Shown in pieces: positions 1-64,000 of a stretch of 64,000 bases of DNA. The stretch spans positions 7,218,041-7,282,040 of the forward strand of contig CM048849.1 of assembly GCA_026545225.1 (NCBI GenBank), given 5' to 3'. A program made the translations under genes and the position numbers. This DNA is from Cornus controversa (Eukaryota > Streptophyta > Magnoliopsida > Cornales > Cornaceae). The notes beneath the pieces are model-generated. The model made no database searches, had not been told where the DNA came from, and was given only the letters and a program-made list of their open reading frames with translations. Numbering within the stretch: the stretch's first letter is position 1; each line of letters opens with the position of its first letter.

Positions 1-88
1 CTATGTCCACAGAAACAGCCAAAAAACTGTTATCGTTGCGGCTAGGTGGAATATTCCGGAAAGGGAATTAAAAAATCTTAAGAATGGG

Positions 89-127
89 AAACCCTAACCC
101 TAGACACCCACACGCGCATCGCACGTG
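89..127 (+). promoter_or_regulatory. Telobox plus G-box in promoter/leader of the acidic-protein gene
   Basis: A telobox (aaaccctaaccctaga, from 89) is followed by a CACGTG G-box at 122-127. In plants, teloboxes are common near the start sites of genes for ribosome biogenesis and growth, and G-boxes bind bHLH/bZIP factors. Both lie about 300 bp upstream of the start codon at 421. The motifs are visible in the sequence; their function here is inferred. Confidence 0.4.
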
Positions 128-420
128 ATACCCGAGTCTGATGAAAAATGGAATACAGAGCGCCGCAAAGACCTATTAACACAAGAAATACGAGTCCTCC
201 CATTATCACCGTTCGATCTCACGACACGTCATCGATCCACCTCAGTTCTTCATTCAACGGCTGAGATCAAGGTTCTGCAAGAGCTACTGGTTGGAACGAA
301 GAAGCTCCTCTATTCCCCCCCTACTCTCTTCTCCTTCGTTCTTTCAAATTTCTGATTTTTATTTTTATTTTTAATTTCCTGTTTTACTGAGAAAACTTTC
401 TCGAGAAAATTTTGGTGAAG

Positions 421-3172
421 ATGAAAATCATGGAGGAGGAAAGGGAATTCGAGGAAGAGCAAGGAGTTAGGGTTGTGAATGGGGAAATTGCTGAAGATGA
501 AGTGGACAGCGAAGTGGAAAGCGATACTGAGAAGAGCGACGGTGTTGAGCAAGTAGATGGAGAAGATGATGACGAGGACGATGATGGTGATGACGACGAC
601 GACGACGATGATGACGAGGAAGAGGAGGATGAGCCGGAGGAGTTGCACAACTCCGGTGGGCCTCCGGTTCAGCCGGTGGATGACGACGACGAGGATGACG
701 ACGACGATGACGATGACGATGATGATGATGATGACGACGGTGAGGGAGATGATGATGATGATGACGACGACGGTGAGGGAAACGACGAGGAGGATGACGA
801 AGAAGGCGAAGGACAGGTGAGTTTTTACTACCTAATTTAATTTGTACTAAAAGTACAATTAGCTCAGTTTTAGTATTATATTTTGTGATTTTGTTAGATT
901 ATATGTTGAAATTGTTCAAATCTGGTGACTTATATTTGTTTTGGCTTTGTTTTTCGTTTTATTTTCTTCTCTGTCGAAAATCGAAAATTTTATCCGCTAT
1001 ATCTCCCAGATCTATTTATTGTGTTTAAACCCTTCAAATCTAAGGGTTATGCTCGTTTTGCCCTTTTTTTTTTTATAAAAAAAATCTGCTGAAAATCAAA
1101 ATTTTATCTGCAGGTTTATCCTTTTAGATGCATGTATTTTGATGGAAAATTTCACGATTTTACTATAAAAATAAAGTAATTATAATTATATTGATTTTCT
1201 TCCATAGTTCATTGAAGAAGCTTGATATATGTTCTTAATAATTTACTGTAAAAAGTATTAATCAGGATGAAAAGGCCTTAAATAATTAAGATTCCCTCTA
1301 TTTTCTATAGAAACTAATGGAGTTTTTTTTTTAGTTATCTGATCAATAGGTTGCTCTTTTGCTAGTGTTTTCTTCTTGATCTTCTTAGTCAATGTATTTT
1401 TTTTGTTATTTAACCTCTTATTTTTACCTGATCTGTTTTTCTGTGTAATTTTAATATCTTTTCCATTCTTTTTGTTGTAAATTTCTTAGAGAGCAGAGGT
1501 GTTTTCAGAGGTAAAAATCGAAAGATGCGCGCAAAGTCCTGAATCTTTTTCTATGTTAAGCCTTTCATAAGCCATCTTATACTTTTTATATATATACACG
1601 TATATGTTATATATGTATGTATGTATGTAATATTAGGATCAAATTTTTGTTATTGTAGATGAAGTTATCGATAGATAGCAAAAGTTGGTGTATATGGAAG
1701 ATACGATATTGTTGTTATTGTTATAACTGTTTTGTTTAATTAAAATTTTGATAATATCATTTGATTTATGCAAATGATGCTAAATCATAATTGTGGAGTT
1801 ATTTGGTTAACTTAGGCTGCATTTGATTTGATTGAAAATAGTTTTTGGAAAATTCTTTTAAATGATTTTTTGATGTGGGGTTTTTTCTTAAACCAAAGTA
1901 GAGAAATGATTAATTTCCTGTGTCCATCAAGCTGAGTGGAGCTTTCATAGATTTCATGATGTTGGAAGAGTCAGAGAATTTGTGCACTTATTAGTGTCAT
2001 GAGCTAGCATAAGTTATCAAGACCACCTATCCTCAATTGGCTCAAGATGCAAACAATCAGGTAGCCTCACTGCCATGGTTGTCCTGTTATCTAATCATGA
2101 GAGGCAGGATTTTTTTTTGTTTTTTATAAGTAATCATGGGAGGCATCATAGAGCAGTTTTGGTTTATTTTTCTGCCTAATTTCCTGATCTTAACACAATA
2201 ACACCATGGTGGATGGCTCTCCTGATATTTCTTTTATTGCCAAGTATCTAAAGACCACCTGATCTTGAGCATCTCAAGGTCCCTAATTTGGTTAGGTGTA
2301 TGTTTTGTTTGATATCCTCAATGCAGAAATGGTCTAACTAGTTGCAGAACAAACTGTGTTTGTTGAATTATCATATTATTTTTATGCTGGTTTCTTGCTA
2401 TGCTTGAGCAAGAATTTGTTTCTGGTTTATTGGTCAGGGCTTGTGCTCTATTAAGGCAAGGGTGATGATGATGATTGTGCTCTTATCAACTCAGGATTTT
2501 CTTTTTTCCAAATGGAACTTAATCCCGCTAATGGCTCTTTCATGTTTACCTTCTTTTGTATGATCTGGCGTGAGAGTAGCTTTGACATGTTGGAATACTT
2601 GGGAGTCTTGAAGAATTTAAATGTCTTTTTCTTTTTGTTCCTTTTGATATTATCAATATAACTGTTAATATCTCCCCCCTCCCCCTCCACCCCTTTGGTC
2701 CCAATTTTTCACTTTCTACTTCAGTGTGAATCACCTCTCATGGATTCATTTAACTTGTATCATTTCCTCCTGCTTCCTTGAGTGCCACACAATCCACCAT
2801 CTGACTTGCTTGCATCAGAACCCTTTTTTTTCTCTTTCTTGCTTATTTTCCTTAACTGTTTTTGTTCTGTTATGACAATTTCTTTTCTACAAGTACATGG
2901 TGACATCTTACCCATAAACAACTATGTAGGAGGATATGGGAACCGAGTACCTTGTCCGACCAGTAGGTCTTGCTGAAGAAGAGGAAGATGCCAGTGACTT
3001 TGAACCACAAGAGAATGGGGAGGAAGAAGATTTGGACGAGGAAGATGAGGATGACAGTGATGACAATGCTGGTGGGAAGGTTGAGGCTCCATCAAAGAGA
3101 AAGAGATCAGACAAAGATGACTCTGATGACGATGATGGTGGAGAGGATGATGAGAGACCGTCCAAGCGGTAG
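421..3172 (+). CDS. Acidic Asp/Glu-rich nuclear-type protein (plant prothymosin/spermine-binding-like annotation), two exons
   Basis: Exons are 421-816 and 2930-3172, with a 2.1-kb intron opened by CAG/GTGAG and closed by TATGTAG/GAGG. Both junctions are phase 0, giving 212 residues ending PSKR and TAG. Exon 1 is mostly Asp/Glu runs from about residue 45 to 130, interrupted by a Pro/Gly-containing stretch. Exon 2 starts EDMGTEYLVRPVG, a conserved non-acidic core. It continues with an acidic tract, then a basic KRKR patch that could be a nuclear localisation signal, another acidic run and the end. The layout fits small plant proteins annotated automatically as 'prostatic spermine-binding-like' or prothymosin-like, whose biochemical role is not established; histone or chaperone-like charge interactions are a guess. 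ATG 421 is the first in-frame ATG; a second at 430 is also possible. An additional small internal exon cannot be excluded without transcripts. Confidence 0.7.
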
Positions 3173-4360
3173 GGCTGGGCCCCTTGTTGTGCTGAAGACT
3201 GACCGTTGACACATAGGTCAATCCCTGTCTCTTTCACCCTCTCAAATACATCTTTGTAGAAAAGAAGGATAGTAGCATGCTTCATTCACGGTTGCTGCTC
3301 TGCCTTCCTAGAACATCATGTTGCAGTGTATTGTTAGTTGTAGAACTTCATATTGGAAATGCATAGTTATATGGGTTTTCAGAACACTATTGAAACAGTT
3401 TGATTAGGCTCTCTGTAAGGTATGATGTTAGGTAAATTTCAGTATTTCAAGTCTTTAGGTTTAATTGCAGCAGGAGTCCTAGGCAGGGTCTTTGTGCTCT
3501 TTCTAGTCTGTCGGATTGTTAAAGATGTTGTGGTTTTATATATATTGTTGGTCTTCCAGAAGTTATTTTCTTTCTTCAATTATGAGGAATGGTGTTGGTT
3601 CTAATGGATGATGTATATGCTTTTGTGTAATGTTTTCTGACATCTTGCTTGCTAAAGAGAGAAAATACTAGATGAAACTTGATGGGGAATTTGAAAGGAT
3701 TTGCTATTGCCAAAACAGTATTGGAGCAAGTGATGCTTTGAGTAGATGGGCAGATAAGGTACAGGGTGTGTGTCTCTTTTCCAAACCTTGTAATCACAAG
3801 CCTGTTGTTCAACGAAGATTAACCAATTTATGTATTATCCTAGCAGACGCTCACATCTCCGAGGAGACTTGAATGCTCCAGATTACATCATTTGGTAAGG
3901 TTAATCAAATTAACCTCATTCCATTTTGGAGTGGTGATGGATTTAGAACTTACTGTTATGCTTAATCTAAACAACAAAACAACTAATTCAAGATAGAATT
4001 CTTTTTTCTTTTTTTTAAATGAATATAATTATGGGTTTACCCATACCCAAAAGTCGATGTGGAAAGCTTACATTTGCCATGTAAGCACAGATGACGTGTG
4101 CAAACACTTCAGTCCCATTCGGAAACTCCAAGACTAGATCCCTTCAGAAATTCAAAGTGAAACTTTGGTGCACACAAATTTCAAAAGGACATCAAGTGTC
4201 TCTCGAGTCTCTTAGAAACTCAAAGTCAAACTCAAGTACTCATAGAGTCTCTCACAAAACTCCAAAATGAACTTGGGTCTACAAAAGCTTTGAACCGACA
4301 CTTCAAAAAGGAAATGAGTCTAGAAGCCTTTCTTACCGTTACAACACATGCTAAGAGTGC
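3173..4360. other. 3' UTR of the acidic-protein gene, then intergenic DNA
   Basis: The first few hundred bases after the TAG are probably the 3' UTR, but no clear single poly(A) site can be chosen. From about 3650 to 4360 I see only short open frames and no recognisable gene. Confidence 0.4.
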
Positions 4361-4366
4361 ACAAAA

Positions 4367-4486
4367 AATTTGCGAATCCGATCCGATCCGATCCGATTCG
4401 GACGAATCCAATTCGATCCGTTAGCTAATGAATTGGTGGCGGATTAAAAAATTAAAATCCGTTAGCCACGGATTGGATTGCAAATT
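4367..4486. repeat. Small hairpin element with (GATCC)n-like arms
   Basis: The left arm (4367-4385, aatttgcgaatccgatccg) and the right arm (4469-4486) are imperfect inverted copies of each other, enclosing GATCC-rich sequence and short repeats. It looks like a remnant of a small non-autonomous DNA transposon. A related GGATCGGATCG-rich stretch occurs near 62.7 kb. Confidence 0.45.
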
Positions 4487-5085
4487 GGAGGGCGAATATT
4501 GTCTCCCAAAAAATATTATATATCGGTTCAAAGCCGAGATACTTAGAGGGTTTCAGAGTGGTGGATGAGAGGTTGGAAAAATTCTCATCTTGTGTGCATG
4601 TGTTTGGGAAAGGAACTCTTACCATCACATTTAACACTACAGTCATTCTCAATTACCACCTTTCTTTGGTGATAAGTCCGACATTAACCGTTAAATGCAC
4701 TTCTTTTGCTTTGAAGAGAAAGGAACAGGAAAGGAGACTTATTTTTTTTTGTCAACAATTTGAAATTTAAAAATATTATTATTGTTATCTTTGCATAATT
4801 TATAATTGTTTTATTATATTATTATTTTTTCCATATTTTAATGTAGGAAAAATATTTCAATGTTGACATATGTAAAATTGCATATTGTATTATTGGAGTA
4901 AGACCGAAGTTTGAAAAAGTCTGTAATTTTTGAAATATAGTATTGACTAGAAAGCAGGGATATAAATCTAACATGAAACATAGAACACACGACAACAACT
5001 AAAGTCAAAAAATAGGATATTAATGCCACATGTAGACATTATATATAGATATATAATATTTTTTGGGAGACAATATTCGCCCTCC
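4487..5085. mobile_element. MITE with perfect 35-bp terminal inverted repeats
   Basis: Bases 4487-4521 and 5051-5085 are exact reverse complements, beginning GGAGGGCGAATATTGTCTCC. The roughly 530-bp interior is AT-rich and non-coding. Long perfect TIRs on a 599-bp body are typical of a non-autonomous DNA transposon. I could not find an obvious target-site duplication, so the superfamily is unassigned; Mutator-like is possible. Confidence 0.65.
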
Positions 5086-5224
5086 TCTTTTCTACAATTG
5101 CACTTCACTTATCTTTTTCTTTCAAAGAAAATGATAAGATGGTCCCTAAACTAATTAATACATCATCCTTTATTTTATAATATCACAACTATCCTTTATA
5201 CTATCAAGTTAAACTCTTTTTTAC

Positions 5225-5790
5225 CTTTTTTTTGTTTTTTTATTTTGTTTTTTTGGGTCCTATCAAAAGAAATAATTATTTTTACCTTTTTTACTTTATT
5301 TAGTGCTTTTTTGTTTTGTTTTGTCAAAATAGATAATTTATTCAACATATATATATATATATATTTTTGCTTCTTCCAAGTTTCGATAGAAATAATTTAT
5401 TCAATAGAGATAATTTCTTTTTTTTGAACTTATCAAAAGATATAATTTATTGAATAACAATAATTTTTTTTTGTACTCTCAATGTAGATCGTTTATTAAC
5501 AAGAATAATTTTTTTTATGTACTTTTTTTTTTTATCCTGTCAAGAGAAAATTTATTCAACAAAGATAACTATTTTTGGGTACTTTTTAATTTTTAATTCC
5601 TGCCAAAAGAAATAATTTATTTAACAGAGATAATTTTTTTTATCTCATGCCAAAAGATATAATTTATTTGACATATATATATATATATTTTGGCCTTGTC
5701 AAAAGAAATAATTTATTGAACATAAATAACTCTTTTTGGGTCCTATAAAAAGAGAAATTTTTTTTTTGATTAATTTTTTCTAAGTATGTT
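5225..5790. repeat. Degenerate AT-rich tandem array, roughly 60-75 bp unit
   Basis: At least eight times the sequence cycles through a similar unit: a poly-T run, a tcctgtcaaaaga-like motif, aataatttattcaac, and an agataat motif. Unit length varies because the T runs and (AT)n tracts slip. No coding potential is seen. Confidence 0.55.
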
Positions 5791-6535
5791 TTTTTTTGGA
5801 TCCGATCAAAAAAGACCAAAAACATTAAAGATAAGAGACAAATAGAATGCCTGAAAAGATAATTTAGTGTTTTGAAAAAAGTTAATCATTCACATGTGAA
5901 GTGAATGTTAAGAGTGACATTTCTCCTAAGATGATAGTACAAACGTAAAAAATGAGAGTGCGAATATCATCTCCTTTTTTTATATACAAAAAAATAATAT
6001 TAACAATATCATGAGAGAAATTATTAATTTGAAATTTAGAGTTAGATAAGTGTGCCTTTTGTTTTCTAAAACTTTATAATATTTTTAATTAATCCATAAT
6101 ATATAAATCTGAAAATATATATATATATTAAAATACTAGTCTGACTCAGTCTTATTATACATACAATGGACATGATGATGAATTATATTGGAAGATGAGA
6201 TAAGCGAGACATTAATAATAGTGCATATTCTCATTAGCGGTGGGAGCCTAGTAGTGTCGGTGATATCAACAGCCACGGTTTTGGTGTCCACATCTTCATA
6301 ACGCGTAGCGTCATTCACGGCGACACCATCACCATTTGTATCTATCTATATCTTTCATCTTCAATCTTCATCTAGACAGACGACACATCGTTAGGAGGAA
6401 TCCTGGCTGTAAATGATTTGAAATTCTGCATTATTATATATATAATCTATATATATACCACACACCATCACCATTTTACTAATGACTCCAGCGTGCTAAG
6501 GATAGCAAAAAAACATTTGGTTTCTTCACTCGTGA
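5791..6535. other. AT-rich intergenic DNA without a gene
   Basis: This stretch contains several (TA)n tracts and short ORFs only. I see no recognisable gene or element. Confidence 0.4.
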
Positions 6536-6537
6536 CC

Positions 6538-6569
<32 letters not shown>

Positions 6570-7169
6570 ATTTATTGTGTGTATGTGACATTATATAAAA
6601 AATTGTGAATGTTTATGTAAATTTAAGTATCACTATCATTTTAGGGGTGTGAGGGTAAGTAAATGTGTACGTTAATTTATGTGTGAAGGTAATAGGTGAA
6701 TCGTGACCATTTGATCATAAATCGAGAAAGGTACGTAATATAGAGTAGTGTATTGCCTTGTTTGGACTCAATTATTTTAGGAGTGTAAGGATATGTCGAT
6801 ATGTATGTGAATTTAAGTGTGAATGTAATTAGTGAATGATAATTGTTATATCAACCATATATATATATATATATATATATATATCTACACACTAATTTAT
6901 TGCCTGTGTATGTGACATTATATAAAAAATTGTGAATGTTTATGTAAATTTAAGTATCACTATTATTTTAGGGGTGTGAGGATAAGTAAATGTGTACGTT
7001 AATTTATGTGTGAAGGTAATAGGTGAATCGTGATCAGATCATAAATCGAGAGAGGTGTGTAATATAGAGTAGTGTATGGACTCAATTATTTTAGGAGTGT
7101 GAGGATATGTCGATATGTATGTGAATTTAAGTGTGAATGTAATAAGTGAATTATAATTGTTATATCAAC
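6536..7169. repeat. Tandem direct duplication, two copies of about 315-320 bp
   Basis: Copy 1 (6536-6855) and copy 2 (6856-7169) both start with a (TA)n tract. Both then read through ...acactaatttattg..., ...gtgacattatataaaaaattg..., ...aatcgtga... and end tgttatatcaac. They differ by scattered substitutions and small indels. The pair lies about 0.9 kb upstream of the RWA start codon. Confidence 0.8.
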
Positions 7170-7803
7170 GATAGAAAGAGTTATTTTAGACCGCAAATAC
7201 ACATAGATATTTTGAATCGTAAAATTATTATTTTTAAGCATTTTTTGACTGATTGTTTTTGTTTTTTTTTTGAGATACTAAAATACAAAGCTTATATATA
7301 TATATATATATGACTTCAAAATTAAATATACGTTTCTCACAATCTTTTGCCATCCAAACTTTTCTTTAATGGGAGGTAAATAGGAATAAGCGGTTAAAGT
7401 CTTTATTTGATACAAAAACACTGCCATAATTTTGTTTTCAAATTTGAAAAGGAAAAGTGAAACAAAAATCCTTCAGAATCACTCTCAAATTTGATTTTCA
7501 CAAAATTTCCCCAACAGAGATATTTACATATATATTTATAATTATTAATATTTGACATTAACAATAGCTAAAAAATAAAAATAAAAGAAAAGAGAAGTAA
7601 TTTTCTCTCTCCAATGCCATAATCATACTCTCCCAGGTCAAGATCTAGGACGCGTCAACAATGAATAGGTTTCTCAATTGTTAGAAGCAAAAATAAATCA
7701 AATTTTAGTGGACCGGAAATGTTAAGACCAGCCTGTAAAATTAGATTATTCAAAAAAGAAAACACTACTTGAACTCTCAAACTGAAGCTCTTATTATTTC
7801 CTC
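7170..7803. other. Intergenic DNA upstream of RWA
   Basis: AT-rich sequence with one (TA)n tract near 7292. It probably holds the distal RWA promoter. No gene is seen. Confidence 0.35.
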
Positions 7804-8026
7804 CTCTCTCTCTCTCTCTCTCTCTCTTCAATTTCGCCAGTATTAGTATATCAACTTCGCTATCGCCACGAATCTAGGGTTCATTTGTTCGTCATCATCC
7901 GTCAGAAACCAGATTTCGAATTTCATTTCGATATATATATGCACACACTAACGTAATTGTAATGGTAATTGATTTGCTGCTTCTTTCACTGTAATTATTT
8001 TGAGAGACGGTGGTCGTCTTCAAGAA
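7804..8026 (+). promoter_or_regulatory. (CT)n tract and 5' UTR region of RWA
   Basis: A (CT)n run of about 25 bases at 7804-7828 is followed by a leader that reaches the ATG at 8027. Pyrimidine-rich CT repeats are common around plant transcription start sites and in 5' UTRs. The exact start site cannot be fixed from sequence. Confidence 0.45.
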
Positions 8027-11000
8027 ATGGTGATCTATGGACCTATAACCCCTGGTCAGGTATGCGAGTTCGACAATGTCCATCCATCGTTTAGATTAAT
8101 AAAATTTGTAGTTGTCATAAATTTGATAGCGTAATTGTAATTACAGTTCGGTTTAGATGATTAAACTCATAAGTTTTTATATATTTTTAATGTTTACTAT
8201 CATCATTTTGTTATGATTTAGTTTCGGTTTTTTTGTTGGAGATCATTTTGTACGCAAGGGAATATATATATATATATTTTGTGTTTGTACATTGACACTA
8301 CTACGTAACATTGTCTAATTTCATTCTCAGGATTCTTTTTTTAATGTTAGAACTCTTGGGAGTGTTTATATCTCATGCTTAAAAGTGATCATTCGTGCTT
8401 TCGATTGCCAATTGCGTTGCTAACTAGTGACAAATGTATGGCAGTCCATAATTACTAATGGCGACCTACTCTTTGAGCTCTATTCATCTTAATTTGCACG
8501 ACATCTAGTAAACAGGCAGGCATTTGCCTAACATAAATTTGTTGCAAGGATTGAAGGTTTGGACAGGGAAAGGGTGTCTTCTCTTGAATTAACTTATACC
8601 CCATGACAAATAGCACACCCACGATGCCCCTACGGAGACTTGAACCCTCAATTTCTTGTAGCTTGGTTAATTATTATGTTATAAAGTAGTCCATCTTGGC
8701 ATTACTTGTACATGGATCTAAATAGAGCAGATTGGAGAATTGGATTCACATGATCAAGCTCTAATAATTTAAGCCTTTAAAGTAGATGGTGATTGGTGAT
8801 TATTATGGTATCAAGAGTCTGAGTTCAAATCTCACCGCCACCCATTCATTATAATTGGCAAAGTGCTGGACCAAAAATCTGGCCACATATGAGGGAGCGT
8901 CTTAGAGAATATGAACACTCAATTTAAACCTTCAATAACAGCTAGCTCAGCATTTTTCTTATTGTGTTTTGTATCCCCATGCTTTTACAAACTCAGTCAT
9001 AAGGTAATTCATGCCTGACACATTTCGTGCATTTACTGATTGCAGGTGTCATTTTTCCTCGGGATTATTCCTATATTTTCTGCTTGGATATATTCAGAGT
9101 TTTTGGAGTACAAGAAAAAATCAGTCTCATCCAAATTGTGAGTTAGACAGTTGTTCAACTCTGAAAATTATGTATTACTTCAGTGCAGAACTTATTCCCT
9201 TACGAGAAAAATGATCATTTTTTATGCACCATTAACATGTCATAAATTTGAACTTTAAAGTATTTACTCACCAGGATCTGTCTGTATTACAAAGTCTTCT
9301 GATTGATGCCTGCCTCTCTAAAAGATGATTATGAAAATTCATGATACTATGAACACTTCTTACATACTATTTCAATATCATTCTAGAAATATCTTATTGT
9401 GACAATTAAAATAGTTTTGAGTTGATAAAGCAGGAAGACAAATGGTTATTAATTTGTACTTTGATCAAAGAAACAAAAAATTTCTTCAATTTGACGAATT
9501 CATTGCGTCTCTGGCAAATTATTTGATCTTATATTGAACTAAGGTGAATTTTCTTATCAAAACTGCACTAGTATGACTCCTGAATCGTTCCATTTTACAA
9601 CATAAAAATTATCTGTGGATATATTTTTAATCTATTTATTTATGTATATAAATATAAATAAAATTGCAATATATATATTTTTTTCTGAGATATGATAACA
9701 TAATCAATAACATTACAAGAGATCATGTTCAAGTTCATTGATGTTTTCCATTAGAAGATACAAAATCATTTGAAACATGTACAGGTAAAAAATTCGATTA
9801 GATTGTAGTCTCATGAAGCCTGTAATAAGTACAGAATTCGAAGTCCATGATCATTAAAATATTCAGAACCCAATGAATTGCAGAAATTTGAACAAATAAA
9901 GAGTGATCCAGTTTTGGTAGTTGAGGTACTTAAATTATTCTAGAAATGTTTCACTTCTCTCTTTTTTCTATGCACCATACACTTTGGAAGCATGATACAT
10001 TTTTTTCCAGTGGGGAATGTGTTTATTCTGTATTTTTTTCCAAAGCCAGACAGGTGTTATTATTCCTTCCATTTTTCTAATTTCAACTTGTATATTTTTC
10101 TTTCAGGCACTCTAATATCAATTTAGTTGAGTTGGGAAATGGAACTGTTAAGGAAGATGATAAAGCTGTTTTATTGGAAGGAGGAGGTCTCCAGTCAGCT
10201 TCTCCTAGAGTTCGGAGTTCAAATATCACATCTCACATTGTCAGGTTTGTAATAGACAGCTTTTGGCTTCTTTAGTTATTTATAATTGGCTAAGTTAGCA
10301 TGCTTATAAGTTCTGCATCTTTTCAGATTTTTGCTGATGGATGAGTCTTTCTTGCTTGAAAACCGATTGACACTGAGAGCCATGTGAGTGTATTCATCGT
10401 CTAAATCTGCAACAATAAATATATTATTTGAAGGAAAAAGGATCAGAATGCTGACTTTCTTATTTTTGTCGCTTTTCAGATCAGAATTTGGTGCCCTTTT
10501 GATTTACTTTTACTTATGTGACCGAACAAATCTCATCGGCGAATCAAAGAAGGTGCTTCCAACGACCATATTTATACTTCCAATTCCTTACTGTGGGTGT
10601 TCATCATTGTCTTTTGTGACTCATGTGGATGACCAATTTTAAATTTTAGAGGGAACTACATTGTGTAAAGGAAACTACAAATTTACATTCTTTTCCAGTT
10701 TGACTAATGTTATCATCCTTTGAATTTTACGTGAAATCAAAATATATTCCTAGTGGGAAGTACAGACATTGTTAAATTTTTATATGTTTGAAGAAATGAA
10801 GAAGTAAAGAAAAATTAATTGGCACTACTAATTTCTCATTTTTATGGTGCCTAGTGCCAACTATCTTCAATGTGTTGGAATAATAAATCTTAAAGATGAA
10901 CACGCTGTTTGATATTATGTAAATAAGTGCAAACAAACTGTTCTTCACACTCGAAATGGCCTTTTGCTTGTACCATTTCTTTGGTTTGACCTCATACTAA

Positions 11001-12803
11001 TCTTAAAAGCGTTTTAAATTTTCAATTTTGGAACAGATTCATAGTGAATTTTTTTTAACACTAGTTAAATTTAATTGTATGTACAACAGTTCTTAACTTA
11101 TTTTGGAGTATGATTTACGAGTTAGAATTTTTTATTTAATCCTCATATTATCATTAAGTGTTTTTAGAAACTGTTGATTCTGAAATTTTCCAAGTATAGA
11201 AAACAAGGCACTTGATTGATTGGCAGCCAATCGAAAGGCACTGCATTCATGTTGAACGATTGAACTTTCCGGAAAGCTAGTTTCCCTTTCGAAATGAAAC
11301 TCTAAAACCCTAAACTCTCTACTACTCTATTTTGTCTATAAATACTTTATTATCTCAGAAGACCAAAGAGACATAGAAGAGAGATTCACAAAGCATTATT
11401 GTGATATTAGACTCTGTGTGTGTGTGTATTTTATTTTCATTCATCATTCTGCATTAGATTGGTGAGTGATATACATGAGTGTTGACAACTTATTGCTGCT
11501 GACCTTAAATTGAAGATCAACACCAACTTCTCAATCATCTGAGATTGGCTGGACAACTTGTCTGGTAATCAAAGAGGTATTGAAGAAGCAGATTGTGTAA
11601 TCAGTTGAGAGAGCGAACTGTGTGCCTAGAGACTCCGAATGTGAGTTTGGTGGATCAATCTGTGTCAAGAGATAATTAGGGGGTTCCGGGGCATTTGAAC
11701 TGTTAACCTAGTGTAATATCTCTTTGGTATAGTGAATTTGATTTGATTGGACTAGGTCCCATGGTTTCTTCCTTTAAGGTAATCCACGTGAAGAATTCTG
11801 TGCACATTGTGCTTGCTTTTACTTTACTTTATATTGCTCACGGACCTTGCGCATACTCTTTGTCATAGCTTAAGGATTCGGTCCTTAGCCTATCATTCAT
11901 TTTTATACTCACCCATGGCTAGCCCCATCATATGTCAGTTGATTTAATTCATTTGATGTCTAATGAGGTATACATAGAGTGTTAATCACATCCCCATTGC
12001 TGTGCCTTCCTGGTAAAGTACAATTCTATATAACTTGGGCTGCAGCTGTTGGGTAGGATTATATGCTAATTTATGTCCACTTTAAATTTTCTTCCAAATA
12101 TATTGTATTATTTGCTTCACAATATCTTTTTTGATAAAAATAGTTCGTTTTAAAAATTCATGAATCAATTGGAGTATATTCTGGTCCATTTGCTAAGATT
12201 TACATAGTTATCTCCAAAACTTGCATGAATTGCAGTTAAGGTGCTTTGTTGATGTACCTTAAGCTGTGAGGCTGTTGAATATTAATTTGAATAGTGATAA
12301 TGTTGTAGCTTCTAATTAGTTTGTCGCTTCACCATCATGTGTGTGTGCAGAGTTACAATCGCGATCTTTTCATATTTCTCTACTTCCTTCTCATCATAGT
12401 TTCGGCAATTACTTCTTTCAAGATACATCACGATAAGTCAACATTCTCAGGGAAATCAATACTCTATCTAAACAGGCATCAGACCGAGGAGTGGAGAGGT
12501 TGGATGCAGGTTAGTCAGTTTTAAGATGATGTATCGAATTCGTGGAAATTCTTTCTCTAATTTTGTTGTCACTGTTAAGGTGAAAGAAAAGACTGATTTA
12601 CCTTTAAATTTGTTTCCTTTGTTCTCTTATGAATTATCTACATTGTGATAAGAAAATGATTCTCTCCATCTCATTTCATTATTTACCCATACAAAACCCT
12701 TCTCTGTTTATATTTTGCAGGTAATGCATAGAAATACTTTTGATATTGATAAAGAAATACAAGTTTGAGAAGATTAGGAATTTGCAATGGAAATTGTTAT
12801 TGA

Positions 12804-12841
<38 letters not shown>

Positions 12842-15800
12842 CCCAGTAACCGTGCCTTCCAAGTTGAGAGTAAAAACCATTCATCTTTTATGGTTATAGG
12901 ACCTTAAACTACACTCTGAATAAATTAAATCCTTTTATTAGTACTCTTTTATTTCCATCTGACAAGATGAAACTTCTAAACTGACCTGCCATCCAAAAAT
13001 TTGGTTAATCTCCTGGTACTGGAGCTGGTTGGTCAGGTTGAATCAGATATAGTTGTTATTCTGGTCAAATGTAGAATCTATACTATATAAAAGAGACATC
13101 CTTTTTTCTGGCATTGCCTCCATTTTTCAGAAAAATACCATTAAACATGTTTACAACCTTAAGCATGAGTGGGAAATTCAACATAATTCAAATTATGCCA
13201 CATCATTCACACTCTGCAACTATTGATGACAACTACTCAAAAAAATCTAAAGGAAATTATTGCAAACTTAGATAAGTAGGAAGAAAACAGAGGTAGGAGC
13301 ATCCTATTAGATTAGCAACACATTCTATAATATGAGTAAGACTAAAGTGCAGATCTAAATATGGGTGTTTGGTAAGATATTAGAAAGGAAGTAAGGAACA
13401 CATCCATGAGATAGTGGAAGTAACACTTGTTGAACATAAAATTAGAGAAATCTTACTGGAGTGGTTTAGTCATGTAGTAAAGATCAATAATTTATTTACC
13501 AGTTTGGAAGAGTGATATGGTACGTATTGAAGGTAATACTAGGAGAAGAGGATGGCCAACATTGATGTGGAGATAATATGGAAATACATGGTTGGTTAGG
13601 GAGCATGCATGGGGCTGTGCCCTTATGGTTAAAAGAATGGTTTCAATCATTTTGGAGTGATATCTTAAGTTATTGTTGATTTATTATTTTATTTATTTTT
13701 CCGGGTACTTCTCTCTTGCTTTTGATTTTTCATCTAGCATTTTTCTCATTTCTAAGCTATTCCAGTATCATGATTCCGGGATTCTGAATTTATTACTAGA
13801 TTTAAATGCTAGGGTGCTTATTAATAATCATGTTGAATGGCATACAAAAATCTGATGGCCTACAATGGAGTAGAAGTTGTTTTTCTTGTATGGAGATATA
13901 GAACTCAATGTTTATGAAAGAAGTTTAAGAAAAAATTTCCAAACTGTTGGAAACCAATTTAACCTGGAGAGAAGTAAAAGAATAATATATCGATAAAGGT
14001 TTGTCATATCACTCTTATTTGGTGATAAATTTTCTGTTAAATTGATGGCTATCATGTGTTTTCTGATGAGTCACAACAGGAAGTCATGAACCCATGGTGT
14101 CTTTGGCCTTTTCCATGCACTTCTCCATGTTTTCTACCCTTTTTGTATTACTTTTACGTTGCAAGAATTGTATTTAACCACCTTGAATTGCTACACAATG
14201 CCTTAGAAATTTTGGTAAGCTACTTTATGTGGGCACCATATATGAGATGAAGGCTAAGTTCCTTTTTGCAGAATTTGGATGATTTGTAAAGCTGCCGTGA
14301 ACTGTGGGCAGATATGCATGGTTGCATGATTCCACCATTTAATGTTGGCTTAGCTTTCTTTGTCATGCCCTAAACTCTAGATCCTGTTAATTGTAACATT
14401 ATACATGCACATGCTCGTAAAAGAACCTGGTTAGGCTGCATTTAACTATTGTTGTTGTATTGCCAGGCCATGAATGGTTTCTTTTTATTGATAGGTAGCT
14501 AAGTGTAAACCAATTTGTCCCCTCCTTATGAATTGTGTCTTTTTATTGATAGGTAGTTAAGTGTGATCCATTGTGTCGCTTCCATATGAATTGTGTCTTA
14601 GTCTTTTCTTTTATGTACAGGTATTATTTTTAATGTACCATTACTTCGCTGCAACAGAAATTTATAATGCAATACGAGTTTTTATTGCTGCGTATGTGTG
14701 GATGACTGGATTTGGGAACTTCTCATATTATTATGTTCGCAAAGATTTCAGCCTTGCTAGGTTTGCTCAGGCATGTAGTCTCCTACGAAAATGATTTCTA
14801 ATCCAATTACTCTTCATACTAATCCACTTCTGATTGTGTATAGTTTCTTATTTGACAGATGATGTGGCGGCTTAACTTTTTAGTGTTATTTTGCTGCATT
14901 GTTCTTAACAACAGCTACATGCTATACTACATATGCCCCATGCACACACTTTTCACTCTAATGGTTTACGGGGCGCTTGGTATTTTTAACAAATATAATG
15001 AGATTGGGACAGTCATGGCTGCAAAAATCATTGCCTGCTTTTTAGTGGTCATTCTGATGTGGGAAGTACCTGGAGTATTCAACCTGGTTTGGGGACCGTT
15101 TGTTTTCCTTCTTGGTAAGCAACTTAAGATAGTTTTTCTGTTTTTCTTTTCTTTTTTACATTACCCAATTAGCCTCCATCATTACTAAATTCTAAACATG
15201 TAAAGAAATATATATATAAATTGCATTGCAGGATATAGTGACCCAAATCCTTCAAAACCGAAATTTCCCCTCTTGCATGAGTGGCAATTCCGCTCAGGAC
15301 TTGATCGCTACATATGGATAATTGGAATGATATATGCTTACTATCACCCAACAGTAAGTATAATGCAGACCTGTGTTATATTTCAATTATTCTAAGTTAC
15401 ATATTTAATATATAGTTTTTGTTTCTAAAAATTTTTATAGGTTAGGCTTATTTTAATTATCTGATGAACCACCCCCCGCCCCCTCAAATCTCAAGTCCAT
15501 GGCTAAATTATTTAGCATTTGTTATTGCAGGTTGAGAGGTGGATGGAGAAACTGGAGGAAGCTGAAGTGAAACGTAGGATTTTAATCAAGACAACTGCTG
15601 TGATTATTTCCTTGACGGTGTTATATCTATCTCAGCACAATCTTTTTCCCTTAATTTCTGTCTGATGAAAGTTTTTATTTATTAATTTATATATATATTT
15701 TTTCTAACTTTCAGATGGGATATTTGTGGTTTGAGTATATATACAAACTTCCTAAGGTTTCATACAATAAGTACCATCCTTATACCTCATGGATTCCCAT

Positions 15801-17407
15801 AACGTATGCATATCAATTTCCCCTACTACTTTGCTAGTATAAATAATTAGAACTTTATTTTGCTTGTGGTTTAAGTAGAATTTCATTTTTTGTTGATCAG
15901 TGTCTACATAAGCTTGCGAAACTTCACCCAGCATTTCCGTTGCTACACCTTGACCCTATTTGCGTGAGTGGCCTTGGATCCGTTTCATTCTTTTCTTAAA
16001 TTTTTTTCCTCTATGCTTGAGACATCATCACAAAGAGAGCTTGTTTATATGTTGGAATATATATATGTTTTGAACACTTTTTATGGTATATTCTCTTTGC
16101 TTCTTTAGATGGCTCGGAAAGATCACATTGGAGACCTACATCTCACAAATCCACATATGGTTAAGGTATGACTGCATAAGCTGGTGCACTTCTCAAAAAA
16201 AAAAAAAAAGACTGCATCAGCTGGTACTTCTGTTGATTTGCAAATGATGATCAATGGCAGCAGTGATCTTTACAAAATAGTTCTGTAAAATTCCTTTGCT
16301 TTGAAATGGCATTCCACTCTATTGGCTTGTTTTTAAAAAATGCTAAACAGAATGTTGTATTTAAATGGATTGAGAAAACAGCAAAGTTGAGAAAATTTTG
16401 GATTATTGTTAAAATGATGAGTTGGATTTTTACTAGATAATCTTAGATTAGTAAAGAATGTTCTCCCTACAACCATTCCTTGTATAGTTCCAAAATATGT
16501 AGAGGATTAATTAATCTTTTAGAGCTTTCTTTACAAATTATGATCTCTTTGTCGATTCTAAACTCTGCTATAATGATATGCAGATCAGGTGTGCCTGATG
16601 GTCAGCCTAAATTGTTGCTTTCTTTGATCCCAGACTACCCTTTGTTGAACTTCATGCTCACCACTTCCATATATATTGCAGTAAGTAAATCATGTCACTT
16701 TGAAAATGTACGTAAAATTCAAGTGATTAATGTCGTTTCATTGGTTGCAGGTTTCTTACAGGCTCTTTGGTTTGACGAATACATTGAAAACAGTGTTCGT
16801 GCCAAGTAAAGACGATAAACGGCTGATGTACAACATAATCGCAGCAGTAGCAATCTCAAGTGTTTTGTACACCTTGTCTTTTATACTCCTAAAGATTCCA
16901 AAAGTGCTGGTAAGAAATCGATAGCTTCAGTCTGAATTTATCTGATTGTCAAACTTGTCATCTGCTATTCATGTGAGAGGGGGGTTGGTTGATATAAATA
17001 GCAAGAACATGCGCTTCCCTTCCCTTCCCTTGTATTGAACAGACTCCCAATCTTCTTTTACTATTTTGGTGTTTTAACAAGTAATAAAACTATGCTACAT
17101 GGGCTCTCTCTCGTATAAATGAGTGAAGTGGTCATGTCAATACAAGAACACTCAAGGATTAGAAAAAATATGAAAATTTAGTCCCCATATCCTTGGATTT
17201 TAGGAATTTGATAAATCTTACAAAATTACACGCATACCCGAAAGAGGTATAGATAGAGCCCATGTGATAAAGATTGTATAGAAAAGTCATACAGACTAAG
17301 TCGTAGGTTGGTCTTGAGTAACCAAACCATATGATACTATGATTATGTTATATTGTTATGCCAAGTCTCATCATGCTTGTTGATCCAATTGATATCCACA
17401 GGTGTGA
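8027..17407 (+). CDS. RWA: REDUCED WALL ACETYLATION protein (Cas1p domain), 16 coding exons
   Basis: Exons: 8027-8059, 9046-9137, 10107-10244, 10327-10383, 10480-10552, 12351-12509, 14621-14770, 14859-15114, 15232-15353, 15531-15617, 15715-15803, 15901-15963, 16109-16165, 16584-16680, 16751-16909, 17402-17407. All phases fit and give 545 residues, close to the usual ~550-570 of plant RWAs. RWA proteins are multi-pass endomembrane proteins needed for O-acetylation of xylan, pectin and xyloglucan, probably by supplying acetyl donor to Golgi acetyltransferases. Visible hallmarks are an N-terminal membrane segment, [99 protein letters not shown] and [15 protein letters not shown]. Donor 7 is GC rather than GT. 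The last exon adds V and a stop, matching family members that end in LV. If intron 15 is not spliced, the frame ends VRNR at 16924. Which of the RWA1-4 paralogues it corresponds to is not resolved. Confidence 0.93.
8545..8870. repeat. Possible tRNA-like SINE fragments in RWA intron 1
   Basis: Two stretches resemble tRNA-derived promoter boxes. One is around 8630-8650 (gagacttgaaccctc, reverse B-box-like). The other is around 8810-8850 (tggtatcaagagtctgagttc followed by aaatctcac). Neither folds convincingly as a tRNA gene. They may be SINE or LTR-PBS remnants. Confidence 0.25.
11215..11990 (+). mobile_element. Copia-type LTR remnant in RWA intron 5
   Basis: This stretch shares ordered blocks with 23.4-24.4 kb: ttattttcattca, gatatac, gttgacaac, ttgctgct, gaagcagattgtgt, gagtttggtg, gtgtcaagag, ctttggtatagtg and a final ccacgt...tgtgcacattgtgc block. 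The layout, with a Thr/Lys-like leader and a CCACGT block before the end, is typical of Ty1/Copia LTR R-U5 regions. I see no internal coding sequence, so it is probably a solo or decayed LTR. Confidence 0.5.
13435..13620 (+). mobile_element. Degenerate LINE (non-LTR) reverse-transcriptase tail in RWA intron 6
   Basis: Around 13441-13490 the frame reads EWFSHV, and 13531-13570 reads [13 protein letters not shown]. These match in order the LRWFGHV...GRRGRPKxTW signature found near the C-terminus of plant LINE polyproteins. Stops and frame changes show that it is dead. Confidence 0.4.
14480..14595. repeat. 58-bp tandem duplication just upstream of RWA exon 7
   Basis: Units 14480-14537 and 14538-14595 both begin tctttttattgataggtag and end atgaattgtg. 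The second copy supplies polypyrimidine sequence within 40 bp of the exon 7 acceptor at 14620, so it may affect branch-point or acceptor context. Confidence 0.75.
14771..14858 (+). other. GC-AG intron of RWA (intron 7)
   Basis: Exon 7 ends ...TTTGCTCAG and the intron starts GCATGT. The intron ends TTGACAG before ATGATGTGG. The protein junction RFAQ/MMWRL is exactly that of the family, and no nearby GT keeps the frame. GC-AG introns are a known minor class of U2 introns. Confidence 0.85.
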
Positions 17408-19069
17408 TATGTTCAGAAATGTACAGCAATGGAAAATCGAGGATTTGTCATCAAGATAGTTTACTTTAAACGTGTATGAAGCAGCAGCATGTTGATCCAC
17501 TACTGCAAGAGCCTTGGGCTCTTACCACAGAGCGCAGTGCAAATGGTATACAAATGGTGGTTTGTCATTAATGTATTAATTTTGGGCACAATTATTGTTG
17601 TATAGAAAAAGGTGGCTGATCAACTTTAACCTCTCATCTGATTGGGGGGTGTTTGTCATTAATTGTGTACCATTATAGTGAGTAAATGAATGATTCAACC
17701 TCTAATTAGAGGTAACATCTAAATCCACAATGATCAATGGAGCATCCACCAAGTAGGAAATAGAACTACCCAAGGGTATAAATAGAGATCTGGATAAGGA
17801 ACATATTTATTTCACCATAAAAATGTTTTTTTTTCCTTTTAAAAGGTTTCAACATAAAAATGTTGGTTAAATTAGATATTTTGAAATTCAAACAAATTTA
17901 ATTGTGTAGAAAATTTCAATTTATAAAACCATCTTCCACTACTACCAGTAGTAGTAGTAGTAGAATGTTTCACCCCAGGATGTTAGTTATTCACGTAAAT
18001 TTTTTCATTTTACGAGAATCTTGTTTTAATGTTTAGTTGAAGTTCCAAAATTCATTTAACAAATCTTAGAACATGATAAACACTAATAGAAGCATGTATT
18101 AAACCTATACAGGCACGCATTTTCATATAAGCGTATATACAGGTTGAAAAGTACACAATAAATACTTATAGAAGCATATATAGAATACAGATGTAGGCAT
18201 GCATTTTATAATTTTGTATTAATACATGTCTATAATTTTGCATATATTTTAAACATACATGTCTATAATTTTGCATTCATTCATGTACACATGCATTAAG
18301 TTCATGTAAATGCATATATATGATTATATACATAAATAAACATTGTTTACATACGTTCATACATGATTTGTTTGCGCATGAATATGATTGTAATTCAAAA
18401 ACTGATCCACGAAAAGGATTTGGCAAGTCGTCATTAAGAGGCTTTGAAACTACGAGATATTCAAAAATTTATTTAAAACATTTTATCGGCTACCAAATAT
18501 TCCAACATGTTGAAAGCATCTCCAAAAAGACTATTGACGTCCAAAATAATTACCAACTCAGCCATTCTGGAAGTTAAACAGAACATGAATAAACACTTGC
18601 AACTACGAAAATAAATTAGAATTATAACTTCACCATCAGGCATCATTTAAGAGTCCGGGTCCAACATGTGTGTGTGTGTGAGAACATTGACACAACTCAA
18701 GAAACTATGCCATGAAATGGGTACTTGAACCCACCTACTTTATGCAAAGACGAGGAGAGATTACTCGAGCTAGTCAGTACAAATTCATTGCCAATGAAAT
18801 TCAAATTGCTGGGATGAATTTGGAGGGTATTCGATATCTCTGGTCCCCAAGCCTAACAATCACTTCAAGACTTCAAAAAAATAAAAAATTCAGGTGGACA
18901 AAAATTCAACACCCCAATTGTTTTAACATGAAATACGAACTACCAAAAACTTTCAACTGTCTGGATCATTGAATTTTAGCAACCCTCAGATATTAGGTTT
19001 ACCAAATTTACTACAACAAGCAGCTGCATCAGCAGTCATCCTTCCCGGCAGCAGCAGGTAGCAGGTGTC
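17408..19069. other. RWA 3' UTR and convergent RWA/EMC6 intergenic region
   Basis: The RWA 3' UTR probably runs to about 17.6 kb. From 18.1 to 18.3 kb there is a loose tandem repeat of catgtctataattttgcat-like units. Short ORFs at 18320 and 18712 show no recognisable domain. The left part of 18.6-19.07 kb is likely EMC6 3' UTR. Confidence 0.4.
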
Positions 19070-22000
19070 TCAGAATATATGCACAAGGTCATAAGCAAAT
19101 CTTTATTTTATATGTCAAGGGAAGTTGCTAAATATAAAATCGACGGTAAGAAAAGGAATTTAAAACTTTCAGATACCACTAAATATTTAAACAACACAGT
19201 TCGAGGAAAAATCCTTTGATCCTGCTGCACCTTCGTGCGGTCACTGGAACTCAAAATAGTACATAATTGATATATTTTGATAGAAGCACATGTTATGGAG
19301 TTCCACCACAGGAGCTCCCTGGTCCAGGAGTAACAAAATTTCCATATTCTTTGTGTACACAAGATATGCCAAAACAGACCACTGGGCCTTCAGCCCGGAT
19401 CGTATCATCTCTCCTCCCCAAAGGAGAGGTTGAGAGTTCGAGCCCCGCTAGGGGCATATTGTGAGTATGGGTGTGTATTTGCTTTAACTTCTCAAAATAA
19501 AAAATAAAACCCTTAAAAACAATATAAACAATGTTTTGAATTCAATGGAAGAAAAAAACAAAGGATACGTCCAGAAAAGCACAAATGACTGCAAAAAAAA
19601 AAAAAAAATTGTCAGTAAACATATTCAAGGAAAATGAAACAGAGTGATGAATCAATGCTGGTGGAAAAGAGATTTGTTATTGTGAAAACAACTGTGGCGT
19701 AGACACCTCATTCCTCCTAGGCTAACTTGACACAAGGCCCTATCAACCCTCTGAATCCATATAGTTTTGGTGGTGCGTGGATCCCAAAGTGGAACCAGAT
19801 TTATGCAAGGTCGCAACTTCTAACCAGGAATAGTGATTTATTAGGCAGTACAAATTTTCATAAATTAGTCAAAATGCCAGACTTTTTTGGACAATTTTTT
19901 GGATAAATTGAGAAGCAAGTTTTTCATTTGGCTCATTTAAGACTGATTTATGCATTAGGTTCAATTCAGGCTTGGTAAAATGAAAAGCTAGGATGCATGC
20001 AGGGGACATGAGGTTGGCCCAATACGAAAGAAAGTACTTCCCGCTTGTTCACAATGGAAACTCTTGTTGGGACTCAGACATATAGTGGCATTAGATGGGG
20101 ATCCACGCTGCACTGAGAGAAGTTACCCCCACTCCCCCTACACTACAACACTCTTTTCCGATGCAGAAGTGCTGAGCAGTGACTCTACACTCTCCTCCGG
20201 AGGAATGATATGAGCAAGTACCAGACCATTTCACAGTGTTGAAATGTACTTTGTGGGCATTCTAATTATTTCGTTGTATAAAACCTTAAATAGTCCCCTC
20301 ATTCCGGTCCAAAACCCTCCTAAGCTACCTTGATGCCATAACCCAGCCCAAGTTGGAGACAGGGCTCTGGGATCGTGCGGATGGCTTAGAGATTTCCGAA
20401 GCTGTTAGATCGTTGCAGTGTTTAGGGAAAATTGAGGTTGTCCAACCTCGAAAATACCGTGTACGCATGACACAAGCAGATACGCACATGAACTTAAAGA
20501 AGAATAGACTTCACTGGCCCAAACCCGGAGGCCAAATGATGCAGGTCCTGTAGCTTGACAGTCCACTGGCAGTGTAACTGGTTCTGTGATTGTAACCCAG
20601 TAGTCCTCTACATTCCTGGGGGTCCTATATAAGGTTAGGCAGCCCATTCAAATGGGCTAAGAATAGAGCTTGAACCTACCAGTGCTTCTGGACACTCATC
20701 CTTGGGCCGATGCACTACCAATTCTCTAAGCTCTTAGTCCTCTTTTTGTAATTCATACTGCTTGGCTAACATCTGAGCGCAATCAATCAGATCTCCTTTC
20801 TTAGACATTTCCCTCCTCTATCCAAACCATAAAGTTGTCAATGAATTAAAAGCATTTTGATCATCTTCCAAAATATTTCTTATTCCTCAAAAATCACTAC
20901 TTTGGGTTGGAAAATAGAATAGTTTCTAAAATTGCACTGGTGTATTGTCGACCTAAGTTAGGCTAGGCCAAAATGGGTACAAGCATGACACATTCATTTA
21001 TACAAGTACCTATTTAAAGGAAGTGGGGATAAGAGGGGGAGAGTGCAACATATCCTGGTGTATTATCAAACTTGTGACTATGAAGAGTCTTTTTCTTGTG
21101 TAGCAAACACTGGTAACTACTCTGGAGAAAATACTATAGAAAAATATTTCACTTAACCTTGCTTTAGAATCTTTGGAATACCAGTCTTTAACAGGCATAA
21201 CAAATGAGTCTGTGATTGACAGGATGATAAATCTACAAACAACCAGAGCCATGCCCCTGTTTGAGCCTGAAAAGTATACTCATTTTGACAGGCCTGGTGA
21301 GACATTTTATGCAAAGAATCATAGGAATTATTTTCTTGGTTCCAATGTGCAACTACTGAAGCTTATTACAACCACGAATACTAGGGTTTTTTTATTTTTT
21401 GTTTAGTTGTAACCATGAATATATAGTTCATGAATATATGATGATAATAATAAGAGAAAAGAAGGAAAGAAATGTCATTGAAGAGCCTTTTCTCAAGGAA
21501 GAAGCATCACAACCTTTTTTTTTTTAAAAAAAAAAAAGAAATGCCAATGACAATAAGGTTACGCAAGATGAAACATCTCAGGCTAAAGAAAATAAAATAA
21601 AAAACAAAAATTGACCACTTGGAACAAATCAACACATTACGCATGCAGTAAAATTTGAGTGAATGTAGGTCAAAAACCCTAACAAGAAATAAACTTGAAA
21701 CAAAGAATTGATAAATAATAGAGAAGTGTACCATAAGCCCGCCCAAAAAGCCGTCAAGTATAATGCGGTTCCAGCAATCGAAGTATGAATGAGTGGAAAA
21801 CCCAGCCTTGGCTGCAAGTCCTACTGAAGTAATTGCCATGGCAAGAAAATAAAAGATAAATCCATTCAAGCCAGTAAATCCCAAAATTCCAGCAACGACT
21901 CCACCAATGATAGACATAAATGTTCGGCTGCACAAATAAGCAAAACTCAGGTTTTAGCTGAAAACCGGAAACAAGGAGGACTAATAAAATGACAATGAAG

Positions 22001-24927
22001 CCAACTAACACAATAACACATGAAATGTAGAGTCTCAAATCAAACAGAATGAATCAACAGAAAAATAAATCCTCAACTACTTAGGAGCCAGCTAGACAAA
22101 TCTGTTTTCCCCATTCAGTTGTACGCAGTGTCATATTCTTTTTGAAATCACAGATTTTTTTCCCCTAATGTATTAACCCATATTCTTTGCACTTTTTCTT
22201 TTTTTTTCCTCCCGGGAAGAAGCGGTATTCCCCATTGCCAGATTGCCCTAAACAAGGATTCATTTTCATAAAAATCCTTTTTAAGATTTTATGGCAATAG
22301 AACCCTCCACTTTTTGGCTTGGGCTTGGAACTGGCAGCATGACTAGTAAGAAACTAAAGTCAAAACAGTCAAAACTAGCATACAGTAAAACGCCCTAGAG
22401 GCTATTAGGTCAATATGACTAAAGCTGGAAATTTTCGTGATCAAGACAAGAGTTTGTACTTTACTTTTAGTTTTCAGTTAGATTTTTGAAAGTTGGTTTC
22501 AAGTTAGCTACCTCTTGTAGGGTAGAGTTGGAACTGAAGTTACAACCAAGGCTAGAACGGTAATCTTCAAAGCCAAGGATACAAAGGAAATTTAACACAA
22601 AAATGTACAATCACCAAATTAGAATTCATGCATATCAATTGGACTCGTAGATTTTGTGATTACTTAAATTATTTTTAATATGAATTAAGAGTTTTTGGAA
22701 ACTCTTACAATTCAAATTTTCTATGTATAAATTGGACAGGTGTCATAGGAGTCTTGTCCCACATCAGATACAGATGGGGAGGGTCTTGGGCTTATAAGAG
22801 AACTTGTAACGGGTCAGGTGCTTCTTATCCAACCCAAAAGCTTAAGTTGTTGGGTGGTGCTGCCCATCCACTCTTATAAGTCTGAGACCCTCCCCATCTA
22901 TATCTGATGTGCGACAAGACTCCTATGACATTCTCCCCCACCTGAACCCGCAACGCTCTCCTTGCAGTCGAATCACCCTGCTTAGCTGTCCACCCTGACA
23001 ACAAGAGGACCCAGTAACAATCCAAACCCAGACACCTCCGAGTGGGTGCTTGGCATGACAACGGATAAGGGACTAGATCGGCTCTAATACCACTTGTAAC
23101 GGGTCGGGCACTTGCCATCCAACCCAAAAGCTTAAACAGTTGAGTGGTGTTGCCTACCCGCTCTTAAAAGCCCAAGACCCTACACATCTGTATTTGATGT
23201 GGAACAAGACCCATGTGACAATAGGACACTTGGACACATTGACATCAATTGAGGGCTACTAGACACATGTAGATCAATCGACATGTGAACTTAGATCAAC
23301 CTATCTGGAAAAGAAGTTCCCTTTTTTTATTTAAACTCTTCAATCCTAATCCTTCTACTTCTCTATTTTTTCTAATAATCATCAACTAAATCAGAAACTT
23401 ACAAAGAGAAAATACAATAGAGAGCAATATCCAGTGAGGCTATTTTGAGTGCATATAATTTTTATTTTCATTCAGCATTGAATCTGCATATAGATTGGCA
23501 AGTGATATACGTGTTGACAACATATGTTTTTTCCTAAATAAACTTTTATTAAAAAAAAAGGGAGCATACAAGGCTAAATGAGGGCACCACCTCTCAGATC
23601 AAGGGTTGAAAAATCCCACTTCCAGAAACCAACAACAAGAAAAAGCATAAACCAAGATACATCAAACCTATAAGAACAAAGCCTATAAGGAACCAATCTG
23701 TCAACCAGAAAGAAAGACAACAACTGTGGGAATGCTTAGACCACAATACAAAGCATGCAGGCAAAACATAGTGACTGAGTAACAATATCTTGGGCTGGAA
23801 CAAGCATTAAGTAAGCAGTCATTGAAGCAGCAAACAAAACCTAAGCTCAGAACAAAATCCATACTAAGACTCCCATATACAGTGTCCCAGAGCAACCACC
23901 ACCAATATAACTGATTAATCCAGCAGCTATTCACTTTAGATGCCATATCAGCTGGATGAGAGAACATGAGTATCAGCAAGTTTAAACCCCATAGTATCAC
24001 AGACCTCCCAAACAATCATTCTACCACCTTGGCCTGGATTAGGAGCAAAGTTGACAACATATTGCTGCTAAGCTTAATTGACAACGAGTGTGGAGAACAA
24101 AATGCTATTGAAGAAGCATATTGTGTGAGGGGCATATCAGTTGAAAGAGTAGACCGTGTGCCTGAAGACTCGAGTGAAGAGTTTGGTGAATCAGTCTATG
24201 TCAAGAGGTAACTAGAAGTTTTGAACTGAAACTAGTCGTACATCTCTTTCGTATGGTGGATTTGATCTGACTAGGCCAGGTCTTGTGGTTTTTCCTTTAG
24301 GGTTTACCACGTAAATATCTTGGTGTACATTGTGCATGCTTTCTATTGCTTTACTTTATATATATGATTGGGTTGTTCAAGGCATGATGGAGTGGTAGAT
24401 CTACATTACACTGCTCATACTTAAGTTTTAGATCATTGGCAATGTTATTAAAATCTAAAAAAGTAGTTAAAGTTAGTTAAAACGGCCAGCAAGACCTATT
24501 CACCCCCCTCTATGTCTAAATCACAGACCTTGCACTAATTCTCTATCAGAACCTAGGGTTTTGGTCCTCATCCTTTAGACACTACCTTGTAGGTTCCTTA
24601 ATCATAATTATAATAGAAATTTAATCCGCATGAACCTAAAATTTTAGAGAATTATCACATACATTGCATGCTCAACATGTACAAGCAACATGCAATATAT
24701 ATATTGGGCAATGCGTACATAGACTAGAAAACCCCTATATTCATCCAGTCATTAACTCAATGTCATTGTCACAACAAATATCGCTAGAAGTAGCCTTGTC
24801 AAACATCCAAGACCACATAGGAGATCCTTTGATGGTGGGGCTTCTGGCATGAAAGATATAGGAGATCCTTTCATGGCGAGGAGTCTCCTATTTGGTCCCT
24901 CAAATATAATATATTGAGTTCTTTTTT

Positions 24928-24959
<32 letters not shown>

Positions 24960-26396
24960 GGGGTTGTAAATGGGCAAAATTGTAAATCTTTTGGGCAAAT
25001 TGTGGATTTTATAGACAGCTTGAGATTATAGTTGGTCATTGCCAGCTTTTTGTGTATTCACTTGGTAGTGCTCCCCTCTTGAGTGCCTTTAATAAAATCT
25101 TACTTATCAAAGATAAAAACTTTAGGCCTAAAAGGTTAGAGAAAGGAAGTTCCAAATTTTAGACCTGAGATACGTATATCTTGAAAAGTTCGGGTCCAAA
25201 TTTTGCTTGGGTGAATATTTTAATCACAAATAAGAAATATCTTATGTTGCTAAACCTTCAGGACTTCTATTAGCTTGTTGGTGTGTTCCAAAAATTTTGA
25301 CGACTAGTTCCTATCTCAAGAATCTTTGTTACCTTTTCTTTTATCCTTTTAATATATATATATATGAGCACATGTGCACCTTGACATTCCAAGGAAATTG
25401 AAATTTTCAGTTTTGCTTTGCATACAAGTTTACGTTAATAGGACAATTATGGAAAATGGTGATATGAAAACAAATATAGTGAAAAATCAGGACCATAAGA
25501 TTTTAAGGTTCTCTAAGTTTGATCTCATTCTATTAGCCATAGTAATTGGCTCCAATTTCCATTAATGGTTCCACTTTTATGATGTGATTGCAACCAAACA
25601 TATTATGCAAAATATAGGGAAGCCATTCAATTACCATAAAAACAAGTAAAAGTGCCCAATTTATATGAATTTTGTCAAGGATAGCTGTAAACTAGTAGAA
25701 GAGTTTGATATTATATTTAGGTATGTATTGAAGAATCCAAACTTCAAGCATTCATGGAACTGGAAGTATAAAACAATAGAAATGGTTGAAATTTAAGCTA
25801 TTTACATGCCTCTAGTTGAAGCAATATAAATTTTTCATAATTATTCTTTATAAAAAATAAAATATCTACATGCTTGCCTCTGGAAAAAAAAAAAAGAAAC
25901 TACTTGCATAACAATAGCAATTAATAAAATTTGGTAATCAAATCATTGCCTGCAAAAAAACATATACAATATAGTGCAGAGTAATTCAAGCATCTTGATA
26001 AAAAAAGACTAAACAATATCAGAAAAAATACTAGTAAACGGGAAGCTAGGTTAAATTATGTACATTTAAAAATTCTTAACAAGAGTTTTAAAAGACATCT
26101 ATCAAGAAATGCTTACAGTGAGTTATCTAGACTCCATAGGACATCAATCAATTTGAATGTGTCAAATATAAAATTAAATTTTATCTGTTTACAGAATGCT
26201 AGCTATTCTGCTTAGTTTCTTCATTCATTCGATATTGTTCGGTGCAAAGAGTGGCCAATTCCAATGGTATAACAACACACCTGTAATTTACAATCTTCAT
26301 GTTGTTTATCATATTCTCAGCATTGAAGGCCGGTACATCATTCGAGGCCTCACTTGAGTTCTTCTCGGATGCACCTGAATCACCATGGCCTGCCAT
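19070..26396 (-). CDS. EMC6: ER membrane protein complex subunit 6 (EMC6), four coding exons
   Basis: Minus-strand coding exons are 26396-26281, 21927-21732, 19588-19569 and 19100-19070, together 120 residues, the normal plant EMC6 length. EMC6 is a small core membrane subunit of the EMC, which inserts tail-anchored and multipass proteins into the ER membrane. The sequence reads MAGHGDSGASEK..., FNAENMINNMK, RTFMSIIGGVVAGILGFTG, a second hydrophobic helix ITSVGLAAKA, SYFDCWNRIILDGFLGGLM, then SFVLFWT and FAYDLVHIF. Junctions are ACAG/GTGTG, TGCAG/CCG, ATG/GTAC, TTGCAG/TCA, GGAC/GTAT and AAAG/ATTT, all in phase. Exon 3 of the CDS is a 20-nt micro-exon. The 4.35-kb intron between the first two coding exons is packed with retroelements. 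A second locus copy at 49.6-53.9 kb lacks the exons. Confidence 0.9.
19370..19510 (+). repeat. tRNA-derived SINE-like element in EMC6 intron
   Basis: A B-box-like ggttgagagttcgagcccc at 19428-19446 follows a cggatcgtatcatc A-box-like stretch. An AT-rich tail of aaataaaaaataaaacc type closes it near 19510. It lies between the last two EMC6 introns' exons and does not disturb the splice sites. Confidence 0.4.
20625..20735 (-). repeat. Possible tRNA-derived SINE on the minus strand
   Basis: On the minus strand a TAGAGAATTGGTAGTGCATC A-box-like stretch is followed by a GGTAGGTTCAAGCTC B-box. Spacing is tRNA-like but the cloverleaf does not close. The surrounding 19.6-21.28 kb intron sequence holds no gene I can name; the 67-residue ORF at 20353 is unrecognised. 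Confidence 0.35.
22741..23220 (-). mobile_element. TRIM (miniature LTR retrotransposon) with an inverted extra LTR piece
   Basis: On the minus strand the order is a 127-bp LTR (23220-23094, TGTCAC...TTACAA), a PBS-like TGGTATTAGAGC (23092-23081) and a 140-bp non-coding interior. A PPT GGTGGGGGAGAA (22942-22931) and a second 127-bp LTR (22930-22804) follow. Next to it, 22741-22803 is a partial LTR in the opposite orientation, so LTR starts face each other and can form a hairpin of about 60 bp. The equal LTR lengths, PBS and PPT identify a TRIM. The 100-residue ORF across it is not a gene. Confidence 0.8.
23395..24560 (+). mobile_element. Copia-type LTR remnant interrupted by a LINE tail
   Basis: Blocks in 23395-23525 and 24051-24560 match the RWA intron 5 element (11.2-12.0 kb), including ttattttcattca, gatatacgtgttgacaac, tgtgcctga, gtttggtgaatcag and a late ccacgtaaat...gtgtacattgtgc block typical of Copia R-U5. 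The element is split by the LINE fragment at 23526-24050. No gag or pol is seen. Confidence 0.5.
23526..24050 (-). mobile_element. 5'-truncated LINE 3' end flanked by a 12-bp target-site duplication
   Basis: TTGACAACATAT occurs at 23514-23525 and again at 24051-24062, exactly bracketing the insert. On the minus strand the insert ends with an AATAAAAGTTTATTT-like tail and a short A run, like the 3' end of the LINE at 55-56.4 kb. Open frames inside are 3' UTR shadows. Confidence 0.7.
24922..24958 (+). repeat. T16-G21 homopolymer junction
   Basis: Sixteen T (24922-24937) run directly into twenty-one G (24938-24958). The same site in copy B is only T6-G6. The G tract could form a G-quadruplex, or its length may be an assembly or sequencing artefact. 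Confidence 0.8.
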
Positions 26397-26856
26397 AGCT
26401 TCTGCTTCGTGCAATTTACGCAAAATTCTGATAGTAATGAAGACTAAAAATTAATGTTACGTGAATTTGTTACAAGCTATTATCATATATTGGCTTTTTC
26501 ATACAAACACTTAACTACAAAAATGGAAACTAATTCACAGAACCAAACAATCACAGTTAAATCAATGAGAGAATAGTAGAAGGAATTACAAAGAAACAAT
26601 CGATGATGAGCCAAAATTTCAATTCAAATTCCCAAATGCAATGGATTATGAGGAGAACTGTAAAATGTTTCATAGAATACCTATTCTAAAAGACGTCTGT
26701 GATGCAATTCTTCACGCAAGAGAAGAAACTCAAGAAAGCAGTGTTGAGGGTTTCCTAATAAAAGAGAGTTTCATGGGTTTGCATGGACTGATGGTGGTCA
26801 CTGCAACAAAAAGTTGCAGAGAGAGAGACAATATAATACGTAATTAAAGTATTAAT

Positions 26857-26904
<48 letters not shown>

Positions 26905-27151
26905 AACTAACTACAAGAAGCGATGATCACAGATTTATGAACTAGAATAAATCCCCAAAATAAAACCTAAAATCCTTTCCAATACGTCAATTTTAAAACA
27001 GAAACAAGCCCCAATTATCCCGTGTATATTAAATATTAATAGAGATTGAAGGAAGACATGAAACAAAGGCAGATATAACACGAATTATACATATATATAT
27101 ATATATATATATATAGGCACATATAAGTGATTATATACATGTATATAATAC

Positions 27152-27240
27152 CTTCGAGTTCACCGATGATGGAGCTCGACGAGAAGAAGCTCTACACTCT
27201 CAACTCTCCTGAGACGAATTTTGTCTTTTTGAGGTCACAT
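27152..27240 (-). other. EMC6: Non-coding first exon (5' UTR) of EMC6
   Basis: On the minus strand a C/T-rich leader ends GAACTCGAAG/GTATTA, a good donor at 27151. It would join the acceptor ATCAG/AATTTTG at 26427, 31 nt before the EMC6 ATG. No ATG occurs in this exon. Its upstream end is a guess. A transposon sits directly upstream at 27270. Confidence 0.55.
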
Positions 27241-27269
27241 TGTTAGACACTCGTGTCTCATATGAGGTC
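27239..27269 (+). repeat. Left copy of a 31-bp direct repeat flanking the hAT-like element
   Basis: 27239-27269 and 28122-28152 are identical except for one base. hAT transposases make 8-bp duplications, so this is too long for a simple target duplication. Confidence 0.75.
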
Positions 27270-28121
27270 TAGGCTGCAATCGAGCCGAGCCGAGCCGAGT
27301 ATTAGCGTGTTTGAGCTCGGCTTGGTCCTGTTCACGAGCTTTTCAAGCTCGGCTCGAAACTCGTATGGTGATGCACATATTACACCACAAAATACACACA
27401 TATGCACAGCAACACAGATCTAAACATACACACAATTTCCACACGAAACACACACACACATGTACGGATCTGTCTAAAACTAAATATCCATAAAAAGAAA
27501 TCTCATACAAAATTATAAAGTAGAAATACCTGGAAAGTCACCGATCTCGCCAAAGCCACCGTTCGGATCTCGCCAAAGCTAGCACTCCGATCTCAACAAA
27601 GCCACCGTCAACATCCTTGATCAGAGAGAGTAGATCGGCAGACGGTAATTGAGATGTAAAGAGAGGAGTGCGGCTAGGGTTTGAGAGTAAAAGAGTGGTT
27701 AAAGATTATATATAGGTGGGCTTTCAGAACATGGGCTTTGGGCTGTTTTAATTGTCTTGGACTTTGGTCTATCTTATTTAAAAAATGGTTAGTCATTTTA
27801 TTGTTTGGGTTGGGCTGGACTAAACTTATAAGTTTAAACGAAAATGCATGACGTAATCTTATGAAAATATTTACTATATATGTACACACACACATATATA
27901 TATTCACGAACTATAATCGAGCCTATTTAACGAGTTTGTTCACGAACATGTTTACAAACTAATGAGCGAGTAGTAGGTTGCTTGAGATTGGTTCGTTTAT
28001 TTATCAAACATATATATGTTGTTTGAGCTCAATTCATTTATTAAATAAACGAACACGAACTGAGCCCAACTCGAGTCGAGTTCGAACTACTTGTCAAAAG
28101 CTCGACTCCTTTGCAATCCTA
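27270..28121. mobile_element. hAT-like non-autonomous element upstream of EMC6
   Basis: The ends are TAGGCTGCAATCGAGCCGAG and, inverted, TAGGATTGCAAAGGAGTCGA, close to the TAGGGGTGCAAACGAGCCG ends of a widespread plant hAT MITE type. GAGCTCGGCTCG-type repeats sit just inside both ends. The middle (27540-27700) has higher GC, a CAAACCCTAGCC stretch and repeated gatctcgccaaag on the plus strand, so it may be a captured gene start. A 31-bp direct repeat flanks the element. Confidence 0.55.
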
Positions 28122-28275
28122 ATTGTTAAACACTCGTGTCTCATATGAGGTCCAAGCTCATTGAAACCATGCCCCGTTTGAAACGAGTTTGGGTCAACTC
28201 TTAGTCTCATGTGAGGTCCAATCTCATTGAACCCATGCCTTGTTTGAAACAAGCTTGGGTCAAATCTTACCCGAT
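28122..28275. repeat. Two degenerate tandem units of about 75 bp
   Basis: Both units read tctcat(a/g)tgaggtcca, then ctcattgaa, catgcc, gtttgaaac and gtttgggtcaa or its close variant. The first also supplies the right flank of the hAT-like element. No coding content. Confidence 0.6.
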
Positions 28276-28679
28276 TCCGTGCCCAATTTGCAACTTCTCA
28301 TTCAAGCTTTGACAAGCCAATACAAACTTTGATAATAAAAAATAAGATAAATTACATTGACCTCACCTAAAGTTTGGTTAAATTACATACGCATAGAGTG
28401 TTTGATGATTATTACTTTGATATCTCCTAAACCCGCTAGCGAGTTGACGAATGTTAAAATTGAGTGTGAAACTAATGCCTTTAAATTATAATAATATATT
28501 ATAGTGCAAATATCTATTAAATTGAAAAATTTTCACAAAATTTTTTGAGGAATTTACCCCACCATGGTTTGATGTGGATTTATGATGCATTAAAGGGTTA
28601 ATTAAAGGTAGGAAATACATGGTGGGGCAAGTGGGTTTCACTGGAAAAAAAAGGGACTGAGAAAGTGAGTGTTAGTGAG

Positions 28680-29148
28680 TATGCACACGGTACGATTCCT
28701 TATGGTTCTTGGTGAAACCGGAACTGGAACCATTCCTAACGGTTCCTTAATTTTGGAACCGGAACTGTTGAGTTCAGTTCAGTTTAGTTCCGGTTCTTTG
28801 TAGTTCCAGTTCCAGTTCCAGTTCCAGTTCCCCAATGGTTCTTTGTCTACTTTTTTTTCCTTTTTCTTTTTTGTTTTAAATATTGGCAAGACACACACTC
28901 ATACGTGTGCACCCCTAGTTATAACAATAGATTAGAAGTTATTAGTATTTATTTATATATCTTATATTATATAAATATATAGAATATTAGAACTTAGAAA
29001 CTAAATGTATTTATCTATATATTATATATTTTATACTTTATATATAAATTGGAACTGAAATCAGAACCGTAGTAAATGGTTCAATTCGATTCAGCTACAG
29101 TTACTTATGGTTCCGATTCCGGTTCCACCGGTTCTTTGTACACCCCTA
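28680..29148. mobile_element. hAT-type MITE with GGTTCC repeats and an 8-bp target duplication
   Basis: TTAGTGAG (28672-28679) and TTAGTGAA (29149-29156) flank a 469-bp element. Its right end reads, inverted, TAGGGGTGTACAAAGAACCG; the left end is a worn counterpart. Subterminal GGTTCC/GGAACC repeats are numerous. The 8-bp duplication and GGGGTGTA-type end indicate hAT. Confidence 0.6.
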
Positions 29149-29344
29149 TTAGTGAATGACTATTATTGTATTTGACAAGATAGAGAACAAAAAGAATTTT
29201 TGGAGAAAACTTTTCTGTCTTTCTTTCGAAAGACTCCTCTTCTTATAATATTAACTATTCTATACAAGGAATATTTGTAAACTCTCCAAAGTGATCTTTC
29301 TCATTTGGTACCTTCCCTTAAAACGAGACCAAAGAAAGAGCCCT

Positions 29345-29690
29345 AGACTCGATTCGCCAAGTTTGACGAAATTTAGATTGATAGCAATCGCATCCCACTA
29401 ATTTGGATATCTACAACTCGTTTTCCTAATTACAAGCATCAATTTTTCAATTAAGAACTGGTGACGAATCTTAGTCAAGGCTTTAGTAAAAATATCTATA
29501 GTTTGAAACTCTGTTAACACATGAGGCAAAACAATGAGACAATATTTTGCTTCAGTAGAAGATTTGGAAACTCTTTCTTATTTCTTGCATTTCCATGACA
29601 CAAGGGAACCATCAAGATACATGTATCTCCACATTGTAGAGCGGCGAGAAACAGGATAACCTGCCTGTAGAGAGCGAGTCCAATTTTGAT
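29345..29690 (-). pseudogene. Copia polyprotein fragment: RNase H end
   Basis: The minus-strand frame reads RRSTMW, then DGSLVSWKCKK, stop, SKSSTEAKYC and, after an internal deletion, FTKALTKIRHQFLIEKL. These match in order the Ty1/Copia RNase H signature (RRSTTGY, LVSWKSKKQ, SRSSAEAEY) and the DIFTKPL...HQFL tail. Stops and the deletion show it is dead. Confidence 0.65.
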
Positions 29691-29699
29691 CAATTTTTT

Positions 29700-30411
29700 T
29701 TATTTATCATTTTGTCAGAAATAAATTTTTAATGATGTTTTGCATGTTTTAAATGTATAAAACATGTTTAGGAACTTATTTAGAGGTTTGAGGAAGTTTT
29801 GGGAGCGTTTGATAAAATTTGGAATTTTCAGGCTAGCGAGGCTCGGAATGCAGGTTAGATGGGTCCAAAAATTCGAAAAAATTTCAGAAAATATTTATTT
29901 TTATTTTTAAAATATTTGAAATATTTTAAAAAATATGGAAGTGATTTTGGAGCCATAGCCACTTTCGAAATCGAAAACGGAGTTTAGGAGGTACGTTAAG
30001 TGACTTGGGGGGAAAATGGTCACTTTACACTTAGTGTATTGTAAATACACATAACTGTATATTGCTGGATAGAATTAGAGAGAGAGAAAGTCAGTCATTG
30101 TTGTCTCCTCTTAAGCTCTTCATCTCCTTCATCTTTTTTCCTTCATTTTAAGAGTCTTAGAGTGTGATTTGGGGCTTGCTGCAAGAGAGAAATTTATTCT
30201 TTTCTTTTTTCTCTTCAAGTTGGTGGGTTCAAAGTCACTTTTTGGAGACTTTTAAAATTCGAGTGAAGTTGAAGTTTAGATTCAGGTCTTTTGAAGAAGG
30301 AAGAATTGTTCTCTTTATCCTGATCTACAATCCTATGGAAAGAAAGTGCAATTTGGTAGAGTTTGAAGTTTGGTGATTTCTACGGTTTCCTAGGAAAAGC
30401 TTCAATCTTGA
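29700..30411 (+). other. LTR-like non-coding sequence abutting the chromovirus
   Basis: AT-rich sequence with a purine/pyrimidine-rich leader (30060-30410) that resembles an LTR U3-R-U5 region or a 5' UTR. It is not homologous to the missing start of the neighbouring chromovirus LTR. The 70-residue ORF at 30164 is unsupported. Confidence 0.3.
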
Positions 30412-33242
30412 AAAGATTTAAGTGATATTCAATTAAGGGTATAACTTATTCTATGGCAGAATAAGTTATTCTAATGTGGGTCACCAAACAACAATTGTGT
30501 GGGTGGTATTATATAAATATAATAAGATGGTAATTAGGGTTTATGCGTTAACAGTCTCAGATTAAGGAAGAAGAATGAGCAAAGGAGGAAGAAAGAGAAG
30601 AATAAAGTTGAAAAAGAGACAACGAGGGGAAATTAATCATCTCTCAGTTGTAAGCTTTTTTCTATTTTTCCCACAATGATTGGTATGCTATAGTAATATT
30701 TATCACGTATTAATGTTGAGCAATTTAATAACAATCACCATTTTAAATGGCTATATGTCTGTATATGTACATGAAGTGATAGAATTGAGTGTTGGGATCT
30801 GATTAGTTTAAGTTACTGTGGAATTAGTGTTTCAATGGGTGAACAGTATGTTAGAGAAGGGGAACGATGGTGACTAAATGGTGAGTTATGGTTTGAAATA
30901 ATAAGCTCATGTAATGGAGTAGATTAACGCATATGTATATGTGTGTGGTTTTATATGAAGCTAAATTAGGGAAGGTGCAGTATGTGTATGACTATATAGA
31001 TAGATATATATGTCTATGTATATGCGGCTGATATGTATATATGTTATATAACATCCATATATGAATGAAAAATCACATGAGTTAAGCTGTGGACATAATT
31101 TGATTATTTGGTTGGGATTTGAATGTGTGTCAACTTTGAGATTCTTAAGCTGTTATATTTAAGCTACATGGCTCTTGCTTATAGATGCTCATATATGTGT
31201 TGTATTCAATTGTATATGTAATCTAATGTAGAGGATGACAACTTGTGGATTTATTTTTTTAATTGGTTATGATATTTGCAAACATGACCCACTGTTTGAA
31301 TTTGACACCGGTGGAGTTGGAAGTGAGAAGATATAGGTTTAATGGTGAATTAATAGAAAAATTAGAAATTGGAGAAAATCATGTTTGGCATCAGCTCTTG
31401 ATGATTTTGGTGTCAAATGGTAGATTAAGACGTGGTGACGACTTGGTTAGTGTTAATTTTGAGTTGTTTGGTGGCCGAAAATGGCCAAAAACTACGTCAG
31501 AAAAGGCTTCTGGTGAGCTAGGTTGTAATAGGCTTATGGCACATGAGATAAGAGGAAGAAGATGGTGAATAAGGATGTGCGAAGCCCATACATGCTGCCA
31601 GCGCGTGGGGGCGCATAGGCCCTGTTCCGGTGGCCGGCTGGGAAAGAAAAAAGGATGGTCCGGTCCCACTCACCGAGCCCAACCTCTAGCCCCCGTTTTG
31701 GGCCCACCCGAATTATAAAAGTATATTTTATATATTTTTAAAATAATTAAAAATGTCAAAAATTAGGAAAAATGCTTTAAAAATAGCGATAAATGCTGAA
31801 AAATTTCTAAAAAAATTAAGTAGTCTTTTTAGGGCAAAATATGTTTGGAGTTATAGGTTTAGGCTAGATTTAGTCATATTAGTTATTTATTTAGTACGAA
31901 AAGTAGTTTTTTAAGCATGAAAACCAAGAGTATGAACTATCCATGAATGTTAGGTTCTGAAATTTTACCGATAGCTAAGATAGATAGGACGACCCATTCT
32001 GAGGTACACTACTCTCTCTAGATTCGGTTCATAGATTAGAAATATAATTTAATATAGGTTTAGGGCACGCGTGTATAGGAGTGTGTGCGTATGTGTGTGG
32101 TTGTGTGGCCAAGGGTGATGGTTAAGACTACTGGAGTGTGTATATGTCCCTCTAGCATGGAGTTGTGGGTCCCTCTAGAGCAAAATGTGTGTCCCTCCAC
32201 ATGATTCATATTTTAATGGAGTGTATATATGTCCCTCCATTGTGGAGTTGCGGGTCCCTTTGGCACATAGTGTGTATTATTACGATGGAGTGCGAGTCCC
32301 TCTGATGTGGAGTGTGTGTCCCTCCATACTATTCGTGTTATTTGGAGTGTGTGTGTGTGTGTTCCTTCGGTTTGGAGTGTGTGTGTGTCCCTCCATATCA
32401 TTTATCTTACGATCTAGATAGTTTCATACTTGTTAACTCTCTATTAGAGCTTGAGTTCTGTTGTCGTTCCTCCACACTACAGGGTATATTGTATATAGTG
32501 GTCTTTTGTGAAGAGTATGGTCATGAATATAGATTGATTAAATGAAAGTTGGTTTGATGAGGAATGGGTTAAACTTATTAAAGAACTTTGCAATTCAAAG
32601 AAATCATAAACATATTTTCTAGGGTGCACACTATATTGACCAATGGACTTGAAATGTTTAAGTTGGGGCAGGAGATGGAATCTGAATATCCTGTTAGGTT
32701 ATTGTCAAGTATTAAAAGACGTTATTAATACTCTCTTTTCGTAAATTAATGCACCGTACGATTATCTATATTAATTAATTCACTGCAGTATCTGCTGAAA
32801 TATAGTGGTTGTTGTCGTTTAGTTAGAACATTACTTACTGGGCTTTAAAGCTCACCCCTTATTTTTCTCTCATATTTCAGGTGTGTGAAATTAGCATCTA
32901 TAACATATTGGAGGAGGATTCCACGTGAGGATTGTTCCAATGGAACCTTGTTACTATTTACTTTTATTTCAATTTTTGAGACAACATTTGTTGTAAGGAT
33001 TGTCTTAGATGATAATTTTGATTTGGTTGTATTTAATTTTCTAGATATCAGTTGGTTTTATGACATGAACACATGTTTTGTTTACTACCTCTTTTATACG
33101 AAAATATTATGAGAACAGGTTGTGTGGATATTATTAATTCGATGTTAGGATGTGGATTCGATGGTGATGATTATGGAATAAAGTCAACCACAGGTTGAGT
33201 GAAGGGTCAGATATACCCCGACCTCAACTTATGGGTGTGATA
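30412..33242 (+). mobile_element. 5' LTR of Ty3/gypsy chromovirus (5' end missing)
   Basis: This LTR aligns along its length with the 3' LTR at 45100-47818, with a few percent substitutions and some indels. It lacks the first ~75 bp of the 3' LTR and ends TA instead of CA. It has a TATATAA-like box near 30510 and a GTCCCTC-rich repeat block at 32145-32395. A CTTTAAAGCTCACCCC motif typical of Del/Tekay-type LTRs is near 32840. Confidence 0.85.
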
Positions 33243-33245
33243 GTT

Positions 33246-33257
33246 TGGTATCAGAGC
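33246..33257 (+). other. Primer binding site (tRNA-iMet type)
   Basis: TGGTATCAGAGC lies 3 bp after the 5' LTR end. It is the standard plant retrotransposon PBS, complementary to the 3' end of initiator tRNA-Met. Confidence 0.9.
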
Positions 33258-33423
33258 TTTGGTTTGAGGGAAACCTATTGCGTATAACCACAGTTATATA
33301 TAACTGTGAGTAGAAAATGATCTTGAATTGACATCTATATTAACCTATTAATTTATCTATCCCTGTACTGTCTCGTTTAGTGTTGCATGTGGAAGTAATT
33401 AATTTGATTTTTTATTGAAGGAA

Positions 33424-34640
33424 ATGGCTAGAGGACAAAGGGGAAGGGCAAGTGGTAGAGACCGTGGCACCACAGGTCGTGGTACTATAGGGTGTGGCAC
33501 AACAACAGGTGTTTCTTCTTTGTATGTTGGGACTCGGGTAACATTGACGCTACTGAGATCTGAGAGATGTTTAGAGCATTGATTGATCGGTTGGGTGTGT
33601 TAGAGCAAGCTACTCGGCAGACAAGGGCTAGGGATGGCACCCCAGCACAGACAGAGCTAGAAAGGGCAAAGTATCCAGTTCTACAAGAGGGGGTCGAGTA
33701 GGAGACCCCACTCCCACTAGGGACTGTAGGGGGGAGAGTATAGGAACAACCTAGAGAGTACACCTCCTTATTGACTGCAGTGAGGGATTTGATGAGACTC
33801 GGAGTGGTATCCTTTAAGGGTTCAATGGAGCTGTCTGTAGCTGAGGGATGGATTCGTGATGTGGAGAAGACTTTTGAGTTGATTGTATGCACAGAAGTTC
33901 AAAAGCGAAAAGTTGCAACTTAATTTTTAATCTGGGAATACACGTTTTTGGTGGGACTCAGTGGCACGTAGGGAGGATGTTAATGTGATGACATGGGGGA
34001 CTTTTAAGGAGAGGTTCTTGGAGAAATACATTCCGATGACTGTTAGAGATTAGGAGTTAGAGTTTTTCGCCATACCACCCATGACTGTTAGCCAGTATAA
34101 GGCTAGATTTGCAGAGCTATCTCACTATTCACCCGAGGCAGTCACTAAGGAGTATATGAGAGCTCGGAGGTTTGAGTATGGACTGTATCATCCCTTTCGG
34201 ACAGCTGTTATAGGGCACCAAACCATGACATACGTGGAGCTGGTAGAGCGAGCTTTGGCACTAAAGAGGGATCATGTGGAGACCAAACATAAGCAGAGGG
34301 GTAGCGGTTATACGCAGACTGGCAGAGGCCACGGGGGACAGTAGCAAGGCCCACAGGGTTAGCGAGGTCAGTTGGGATAGTAGCAGGGCCCATAGGGTCA
34401 GCAAAGTCAGTTGGGACAATTAGGGTCACAAGGTGCTAGGTGAAGACAAGGTCAGAATCAGCCAAATAAATGATAGAGAGTAACTCAAGGAGATCAGTCT
34501 ATGGCTATAGTAACCACATAAGCGGCTCAGAGGAATAAGCCATATCAGTTCAGGGAATTTTATCACAATTGCAATGAGAGGGGACACAAGATTAGAGATT
34601 GCCCCAAGCCGTGGAGTGGTAATCAGCAGAGGTTCTAGAG
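33424..34640 (+). pseudogene. Chromovirus gag, broken
   Basis: It begins MARGQRGRASGRDRG, then loses frame within about 100 codons. The capsid-like Retrotrans_gag core is recognisable (TVSQYKARFAELSHYSP near 34085, ARRFEYGL near 34165). Stretches such as 34340-34440 have TAG where Gln codons are expected. The zinc knuckle (34556-34612) reads YHNCNERGHKIRDC: the first zinc-binding Cys is Tyr, the other C, H and C are kept. Confidence 0.8.
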
Positions 34641-34689
34641 AGAAACTTAGCAGTAGTAGGGCAGACTGAGAGTATTTGCAGTCGAACCA

Positions 34690-35070
34690 GCTAGACCTGA
34701 GGGTCCGGATCCAGTAGTGAGAGGTACACTTAATGTTTTTAGTTGTATTGCTAAAGTATTATTTGATTCTGGGTTGACGTATTCTTTTATTTTTGATGCA
34801 TTTGTGGACACCCTTGGAGTTGAGTTAGAGACACTTAGTGAGAGCATCTCAATAGTGACACCATTAGGAGGGGCCTCTACGTTAGGCCGTATATGTCGGG
34901 CATGTCCGATTATTATTGGAGAGCTTGATTTGAGAGTAGACTTGATAGTGTTGAGGTTGAGGGAGTTGGATGTTATTCTGGGTATGGACTGGTTAGTACA
35001 ACATCATGTTAGATTTGATTGTTTTGAGAGGATGATCACATTTTTATTTCTAGGCCAGACACCATCTTGA
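34690..35070 (+). pseudogene. Chromovirus aspartic protease domain
   Basis: The frame contains VLFDSGLTYSFI, the DSG active-site loop of retropepsins (usually DSGA), and DVILGMDWL, the conserved second motif. The open frame runs from 34717 to 35070 and ends in a premature stop before the reverse transcriptase. Confidence 0.8.
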
Positions 35071-35199
35071 TTTCGTTATAGAGAGTGAGAGGGAACCCTA
35101 ACAATGGGGTTTTTGGCTCACATAGATTTAGTTAAACCACAAGCCATCGTGGAGCGGTTACCGGTGGTTTCAAAATTTATTGATGTATTTTAGGAAATT

Positions 35200-36500
35200 T
35201 TGGGTTTGCCTCCAAGGAGGGTAGTAAAATTTTGTATTGATTTGATACTTGGCACCTCGCCTATATCTAGAATACCTTACAGGATGGCACATGTGAAGTT
35301 CAGAGAGCTCAAGAGTCACATACAAGAGTTGCAGGATCGAGGCTTTATTCATCCCCGCACTTCTCTTTGGGGGTACACCTGTTTTATTTGTAAAGAAGAA
35401 AGATGGTTCACTTCGATTGTGCATTGATTATCGTGAGTTGAACAAGGTGACTATCAAAAATAAATACCCACTCCCTCGCATTGAATATTTATTTGACCAG
35501 CTTCATGGTGCACAAGTGTTCTCTAAGATTAATTTGAGAACAGGTTATCATCAGTTGAGGGTTAGAGAGGGTGACATACCCAAGATTGCATTTAGGACTC
35601 GATATGGAGTGTATGAGTTCGTAGTCATGCCTTTTGGACTAACTAATGCACCAGTTACTTTCATGGATTTGATGAATAGGGTCTATAAACTATATTTGGA
35701 TTCATTTGTGGTAGTGTTTGTTGATGATATTTTAATATACTCCAAGTCTAAAGAGGAGCATGAGGATCATTTGAAGATTACACTTCAAACTTTGCGTGAT
35801 CATCAATTGCACGCTAAGTTTATGAAGTGTGAATTTTGGCAAAAACAAGTTGGTTTTCTGGGGCATGTGATTTCAAGCAAGGTGTATCGGTGGATCCTGT
35901 CAAGGTAGAGGTAGTATTGAATTAGGAACAACTTACTACAATGACAAAGATTCATAGTTTCTTGGGATTGGCAGGTTACTACCATCGATTTATTAAGGGG
36001 TTCTCATAAATTACCGCTCCGATGACTAAGTTAACTAGGAAGGGTGTGAAGTTCTTGTGGGATGATCGATGCCAACAATCGTTTGATGAGCTGAAGACTA
36101 GGTTGACATCGGGTCCAGTACTTACTATACCAGTCAGTGGTGAGGGGTTCATGGTTTACTTAGATGCTTCACATTAGGGGTTAAGATGTGTATTGATACA
36201 GAATGAAAAAGTAGTGGCATATGCTTCTAGAAAACTCAAGCCACATAAACATAATTATTCCACACACGATTTAGAGTTGGCAGCTATAATGTTAGCACTG
36301 AAAGTGTGGAGACATTACCTGTATGGTGAGAAGTGTGAACTCTTCATAGATCATAAGAGCCTTAAGTACCTATTCTCACAAAGTGATTTGAATATGTGAC
36401 ATCTTAGATGGATAGAGCGGTTGACTGATTTTGACACAACCATTTAGTATCATCCTGGCAAGGCAAATGTAGTGGCAGATGCATTGAGCCAAAATCCTTA
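35200..36500 (+). pseudogene. Chromovirus reverse transcriptase and RNase H, broken
   Basis: RT motifs are seen in order: [19 protein letters not shown], a frameshift near 35400, [55 protein letters not shown] and the catalytic [12 protein letters not shown] (FVDD). LGLAGYYHRFI and YLDASH-stop-GL (RNase H start) follow, then [11 protein letters not shown] and DHKSLKYL. Stops at the VLN-stop-EQ and DASH-stop-GL positions sit where Trp and Gln are usual. The element is inactive. Confidence 0.88.
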
Positions 36501-36669
36501 GGGCATGATAGCTTTTATGATGATGAGTGAGTGGAAGTTACTGGAGACCTTAGCTGAATTTTTAATTTTGTACACACCTCAGAACACCAGGACACTCTTA
36601 TGCAGCCTTGTTGCATAACCATCGCTTATCAGTAGAATCATTCAGGCACAATCCAATGACGATAGACTG

Positions 36670-37239
36670 CAGGCTCGTTTGACTGAGTCTGTCGTAGATG
36701 GGAGTATTGTGGAGTGGACACGTGGCACTAATGAAGGTGTGAGGCTCAGAGGGAGGTTGTGTGTTTCAGATTTGATGGACCTTAAGAGAGACATTCTTGA
36801 GGAGGCACACCACTTGAGGTATACGGTACATCCAAGAGGCACTAAGATGTTCCACGATCTCAAAAGACAGTTCTGGTAGGAAGGCATAAAGCGAGATGTT
36901 GTTGAGTTTGTGTCTAAGTGTATCACATGTCAAAAGGTGAAGGCTGAACACCAGAAGCCTAGAGGAACTCTACAGTCACTGTCCATACTTGAGTGGAAAT
37001 GGGAACATGTGACTATAGATTTTGTGGTTGGTTTGCCAAGATTTTGGCAATGTCATGATGTAGCGTTGGTCATTGTGGATCGTTTAACGAAGACATCCCA
37101 TTTTCTTCCTATTCGAGTTAGTGACCCTATGAAGGTGCTGAGTAAACTGTATGTAGATAAAATAGTGTGTTTCCATGGGGTTTCAGTTTCTATTGTTCAG
37201 ATAGAGATCCATGTTTTACCTCACATTTTGAGTTACTAA
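36670..37239 (+). pseudogene. Chromovirus integrase, N-terminal part
   Basis: The zinc-binding HHCC module is visible (HHLRYTVHPRGTKM ... CITCQKVK) and the catalytic core starts WEHVTIDFVVGLPR. A one-base loss shifts frame just before the second catalytic Asp. The reading stops being integrase at about 37239, where unrelated sequence begins; integrase resumes at 44201. Confidence 0.85.
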
Positions 37240-38457
37240 TGATTCATTTTTTTATAACAAGTTAAAGCAGACCCACCTATCATGATAAAGGTGATATTCC
37301 TCCAATCTTATCTCTTTGCGCTTCATTATGATTTTGTCCAACATTAAGGACAATGTTGAGTTTAGGTTTGGGGGTACAGGTTTAGAAATGTTAGGTAACT
37401 TTGTGTATTTAATTTTAAAATTTTCTTTAAAATTAATCATAACGGTCTGGTATAGCTACCCAGTCTCTGACTATGTATGTAGTCCCAATTCTACAATTTG
37501 TGATATGATTGATAAAATTGATGATTTTCGTTTATTAACGTTTGGTTTCGATACCCAATACTGTTGAGATTGTTTCAACACAGTATGGCTTTAATAAAGA
37601 AAGGCAACCCCTTTATGATATATACGTTAGCGTGTCTGGATAATCAATATTTTATCACATATACACCTTGGATTCAAAGAATGGGGAGAAAAGTAGTACA
37701 TGTGGTTTTCGCGTGAAAATTAGGTTAAAAAAAATCAATTAATGAATACATCTTGTAGGTTAGGAATTGTTATTTCTTGGTAATTTTAAACTTTTGAAAT
37801 TATATTTTGATTTGGATAATTCACATCATTGCTCATTTTAGCTATCTTGTAGTTGTTGATTCCTAGTTCAGTCCTTGTATGCACATGAGCACACTTACAT
37901 CTTTATTATGGGTTATGTACTACAACCTTGGTTTAATGTCCAATTTGAGTTAGAGAACATTGAGAATAGATGTCCTTGGCATGATTGTTGAAAATAAAAA
38001 AATAATAATAGTAAAAAAATTAATTGTGTTTTATATTTGCATTGCAATAAGCCTTCTTGCCGAGTGACTGGGCCTCTTGCCTCAATAAGCATTGAGTGTT
38101 TGTGTTTAAAGGTATGTAAGATTGAGCGATAAAGAATTTCACAACTAGTTTAAGTTCGTAGCCTAGTAGACTCGAGTAGTTAAGCCTTTTAGGATGTCTT
38201 TACATTTAATGTCCTAAAACCGTTTGGTTTGGGAGTCATTGGCCCAAAACTCATTACATGGGTTTGCTAGAGAGCTTAATGAATTTAGACATTGCATAGC
38301 CACTCTTAAAATTGAAAAAAAAATCATTTATGTTTTATTTTTGTGTGTTCATGCCTTGGTAATTCTATTTAAAAGGGGATTCTAATGATTTGAAGATGTT
38401 GCAATTTGCACTAAGGGTATGGTTAATCCGCATTGTTGACCTCGATCAAGGTTTCAA
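37240..38457 (+). mobile_element. Retroelement spacer/PPT-like sequence inserted in the integrase
   Basis: No coding domain is seen. The motif aaggacaatgttgagtttag followed by gtttgggggta (37348-37375) resembles the purine tract after pol in Athila/Tat-type gypsy elements. The rest looks like their non-coding 3' spacer. It reads on the + strand, opposite to the gag at 41 kb, so the insert is composite or rearranged. Confidence 0.4.
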
Positions 38458-40560
38458 CCCTAGGTTACTTGGGTGATTTTGATGATAACAACCTATTATA
38501 GTGTAGATTTAATAAGTTTACTTGAGTGTGCAGCTTACAAAATATCATATTATCTCAAGAATCTTAAAGGCATTAGACTTCAAAAGGAATTACAAGAATA
38601 TATATGAAGTCACACGATCATGAAACTCAAAGATCAATAATCAAGATCAATTGTAACGTTGAAGTGAATCCAAGCCACGTGATGAAGGAACCCAAAAACT
38701 TAAAGAATTGAAGATCAAAAGACTTGGGTAGGCTAGTCTTGGGTGAGTGTTTGATTTAATGTAAAGTTATTTTTGAAGTAACTTCATTTGAAAGCTTATC
38801 TCTTGACTTACTAGACTATAGGAATATGCATATCATTCATATCATCCATAAGTCTTTAGATCATAAGTAATAGGTCATGAACTTCATTTATAATATCATG
38901 AGGCCTTTACTAAGGTTCAGTTAGTTCAAGCTTTTATAAGCTTTGAAAGAACTTAAATATTAAACCCTAATTAGAACCATGTCTTTCAATCATATCATTT
39001 GGAATGGTGTCTAGGAATTATAAAAATAAGGCTTTGAACTTATATGTTTAAATCATGAAAAGCCTTAGGTAATATTAAGATGATCTCCAATTGAAAATAT
39101 CTTTAATTCTCAATATTCATATTTAATGAAGTTGTGAAGTCGAAGACCTTGGATCAAATTCATTTATTTGATAAGGTCATAGTTGATTTTGAGGAGGTTC
39201 AAATATTCAAAGAACACAACTCATAATCTAAAATTTATTCTAAGACCATATGCATCTCATTTTAGTATTTATGATTGGTGCTTAGCATTTTAGAACAGGA
39301 CTTGATCTTAATGAAGTTTATTTTCATCAGTCCTTGAAGTTTTAGGCTCATTCATGCTTTAATAGAGTTTCATTTCAAATGAGGATCAAAATAGTCGCCT
39401 TATTTAAATTGTATAGTCGAGTTTATCAATCAACATGTTTTTAGTTTGTGAGATTTGATGAAATAGTCATCTTATTCATTAGAGAAAGTCGCCTCTTTTA
39501 GGCAGCTTGAATTTGACTCTTTTAGAACTCAAATAAAGTCGACTGCTTCAAGCAGAAAGTCGACTGCTTTTCCCCAGATTCAAAATAACAGCTAGTTTTG
39601 GACTCCAAATGACTATATTCTCTTAAGACTCTATATATACCCATTTGTATTGGGGATTTTTGGACAAGAGAGAGACAGTGCAATGTAGAGCCGAGAATAG
39701 AAAAGAGTGGAGGAAAGAGCAAGAGAGCGAGAGAGAAACTTACCCATGAGCATACATTTGAGAAACCCTTGAATGCATATTTTTGCATTATACTTGGTAG
39801 AATATCTCTTAGGAACCACCATTGAGTCTCATCTTTCATATCATTCATTGTGGTTCATCTTGCATATCTAGAGTTGAGCTTTTCATTTGAAATCTTCATA
39901 TATAACCCTAGGATTTGAGTGTGTATTGAATATCTATTCATTGAGGAATATTGTTGTAATTGTATTACAATTTCTTATTTACCTTTGAGAGGAAGACCAA
40001 GTGATGCACTTGGTAAAGAAGCCCAAGTCATGAGCTTGGCAAAGAAGTCTTGGTGAGGTTTTCGTTGAGCAAGGAAACCCAAGTCATGAGCTTGGTAAAG
40101 AAGTCTTGGTGAAGTTGTTATTGAGCAAGGAAGCCCAAGTAATTCACTTGGCAATTATATGGTTTGCTTTCCACCATTAAGGAATGCTCTATAGTGGAAA
40201 CCTCAAGAGTTCTCTTAAGGCATGGACATAGGCAAAAGGGGCCGAACCATGTAAAAATCATAGTGTCACTTGGTTTGTATTTCTCTATCCTTAAACTCTT
40301 TTATTTGATAGCATTTCATTTGTTTAAATTTCATATGTTTTATATACAAATGCTATAAGTTTATATGTTTCAATTCATATGAGCAGGATGGGATGAATGC
40401 TTGGAGTATATTGGTTGAGTTGTGGACTTGATTAAATTGTAAATTGATTGAGTATTTATTTGATTACATTTTTGTCAATCAATTTGCATATCATATGTTT
40501 GATAAAATGCACAATCAATATTTTCGCACACTATAAGCATGATATGTTGCACTTTTATGA
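38458..40560 (+). mobile_element. Copia-type solo or partial LTR
   Basis: It starts with a gattttgatgataacaa motif frequent at the starts of plant Copia (SIRE/Tork-like) LTRs and has duplicated gtcgactgctt motifs near 39540. A 63-bp-type tandem repeat (aagcccaagtcatgagcttgg) lies at 40000-40150. Near 40200 there is a cctcaagagttctcttaagg...ggccgaacca block typical of Copia U5. No PBS or pol follows, suggesting a solo LTR. Ends are approximate. Confidence 0.5.
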
Positions 40561-40869
40561 ACACTTCATTTGTTGTATCCACTAGATCATTTAAGTGCAT
40601 AATAAGTAGAGCATTCTCATTCCAACTTGTTGAATATATAAGTTTATCAAATGTTTGACAAAATTCCGAACAAGCTTACTTTTGTCAAAATAAGCTATAC
40701 CGAAAAAGTTGCATCGTTTACCTATTGGAGTACTCCCATTGTTAAGAGTTCTCTGACAACATATCAAAAACATTTCATGCTTCATCCTCATTCTTAGACA
40801 TAAATTCTACCCCACCTCGTGACTCGATTAGTTGACGATTATGGGGTGACAATCACTCGTAAAAGAATT

Positions 40870-41420
40870 GAACTAATTATCACTTGGTAAAACCATGATG
40901 GGGATACTTAAGGAGCAGATCATTAAATTTCTCCCAACACACGTAAAACTCCTCACCCTCTTTTTGAGTAAATTGCGTGATATTTTAACAAGGGAGTTAG
41001 TTATTCGCATGAGAAATAACTTTGTAAGGAATTTGGTGTATAACCCATTCCATGAATTAACGGACACAGGTTTTAGTGAGTATAACCGAGATTTTGCTTT
41101 CTCTTTCAAAATCAAGGTTTTAGTGAGTATAACTAATGACTCCTCAAAAATATTTTGAAATTTACTGTGAAACACATCTCTAGAAATTCCTTGACATGGA
41201 TGTATGGGTCATCAGAGCTAAGACCTCTAAAAGTGGGCAGTAAATTAAGTACCACTTCTTGTATCTCAAAATGTCCCTATTGGGTAGCAAGTAACACAAT
41301 GTAAGACGGGTTCATAATTTGTATGGGAGTGTAGTAATCCTTAAGGGATTTAGTTTTAACAGAATCTAATGCCATCTTGGGCAAAAAAAGGATCTTTAAC
41401 ACTAGAAATTTTCATACCCT
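40870..41420 (-). pseudogene. Athila/Tat-like gypsy gag fragment
   Basis: The minus-strand frame reads SLKDYYTPIQIMNPSYIVL, a stop, HFEIQ, LLPTFRGLSSDDPYIHVKEF, LKEKAKSRLYSLKP and WNGLYTKFLTKLF. This is the Retrotrans_gag signature of plant Athila/Tat-type elements (TFxGLxxENPYxHLxEF ... KDKAKxWLxSLxPxS). A stop and drift in the second half show decay. Confidence 0.75.
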
Positions 41421-42321
41421 TTCGAAATGTTTTCTCAATCTCAAGATCTAATGGAAGCAACTCTTGATTCAGAGATCGACGACCTAACATACACTAGAAA
41501 GACTCAATGAAATGGATCGCTAAGAACAATGTAATCTAAGAGGACCTAATGCAAAAAAAAGAAAAAAATAGACTCCTAAAATGACTCACAAAAACATCAA
41601 CCAAATAAACAAGCAATTTTTTTTTAAAAAAAAATTTAATTCAAGGGTAGTGACTTCTATTTTAGTTTTTTTTTTTTCCTAAAAAACTATTTAGACTAGT
41701 TCCAAAATAATTCTTACCTAGTTAGATAACTTCTACTCCATTTTAGATAATTTAGAAGATTTCCAGTTAAGCCCACCAACAATACAACCAAGAAAGTTTT
41801 TAAGATAGATTGGAGGGGTCACAAACGGTCCCACTTAAAATCCAATCTCCTCAGAACTTTCTTAGACATTGTGAAGTTAGAAGGTACTCACTAGAGTTAC
41901 CCAAAGTTAACTCTGTCCAAAAGGGTCCTATAAGTTATGTGAATTCCTATAGCTAATGTCTACTTGATTTTAAATTTAAACTAAATTTGGTTTGGGATAA
42001 ATAAATACAAGGAGATTTTTAACTTAGGTGAGTAAGGAATTGGTGATGAAATCCAATTCTTATCTTGTTGGGGGTTCGTGCCCCTTCTAAAATTTTAATA
42101 TAAGAATGCTAAATTAAAATGCACAAACAAAACACACAATAAAAATAAAAATAAAATAAAAAGTGAGTGAGTGTGTAGTCTTTTTTTTTTAAATAAAGAA
42201 AAAAAATATAAAATATAAAATATAAAATAAACTTGAAGAAAGTGTGACCCTAGGGTTATTTCTTAGTTATTCTATCCAAGAGTTCTCATGTACAAGTTAT
42301 CAACGTAAAAAAAATCTATAT

Positions 42322-42352
<31 letters not shown>

Positions 42353-42778
42353 GCGAAAGAAAAAAAATGCGCTTACTTGGATTCCGAAGTAGTGCCCAAG
42401 AAGATGCAAAAAATGTAATTTCTAACAATACCACCTATAAAATTCAAGAAGTATTAAGTAAAACATTAATAATAAAATAAAACTAAAACTGAATTAAGAA
42501 GAATTACTAACACTAAAACTAAACTATAATAATAAAGAAAAAGTTTATTTTTTATTTATTTTAAACCTAGAACAGTGAACTAATCAAAATAAAATATGAA
42601 AGTAAACTATTCTCTAACTAAAAATAAAATCTCTAAACTAATAAAATAAAATAAAAATGAAAAACTTATAAATAAATAAAAAATTTCAGATTCTTTTTAT
42701 TATTATATAAAAACTAAACTAAAACTAGTAGAATAATTAAATCAATCAAAATTTGATTAGTTTCTTATTGCAATTTTC
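41421..42778 (-). mobile_element. 5' leader of the minus-strand Athila/Tat-like element
   Basis: About 1.35 kb of A-rich non-coding sequence lies between the PBS and gag of this element, as usual for Athila/Tat elements with long leaders. It has no recognisable ORF. The (TA)n at 42331-42351 is a microsatellite. Confidence 0.5.
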
Positions 42779-42791
42779 GGCAACGGTGCCA
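42779..42791 (-). other. PBS of the minus-strand gypsy element
   Basis: On the minus strand TGGCACCGTTGCC sits where TGGCGCCGTTGCC is usual for Athila/Tat elements, one base different. An LTR lies immediately upstream in that orientation. Confidence 0.75.
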
Positions 42792-42800
42792 AAAACTTAA

Positions 42801-44200
42801 TGTTGTTTTAGAAATGTAAAATAACCCGTAAGTATACGAATCTATTGAAGTATAGATCGGCAAGAACGAGGTCGAATCCAAGGAAATGCTTTGAGAAGAA
42901 AAACTAATACAAATTCAAATTAATTTAAAATTAATTTAATTTAAACAAAAGTTGGTTGATTTGAGAGAGAGTAAACTAACATGCAAATAAAATAATACGA
43001 TTGAACTCAAATAGAGAAAATAACTAAGGTGTCGAATTGCACCACCATTAAATCCACGAAGATTCTAATATTCATTTATTAATTCCCAAATTTAGAGTAG
43101 CATTCAAGAAATCAATCTATTGCTTACTCAAGATTTAACAATAAATCACTATGAAAAATATATTAAAAAGGTAGATTTTTCTTTGCTTCAGTAGTGTAAA
43201 ATTCTAAGCATTATGTGAATCCAATTTAATGAAAAACATAAGATCAAATATTATCACTTTTAAGAAATACAAACCCAAGCTTAGATTAATCATAATACTT
43301 CCTAACTACCACATATACATGATATAGATGGTGAAAGAACTATAAGATAATTAATCACAAGAAGCGAAAATCATAAGCATTTAAATCACACACATGAAAA
43401 TCAATTAATGAATAAAATAATTTTACTTCATTAATGGAGGTTTCCTCCTCAACCTTAATCGATGAGTTTAGTTACACATGGTAGAAGAAGATAACAAATA
43501 AATAAAAGATATAATGAAATAAAATAAATAAATAAAACCCGAATTCTCTTTGTCTTCTCTGCCTTGACATCCACTCGTTTTTCTCCTCCCTCAACCCTGC
43601 TCATCTCTTTCTTTTATATAGAGGTCCTCTAGGGTGTTCTCCAAGTAAAAGAAAATAGGAAATTATTGAGGAGAAAATCTGCCAGAATATTTTATCTGAA
43701 TTGAAATCCAATTTTAACCTTGAATTAGTGTGATTCACGAAATTTCTATGAAATACAAATATCTTGGTTTTCAAGTTAGGTTTCCACAGCCATTGAGTTT
43801 GCTCAATTCTAATAACTGACTCAAGAGATATGGTCAAATTACCATAACTGGTGTATTATTCACGCAGAATATTTTGTCTACTTTTACACATGATTTTCAC
43901 CCCCTTAAAGTCAGAATTAAGGCTTTTTCGTGAAATCTAAATCTATTCCTCTATGAATAATCTTTCTAAAAACTCTGGGCTTGCATTAATTCAATACTTG
44001 AGCAGAAAGTTGTGGCCCAAATAGTAAAGCTACGCAGAGAAGTTGTGGACTTTATATTTGTTGAATTTGGGCATTTTCCACAAATATCACCATAAACCTA
44101 AAAAGACACAAAACCACATTCATTAAATAAAATAATATAAAATAAATTACTAACAAATATAATGTTGGAGGTTTATTATATAAGAATTATGCACTTATCA
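42801..44200 (-). mobile_element. 5' LTR of the minus-strand Athila/Tat-like element
   Basis: Read on the minus strand it starts TGATAAGTGC at 44200 and ends near 42801 in ...ACAACA. It carries a CTATATAAAAG TATA box (near 43610-43621), and its last part has GATTCGACCTCGTTCTTGCC, typical of this LTR type. The right border cuts the chromovirus integrase precisely. No matching left LTR is found at 37240, so the insert has lost that end. Confidence 0.75.
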
Positions 44201-44979
44201 ACCTTCCACCCATAGATTGATGGGCAATCAGAGATGGTCATACAGATTTTGGAGGACATGTTGCGAGATTGTATTCTAGATTTTGGTGGTTCATGGGAGG
44301 ATCACCTTCCACTGGTCGATTTTTCATATAATAACAGCTATTAGTCGAGTATTGGTATGGCTCTTTATGATGCATTATACGGCAGGCCGTGTCAATCGCT
44401 AGTTTTTTGGGTTGAGGTTAGAGATAACACCTTATTGGGACTAGATATAGTGCAGGAGACCACAAAGAAGGTGATGGTGATTCAAGAGAGATTACGAGCA
44501 GCTTAGAGACACCAAAAGAGTTACACTAATCGGCGTAGGAGATTGCTCGAGTTCGAAGTGGGGAACTATGTGTTATTGAAAGTTTCACCTATGAAGAGGG
44601 TGATGAGATTTGGGAATTAGAAGGGAAAGTTGGCACCAAGATTCATCGGACCATTCGAGATTATCGAAAGAATTGGGCGCGTGGCTTGCAGACTAGCTCT
44701 ACTCCCAACATGTCAGCAATCCATGACATGCTTCACATGTCTATGTTGAGAAAGTGCCTAAGAGATGATTCACGTGTGGTTGAACAAGACACAGTGGAGT
44801 TGCACCCGAATGTTTCATATGTTGAAGTGCCAAATTGGATTATGGACCGTATGGTAAAACGATTGAGGCGAATGGAGATTCCATTACTGAAGGTGCAATG
44901 GAATAATCAAGATGAGAGGGAAGCCACATGGGAGCTGGAGTCAGAAATAGTGGAAAAGTATCCTCAACTCTTTAATTAA
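44201..44979 (+). pseudogene. Chromovirus integrase C-terminal part and chromodomain
   Basis: Integrase resumes at TFHP-stop-IDGQSE, which keeps the third catalytic Glu in GQSE; the stop is at a usual Gln position. SYNN, YGRPC and a GPF-type module (APRFIGPFEIIERIG) follow. The last frame (44686-44979) contains VPNWIMDRMVKRLRRMEIPL and LKVQWNNQDEREATWELESE, a chromodomain-like tail that classifies the element as a chromovirus (Tekay/Del-like). It ends YPQLFN and TAA. Confidence 0.87.
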
Positions 44980-45010
44980 GGTACACAAATTTTGAGGACA
45001 AAATTTATTT

Positions 45011-45024
45011 TAAGGAGGAAAAAA
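45011..45024 (+). other. Polypurine tract of the chromovirus
   Basis: taaggaggaaaaaa directly precedes the TGTAATGACCC start of the 3' LTR. This is where plus-strand DNA synthesis is primed in LTR elements. Confidence 0.85.
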
Positions 45025-47818
45025 TGTAATGACCCAAAATTTTAATTAAGAAAATATAATTCTTCATTAAGGGTAGTATGGTAAAAACCCTTCTAAAAAG
45101 ATATTTAAGTGATATTCAATTAATGGTATAACTTATTCTATGACAGAATAAGTTATTCTAATGTGGGTCACCAAACAACAATTGTGTGGGTGGTATTATA
45201 TAAATATAATAAGATGGTAATTAGGGTTTATGCGTTGACAGTCTTAGATTAATGAAGAATGAGCAAAGGAGGAAGAAAGAGAAGAATAAAGTTGAAGAAG
45301 AGACAACGAGGAAAAATTAATCATCTCTCAGTTGTAAGTTTTTTTCTTTTTTCCCACAATGATTGGTATGCTACAGTAATATTTATCATGTATTAATGTT
45401 GAGCAATTTAATAACAATCACCATTTTAAATGGCTATATGTCTGTATATGTGCATGAAGTGATAGAACTGTGTGTTGGGATCTGATTAGTTTAAGTAGCT
45501 GTGGAATTAGTGTTTCAATGGTTGAACAGTATGTTAGAGAAGGGGAACAATGGTGACTAAATGGCGAGTTATGGTTTGAAATAAGAAGCTCATGTAATGG
45601 AGTAGATTGACGCATATGTATATGTGTGTGGTTTTATATGAAGCTAAATTAGGGAAAGTGCAGTATGTGTATGACTATATAGATAGATATATATGTCTAT
45701 GTATATGCGGCTGATATGTATATATGTTATATAACATCCATATATGAATGGAAAATCACATGAGTTAAATCGTGGACATAATTTGATTATTTGGTTAGGA
45801 TTTGAATGTGTGTCAACCTTGAGATTCTTAAGCTGTTATATTCAAGCTACATGGCTCTTACTTGTAGATGCTCATATATGTGTTGTATTCAATTGTATAT
45901 GTAATCTAAGGTAGAGGATGAGAACCTATGGACTTATTTCTTTAATTGGTTGTGATATTTGCAAACATGACCCACTGTTTGAATTTGACATCGGTGGAAT
46001 TGGAAGTGATGAGATATAGGTATAATGGTGAACCAATAGAAAAATTAGAAATTGGGAAAAATCATGTTTGGCATCGGTTCTTGATGATATTGGTGTCAAA
46101 TGGTAGATTAAGATGCGGCGAGTTGGTTGGTGTTTATTTTGAGTCAATTGGTGGCTAAAAATGGCCAGAAACTGTGCCGAAAAAGGATGTCGGTGAGCTA
46201 GGTTGTAACAAGCTTCTGGCGCGTGAGATAAGAGGAAGAAGATAGTGAATAGGGCTGTGCGAAGCCCACACATGCTGCTAGCGCGTGGGCCTTGTTCTGG
46301 TGGTCGGCCGGGACAAAAAAAAGGTTGGTCTGGTCCCACTCACTGAGCCAAACCTCTGGGCCCCGTTTCGGGCCCACCCGGATTATAAAAGTATATTATA
46401 TATATATTTTTAAATAATTAAAAATGAAGAAAATTAGGGAAAATGCTTTAAAAATTGCGATAAATGTTGAAAATTTTCTAAAAAAATCAATTAGTTTTTT
46501 TAGGGTAGAATATGTTTGGAGTTATAGGTTTGGATTAGATTTAGTCATATTAGTTATTTGTTTAGTATGAAAAGTAGACTTTTAAGCACGAAAACCAAAA
46601 GTACGAACTATCCATGAACAGTTAGGTTCTGAAACTTTTTTAGTAGCTAAGATAGATAGGACGAGACATTATTAGGTACAATACTCTTTTTAGATTAGGT
46701 TCGTAGATTAGAAATAAAATTTAAAATATGTTTAGGGCACGCGTGTATAGGAGTGTGTGCATGTATGTGTGGGTGTGTGGCCAAAGGTGATGGTTGAGAT
46801 TACTGAAGTGTGTATATGTCTCTCCAACGTGGAGTTACGGGTTCCTCTGGCATAGAGTGTGTCCCTCCACATTACTCATTATTATGATGGAGTGCGGGTC
46901 CCTCCGATGTGGAGTGTGTGTGTCCCTCCATACTATTCGTGTTGTTTGGAATGTGTGTATGTGTCCCTCCACATCATTTATCTTAGGATCTGGATAGTTT
47001 CATACTTGTTAACTCTCTATTAGAGCTTGAGTTTTGTTGTCGTTCCTCCACACTACAGGGTATATTGTATATAGTGGTCTCTTGTGAAGAGTATGGTCAT
47101 GAATATAGATTGATTAAATGAAAGTTGGTTTGATGAGGCCATGGGTTAAACTTGTTAAAGAACTTTGCAATTCAAAGACATCATAAACATATTTTCTAGG
47201 GTGCACACTATATTGACCAATGGACTTGAAATGTTTAAGTTGGGACAGGAAATGGAATCTGAATATCCTGTTAGGTTATTGTCAAGTATTAAAAGATGTT
47301 ATTAATACTCTCTTTTCGTAAATTAATGCACCGTATGATTATCTATATTAATTAATTCACTGCAGTATCTGCTGAAGTATAGTGGTTGTTGTCGTTTAGT
47401 TAGAACATTACTTACTGGGCTTTAAAGCTCACCCCTTATTTTTCTCTCACATTTCAGGTGTGTGAAATCAGCATCTATAACATATTGGAGGAGGATTCCA
47501 CGTGAGGATTGTTCCAATGGAACCTTGTTACTATTTACTTTTATTTCAATTTTTGAGACAACATTTGTTGTAAGGATTGTCTTAGATAATAATTTTGATT
47601 TGGTTGTATTTAATTTTCTAGATATCAGTTGGTTATATGACATGAACACATGTTTTGTTTACTACCTCTTTTATACGAAATATTATGAGAACAGGTTGTG
47701 TGGATATTATTAATTCGATGTTAGGATGTGGATTCGATGGTGATGATTATGGAATAAAGTCAACCACAGGTTGAGTGAAGGGTCAGATATACCTCGACCT
47801 CAACTTGGGGGTGTGACA
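45025..47818 (+). mobile_element. 3' LTR of the chromovirus (complete, TG...CA)
   Basis: This 2794-bp LTR begins TGTAATGACCC and ends GGGTGTGACA. It matches 30412-33242 along its length. Over the last ~240 bp I count about six differences between the LTRs. It has one GTCCCTC-containing repeat unit fewer than the 5' LTR. ORFs inside (45926, 46794, 47462) have partners at the same place in the 5' LTR and are not genes. Confidence 0.9.
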
Positions 47819-48831
47819 TAGAGCATATTACTTTCAACTTCTTATTCCAAACTTTTGTCAATCGGGCGCTTTCTATTTCACTTCTCTTTGTATACACTTC
47901 TCAAAATCTCATCAACAATTATACTTCCTTATTTTCTTTTATTTTTTTTCTCTTTTTTTTTTCTTTTTTATTTTTTTCACCCGCTTGTACATTGATCACA
48001 TCCATTCTTGGGAAACCTAAAAATGGCTATAAAAGAAAGGCTGGACCAAAAAGCTTAACTAGTTATGACATTCATTTTCGAAAAATCGTAAAAAATGTGG
48101 TTATAAAAGAAAGAATGGGCAAAAAGCTCAATGGGTTAACAAGTGGTAATGTATAACAAAGAAATTTTTTTGAAAGATGACATAAAATCATTTATCAAGG
48201 ATAGGTATAGTTCTTCAACATACATGAGCTAAAAATATTAAGTATGACATAAAATAATAAACTCTCAATATTTGATAAAATAAAATAAAAAAGAAATAAT
48301 GAGACAAATCAACAAAATTAGAAGAACTTCAAGAAAAATCATAGCAATTAAAATATAACTATAAAAATAAAAAGAATGGTATAATACTTCATTGGGTTAA
48401 ATCTCCACTTTTATTTCCTGATTTTCTAACATGCAGTTACTTATCAATTTTAAATCATATTACGGGACTTTTTTAGAAATTCATGAAATTATTCTAACCA
48501 AATGATAGGATAAAATTTTAACTTTTATGACTTATTAATATACTAAAGTTTAAGGATTTAATTTTCAAAATTTCTATTTATAGAGTTAGAGGGGAATATT
48601 TTAGGTGGGAAAAAAAAATTTAAATACAAAATTTAAAAATAAAATTCAAAATACAAAATCTGAATTTGAATTTCTAAGATTTGATCTTGATATCTTCAAT
48701 TTGAATTCTGGACTGCTGACGTGGTTGTGTAAAAACTATATATTTTTCAAAAATTTGAACTTGAGACCTCTTGTAGAGTAGTTTATACAGAATATCATTA
48801 CTCTTACAATTCGTCTTATGTTCATTTTTGG

Positions 48832-48875
<44 letters not shown>

Positions 48876-49021
48876 TTTTTAGTCATTTTTTGCTACTTTT
48901 CTTCTCATTTAGAAATCAACCCATATAAAACATAAAATGCAAAAATAAGAACATTTAAATAAAGTAAAAGAGTAATTAAAGACTTATTTTAAAATATAAA
49001 ATAGCAAATTTTGTGCACTTA
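47819..49021 (-). mobile_element. Possible Athila/Tat-type LTR or spacer, minus strand
   Basis: It ends gtgcacttatca at 49021, which on the minus strand is TGATAAGTGCAC, the same start as the LTR at 44200. Around 48020-48140 it has repeated ggctataaaagaaaggctgg / ggttataaaagaaagaatgg stretches known from such elements' spacers. No coding domain, PBS or PPT is seen. A (TA)n tract lies at 48835-48872. Confidence 0.4.
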
Positions 49022-49129
49022 TCAAATTATTCCAAACGATGTTTTGCTAGTCTTCTAGCAAATACAAACAAAAAAGCTTAGTGCACAAAATAACTACTTT
49101 TATTAACTTATAAAGGGTGTGCACTCGAT

Positions 49130-49230
49130 TGCATTTACCATATTTGTGACGAGAATGAAAGAGAATATGAGCACATCCCCAAGCATCACTATGAATCAAA
49201 TTAAAGCATTTTGTAGTAATGTCCTTTCCT
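49130..49230 (-). pseudogene. Copia integrase core scrap
   Basis: The minus-strand frame reads FNLIHSDAWGCAHI, matching the Ty1/Copia integrase signature FDLIHSDVWGPxxI with its first catalytic Asp. The neighbouring sequence is too decayed to follow, up to the duplication border at 49602. Confidence 0.5.
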
Positions 49231-49716
49231 TGTATTATTCATGAAGAGAGTACCAATAATTTATAGTGTTTATAGTGATTACCAGTGAGGCTGTTGTGAC
49301 AAAAAGAAGAAAGAAAAAAAAAAGCATTTTACGGTTCTTGAGAATCCAATGATAATAAAAGCACTTTAATTTTTGTGTTCTGTTCATAGAATTTTGATGT
49401 TATCAATAACTTCCCTGGCACAGAGGTAAAGTATAGGAGCACAACTGATGGATCAGCCCAAATGAAATGAAATCTAATCTAATCCGAGCCCAACCTGGCT
49501 TTGAAGGTCTCCTTTTCATTCAAAGAAGAATCTATCTCATTTTAAGTTCAGCTTGGACAAAAGTGTTTGGACACCTCATTCCTCAGTCCTGTCAAAATGT
49601 GCATTTTGACAGGACTGGTAGTGAGACATTTTATGCAAAGAATCACAGGAATTATTTTCTTGGTTCCAAAAATGTGCAAACACTGAAGCTTATTACAACC
49701 ACAAATACTAGGGTTC

Positions 49717-49748
<32 letters not shown>

Positions 49749-50154
49749 GTTTAGTTGTAACCATGAATATATAGATTAGCCCATAGTTCATGAATATATG
49801 ATGATAATAATAAGAGAAAAGAAAGAAAGAAAGAAACGTCATACAGTAAAACGCTCTAGAGGCTATTAGGTCAATATGACTAAAGCTGGAAATCTTCGTC
49901 ATCAGAACAAGAGTTTGTACTTTACTTTTAGTTTTTAGTTAGATTTTTGAAAGTTGGTTTCAAGTTAGCTACCTCTTCTAGGGTAGAGTTGGAACTGAAG
50001 TTACAACCACACGAAAATGTACAGTCACCAAATTAGAATTCGTGCATATCAATTGGACTCGTACATTTTGTGATTACTTAAATCCTTTTTGATATGCATC
50101 AAGTGATTTTGGAAACTATTACAATTCAAATTTTCCATGTATAAATTCGACAAG

Positions 50155-50614
50155 TGTCATAAGAGTCCTATCCCACATCAGATAGGGATGAGGAGAGTTC
50201 TGGGCTTATACGAGAAGAACTTATAACGGATCAAACACCTCTTATCCGACCCAAAAGCTTAAGTTGTTTGATGGTGCTGCTCATCCGCTCTTATAAGACT
50301 AAGACCCTCCCCATCTATATCTGATGTGGGACAAGACTCATGTGACATTCTTTTCTACTCGAACCCGCAATGCTCTCGTTGTAGTCGAATCACCCTACTT
50401 AGTTGTCCACCCTAACAGCAAGAGGACTCGGTAACGATCCGAACCCAGACACCTCCAAGTGGACACTTGGCATGACAATGGATAAGGAACTAGATTGGCT
50501 CTAATACCACTTGCAACGAGTCAGACACTTGCCATCTGATCCAAAAGTTTAAACAGTGGAGTGGTGTTGCCTACCCCACATCCATATCTGATGTGGAATA
50601 AGACCCATGTGACA
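50155..50614 (-). mobile_element. TRIM element, copy B
   Basis: Counterpart of 22741-23220, with the same inverted LTR piece, the PBS-like TGGTATTAGAGC (reverse, 50498-50509) and an LTR end at 50614. The right LTR has an internal deletion. Its presence in both copies shows it was there before the duplication. Confidence 0.75.
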
Positions 50615-50908
50615 ATAGTACACTTAGACATATTGACATCAATTGAGGGCTACTAGACACATGTAGATCAATCGACATGGGAACTTCTATCAACCTATCC
50701 AGAAAAGAAGTTCCCTTTTTTGATTTAAAACTCTACAATCCTAATCCTTCTACTTCTCTACTTTTTCTAATAATTTTCAACTAATTCAGAAACCTACACA
50801 GAGAAAATACAATCCAGTGAGGCTATTTTGAGTGCATATAATTTTTATTTTCATTCAGCATTGATTCTGCATATGGATTGGTGAGTGATATACGTGTTGA
50901 CAACATAT

Positions 50909-51484
50909 TTTTTTTCCTAAATAAACTTTTATTAACAAAAAAAGAGAGCATACAAGGCTAAAGGAGGGCATCCCCTCTCAGATCAAGGGTTGAAAATTCC
51001 CACTTCCAGAAACAAACAAGAAGAAAAAGCATAAACCAAGTTACATCAAACCTAAAAGAACAGAGCCTACAAGGAACAAATCTGTCAACCAGAAAGGACA
51101 ACAACTGTGGGAATGCTTAGACCACAATACAAAGCATCCAGGTAAAAAATAGTGACTTGAGTAATAATATCTTTGGCTGGAACTAGCATTATGTAAGCAG
51201 TCATTGAAGCAGCAAACAAAACCTAAGCTCAGAACAAAATCCATACTAAGACTCCCATATACAGTGTCCCAGAGCAACCACCACCAATATAACTGATTAA
51301 TCCAGCAGCTATTCAGTGTCCCAGAGCAACCACCACCAATATAACTGATTAATCCAGCAGCTATTCACTTTAGATGCCATATGAGCTGGATGAGAGAACA
51401 TGAGTATCAACAAGTTTAAACCCCATAGTATCACAGACCTCCCAAACAATCATTCTACCAACTTGGCCTGGATTAGGAGCAAAG
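50909..51484 (-). mobile_element. LINE 3' end, copy B, same target duplication
   Basis: TTGACAACATAT at 50897-50908 and 51485-51496 brackets the insert, as in copy A. It contains an extra 52-bp tandem unit. Confidence 0.7.
51262..51365. repeat. 52-bp exact tandem duplication in copy B
   Basis: Units 51262-51313 and 51314-51365 are the same, beginning cagtgtcccagagcaacca. Copy A has one unit, so this arose after the segmental duplication. Confidence 0.9.
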
Positions 51485-52835
51485 TTGACAACATATTGCT
51501 GCTAAGCTTAATTGATGAGTGTGGAGAGCAAAATGCTATTGAAGAAGCATATTGTGTGAGGTGCATATCAGTTGAAAGAGTAGATTGTGTGCCTGAAGAC
51601 TCAAGTGACGAGTTTGGTGAATCAGTCTGTGTCAAGAGGTAACTAGAAGTTTTGAAGTTTTGAGGTTTTGAATTGAAACTAGTCGTACATCTCTTTCGTA
51701 TAATGGATTTGATCTGACTAGGCCAGGTCTTGTGGTTTTTCTTTTAGGGTTTTCCATGTAAATATGTTGGTGTACATTGTGCATGCTTTCCATTGCTTTA
51801 CTTTATATATATGATTGGGATGTTCAAGGCATGATGGAGTGGTAGATTTACATTATACTGCTCATACTTAAGTTTTAGATCATTGGCAATGTTATTAAAA
51901 TCTGAAAAGTAGTTAAAGTTAGTTAAAACAGCTAGCAAGACCTATTCAGCCCCCTCTATGTCTAAATCACGGACCTTGCGCTAATTCTCTATCAGAACCT
52001 AGGGTTTTGGTCCTCATCCTTTAGAGACTACCTTGTAGGTTCCTTAATCATAATTCTAATAGAAATTTAATCCGCATGAACCTAAAATTTTAGAGAATTA
52101 TCACACATACATTGCATGCAGAATTATCACACATCTTGAAGCAACAAATCTGGCATACAGAATTATCACACATACATTGCATGCTCAACATGTACAAGCA
52201 ACTTGCAATATATATATTGGGCAATGCGTACATGGACTAGAAAACCCCTATATTCATCCAGTCATTAACTCAATGTCATTGTCACAACAAATATCATATC
52301 GCTAGAAGTAGCCTTGTCAAACATCCAAGACCTCATAGGAGATCCTTTGATGGTGGGGCTTCTCACATGAAAGATATAGGAGATCCTTTGATGGCGAGGA
52401 GTCTCCTATTTGGTCTCTCAAATACAATATATTGAGTTCTTTATTTTTTGGGGGGTAAATAGGCAAAATTGTAAATCTTCTGGGTAAATTGTGGATTTTA
52501 TAGATGGCTTGAGCTTATAGTTGGCCATTGCCAGCTTTTTGTGTATTCACTTGGGAACGCTCCCCTCTTGAGTGCCTTTAATAAAATCTTACTTGTCAAA
52601 GAAAAAAACTTTAGGCCTAAAAGGTCAGAGAAAGGAATTTCCAAATTTTAGACCTGAGATACATATATCTTGAAAAGTTCGTGTCCAAATTTAGCTTGGG
52701 TGAATATTTTGATCACAAATAAGAAATATCTTATTGTTGCTAAACCTTCAGAACTTCTATTAGCTTGTTGATGTGTTCCAAACATTTTGATGACTAGTTC
52801 CTATCTCAAGAATCTTGGTTACCTTTTCTTTTATC

Positions 52836-52876
<41 letters not shown>

Positions 52877-53741
52877 CACATGTGCACCTTGACATTCCAA
52901 GGAAATTGAAATTTTCAGTTTTGCTTTGCATACAAGTTTACGTTACTAGGACAATTATGGAAAATGGAGATATGAAAACAAATATACTGAAAAATCAGGA
53001 CCATAAGATTTTAAGGTTCTCTGAGTTTGATCTCATTCCATTAGCCATAGTAATTGGCTCCAATTTCCATTAATGGTTCCACTTTAATGATGTGATTGCA
53101 ACTATACATGTTATGCAAAATATAGGGAAGCCATTCAATTAACCATAAAAACAACTAAAAGTGCCCAATTTGTATGAATTTTGTCAAGGATAGCTGTAAA
53201 CTAGTAGAAGAGTTCGATATTATATTTAGGTATGTATTGAAGAATCCAAACTTCAAGCATTCATGGAACTCGAAGTATAGAACAATAGAAATGGTTTAAA
53301 TTTAAGCTATTTACATGCCTCTAGTTGAAGCAATATAAAATTTTCATAATTATTCTTTATAAAAAATAAAATATCTACATGCTTGCCTCTGGAAAGAAAA
53401 AAAAACTACTTGCATAACAATAGCAATTAAAAAAATTTGGTAATCAAATCATTGCCTGCAAAAACACATATACATATGGTGCAGAGTAATTCAAGCATCT
53501 TGATAAACCAAGACTAAACAATATCAGAAAAAATACTACAGTACTAAACGGGAAGCTGGGTTAAATTATGTACATTTAAAAATCCTTAAAAAGAGTTTTA
53601 AAAGACATCTATCAAGAAATGCTTACAGTGAGTTATCTAGACTCCATAGGACATCAATCAATTTGAATGTGTCAAATACAAAATTAAATTTTATCTGTTC
53701 ACAGAGAGAGCCGATATAACACGTAATTGAAGTATTACTTG

Positions 53742-53777
<36 letters not shown>

Positions 53778-53862
53778 AACTAACTACAAGGAGCGATGAT
53801 CACAGATCTATGAACTAGAATGAATCCCCAAAATCAAACCTAAAATCCTTTCCAATACGTCA

Positions 53863-53892
53863 GCATCATCGTCCACATAAATAATACCATCT
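53863..53892 (+). repeat. 30-bp copy of bS6c coding sequence at the duplication border
   Basis: Identical to 54461-54490, which is inside the last exon of the neighbouring plastid S6 gene, and in the same orientation. It starts at the first base after homology to copy A ends, so it looks like filler DNA made during repair at the insertion junction. Confidence 0.9.
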
Positions 53893-53897
53893 ACAGA

Positions 53898-54023
53898 TCA
53901 AGTCAAGTCTGTGTTGAGCTTGGCCTTCAATATGCTGCTCATTCTAAGGCAGCTTGTTATGTACCGGGTGGGTTTGAGTATGGCATTCAGTGTGGAGATT
54001 GGGGTGAGCTAAATGTAAACTGA
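53898..54023 (+). other. Exon-like orphan ORF after a possible acceptor site
   Basis: After ctacag (53891-53896) a 42-codon frame runs to TGA, with protein-like composition (…LGLQYAAHSKAACYVPGGF…, EYGIQCGDWGELNVN at the end). I do not recognise the family. It could be the last exon of a + strand gene whose front part was lost or displaced by the insertion of copy B, or a chance frame. No start codon or upstream exon is visible. Confidence 0.3.
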
Positions 54024-54117
54024 TTACACAAATTTGCTTCCAACCTCAAAGTAAGAGCTTTTTCACCCCGTTAACAGTTAACAAATACAGTATTATCCAT
54101 AGCGAGGGTGAATCCAG

Positions 54118-54245
54118 ACACAACGGTAAGGTAGCATTGTTGCAATTTGGAAGTCTCATGTTCAAAACGAAAACCGCTTCTCTACATGCAGTGGTAAGAC
54201 CCAGACAATGACAAGAGCCTCATGCACCGAATTGCCTTTTTAATA
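54118..54245 (+). repeat. tRNA-derived plant SINE
   Basis: cacaacggtaaggtagc (A-box region), gtctcatgttcaaaacg (worn B-box), ctctacatgcagtggtaag and gacccagacaatgac follow in the order of a widespread plant SINE family whose consensus reads ACGGTAAGGTTGC...GGTTCGAA...GCAGGGGTAAG. It lies downstream of the bS6c stop codon. Confidence 0.55.
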
Positions 54246-54369
54246 TTATCCATAGCATCAAAACACACACTTAAATGACAAACAATTATATAATATGACC
54301 TACTTCATTGAACTGCCTGAATGTCTCCCAAACCAAAATTACAACAAAAAGGTAAGAATGAGAAACTAC

Positions 54370-57300
54370 CTACCTAGAACTTACTTTCTCAGCTTTCACT
54401 CTTCTTCCAGTGCTACTTACATTAGGTTTTCTACTATTTCTATGTCTTATATCATCATCGGCATCATCGTCCACATAAATAATACCATCTTCAGTATCAT
54501 CATCGTGGCTGGCCATATCTATCTCACCCTCATCATCCCAATCGTCACCGTCTTCGTCCTCAGAGGCATCACCATGTTCTATACCATCCTCATCATCATC
54601 CATATGGGCACGCAGTGTATGAAACTCCGGAGGAGGAGGACAATCCTCGGTGATTGCCTCGTCCCTCTTTATCACAAGATGCCGAATGACTCTCTCATCT
54701 TTGTCTAACATGCTCTTAAAATCATTAATCCATTTGGCTTCCAACTCGAAGTTCATCAAAATGTAGTGGGCATTCTTTGCTTTCTGTATCTTGTATGCCA
54801 GTCTTCGGAGACCCCAATCACTGAATCTCCATATCTTGCCTTTCTTCTCCCTTAAAAAGTCTGCAAAAATGTTTTCCATAGAGATTAGAAAACAAAATTT
54901 CAAAATGCATCCTCACAGATGGCATTTCAAATTAAACAGATCATAGTGATGTTGGGCCATAAAAAAAAAAAAAACAAAACAAACCTTCTAATTCTGGCTG
55001 TTATAAGCATCATCGAGTTCAAGTATGGCTGAGAAGAAATCTATACTCACACCCTAAAAACTTTAACAAAAATAAGTGCTAAACTTGACCATTGGAGCAA
55101 CTTAAATCTTTCCATAGCTGGTCGTTTAGAGTTGATTAAGACTGTTCTTTATTCTTTTCTTTATTACTGATTGTTTGGCTTCAAAATACCTTGGGGTTGT
55201 AAGGTGAAGATTGAAACGAAGTTGAAGCAGTTTCTTTGGAGTGGGAAGACTGATGTTAAAAAAATGGCTCAACTCAAGTGGAAACAGGCTTGCTTACCTA
55301 TTACAGAGGGTGGTTTTAATGTAAGGAAGATTGAGGATCTGGATTTTGCTTCAAAGTTCTCTCTGTTGGGACTTTTTGCAGCAGAAACAGAAGCTTTGGG
55401 TTGATTGGTTCAATGCTAAATATTTGAGAAATGCATCTTTTTGGACTGTTTTGCCTAAACAGAAGGATTCTTCAATTTGGAAACAGATTCTTGAGATGAG
55501 GGACTTTTTGAAGGACAACTGCACTTTCAGAATAGGTGTTGGTGACAAATTTAATTTGTAGCAAGACCCTTGGTGTGGTGGTAGTTCTTTAATACAAAGA
55601 TTTGGAGCCAATGCTTTTAGAAGGGTTTACAAACATGCTCTCCTTCAGTCAATCATGGAAGCTGGTAAGTGGAGAATTCTTGATGAATTTCCTCAAACTG
55701 CCAAGGATGTCATCTCAGGTTTGCCTATCAGGGAAGACTCGGATACCATTCTTTGGAATCATGGACTCTTCTCTCTTAAGTCAGCTTGGAATGCTTGTAG
55801 AGCTCAGTCACAAAGTGGAATGGACGAAGCTTTGTTGGAAATTTTGTAGGCATAGAGTTATTTCAGTTACTCTCATCATGCATAACAGGAACTTGTCCTT
55901 TGTTAATCTTAGGAGAAGAGGCCTGATTTTACCTACTATTTGCCATAATTGTTATTCAGCTGAGGATGACAATGATCATATGTTCTGTACCTGTTCTTCT
56001 GCCATTTCGGTTTGGAGAGATCTTTGGTATTCTTCATAGTTCTGCAGCAAAATTTTCTACACTGTTACAGTTGGCCGATTGGTTTATGATGATGACCAGA
56101 GTCAGGTCAATGAGGTCTAACATTTTGGTTTCTGTGTTTACGAATACTGTTTGGAGGATTTGGGGTCACAGAAATGCAGCCTTGCATCAGTGAACTAAAA
56201 CTTATGCTTTTGTCACTGCATTTGAAGTTCTTTGGGACGTGTCTTATTCCATGGGTCTATCTTTGGATGATCTGCTCCTTATTTTCTGAGTCTCTTTTGA
56301 TGTATTGGTCGAATTATGTTTTCCTTTTTGGCCTCTATTGGAAGTGGGCCTTTTCGATATTTTTAGTTGTTTTTAGGGGGTATGCCCCCTCTCTCTTGTA
56401 CTTGATATGTTTTATTAATGAAACCATCCCATTCGGGCAAAAAAAAAAACTTCAACAAAGATCATCCCCACGTCTCAAACTCTACAATTCATATGGAATA
56501 CTAGTCTTCTTAGCTCCTCTTCTTGTGCCAGGTCACATATCATTCTTTTTACCATAGAAGATTAAAGAATAGAATTTTCAGCATGCAGTGTGAATGTTTT
56601 TCTCTTTTTTGGAATAAAGTTTAGAAAACATTCCTGGGAAACTTAATCAAGCTTTTGATCAAATAAAAATGTAGACAAAACAAAGAGATGGAGTGGTTAA
56701 GCTCACCTTCAATCTTTGAATTTACACTTCCAACCTCTTCCTTGTGGTCCTCGTGAATTAAGTAAACCACTTCATAGTGGCGCACTGTAAAACCAAAAGA
56801 AATAACAACTCAAATTCAGCAATTACAGTAGATTAGGCAATTTAAATCAACTGATACAGAAGACCAAAATATGCTTCAATATTCAATTTATAATTTTACG
56901 GTGTATTATTACCAACAACCAATAATGGAGAAGGAAAATAACTATGATTCCCAGATTCTCCATGTCATTATGAATCACCCCAACCAGTTATTCTATCTGA
57001 CAAGCAAAAACGGAAAAATGACAAGGAAGGAAACATGCTCACTTTGTTTGACATTCAAATCGCTCTCCAGCTTAAGATTCAAATATTCAAATAGTTTCTC
57101 TGCAAATTAACAATCAATTCAAATACTGTGAGATTGGAAAGAAATAAATTACTGTAATTGAGAAAATCTCTAGTGATTAAAGAAACTCAGACCATATTAA
57201 TCACTTACCTTCATCAGCATCTGCAAACTCGGGTAGAAGGCTACCGTCTTCCTGAAGTTTTTTCTGAAATTCGTAATCGAAATAAGTACTAATAACTTTT

Positions 57301-57704
57301 ACCCAGAACTTAAAATAAGAAACCCATCTCTATATATTAAATACTCCAAAAGAACAAATGCAATAGCAACCCAAAATTCAATTCTACGGAAAATAAAAGT
57401 GAACATGAAAAGCAAATCAATTTTGCAAAAATTACCAAACTTAAATAAAACTTCAAATCATTCTTTCGCATGCATACATACATATATACACAATCACAAT
57501 CTCAATCTCTCAAATTCACACAATTTCGGCCCAATTTTCACAGAGTTCCTCCAAGAGTGTTCATTAGCGTGCTTGGGTTTTTTAGGTATAGCTACACACA
57601 AGCACTAAATCTTTCCAAAATTTGCATAATCAGTAACTACATAATGAGAACCACTGCATAAGAACCCTAAAATAAAACTGAAAAGAAGAATATATGTATA
57701 TATA

Positions 57705-57748
<44 letters not shown>

Positions 57749-58049
57749 ACGGAATGGAAATCACCTCTTTAAGCAACACAGCTTCGGGAAAAGGACCAGT
57801 GGCTTCATCAGGTTTGGATACAAAGCTATGAGTGTCCACCTTCTTCTTGTCCTTCTTGGCCTCCACAGTCACTGATCTTCTGAACCTCAGAGAGCTCTGC
57901 TGAGATGAAAATGGCAACAAAGAAGAATACCCATTTGCGAAAAACAAACAACTACTTCGATTCACAGCAAACCCACCACTGCTAATCAATTTTCCAAACT
58001 CTGGAGTGACAGATGTGGTTGTAAAGGATGTCCGAAAGATTGTCTCCAT
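54370..58049 (-). CDS. PRPS6: Plastid ribosomal protein bS6c (30S S6 alpha), five exons
   Basis: Minus-strand exons are 58049-57765, 57263-57209, 57099-57043, 56784-56707 and 54860-54370, 321 codons plus stop, all phases consistent. The product is the small-subunit S6 protein of the chloroplast ribosome, made in the cytosol and imported. Residues 1 to ~65 are Ser/Thr/Phe-rich with few acids, a typical transit peptide ending near RRSVTVEA. The S6 domain lies at about residues 134-235: VRHYEVVYLIHEDHKEEVGS, FLREKKGKIWRFSDWGLRRL, AYKIQKAKNAHYILMNFELE and KDERVIRHLVIKRDEA. An Asp/Glu-rich tail of about 80 residues follows, as seen in some plant bS6c. At the very end GAAAGTAAGT could be a donor, so the last few residues are uncertain. 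The last intron holds an antisense LINE. The introns and transit peptide exclude a recent plastid DNA insertion. Confidence 0.9.
55061..56462 (+). mobile_element. 5'-truncated LINE in the last intron of bS6c, with 13-bp TSD
   Basis: CTTTAACAAAAAT (55061-55073) and CTTCAACAAAGAT (56450-56462) flank it, two mismatches in 13. The body encodes the end of a non-LTR polyprotein: LSIAGRLELIKTVLYS, KQFLWSGKTDVKK, LPITEGGFNVRKIED and a zf-RVT-like CHNCYSAEDDNDHMFC...VWRDLW. The frame is broken many times. A 3' UTR with TTTTATTAATGAAACC and an A10 tail closes it. It is antisense to the host gene. Confidence 0.88.
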
Positions 58050-58260
58050 CGGAAGTGTTAGAGAGAAAGCTGCTGCTGCTGCTGGAGGGTAGAATTTGCC
58101 TATATTTTCTCTCTATACGCAGTGATACGAGAGAGAAAGGGGAGAAGAGTGTTTTTTGTTTGGGATACAAGAGTGGTGAGTTTATCCCTGGGTTCCAATC
58201 CTCTCAGGCAATCCTATCGACTCTAATCACGTGTCTTTTGGAAATAAATATGGTTATTTT
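58050..58260 (-). promoter_or_regulatory. PRPS6: 5' UTR and proximal promoter region of bS6c
   Basis: The leader upstream of the ATG at 58049 contains gctgctgctgctgg on the + strand and a ctctct-type pyrimidine stretch on the gene strand. No firm TATA box was chosen. The region up to 58.57 kb is AT-rich and shows no other gene. Confidence 0.35.
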
Positions 58261-58599
58261 ATCCCACCTTTTACGATAACCATTAAATTAAATTTAATGG
58301 CAATGTTACAAATCCACATGCTTTCCAAAAATTACAAAATTATTTATTCTAATTTAAATTTTCAAAATTAATCATTATTATTGGAAAAAAAATGTCATGT
58401 TTGGTTACATGTATGTAAAGCTTTTTCGAAAAAATCGGTGGTCAAGAAGCCCATTTCAGATAAGTAAAAAAAATGATTCTTTTAGAATTTCATTTCAGAA
58501 AGTCAAATTTTCTTTTGAAGTAAATTTGTTATTTTACTAATTTGTCCATGTAATTTATATATATTAACAAGATTGTACTATATTCTCTTTCAAGACCTC

Positions 58600-58910
58600 G
58601 TTCCTCCACCGCCACCACATCCCCCATCACCACCGCTGCTTTCTATCACCACCACCACTGCCGCCGCCACCACATCCCCATCACCACCGCTGCTTTCCAT
58701 CACCACCACCACCACCATCGCCGCCACCATCACCACCACTACTGTCACTACCATCGTTGTCACCGCCTACCACCACCACTACCACCCCCATTACCGCTAT
58801 CTCCACTTCCACCTCCACCACCACTACCACCCCCATTACCGCTATCTCCACTTCCACCTCCACCACCACTACTTCCACTAGTACCGTCACTTCCACTGCT
58901 GCCTTCCAAT
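58600..58910. repeat. CCACCAC-rich imperfect tandem repeat
   Basis: Strand-asymmetric repeats of ccaccac, tcaccacc and ctttc(t/c)atcacc dominate. They include a 45-bp unit containing cccccattaccgctatctcc present twice between 58.76 and 58.86 kb. Frames on either strand are open only because the repeat lacks stops; they give Thr-rich or Val/Gly-rich low-complexity peptides and are unlikely genes. Confidence 0.7.
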
Positions 58911-58929
58911 ACGATTTCGCACTTTCTAA

Positions 58930-59369
58930 GGGTTGTAATCGTTGTTAAGGATAAAATATAATATTGTCAAGAAAAAATAATATAAAAGTTAAAGTATATT
59001 TAAAAAATGCACTAATTGCATATGTGAATTTATTCATCTAAATTTATTGTCAGTCATGGATGCTTTTGTAACTTTTTTTTTTTTAGATCTTTGTTATTAT
59101 TAGAGTTGACACCAAATATCTATGATCTTTGTTAATCTTAGAGTTAAGACTTAGGACTAAGATCTATTAATCCAAAAAGGAGCAAAAACAAAACTTTTAA
59201 TAGTTTGTTAACGAAGCATTTATATATTTTAGAATATTTTAAATACATTTGCTTGATGATTCCAGTTCATTTACTTTTCGCGTTAGAGTTTTAAATATAA
59301 CATTTTAAATACATTTTGAATATTTTTTTGGTAATTATATATTTTTTAACAACCGTAAGGATTAATTTG
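58930..59369. other. AT-rich intergenic DNA
   Basis: I see no gene, repeat or element here. Confidence 0.35.
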
Positions 59370-59377
59370 ATAAATTA

Positions 59378-59802
59378 AGGCCTCGTTTGGAGGAGTTTCT
59401 TGATTCTAAAATTTCTTCCATCTAAAAGGCCTTTGAAGAATGCCTCCAATAAAAGGAATTTAAAATAAAAAAAAAGTTGTTTGGTGGATGCATTTTTTTG
59501 CAATTCCTTCCGCAATTAACAAATTTTTATCTTGACAAATTTATCCTTAATAATTACTCTCAATAGGCAAGTTTCACAAAATAAAAGGACGCAAAATTAT
59601 CTATAAAATTTGTTACTTAAAATAATTTGGCTTCCTTTCAAAAACAAGTTTTTCCAACTTCATTTGAACGGAATTTTTTGAACTTCGACTTTCATTAGAA
59701 CTTCATTCTTCTTATTTCACCAAACATTAACATTTTTTTGAAAAGGACTTCTTGGGCTTGGAAGCCCGTTTCAATCCCCTAGGAAGCTCTCCCAAACGGG
59801 CA
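59378..59802. mobile_element. hAT-type MITE, 425 bp
   Basis: An exact 8-bp duplication ATAAATTA flanks it (59370-59377 and 59803-59810). The ends are imperfect inverted copies: ggcctcgtttggaggag and, inverted from the right, GCCCGTTTGGGAGAGCTT. The 8-bp duplication indicates the hAT superfamily. There is no coding sequence. Confidence 0.7.
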
Positions 59803-60161
59803 ATAAATTAGAGAGAATGGCTTTGTGATTTTTTGAAAATAGAAAGGTGAGTTTGGAAAATAGTCGATAGAATTAATCTAACGGCTACCATAAAAGGTGT
59901 GGATAAAATCCCTTACTTACCGGTGAGTAAGAGATCACTACTGATATAGTTAAATACCTTACTTTTTTTTCTTTTAATTAGTCGAAAAGCCGCTTGAGTG
60001 GAGTCTAGAAGAGATGGATGCCAGCAAGCCTTATCTCTATTTTTGGAAAGGCTACTTCCATTTTTTTTTTTATAAGTAAATAGTTAAATACCTTTATTAT
60101 CCCAAAAAAAAAATACAGAAAAAGAAACTATAGCTAAATACAATATACATTGTTTTATTTT

Positions 60162-60898
60162 TTTATAAAAAGGTTCGGCTAACATCCCCGCTAAAGTGGG
60201 GAGGTTAGCTTTTGTCCCTATATTTTGTGGACAAAAAATGCACCTCATTAATTTTTTTAATACCATCAATTTAAAGGTATTAATGTCATTTGATAAAACA
60301 TCTACAACCCTCAATCCACCTCTAAAACATCTCTCTCTCTTTCTCTAAATCTCTATCTCACGAAACATTCTCTCTATCTCAACTCCACAATCGACGATGC
60401 AATTACCTTCATAATCGGCACCACCACCACCACCATAAAAGGCAACGCCACCACCACAAATACCACCACTAACATACCCATTATCTACAATCAAAACCCA
60501 CACAAAATTTTTTTAAAAAAATCACAGCCACCTATCCAACACCATTGTCGTTGAAGCACTCTCCGATTTATTTTACGACACTGTGTCTTCGGGCAATGAA
60601 GACTTTTCTTCTCACTGACACTGTGTAATTCGGCGTCTTTCATTTTCTTTGGCATCATAAGTATATTTATATACCCAGATAAAGAGAAGGCAAAGAGAGA
60701 GATTTTGTTAGAGACTCACATGGGTAAAAAGAGAAAATGAGAGGTGCTGATGTCATATTGTTTCCAAGTTGAAATTATATGAATGTCCAAATTTTTTATG
60801 AGCTGCCAGACACTAATGGGGTTGTTTTTGTCCACAAAATATGAGGACAAAAACTAACCTCCCCACCTTAGCGGGTATGTTAGCTTTCTCCTTTATAA
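60162..60898. mobile_element. MULE-like element with ~75-bp TIRs and a possible captured fragment
   Basis: 60162-60237 and 60825-60898 are inverted copies, sharing tttataaa, GCTAACAT, CCCGCTAA, GTGGGGAGGTTAG and TATTTTGTGGACAAAAA. Long TIRs are typical of Mutator-like elements. The interior (60340-60700) is richer in GC, with caccaccaccacc and a ttgaagcactctccg...gacactgtg stretch unlike the AT-rich surroundings, so it may be captured gene sequence. A 9-bp target duplication could not be defined. Confidence 0.65.
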
Positions 60899-61189
60899 AA
60901 TACATAAGAACACTATTGATGATGAAAATTGATAAAGATAAAGTAATTCATAGAGTCAAATAGGTGATAATAGGATAAGACGGTCAAATCAAGTTTGGTT
61001 GAATGAGGCAGGTGATTCAAATTCAAAGAATTGACTGATTAGAAGATAAAATAGTGGAACAAATGGGAGAGTCCAATTTGGCTACGACAATAGTGCATCA
61101 ATAAATAAGGGTCAACTACTCTAGTATGGGGATCTTCTTACAAAAAAAATATTGGAGAATTTATTATTTTATTTTTATATCTTCTTTGA

Positions 61190-61335
61190 TTTTTTAATTG
61201 AGCATCGGAGGGTCCCCGATCAGCACCCCACCGGATGGTCTCATCCCCTTTGTCTTGCAGGAACACGACGCCGAATCGGATCGCAATTTTTTTGTTTTTT
61301 TTTTTTGCATTAGCAGCTGGCGCCATCTGTGGAAA
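61190..61335 (+). mobile_element. Gypsy LTR 3' end and PBS remnant
   Basis: The order tcggagggtccccgatcagc, ccggatggtctcatcccc, cttgcagg, cgatcgcaatttttt-type and then TGGCGCCATCTGTGG (61318-61332) is the common 3' LTR/PBS junction of Tat/Ogre-like plant gypsy elements, where GGCGCCGTCTGTGG is usual. The 5' part of the LTR was not delimited. No gag follows. Confidence 0.6.
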
Positions 61336-61429
61336 ATGACAAATTTTCTAAAGGAGCTAGTTCTGATGCGATCTAGTTTGGACACAACTGGAAATCATTC
61401 ATTGCAAGTTTCTAACTATCTATGGGTAT

Positions 61430-61620
61430 CTATCCCCATTGCTACTCGATCAATGGGAAAACCCATGTTAGCAGGGAAACCAATGTTAGGACTCCTGTTC
61501 AGTGCAACCAGTGAGGAAACCCACGCCAAGATCCTCCATTCAGCATAATCAGTGGGAAAACCCACATCAAAATCCCCAATTTAGCATATTCAACGGAGTA
61601 AACCCCACTCTAGCAATCGA
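61430..61620 (+). repeat. Degenerate tandem units of about 50-60 bp
   Basis: Phrases like cagtgggaaaacccac, cagtgaggaaacccac and gatcctccattcagc recur three to four times. They are probably part of the gypsy remnant's leader. Confidence 0.4.
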
Positions 61621-61639
61621 TTCGAGGAAATCAAAATCT

Positions 61640-62055
61640 CCTGATCTAGCTAGCCTCCCACTCTGGCCAATCTCCTGATCTGGCCAACCTTCTATTTTGG
61701 CTTACCTTTTTGTTAAGGCGTACCTACCGGACTTGCTTGTCGAGGCCTACTTGCTAATGCTTACCTGCTGGCCTAATTAACCAAATTGTCAAGCTGTCGA
61801 GACCAAGTTGACTTTTTCTATGAAGCAATGACATAACCTCAATAGGAAGTCTTCTCCCCAATATATCAAGAATATATGAGAGAAGCCAAAACACAATTCA
61901 ATATAGACAAGCCACAAATGGGCTTGTGATTCAGGTTCCTCAGCCTCGACGACGATGAGGATAGATTTCTTATAATTGTTAGCATATCCACTTATAGCGA
62001 AGAACAATAACCTAGCATCATCTTCACATACAACTTATTAATACGCCTTCTAACC
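61640..62055. other. No recognisable gene
   Basis: It contains short clusters of ctggcc/taccta-like words and a 72-residue minus-strand ORF with no recognised domain. Likely part of the same gypsy remnant. Confidence 0.3.
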
Positions 62056-62665
62056 ATTGGTGAGCTAAAAGGTGATCAGGCTACAACTTAAAGTGCTAAG
62101 CACTTGACAAGGAGAAAAGATGGCCCCTAATTGAGGGCATTGCAGAGTCATAAACAAAGATCGGGGTCATATTCGCCTTTACCATTAGAAGGCGAGCTCA
62201 AGCAACTTAAATTTATGAACCCCCTCATGAGAAAGGGCAAGCAATGAAGCTCAAAAGACTACTAGCCCCTTTATTAAAGGGGTGAGCTCATGAAGCTCGG
62301 ATTTATGAACCCCCGTAAAGGACTGAGTGAAGCCCGGGGCCACCCCTTATTAAAGGGGTGCAACTACGAACCCTCGTAAAGCCTGAGTGAAGCCTAAGGC
62401 TACAACACCTTCTCTTACTAAAAGGTGACCCAAAAACCTTTCCCTTAGCAAAGGGTGAACCGAACATCTCCCTTATTAAAGGGTGAGCTGATCTCCTTAT
62501 TTATTAAAGGGAGAGCTGAACATCTCCCTTTATTAAAAGGTGAGCTAAACTATTCCCTTATTAAAGGGTCAAACCTACTCCTACCCTTATTAAATGGGTG
62601 AAACTACGAACCCCTTAAAAGGCTGAGTGAAGCTCGGGGTTATAACATCTCCCCTTATTAAAGGG
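62056..62665 (+). repeat. Tandem repeat of (c)ccttattaaagggtgagct units
   Basis: Ten or so copies of a cttattaaaggg core with an adjacent gtgagct occur. They are mixed with a longer unit (gaacccc-gtaaaggactgagtgaag) that itself appears three times. Each core is a short palindrome-like ccctttaataaaggg and can form stem-loops. Confidence 0.7.
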
Positions 62666-62669
62666 CGAG

Positions 62670-62835
62670 TAGAAGTAGACTTGTAAATGGATTGAATTCA
62701 GATCGGATCGACTATAATCCATATCCAGTTTGTTAAGCTAACGGATTATCGGATTGAATGTTCCAATCTATATCCTAATTACTCGAATTCAGACCAAAAT
62801 CGGATCGTATAGACATCTAACTAACTTTCACAGTG
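62670..62835. mobile_element. GGATCGGATCG-type MITE remnant
   Basis: tagacttgtaaatggattg followed by gatcggatcg, gcggattatcgg-like and aaatcggatcg motifs resembles a worn hAT-type MITE and the hairpin at 4.4 kb. The right end is unclear. Confidence 0.3.
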
Positions 62836-63083
62836 AACAACACAGAACATGATTTTAGAACTTAGATGTCTAATTAGTACACTTAGAGCCGTATTTGACT
62901 TTTTATTTAAGAAAAATAATAATAATAAAGAGCGACAAAATAGAGAGAGGGAAGAAGAAGAAGAAGAAGAAAATAATAATAAAAATATTTTAGTAATATG
63001 TAAATATGATATATTATAACTATGGAATTATATTTCTATATTTTCACACTTTACAGCTGGTTTTTTTTTTTTGGGTAATATTT
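62836..63083. other. AT-rich intergenic DNA
   Basis: It contains an (aag)n-like run near 62955 and poly-T at 63060. No gene. Confidence 0.3.
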
Positions 63084-63314
63084 TGTTATATTGTGTAGTT
63101 TAGTTTCTTTCCTTTCTTAGTAGGATTCGGGTAGCTAGTTACCCAAATTTACTCTTTCCTAATTGTATTCCCTGATTTTATGAGAGATTTATCTCCTCTA
63201 AATCAAGATTTTAATTAGTTATTTTTAGGAAGTTTTCTAGGTTAAATATTGGTGTATTTTTTTCATGGGAGAATTAGAATAAGAATACGGAGTTTTTTTT
63301 TCTCAAAAACTTCA
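63084..63314 (+). mobile_element. Probable 5' LTR of a Copia element
   Basis: Starts TGTTATATTGTG and ends AACTTCA immediately before a tRNA-Met-type PBS TGGTATCAGA (63315-63324). About 231 bp, fitting short-LTR Copia lineages. The second LTR is outside the window. Confidence 0.6.
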
Positions 63315-63373
63315 TGGTATCAGAATAGGATTATTCCTAACTCTTATGCCAAAATATGACCCAGCCACCAGAA

Positions 63374-64000
63374 TGGCTACTGAAAAAGTTTGAACTTCTG
63401 AAATCACGGCTCCAAACAGCCATGAAAGTATGGATATCTCTCATCTCCCCATTACATGTCATAAACTGAATGGGCAAAATTTTCTTCAATGGTCCCAATC
63501 TGTAATGATGTTTATATGTGGAAAAGGGGTGGATGATTACCTCACTGGTGCTGCAGTTCATCCTACAAAAGAAGATCCTAAATTCGAAGGATGGAAGGTA
63601 GAGAACAAAATGGTCATGTCTTAGCTAATCAATTCAATGAACAACGACGTAGGAGAAAATTTCATTCTCTCTGAAACCACAAAAGAGATCTGGGGACACT
63701 GCCAGAGAGACGTATACCGATAATGATAATACAACAGAGCTATTCGAATCGAGGGTATTCTTCATGATTTGCACCAAAGAGATCTCCTAGTCACTCAATA
63801 TTTCAATCTCCTTACTCATCATTGGTGGCAATTGGATATGTTTAAGACACATGATTGGAAATGCCAAATCGATTGGGCCAATTACAAAAAGATTGTTGAA
63901 AAGAAATGAGTATACAAGTTCTTCTTAGGCCTAAATAAGAATTTTGATGAGGTTTAGGGCAGAATCTTGAGAATGAAACCTCTTCCCAACATCTGAGAAT
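63374..64000 (+). pseudogene. Copia gag start, broken, cut by the window end
   Basis: After an ATG at 63374 the frame soon stops. The region from 63430 reads ITCHKLNGQNFLQWSQSVMM, GKGVDDYLTGA, FEGWKVENKMVMS, stop, ETTKEIWG. This is the order of the Copia gag N-terminal domain (KLNGxNYxxWS...LxG...W...N...VxxWLxNS...EIW). TAG replaces Trp in the last-named W position and several frames are needed later, so it is dead. Confidence 0.7.

Follow-up and report, generated by a model that had tools for sequence, protein, structure and literature searches.

A partial duplicate of the EMC6 locus, hereafter copy B, occupies positions 49602..53862 (plus strand) of the 64-kb window, the whole stretch of Cornus controversa DNA that was analysed, and is made up of three collinear blocks of that locus, without any EMC6 coding exon. 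The collinear blocks derived from a donor 22 kb away, the 3-bp inner joints and the scars at both edges are best read as a repair patchwork. Copy B is probably a non-functional filler patch left by template-switching repair of a chromosome break, which lost the exons by chance and has since drifted neutrally.

The EMC6 gene and its partial copy

The donor span, copy A, extends over 21281..26989 (plus-strand coordinates) and belongs to an intact minus-strand EMC6 gene that has four coding exons, GT-AG introns throughout and a 120-amino-acid product. Coding exons 1 (26281..26396; 116 bp) and 2 (21732..21927; 196 bp), both on the minus strand, are absent from copy B, while exon 3 (19569..19588; 20 bp) and exon 4 with the stop codon (19070..19100; 31 bp), on the same strand, lie beyond the copied span. 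Exons 1 and 2, together with a short run-on, match the Pfam EMC6 family (E 1.7e-15), and the whole product matches the structure PDB 6ww7_F (E 6.9e-23). A genome-wide protein search (771.7-Mb assembly; 61 contigs) returned two EMC6 matches, corresponding to exons 1 and 2 of copy A, with exons 3 and 4 being too short for detection in such a search, and no second EMC6 was found. As the protein matches are confined to copy A, where the gene is intact, copy A is the working EMC6 gene.

The blocks of copy B lie in direct orientation and match 21281-21478, 22379-26194 and 26817-26989 of copy A with identities of 95.5, 94.0 and 93.8%, respectively (3,813/4,053 aligned bases; 94.1%). Alignment of the two intervals thus bore out the partial duplicate and the donor span proposed in the initial annotation. 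No remnant of exon 1 or exon 2 could be found in copy B by blastn within the window, where copy A was the sole match, and tblastn with the EMC6 exons gave one chance-level row in copy B (E 7.2). The intron sequence, described earlier as kept almost base for base, is indeed retained, at an identity of 94% that falls to 87% in the repeat-derived part (22595-23230). Mismatch between the copies ranges from 3.7 to 6.2% in most blocks (K2P 0.038-0.065), and reaches 13.2% in this part (K2P 0.15; 66 transitions and 15 transversions). A raised, transition-rich divergence of this kind is as expected for methylated repeats. A plus-strand open frame at approximately 21.1-21.4 kb, partly retained in copy B, has no Pfam match, and its one PDB match is to a designed protein (E 0.19); were this frame a gene, copy B would still contain some exon sequence.

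Of the four nested transposable element insertions that the copies were thought to share, one repeat family that carries a later insert could be recognised, and the support does not reach the number four. This family covers copy A from approximately position 22398 and is interrupted by the insert of approximately 0.5 kb, which is lacking in three of five repeat copies examined elsewhere in the genome, the other two matching the first part only. These five were taken from a family with at least 36 further matches, and two of them lie on the opposite strand and were unusable in the MAFFT view. Copy B lacks 47 bp (deletion site at 50009..50010, plus strand; 22549-22595 of copy A) which are kept in all five of these repeat copies, as judged from BLAST spans, so that the loss can be placed on the side of copy B. 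Furthermore, copy B carries a perfect 52-bp tandem duplication (51262..51367, plus strand) of a sequence that is single in copy A, and a 67-bp insertion without counterpart there.

The copies are separated by 22.6 kb that includes an LTR element (30411..47816, plus strand; LTR pair 30411-33240 and 45096-47816), which we take to be of the Gypsy type from its RT/integrase-like frames and primer site. It ends 1.8 kb to the left of copy B, and its 5' LTR lacks, by eye, approximately the first 70 bp. Windows of the LTR pair differ by 11-16% inside 31.3-32.3 kb and by 0.7-6.7% outside it. The possibility that the pair formed part of a larger duplicated unit in a tandem array was considered and rejected, as these are the two LTRs of one element.

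Two further origins bear on this arrangement. It is possible, if rather unlikely, that copy B arose by an ordinary local segmental duplication of approximately 5.7 kb, exons 1 and 2 included, after which two independent microhomology deletions struck the exons by chance. The similar identity across the three blocks is consistent with such a duplication, as is the presence of other losses in copy B, one of which (the 47 bp above) is polarised to it. However, the copies are non-adjacent, and the similarity of the flanking sequences between them (26990-30410 and 47800-49620) to 1-21480 and 53800-64000 is limited to 28-37 bp at 81-89%; the head-to-tail arrangement with continuous flanks of an ordinary tandem duplication is thus not seen, although later insertions could mask an original tandem. 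An assembly artefact, such as a second haplotype set beside the first, is highly unlikely, given the 5.9% mismatch between the copies, flanks that differ on both sides, missing exons whose gene gave no second hit in the genome search, and the location of the window on one 67.7-Mb contig.

Inner joints and the missing exons

At the first inner joint (CAT; 49840..49842, plus strand), position 21476 of copy A is joined to 22379 with 903 bp of copy A missing, while at the second (CAG; 53702..53704, plus strand) position 26192 is joined to 26817 with 625 bp missing, which confirms the deletion sizes and 3-bp microhomologies given in the initial annotation. Matches of at least 3 bp would occur by chance at 6-7% of positions for each joint, and the two joints therefore do point to the use of microhomology. 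The reading of the first gap as an insert in copy A was rejected, with no inverted repeats beyond A/T runs observed in 21470-22380. Exon 2 lies inside the 903-bp gap, which overshoots it by approximately 253 and 451 bp, and exon 1 inside the 625-bp gap, which overshoots it by approximately 86 and 420 bp. Coding bases thus make up 312 of the 1,528 missing, and while both exons of the span are gone, the claim that the copy had lost exactly its coding exons is too strong. Since the copied span does not extend to exons 3 and 4, copy B was never a whole gene.

When gaps of 903 and 625 bp were placed at random in the 5.7-kb span, and again when all seven gaps of at least 10 bp in copy B were placed, both exons were fully lost in 2.7-2.8% of placements; both were at least touched in 5.2% and at least one was fully lost in 41%. 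The value for the double loss is weak evidence, since the pattern had been noticed before the figure was computed and was chosen post hoc from 64 kb. Loss directed at exons, whether because a truncated membrane-subunit transcript was selected against or because exon copies attracted small RNAs or chromatin marks, would account for the retention of non-coding DNA where both exons of the span are gone, and draws on the same rarity under random placement. It is nonetheless very unlikely, considering that the missing DNA is mostly non-coding, that exons 3 and 4 are lacking in any case, and that Rfam gave no match in the window at the gathering threshold, a result with which siRNA is still compatible. 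The second gap alone removes the start codon and, as far as can be judged by eye, the apparent transcription start with a first non-coding exon. A harmful transcript would thus hardly be made, and little would be left to select on for exon 2. The selection and small RNA alternatives raised in the initial annotation are accordingly unsupported, and the chance that it also named fares better, with the best explanation attributing the position of both gaps to chance. That partial gene duplicates in this plant are preferentially purged of exons, by selection on their transcripts or by silencing aimed at exons with deletion afterwards, leaving "intron ghosts" unseen by pseudogene surveys, is likewise very improbable.

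An RNA-mediated origin, from a reverse-transcribed intron lariat or an unspliced transcript, would suit a copy that keeps intron DNA and has no exons. It is next to inconceivable here, as the block ends fall within introns, approximately 451 and 86 bp off the splice sites, and copy B includes intron 2 sequence as well as some that lies upstream of the likely start of transcription (by eye). A processed, RNA-derived pseudogene was rejected on similar grounds, the introns not having been removed and the block ends lying off the splice sites.

The 3-bp joints suit illegitimate recombination, and hence the segmental duplication followed by deletions described above, as well as a repair patch. Deletions during fractionation of the maize genome are flanked by direct repeats of 3-24 bp, with larger ones also occurring, in the sections of Woodhouse et al. 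2010 consulted (PMC2893956). Copy B resembles that system, as described there, in that short direct repeats, of 3 bp or more, bracket the coding sequence that was lost; its own missing stretches are flanked by CAT and CAG. It differs in being a local partial duplicate rather than a homeolog, and in losses of 903 and 625 bp against the 5-178 bp of the within-exon deletions in those sections, the shorter size of which also weighs against the deletion of exons from a complete segmental duplicate.

Scars at the edges of copy B

Each edge of copy B carries a templated scar. On the left is a perfect inverted repeat (49584..49617) with 16-nt arms at 49584-49599 and 49602-49617 and a 2-nt spacer, 49584-49599 being an exact reverse complement of the 16 bases with which copy B begins. 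Touching this repeat, 49570-49584 matches 15 bp of EMC6 intron 2 exactly (19702-19716; E 0.015), and could be one more templated piece. On the right is a 34-bp filler (53863..53896, plus strand), a direct copy of the coding sequence at 54461-54494 of a bS6-like ribosomal protein open frame (54370..54912, minus strand; PF01250, E 8e-20). The filler begins at the first base past copy B, sits 598 bp from its source and is identical to it at 33/34 positions, the first 30 bp being exact. In a genome search with 53560-54369, the part to the right of copy B matched elsewhere at bS6 only. Microhomology at this edge, between position 26989 of copy A and the filler, is 0 bp, whereas each inner joint has 3 bp.

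Simple-sequence words were excluded from the repeat lists of both the window and twenty control stretches (200,000 bases, a slight overstatement as two of them overlap by 1,960 bases), ten of which lie within approximately 70 kb of the window. The left-edge repeat is the only non-simple perfect inverted repeat in the window with arms of at least 14 nt and a spacer of at most 6 nt, a laxer rule admitting many TA runs and one further A/T-rich inverted repeat at 29904. The controls contain three such repeats in two of the twenty stretches, or approximately one per 67 kb. Seven non-simple exact repeats of at least 25 bp occur in the window when the pairs formed by the two copies and by the LTRs are excluded. 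A single tandem duplication at 6.5-7.1 kb accounts for three of these, another two fall within copy B (52 and 65 bp apart), and the remaining two are a 45-bp array and the bS6 filler. For exact repeats of at least 30 bp spaced 60-1,000 bp apart, there are three spacings in the window (314, 327 and 598) and eleven in five of the control stretches, only one of which exceeds 200 bp (527). Since such features also occur elsewhere, it is their placement on both edges, rather than their existence, that is telling, and the presence of one scar of each kind exactly on the two edges of copy B makes chance unlikely. The edge scars, a newly described feature of this copy, point to a repair patch.

A plain tandem duplication would not be expected to leave an inverted repeat and a bS6 filler. 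If copy B is a segmental duplicate, which is rather doubtful, the scars would stem from the duplication itself or from later small events. Similarly, against a patch, both scars could have formed later, through local events at each edge. Capture by a transposon of the Helitron or Pack-MULE type might be entertained, with repeats being common nearby, including the LTR element and a repeat family with at least 43 further matches that ends near 49103-49145, to the left of copy B. It is, however, extremely improbable, as in genome searches that skipped very common words no repeat-family match touches the edges, which carry the inverted repeat and the filler instead; 49602-50200, outside its repeat-derived part, and 53560-53862 match the two copies only, short TA-rich rows aside.

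A probable repair patch and its relation to known systems

The repair patch probably originated in a chromosome break next to the bS6 gene, approximately 22 kb away from EMC6; we infer the break, the pathway of its repair, the timing and the neutrality of copy B from the features above. The break would have been repaired by error-prone template-switching synthesis, through synthesis-dependent strand annealing (SDSA) or end joining of the polymerase-theta type, in the course of which non-coding EMC6 blocks were copied in order. The left end would have been closed with the 16-nt fold-back copy, and the right end would have gained 34 bp copied from the bS6 coding region. The exons may have been skipped at birth, by forward jumps of the copying strand at the 3-bp matches CAT and CAG, or two microhomology deletions may have followed the copying. 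On the sequence of one genome these appear equally possible, and copy B would be neutral either way, with drift following. The two deletions after duplication proposed at the outset thus stand as a possibility, alongside template jumps at birth.

Joints formed by theta-mediated joining in Arabidopsis average approximately 3 bp, with fillers templated nearby in forward or reverse-complement orientation, in the part of PMC10923293 consulted. Templated insertions are sometimes patchworks of several segments, and theta-dependent joints in mouse carry insertions of 2-35 bp, in the part of PMC12426944 consulted. Gene fragments serving as SDSA filler at breaks have been invoked for plant pseudogenes and for gene movement in wheat, in corresponding parts of PMC7935947 and PMC3445842. 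Copy B resembles plant filler DNA formed by SDSA and polymerase-theta end joining in its short inner joints (3 bp microhomology), in edge pieces that are both reverse-complement and direct (as in the parts used of PMC10923293 and PMC12426944), and in gene pieces copied from nearby (as in those of PMC7935947 and PMC3445842). Pieces copied from elsewhere in the genome are represented by the three EMC6 blocks and the 34-bp bS6 piece, and local copies at the edges by the 16-nt inverted repeat on the left and the 34-bp direct copy on the right. It differs in its 3.8-kb central block without a large break and in the one edge joint without microhomology, and we infer the break rather than observe it. 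These differences count against a patch. The middle block far exceeds 2-35 bp and would need SDSA or break-induced copying, and the right-edge joint has 0 bp of microhomology. Furthermore, the 47-bp loss on the side of copy B would indicate either piecemeal DNA loss or poor copying.

Gap patching is reportedly the subject of a classic paper by Wicker et al. 2010. As a partial, local and non-functional DNA copy, copy B is akin to the fragmented non-processed pseudogenes of plants, from which it differs in retaining no EMC6 coding sequence. No earlier report of a plant EMC6 pseudogene copy was found in the literature, judged by titles, nor any earlier description of an exon-free gene duplicate, judged by titles and abstract openings.

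Copy B shows no new process, and is most likely ordinary, neutral genome debris, a fresh example of a known one. Its interest lies in the legible trace that local template-switching repair has probably left close to a gene with no other match in the genome. Pseudogene surveys that rely on protein similarity cannot see gene copies without coding sequence, and those that start from translated exons, as in the method set out in the part of PMC7935947 consulted, would be expected to miss copy B. As exon-free copies escape such surveys, partial duplications in plants may be undercounted.

Gypsy-type element between the EMC6 copies

Between copy A (21281-26989), the donor span within the intact EMC6 gene, and copy B (49602-53862), which comprises three collinear EMC6 blocks without an EMC6 coding exon, lies an element (30411-47816) which we take to be Gypsy-type on the basis of its RT/integrase-like frames and primer site. 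Windowed comparison of its LTRs (30411-33240 and 45096-47816) gave mismatches of 0.7-6.7 % in the outer windows, rising to 11-16 % across the central 1 kb (31.3-32.3 kb). By eye, the first ~70 bp are missing from the 5' LTR, and the target-site duplication is thus unreadable. Elsewhere, units of ~320 bp (6538-6859 and 6861-7173; 91 % identity) are tandemly duplicated.

Open frame in EMC6 intron 2

EMC6 intron 2 incorporates a plus-strand open frame (~21090-21400), for which a Pfam search returned no match and a PDB search nothing meaningful. Copy B retains its final 118 bp, with two 3-bp indels visible by eye.

Insertion and left flank of copy B

Relative to copy A, copy B contains a 67-bp insertion (52102-52168), which alignment of the copies and a repeat search showed to be built in part from copies of neighbouring sequence. 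A repeat family terminates at 48880-49145, ~0.45 kb left of copy B; the genome search yielded 1,755 first-look candidates, with 43 further matches among those listed, five of them in one cluster. Abutting the inverted repeat at the left edge of copy B (perfect 16-nt arms, 49584-49599 and 49602-49617), 15 bp (49570-49584) match EMC6 intron 2 exactly (19702-19716; E 0.015) and may represent one additional templated piece.
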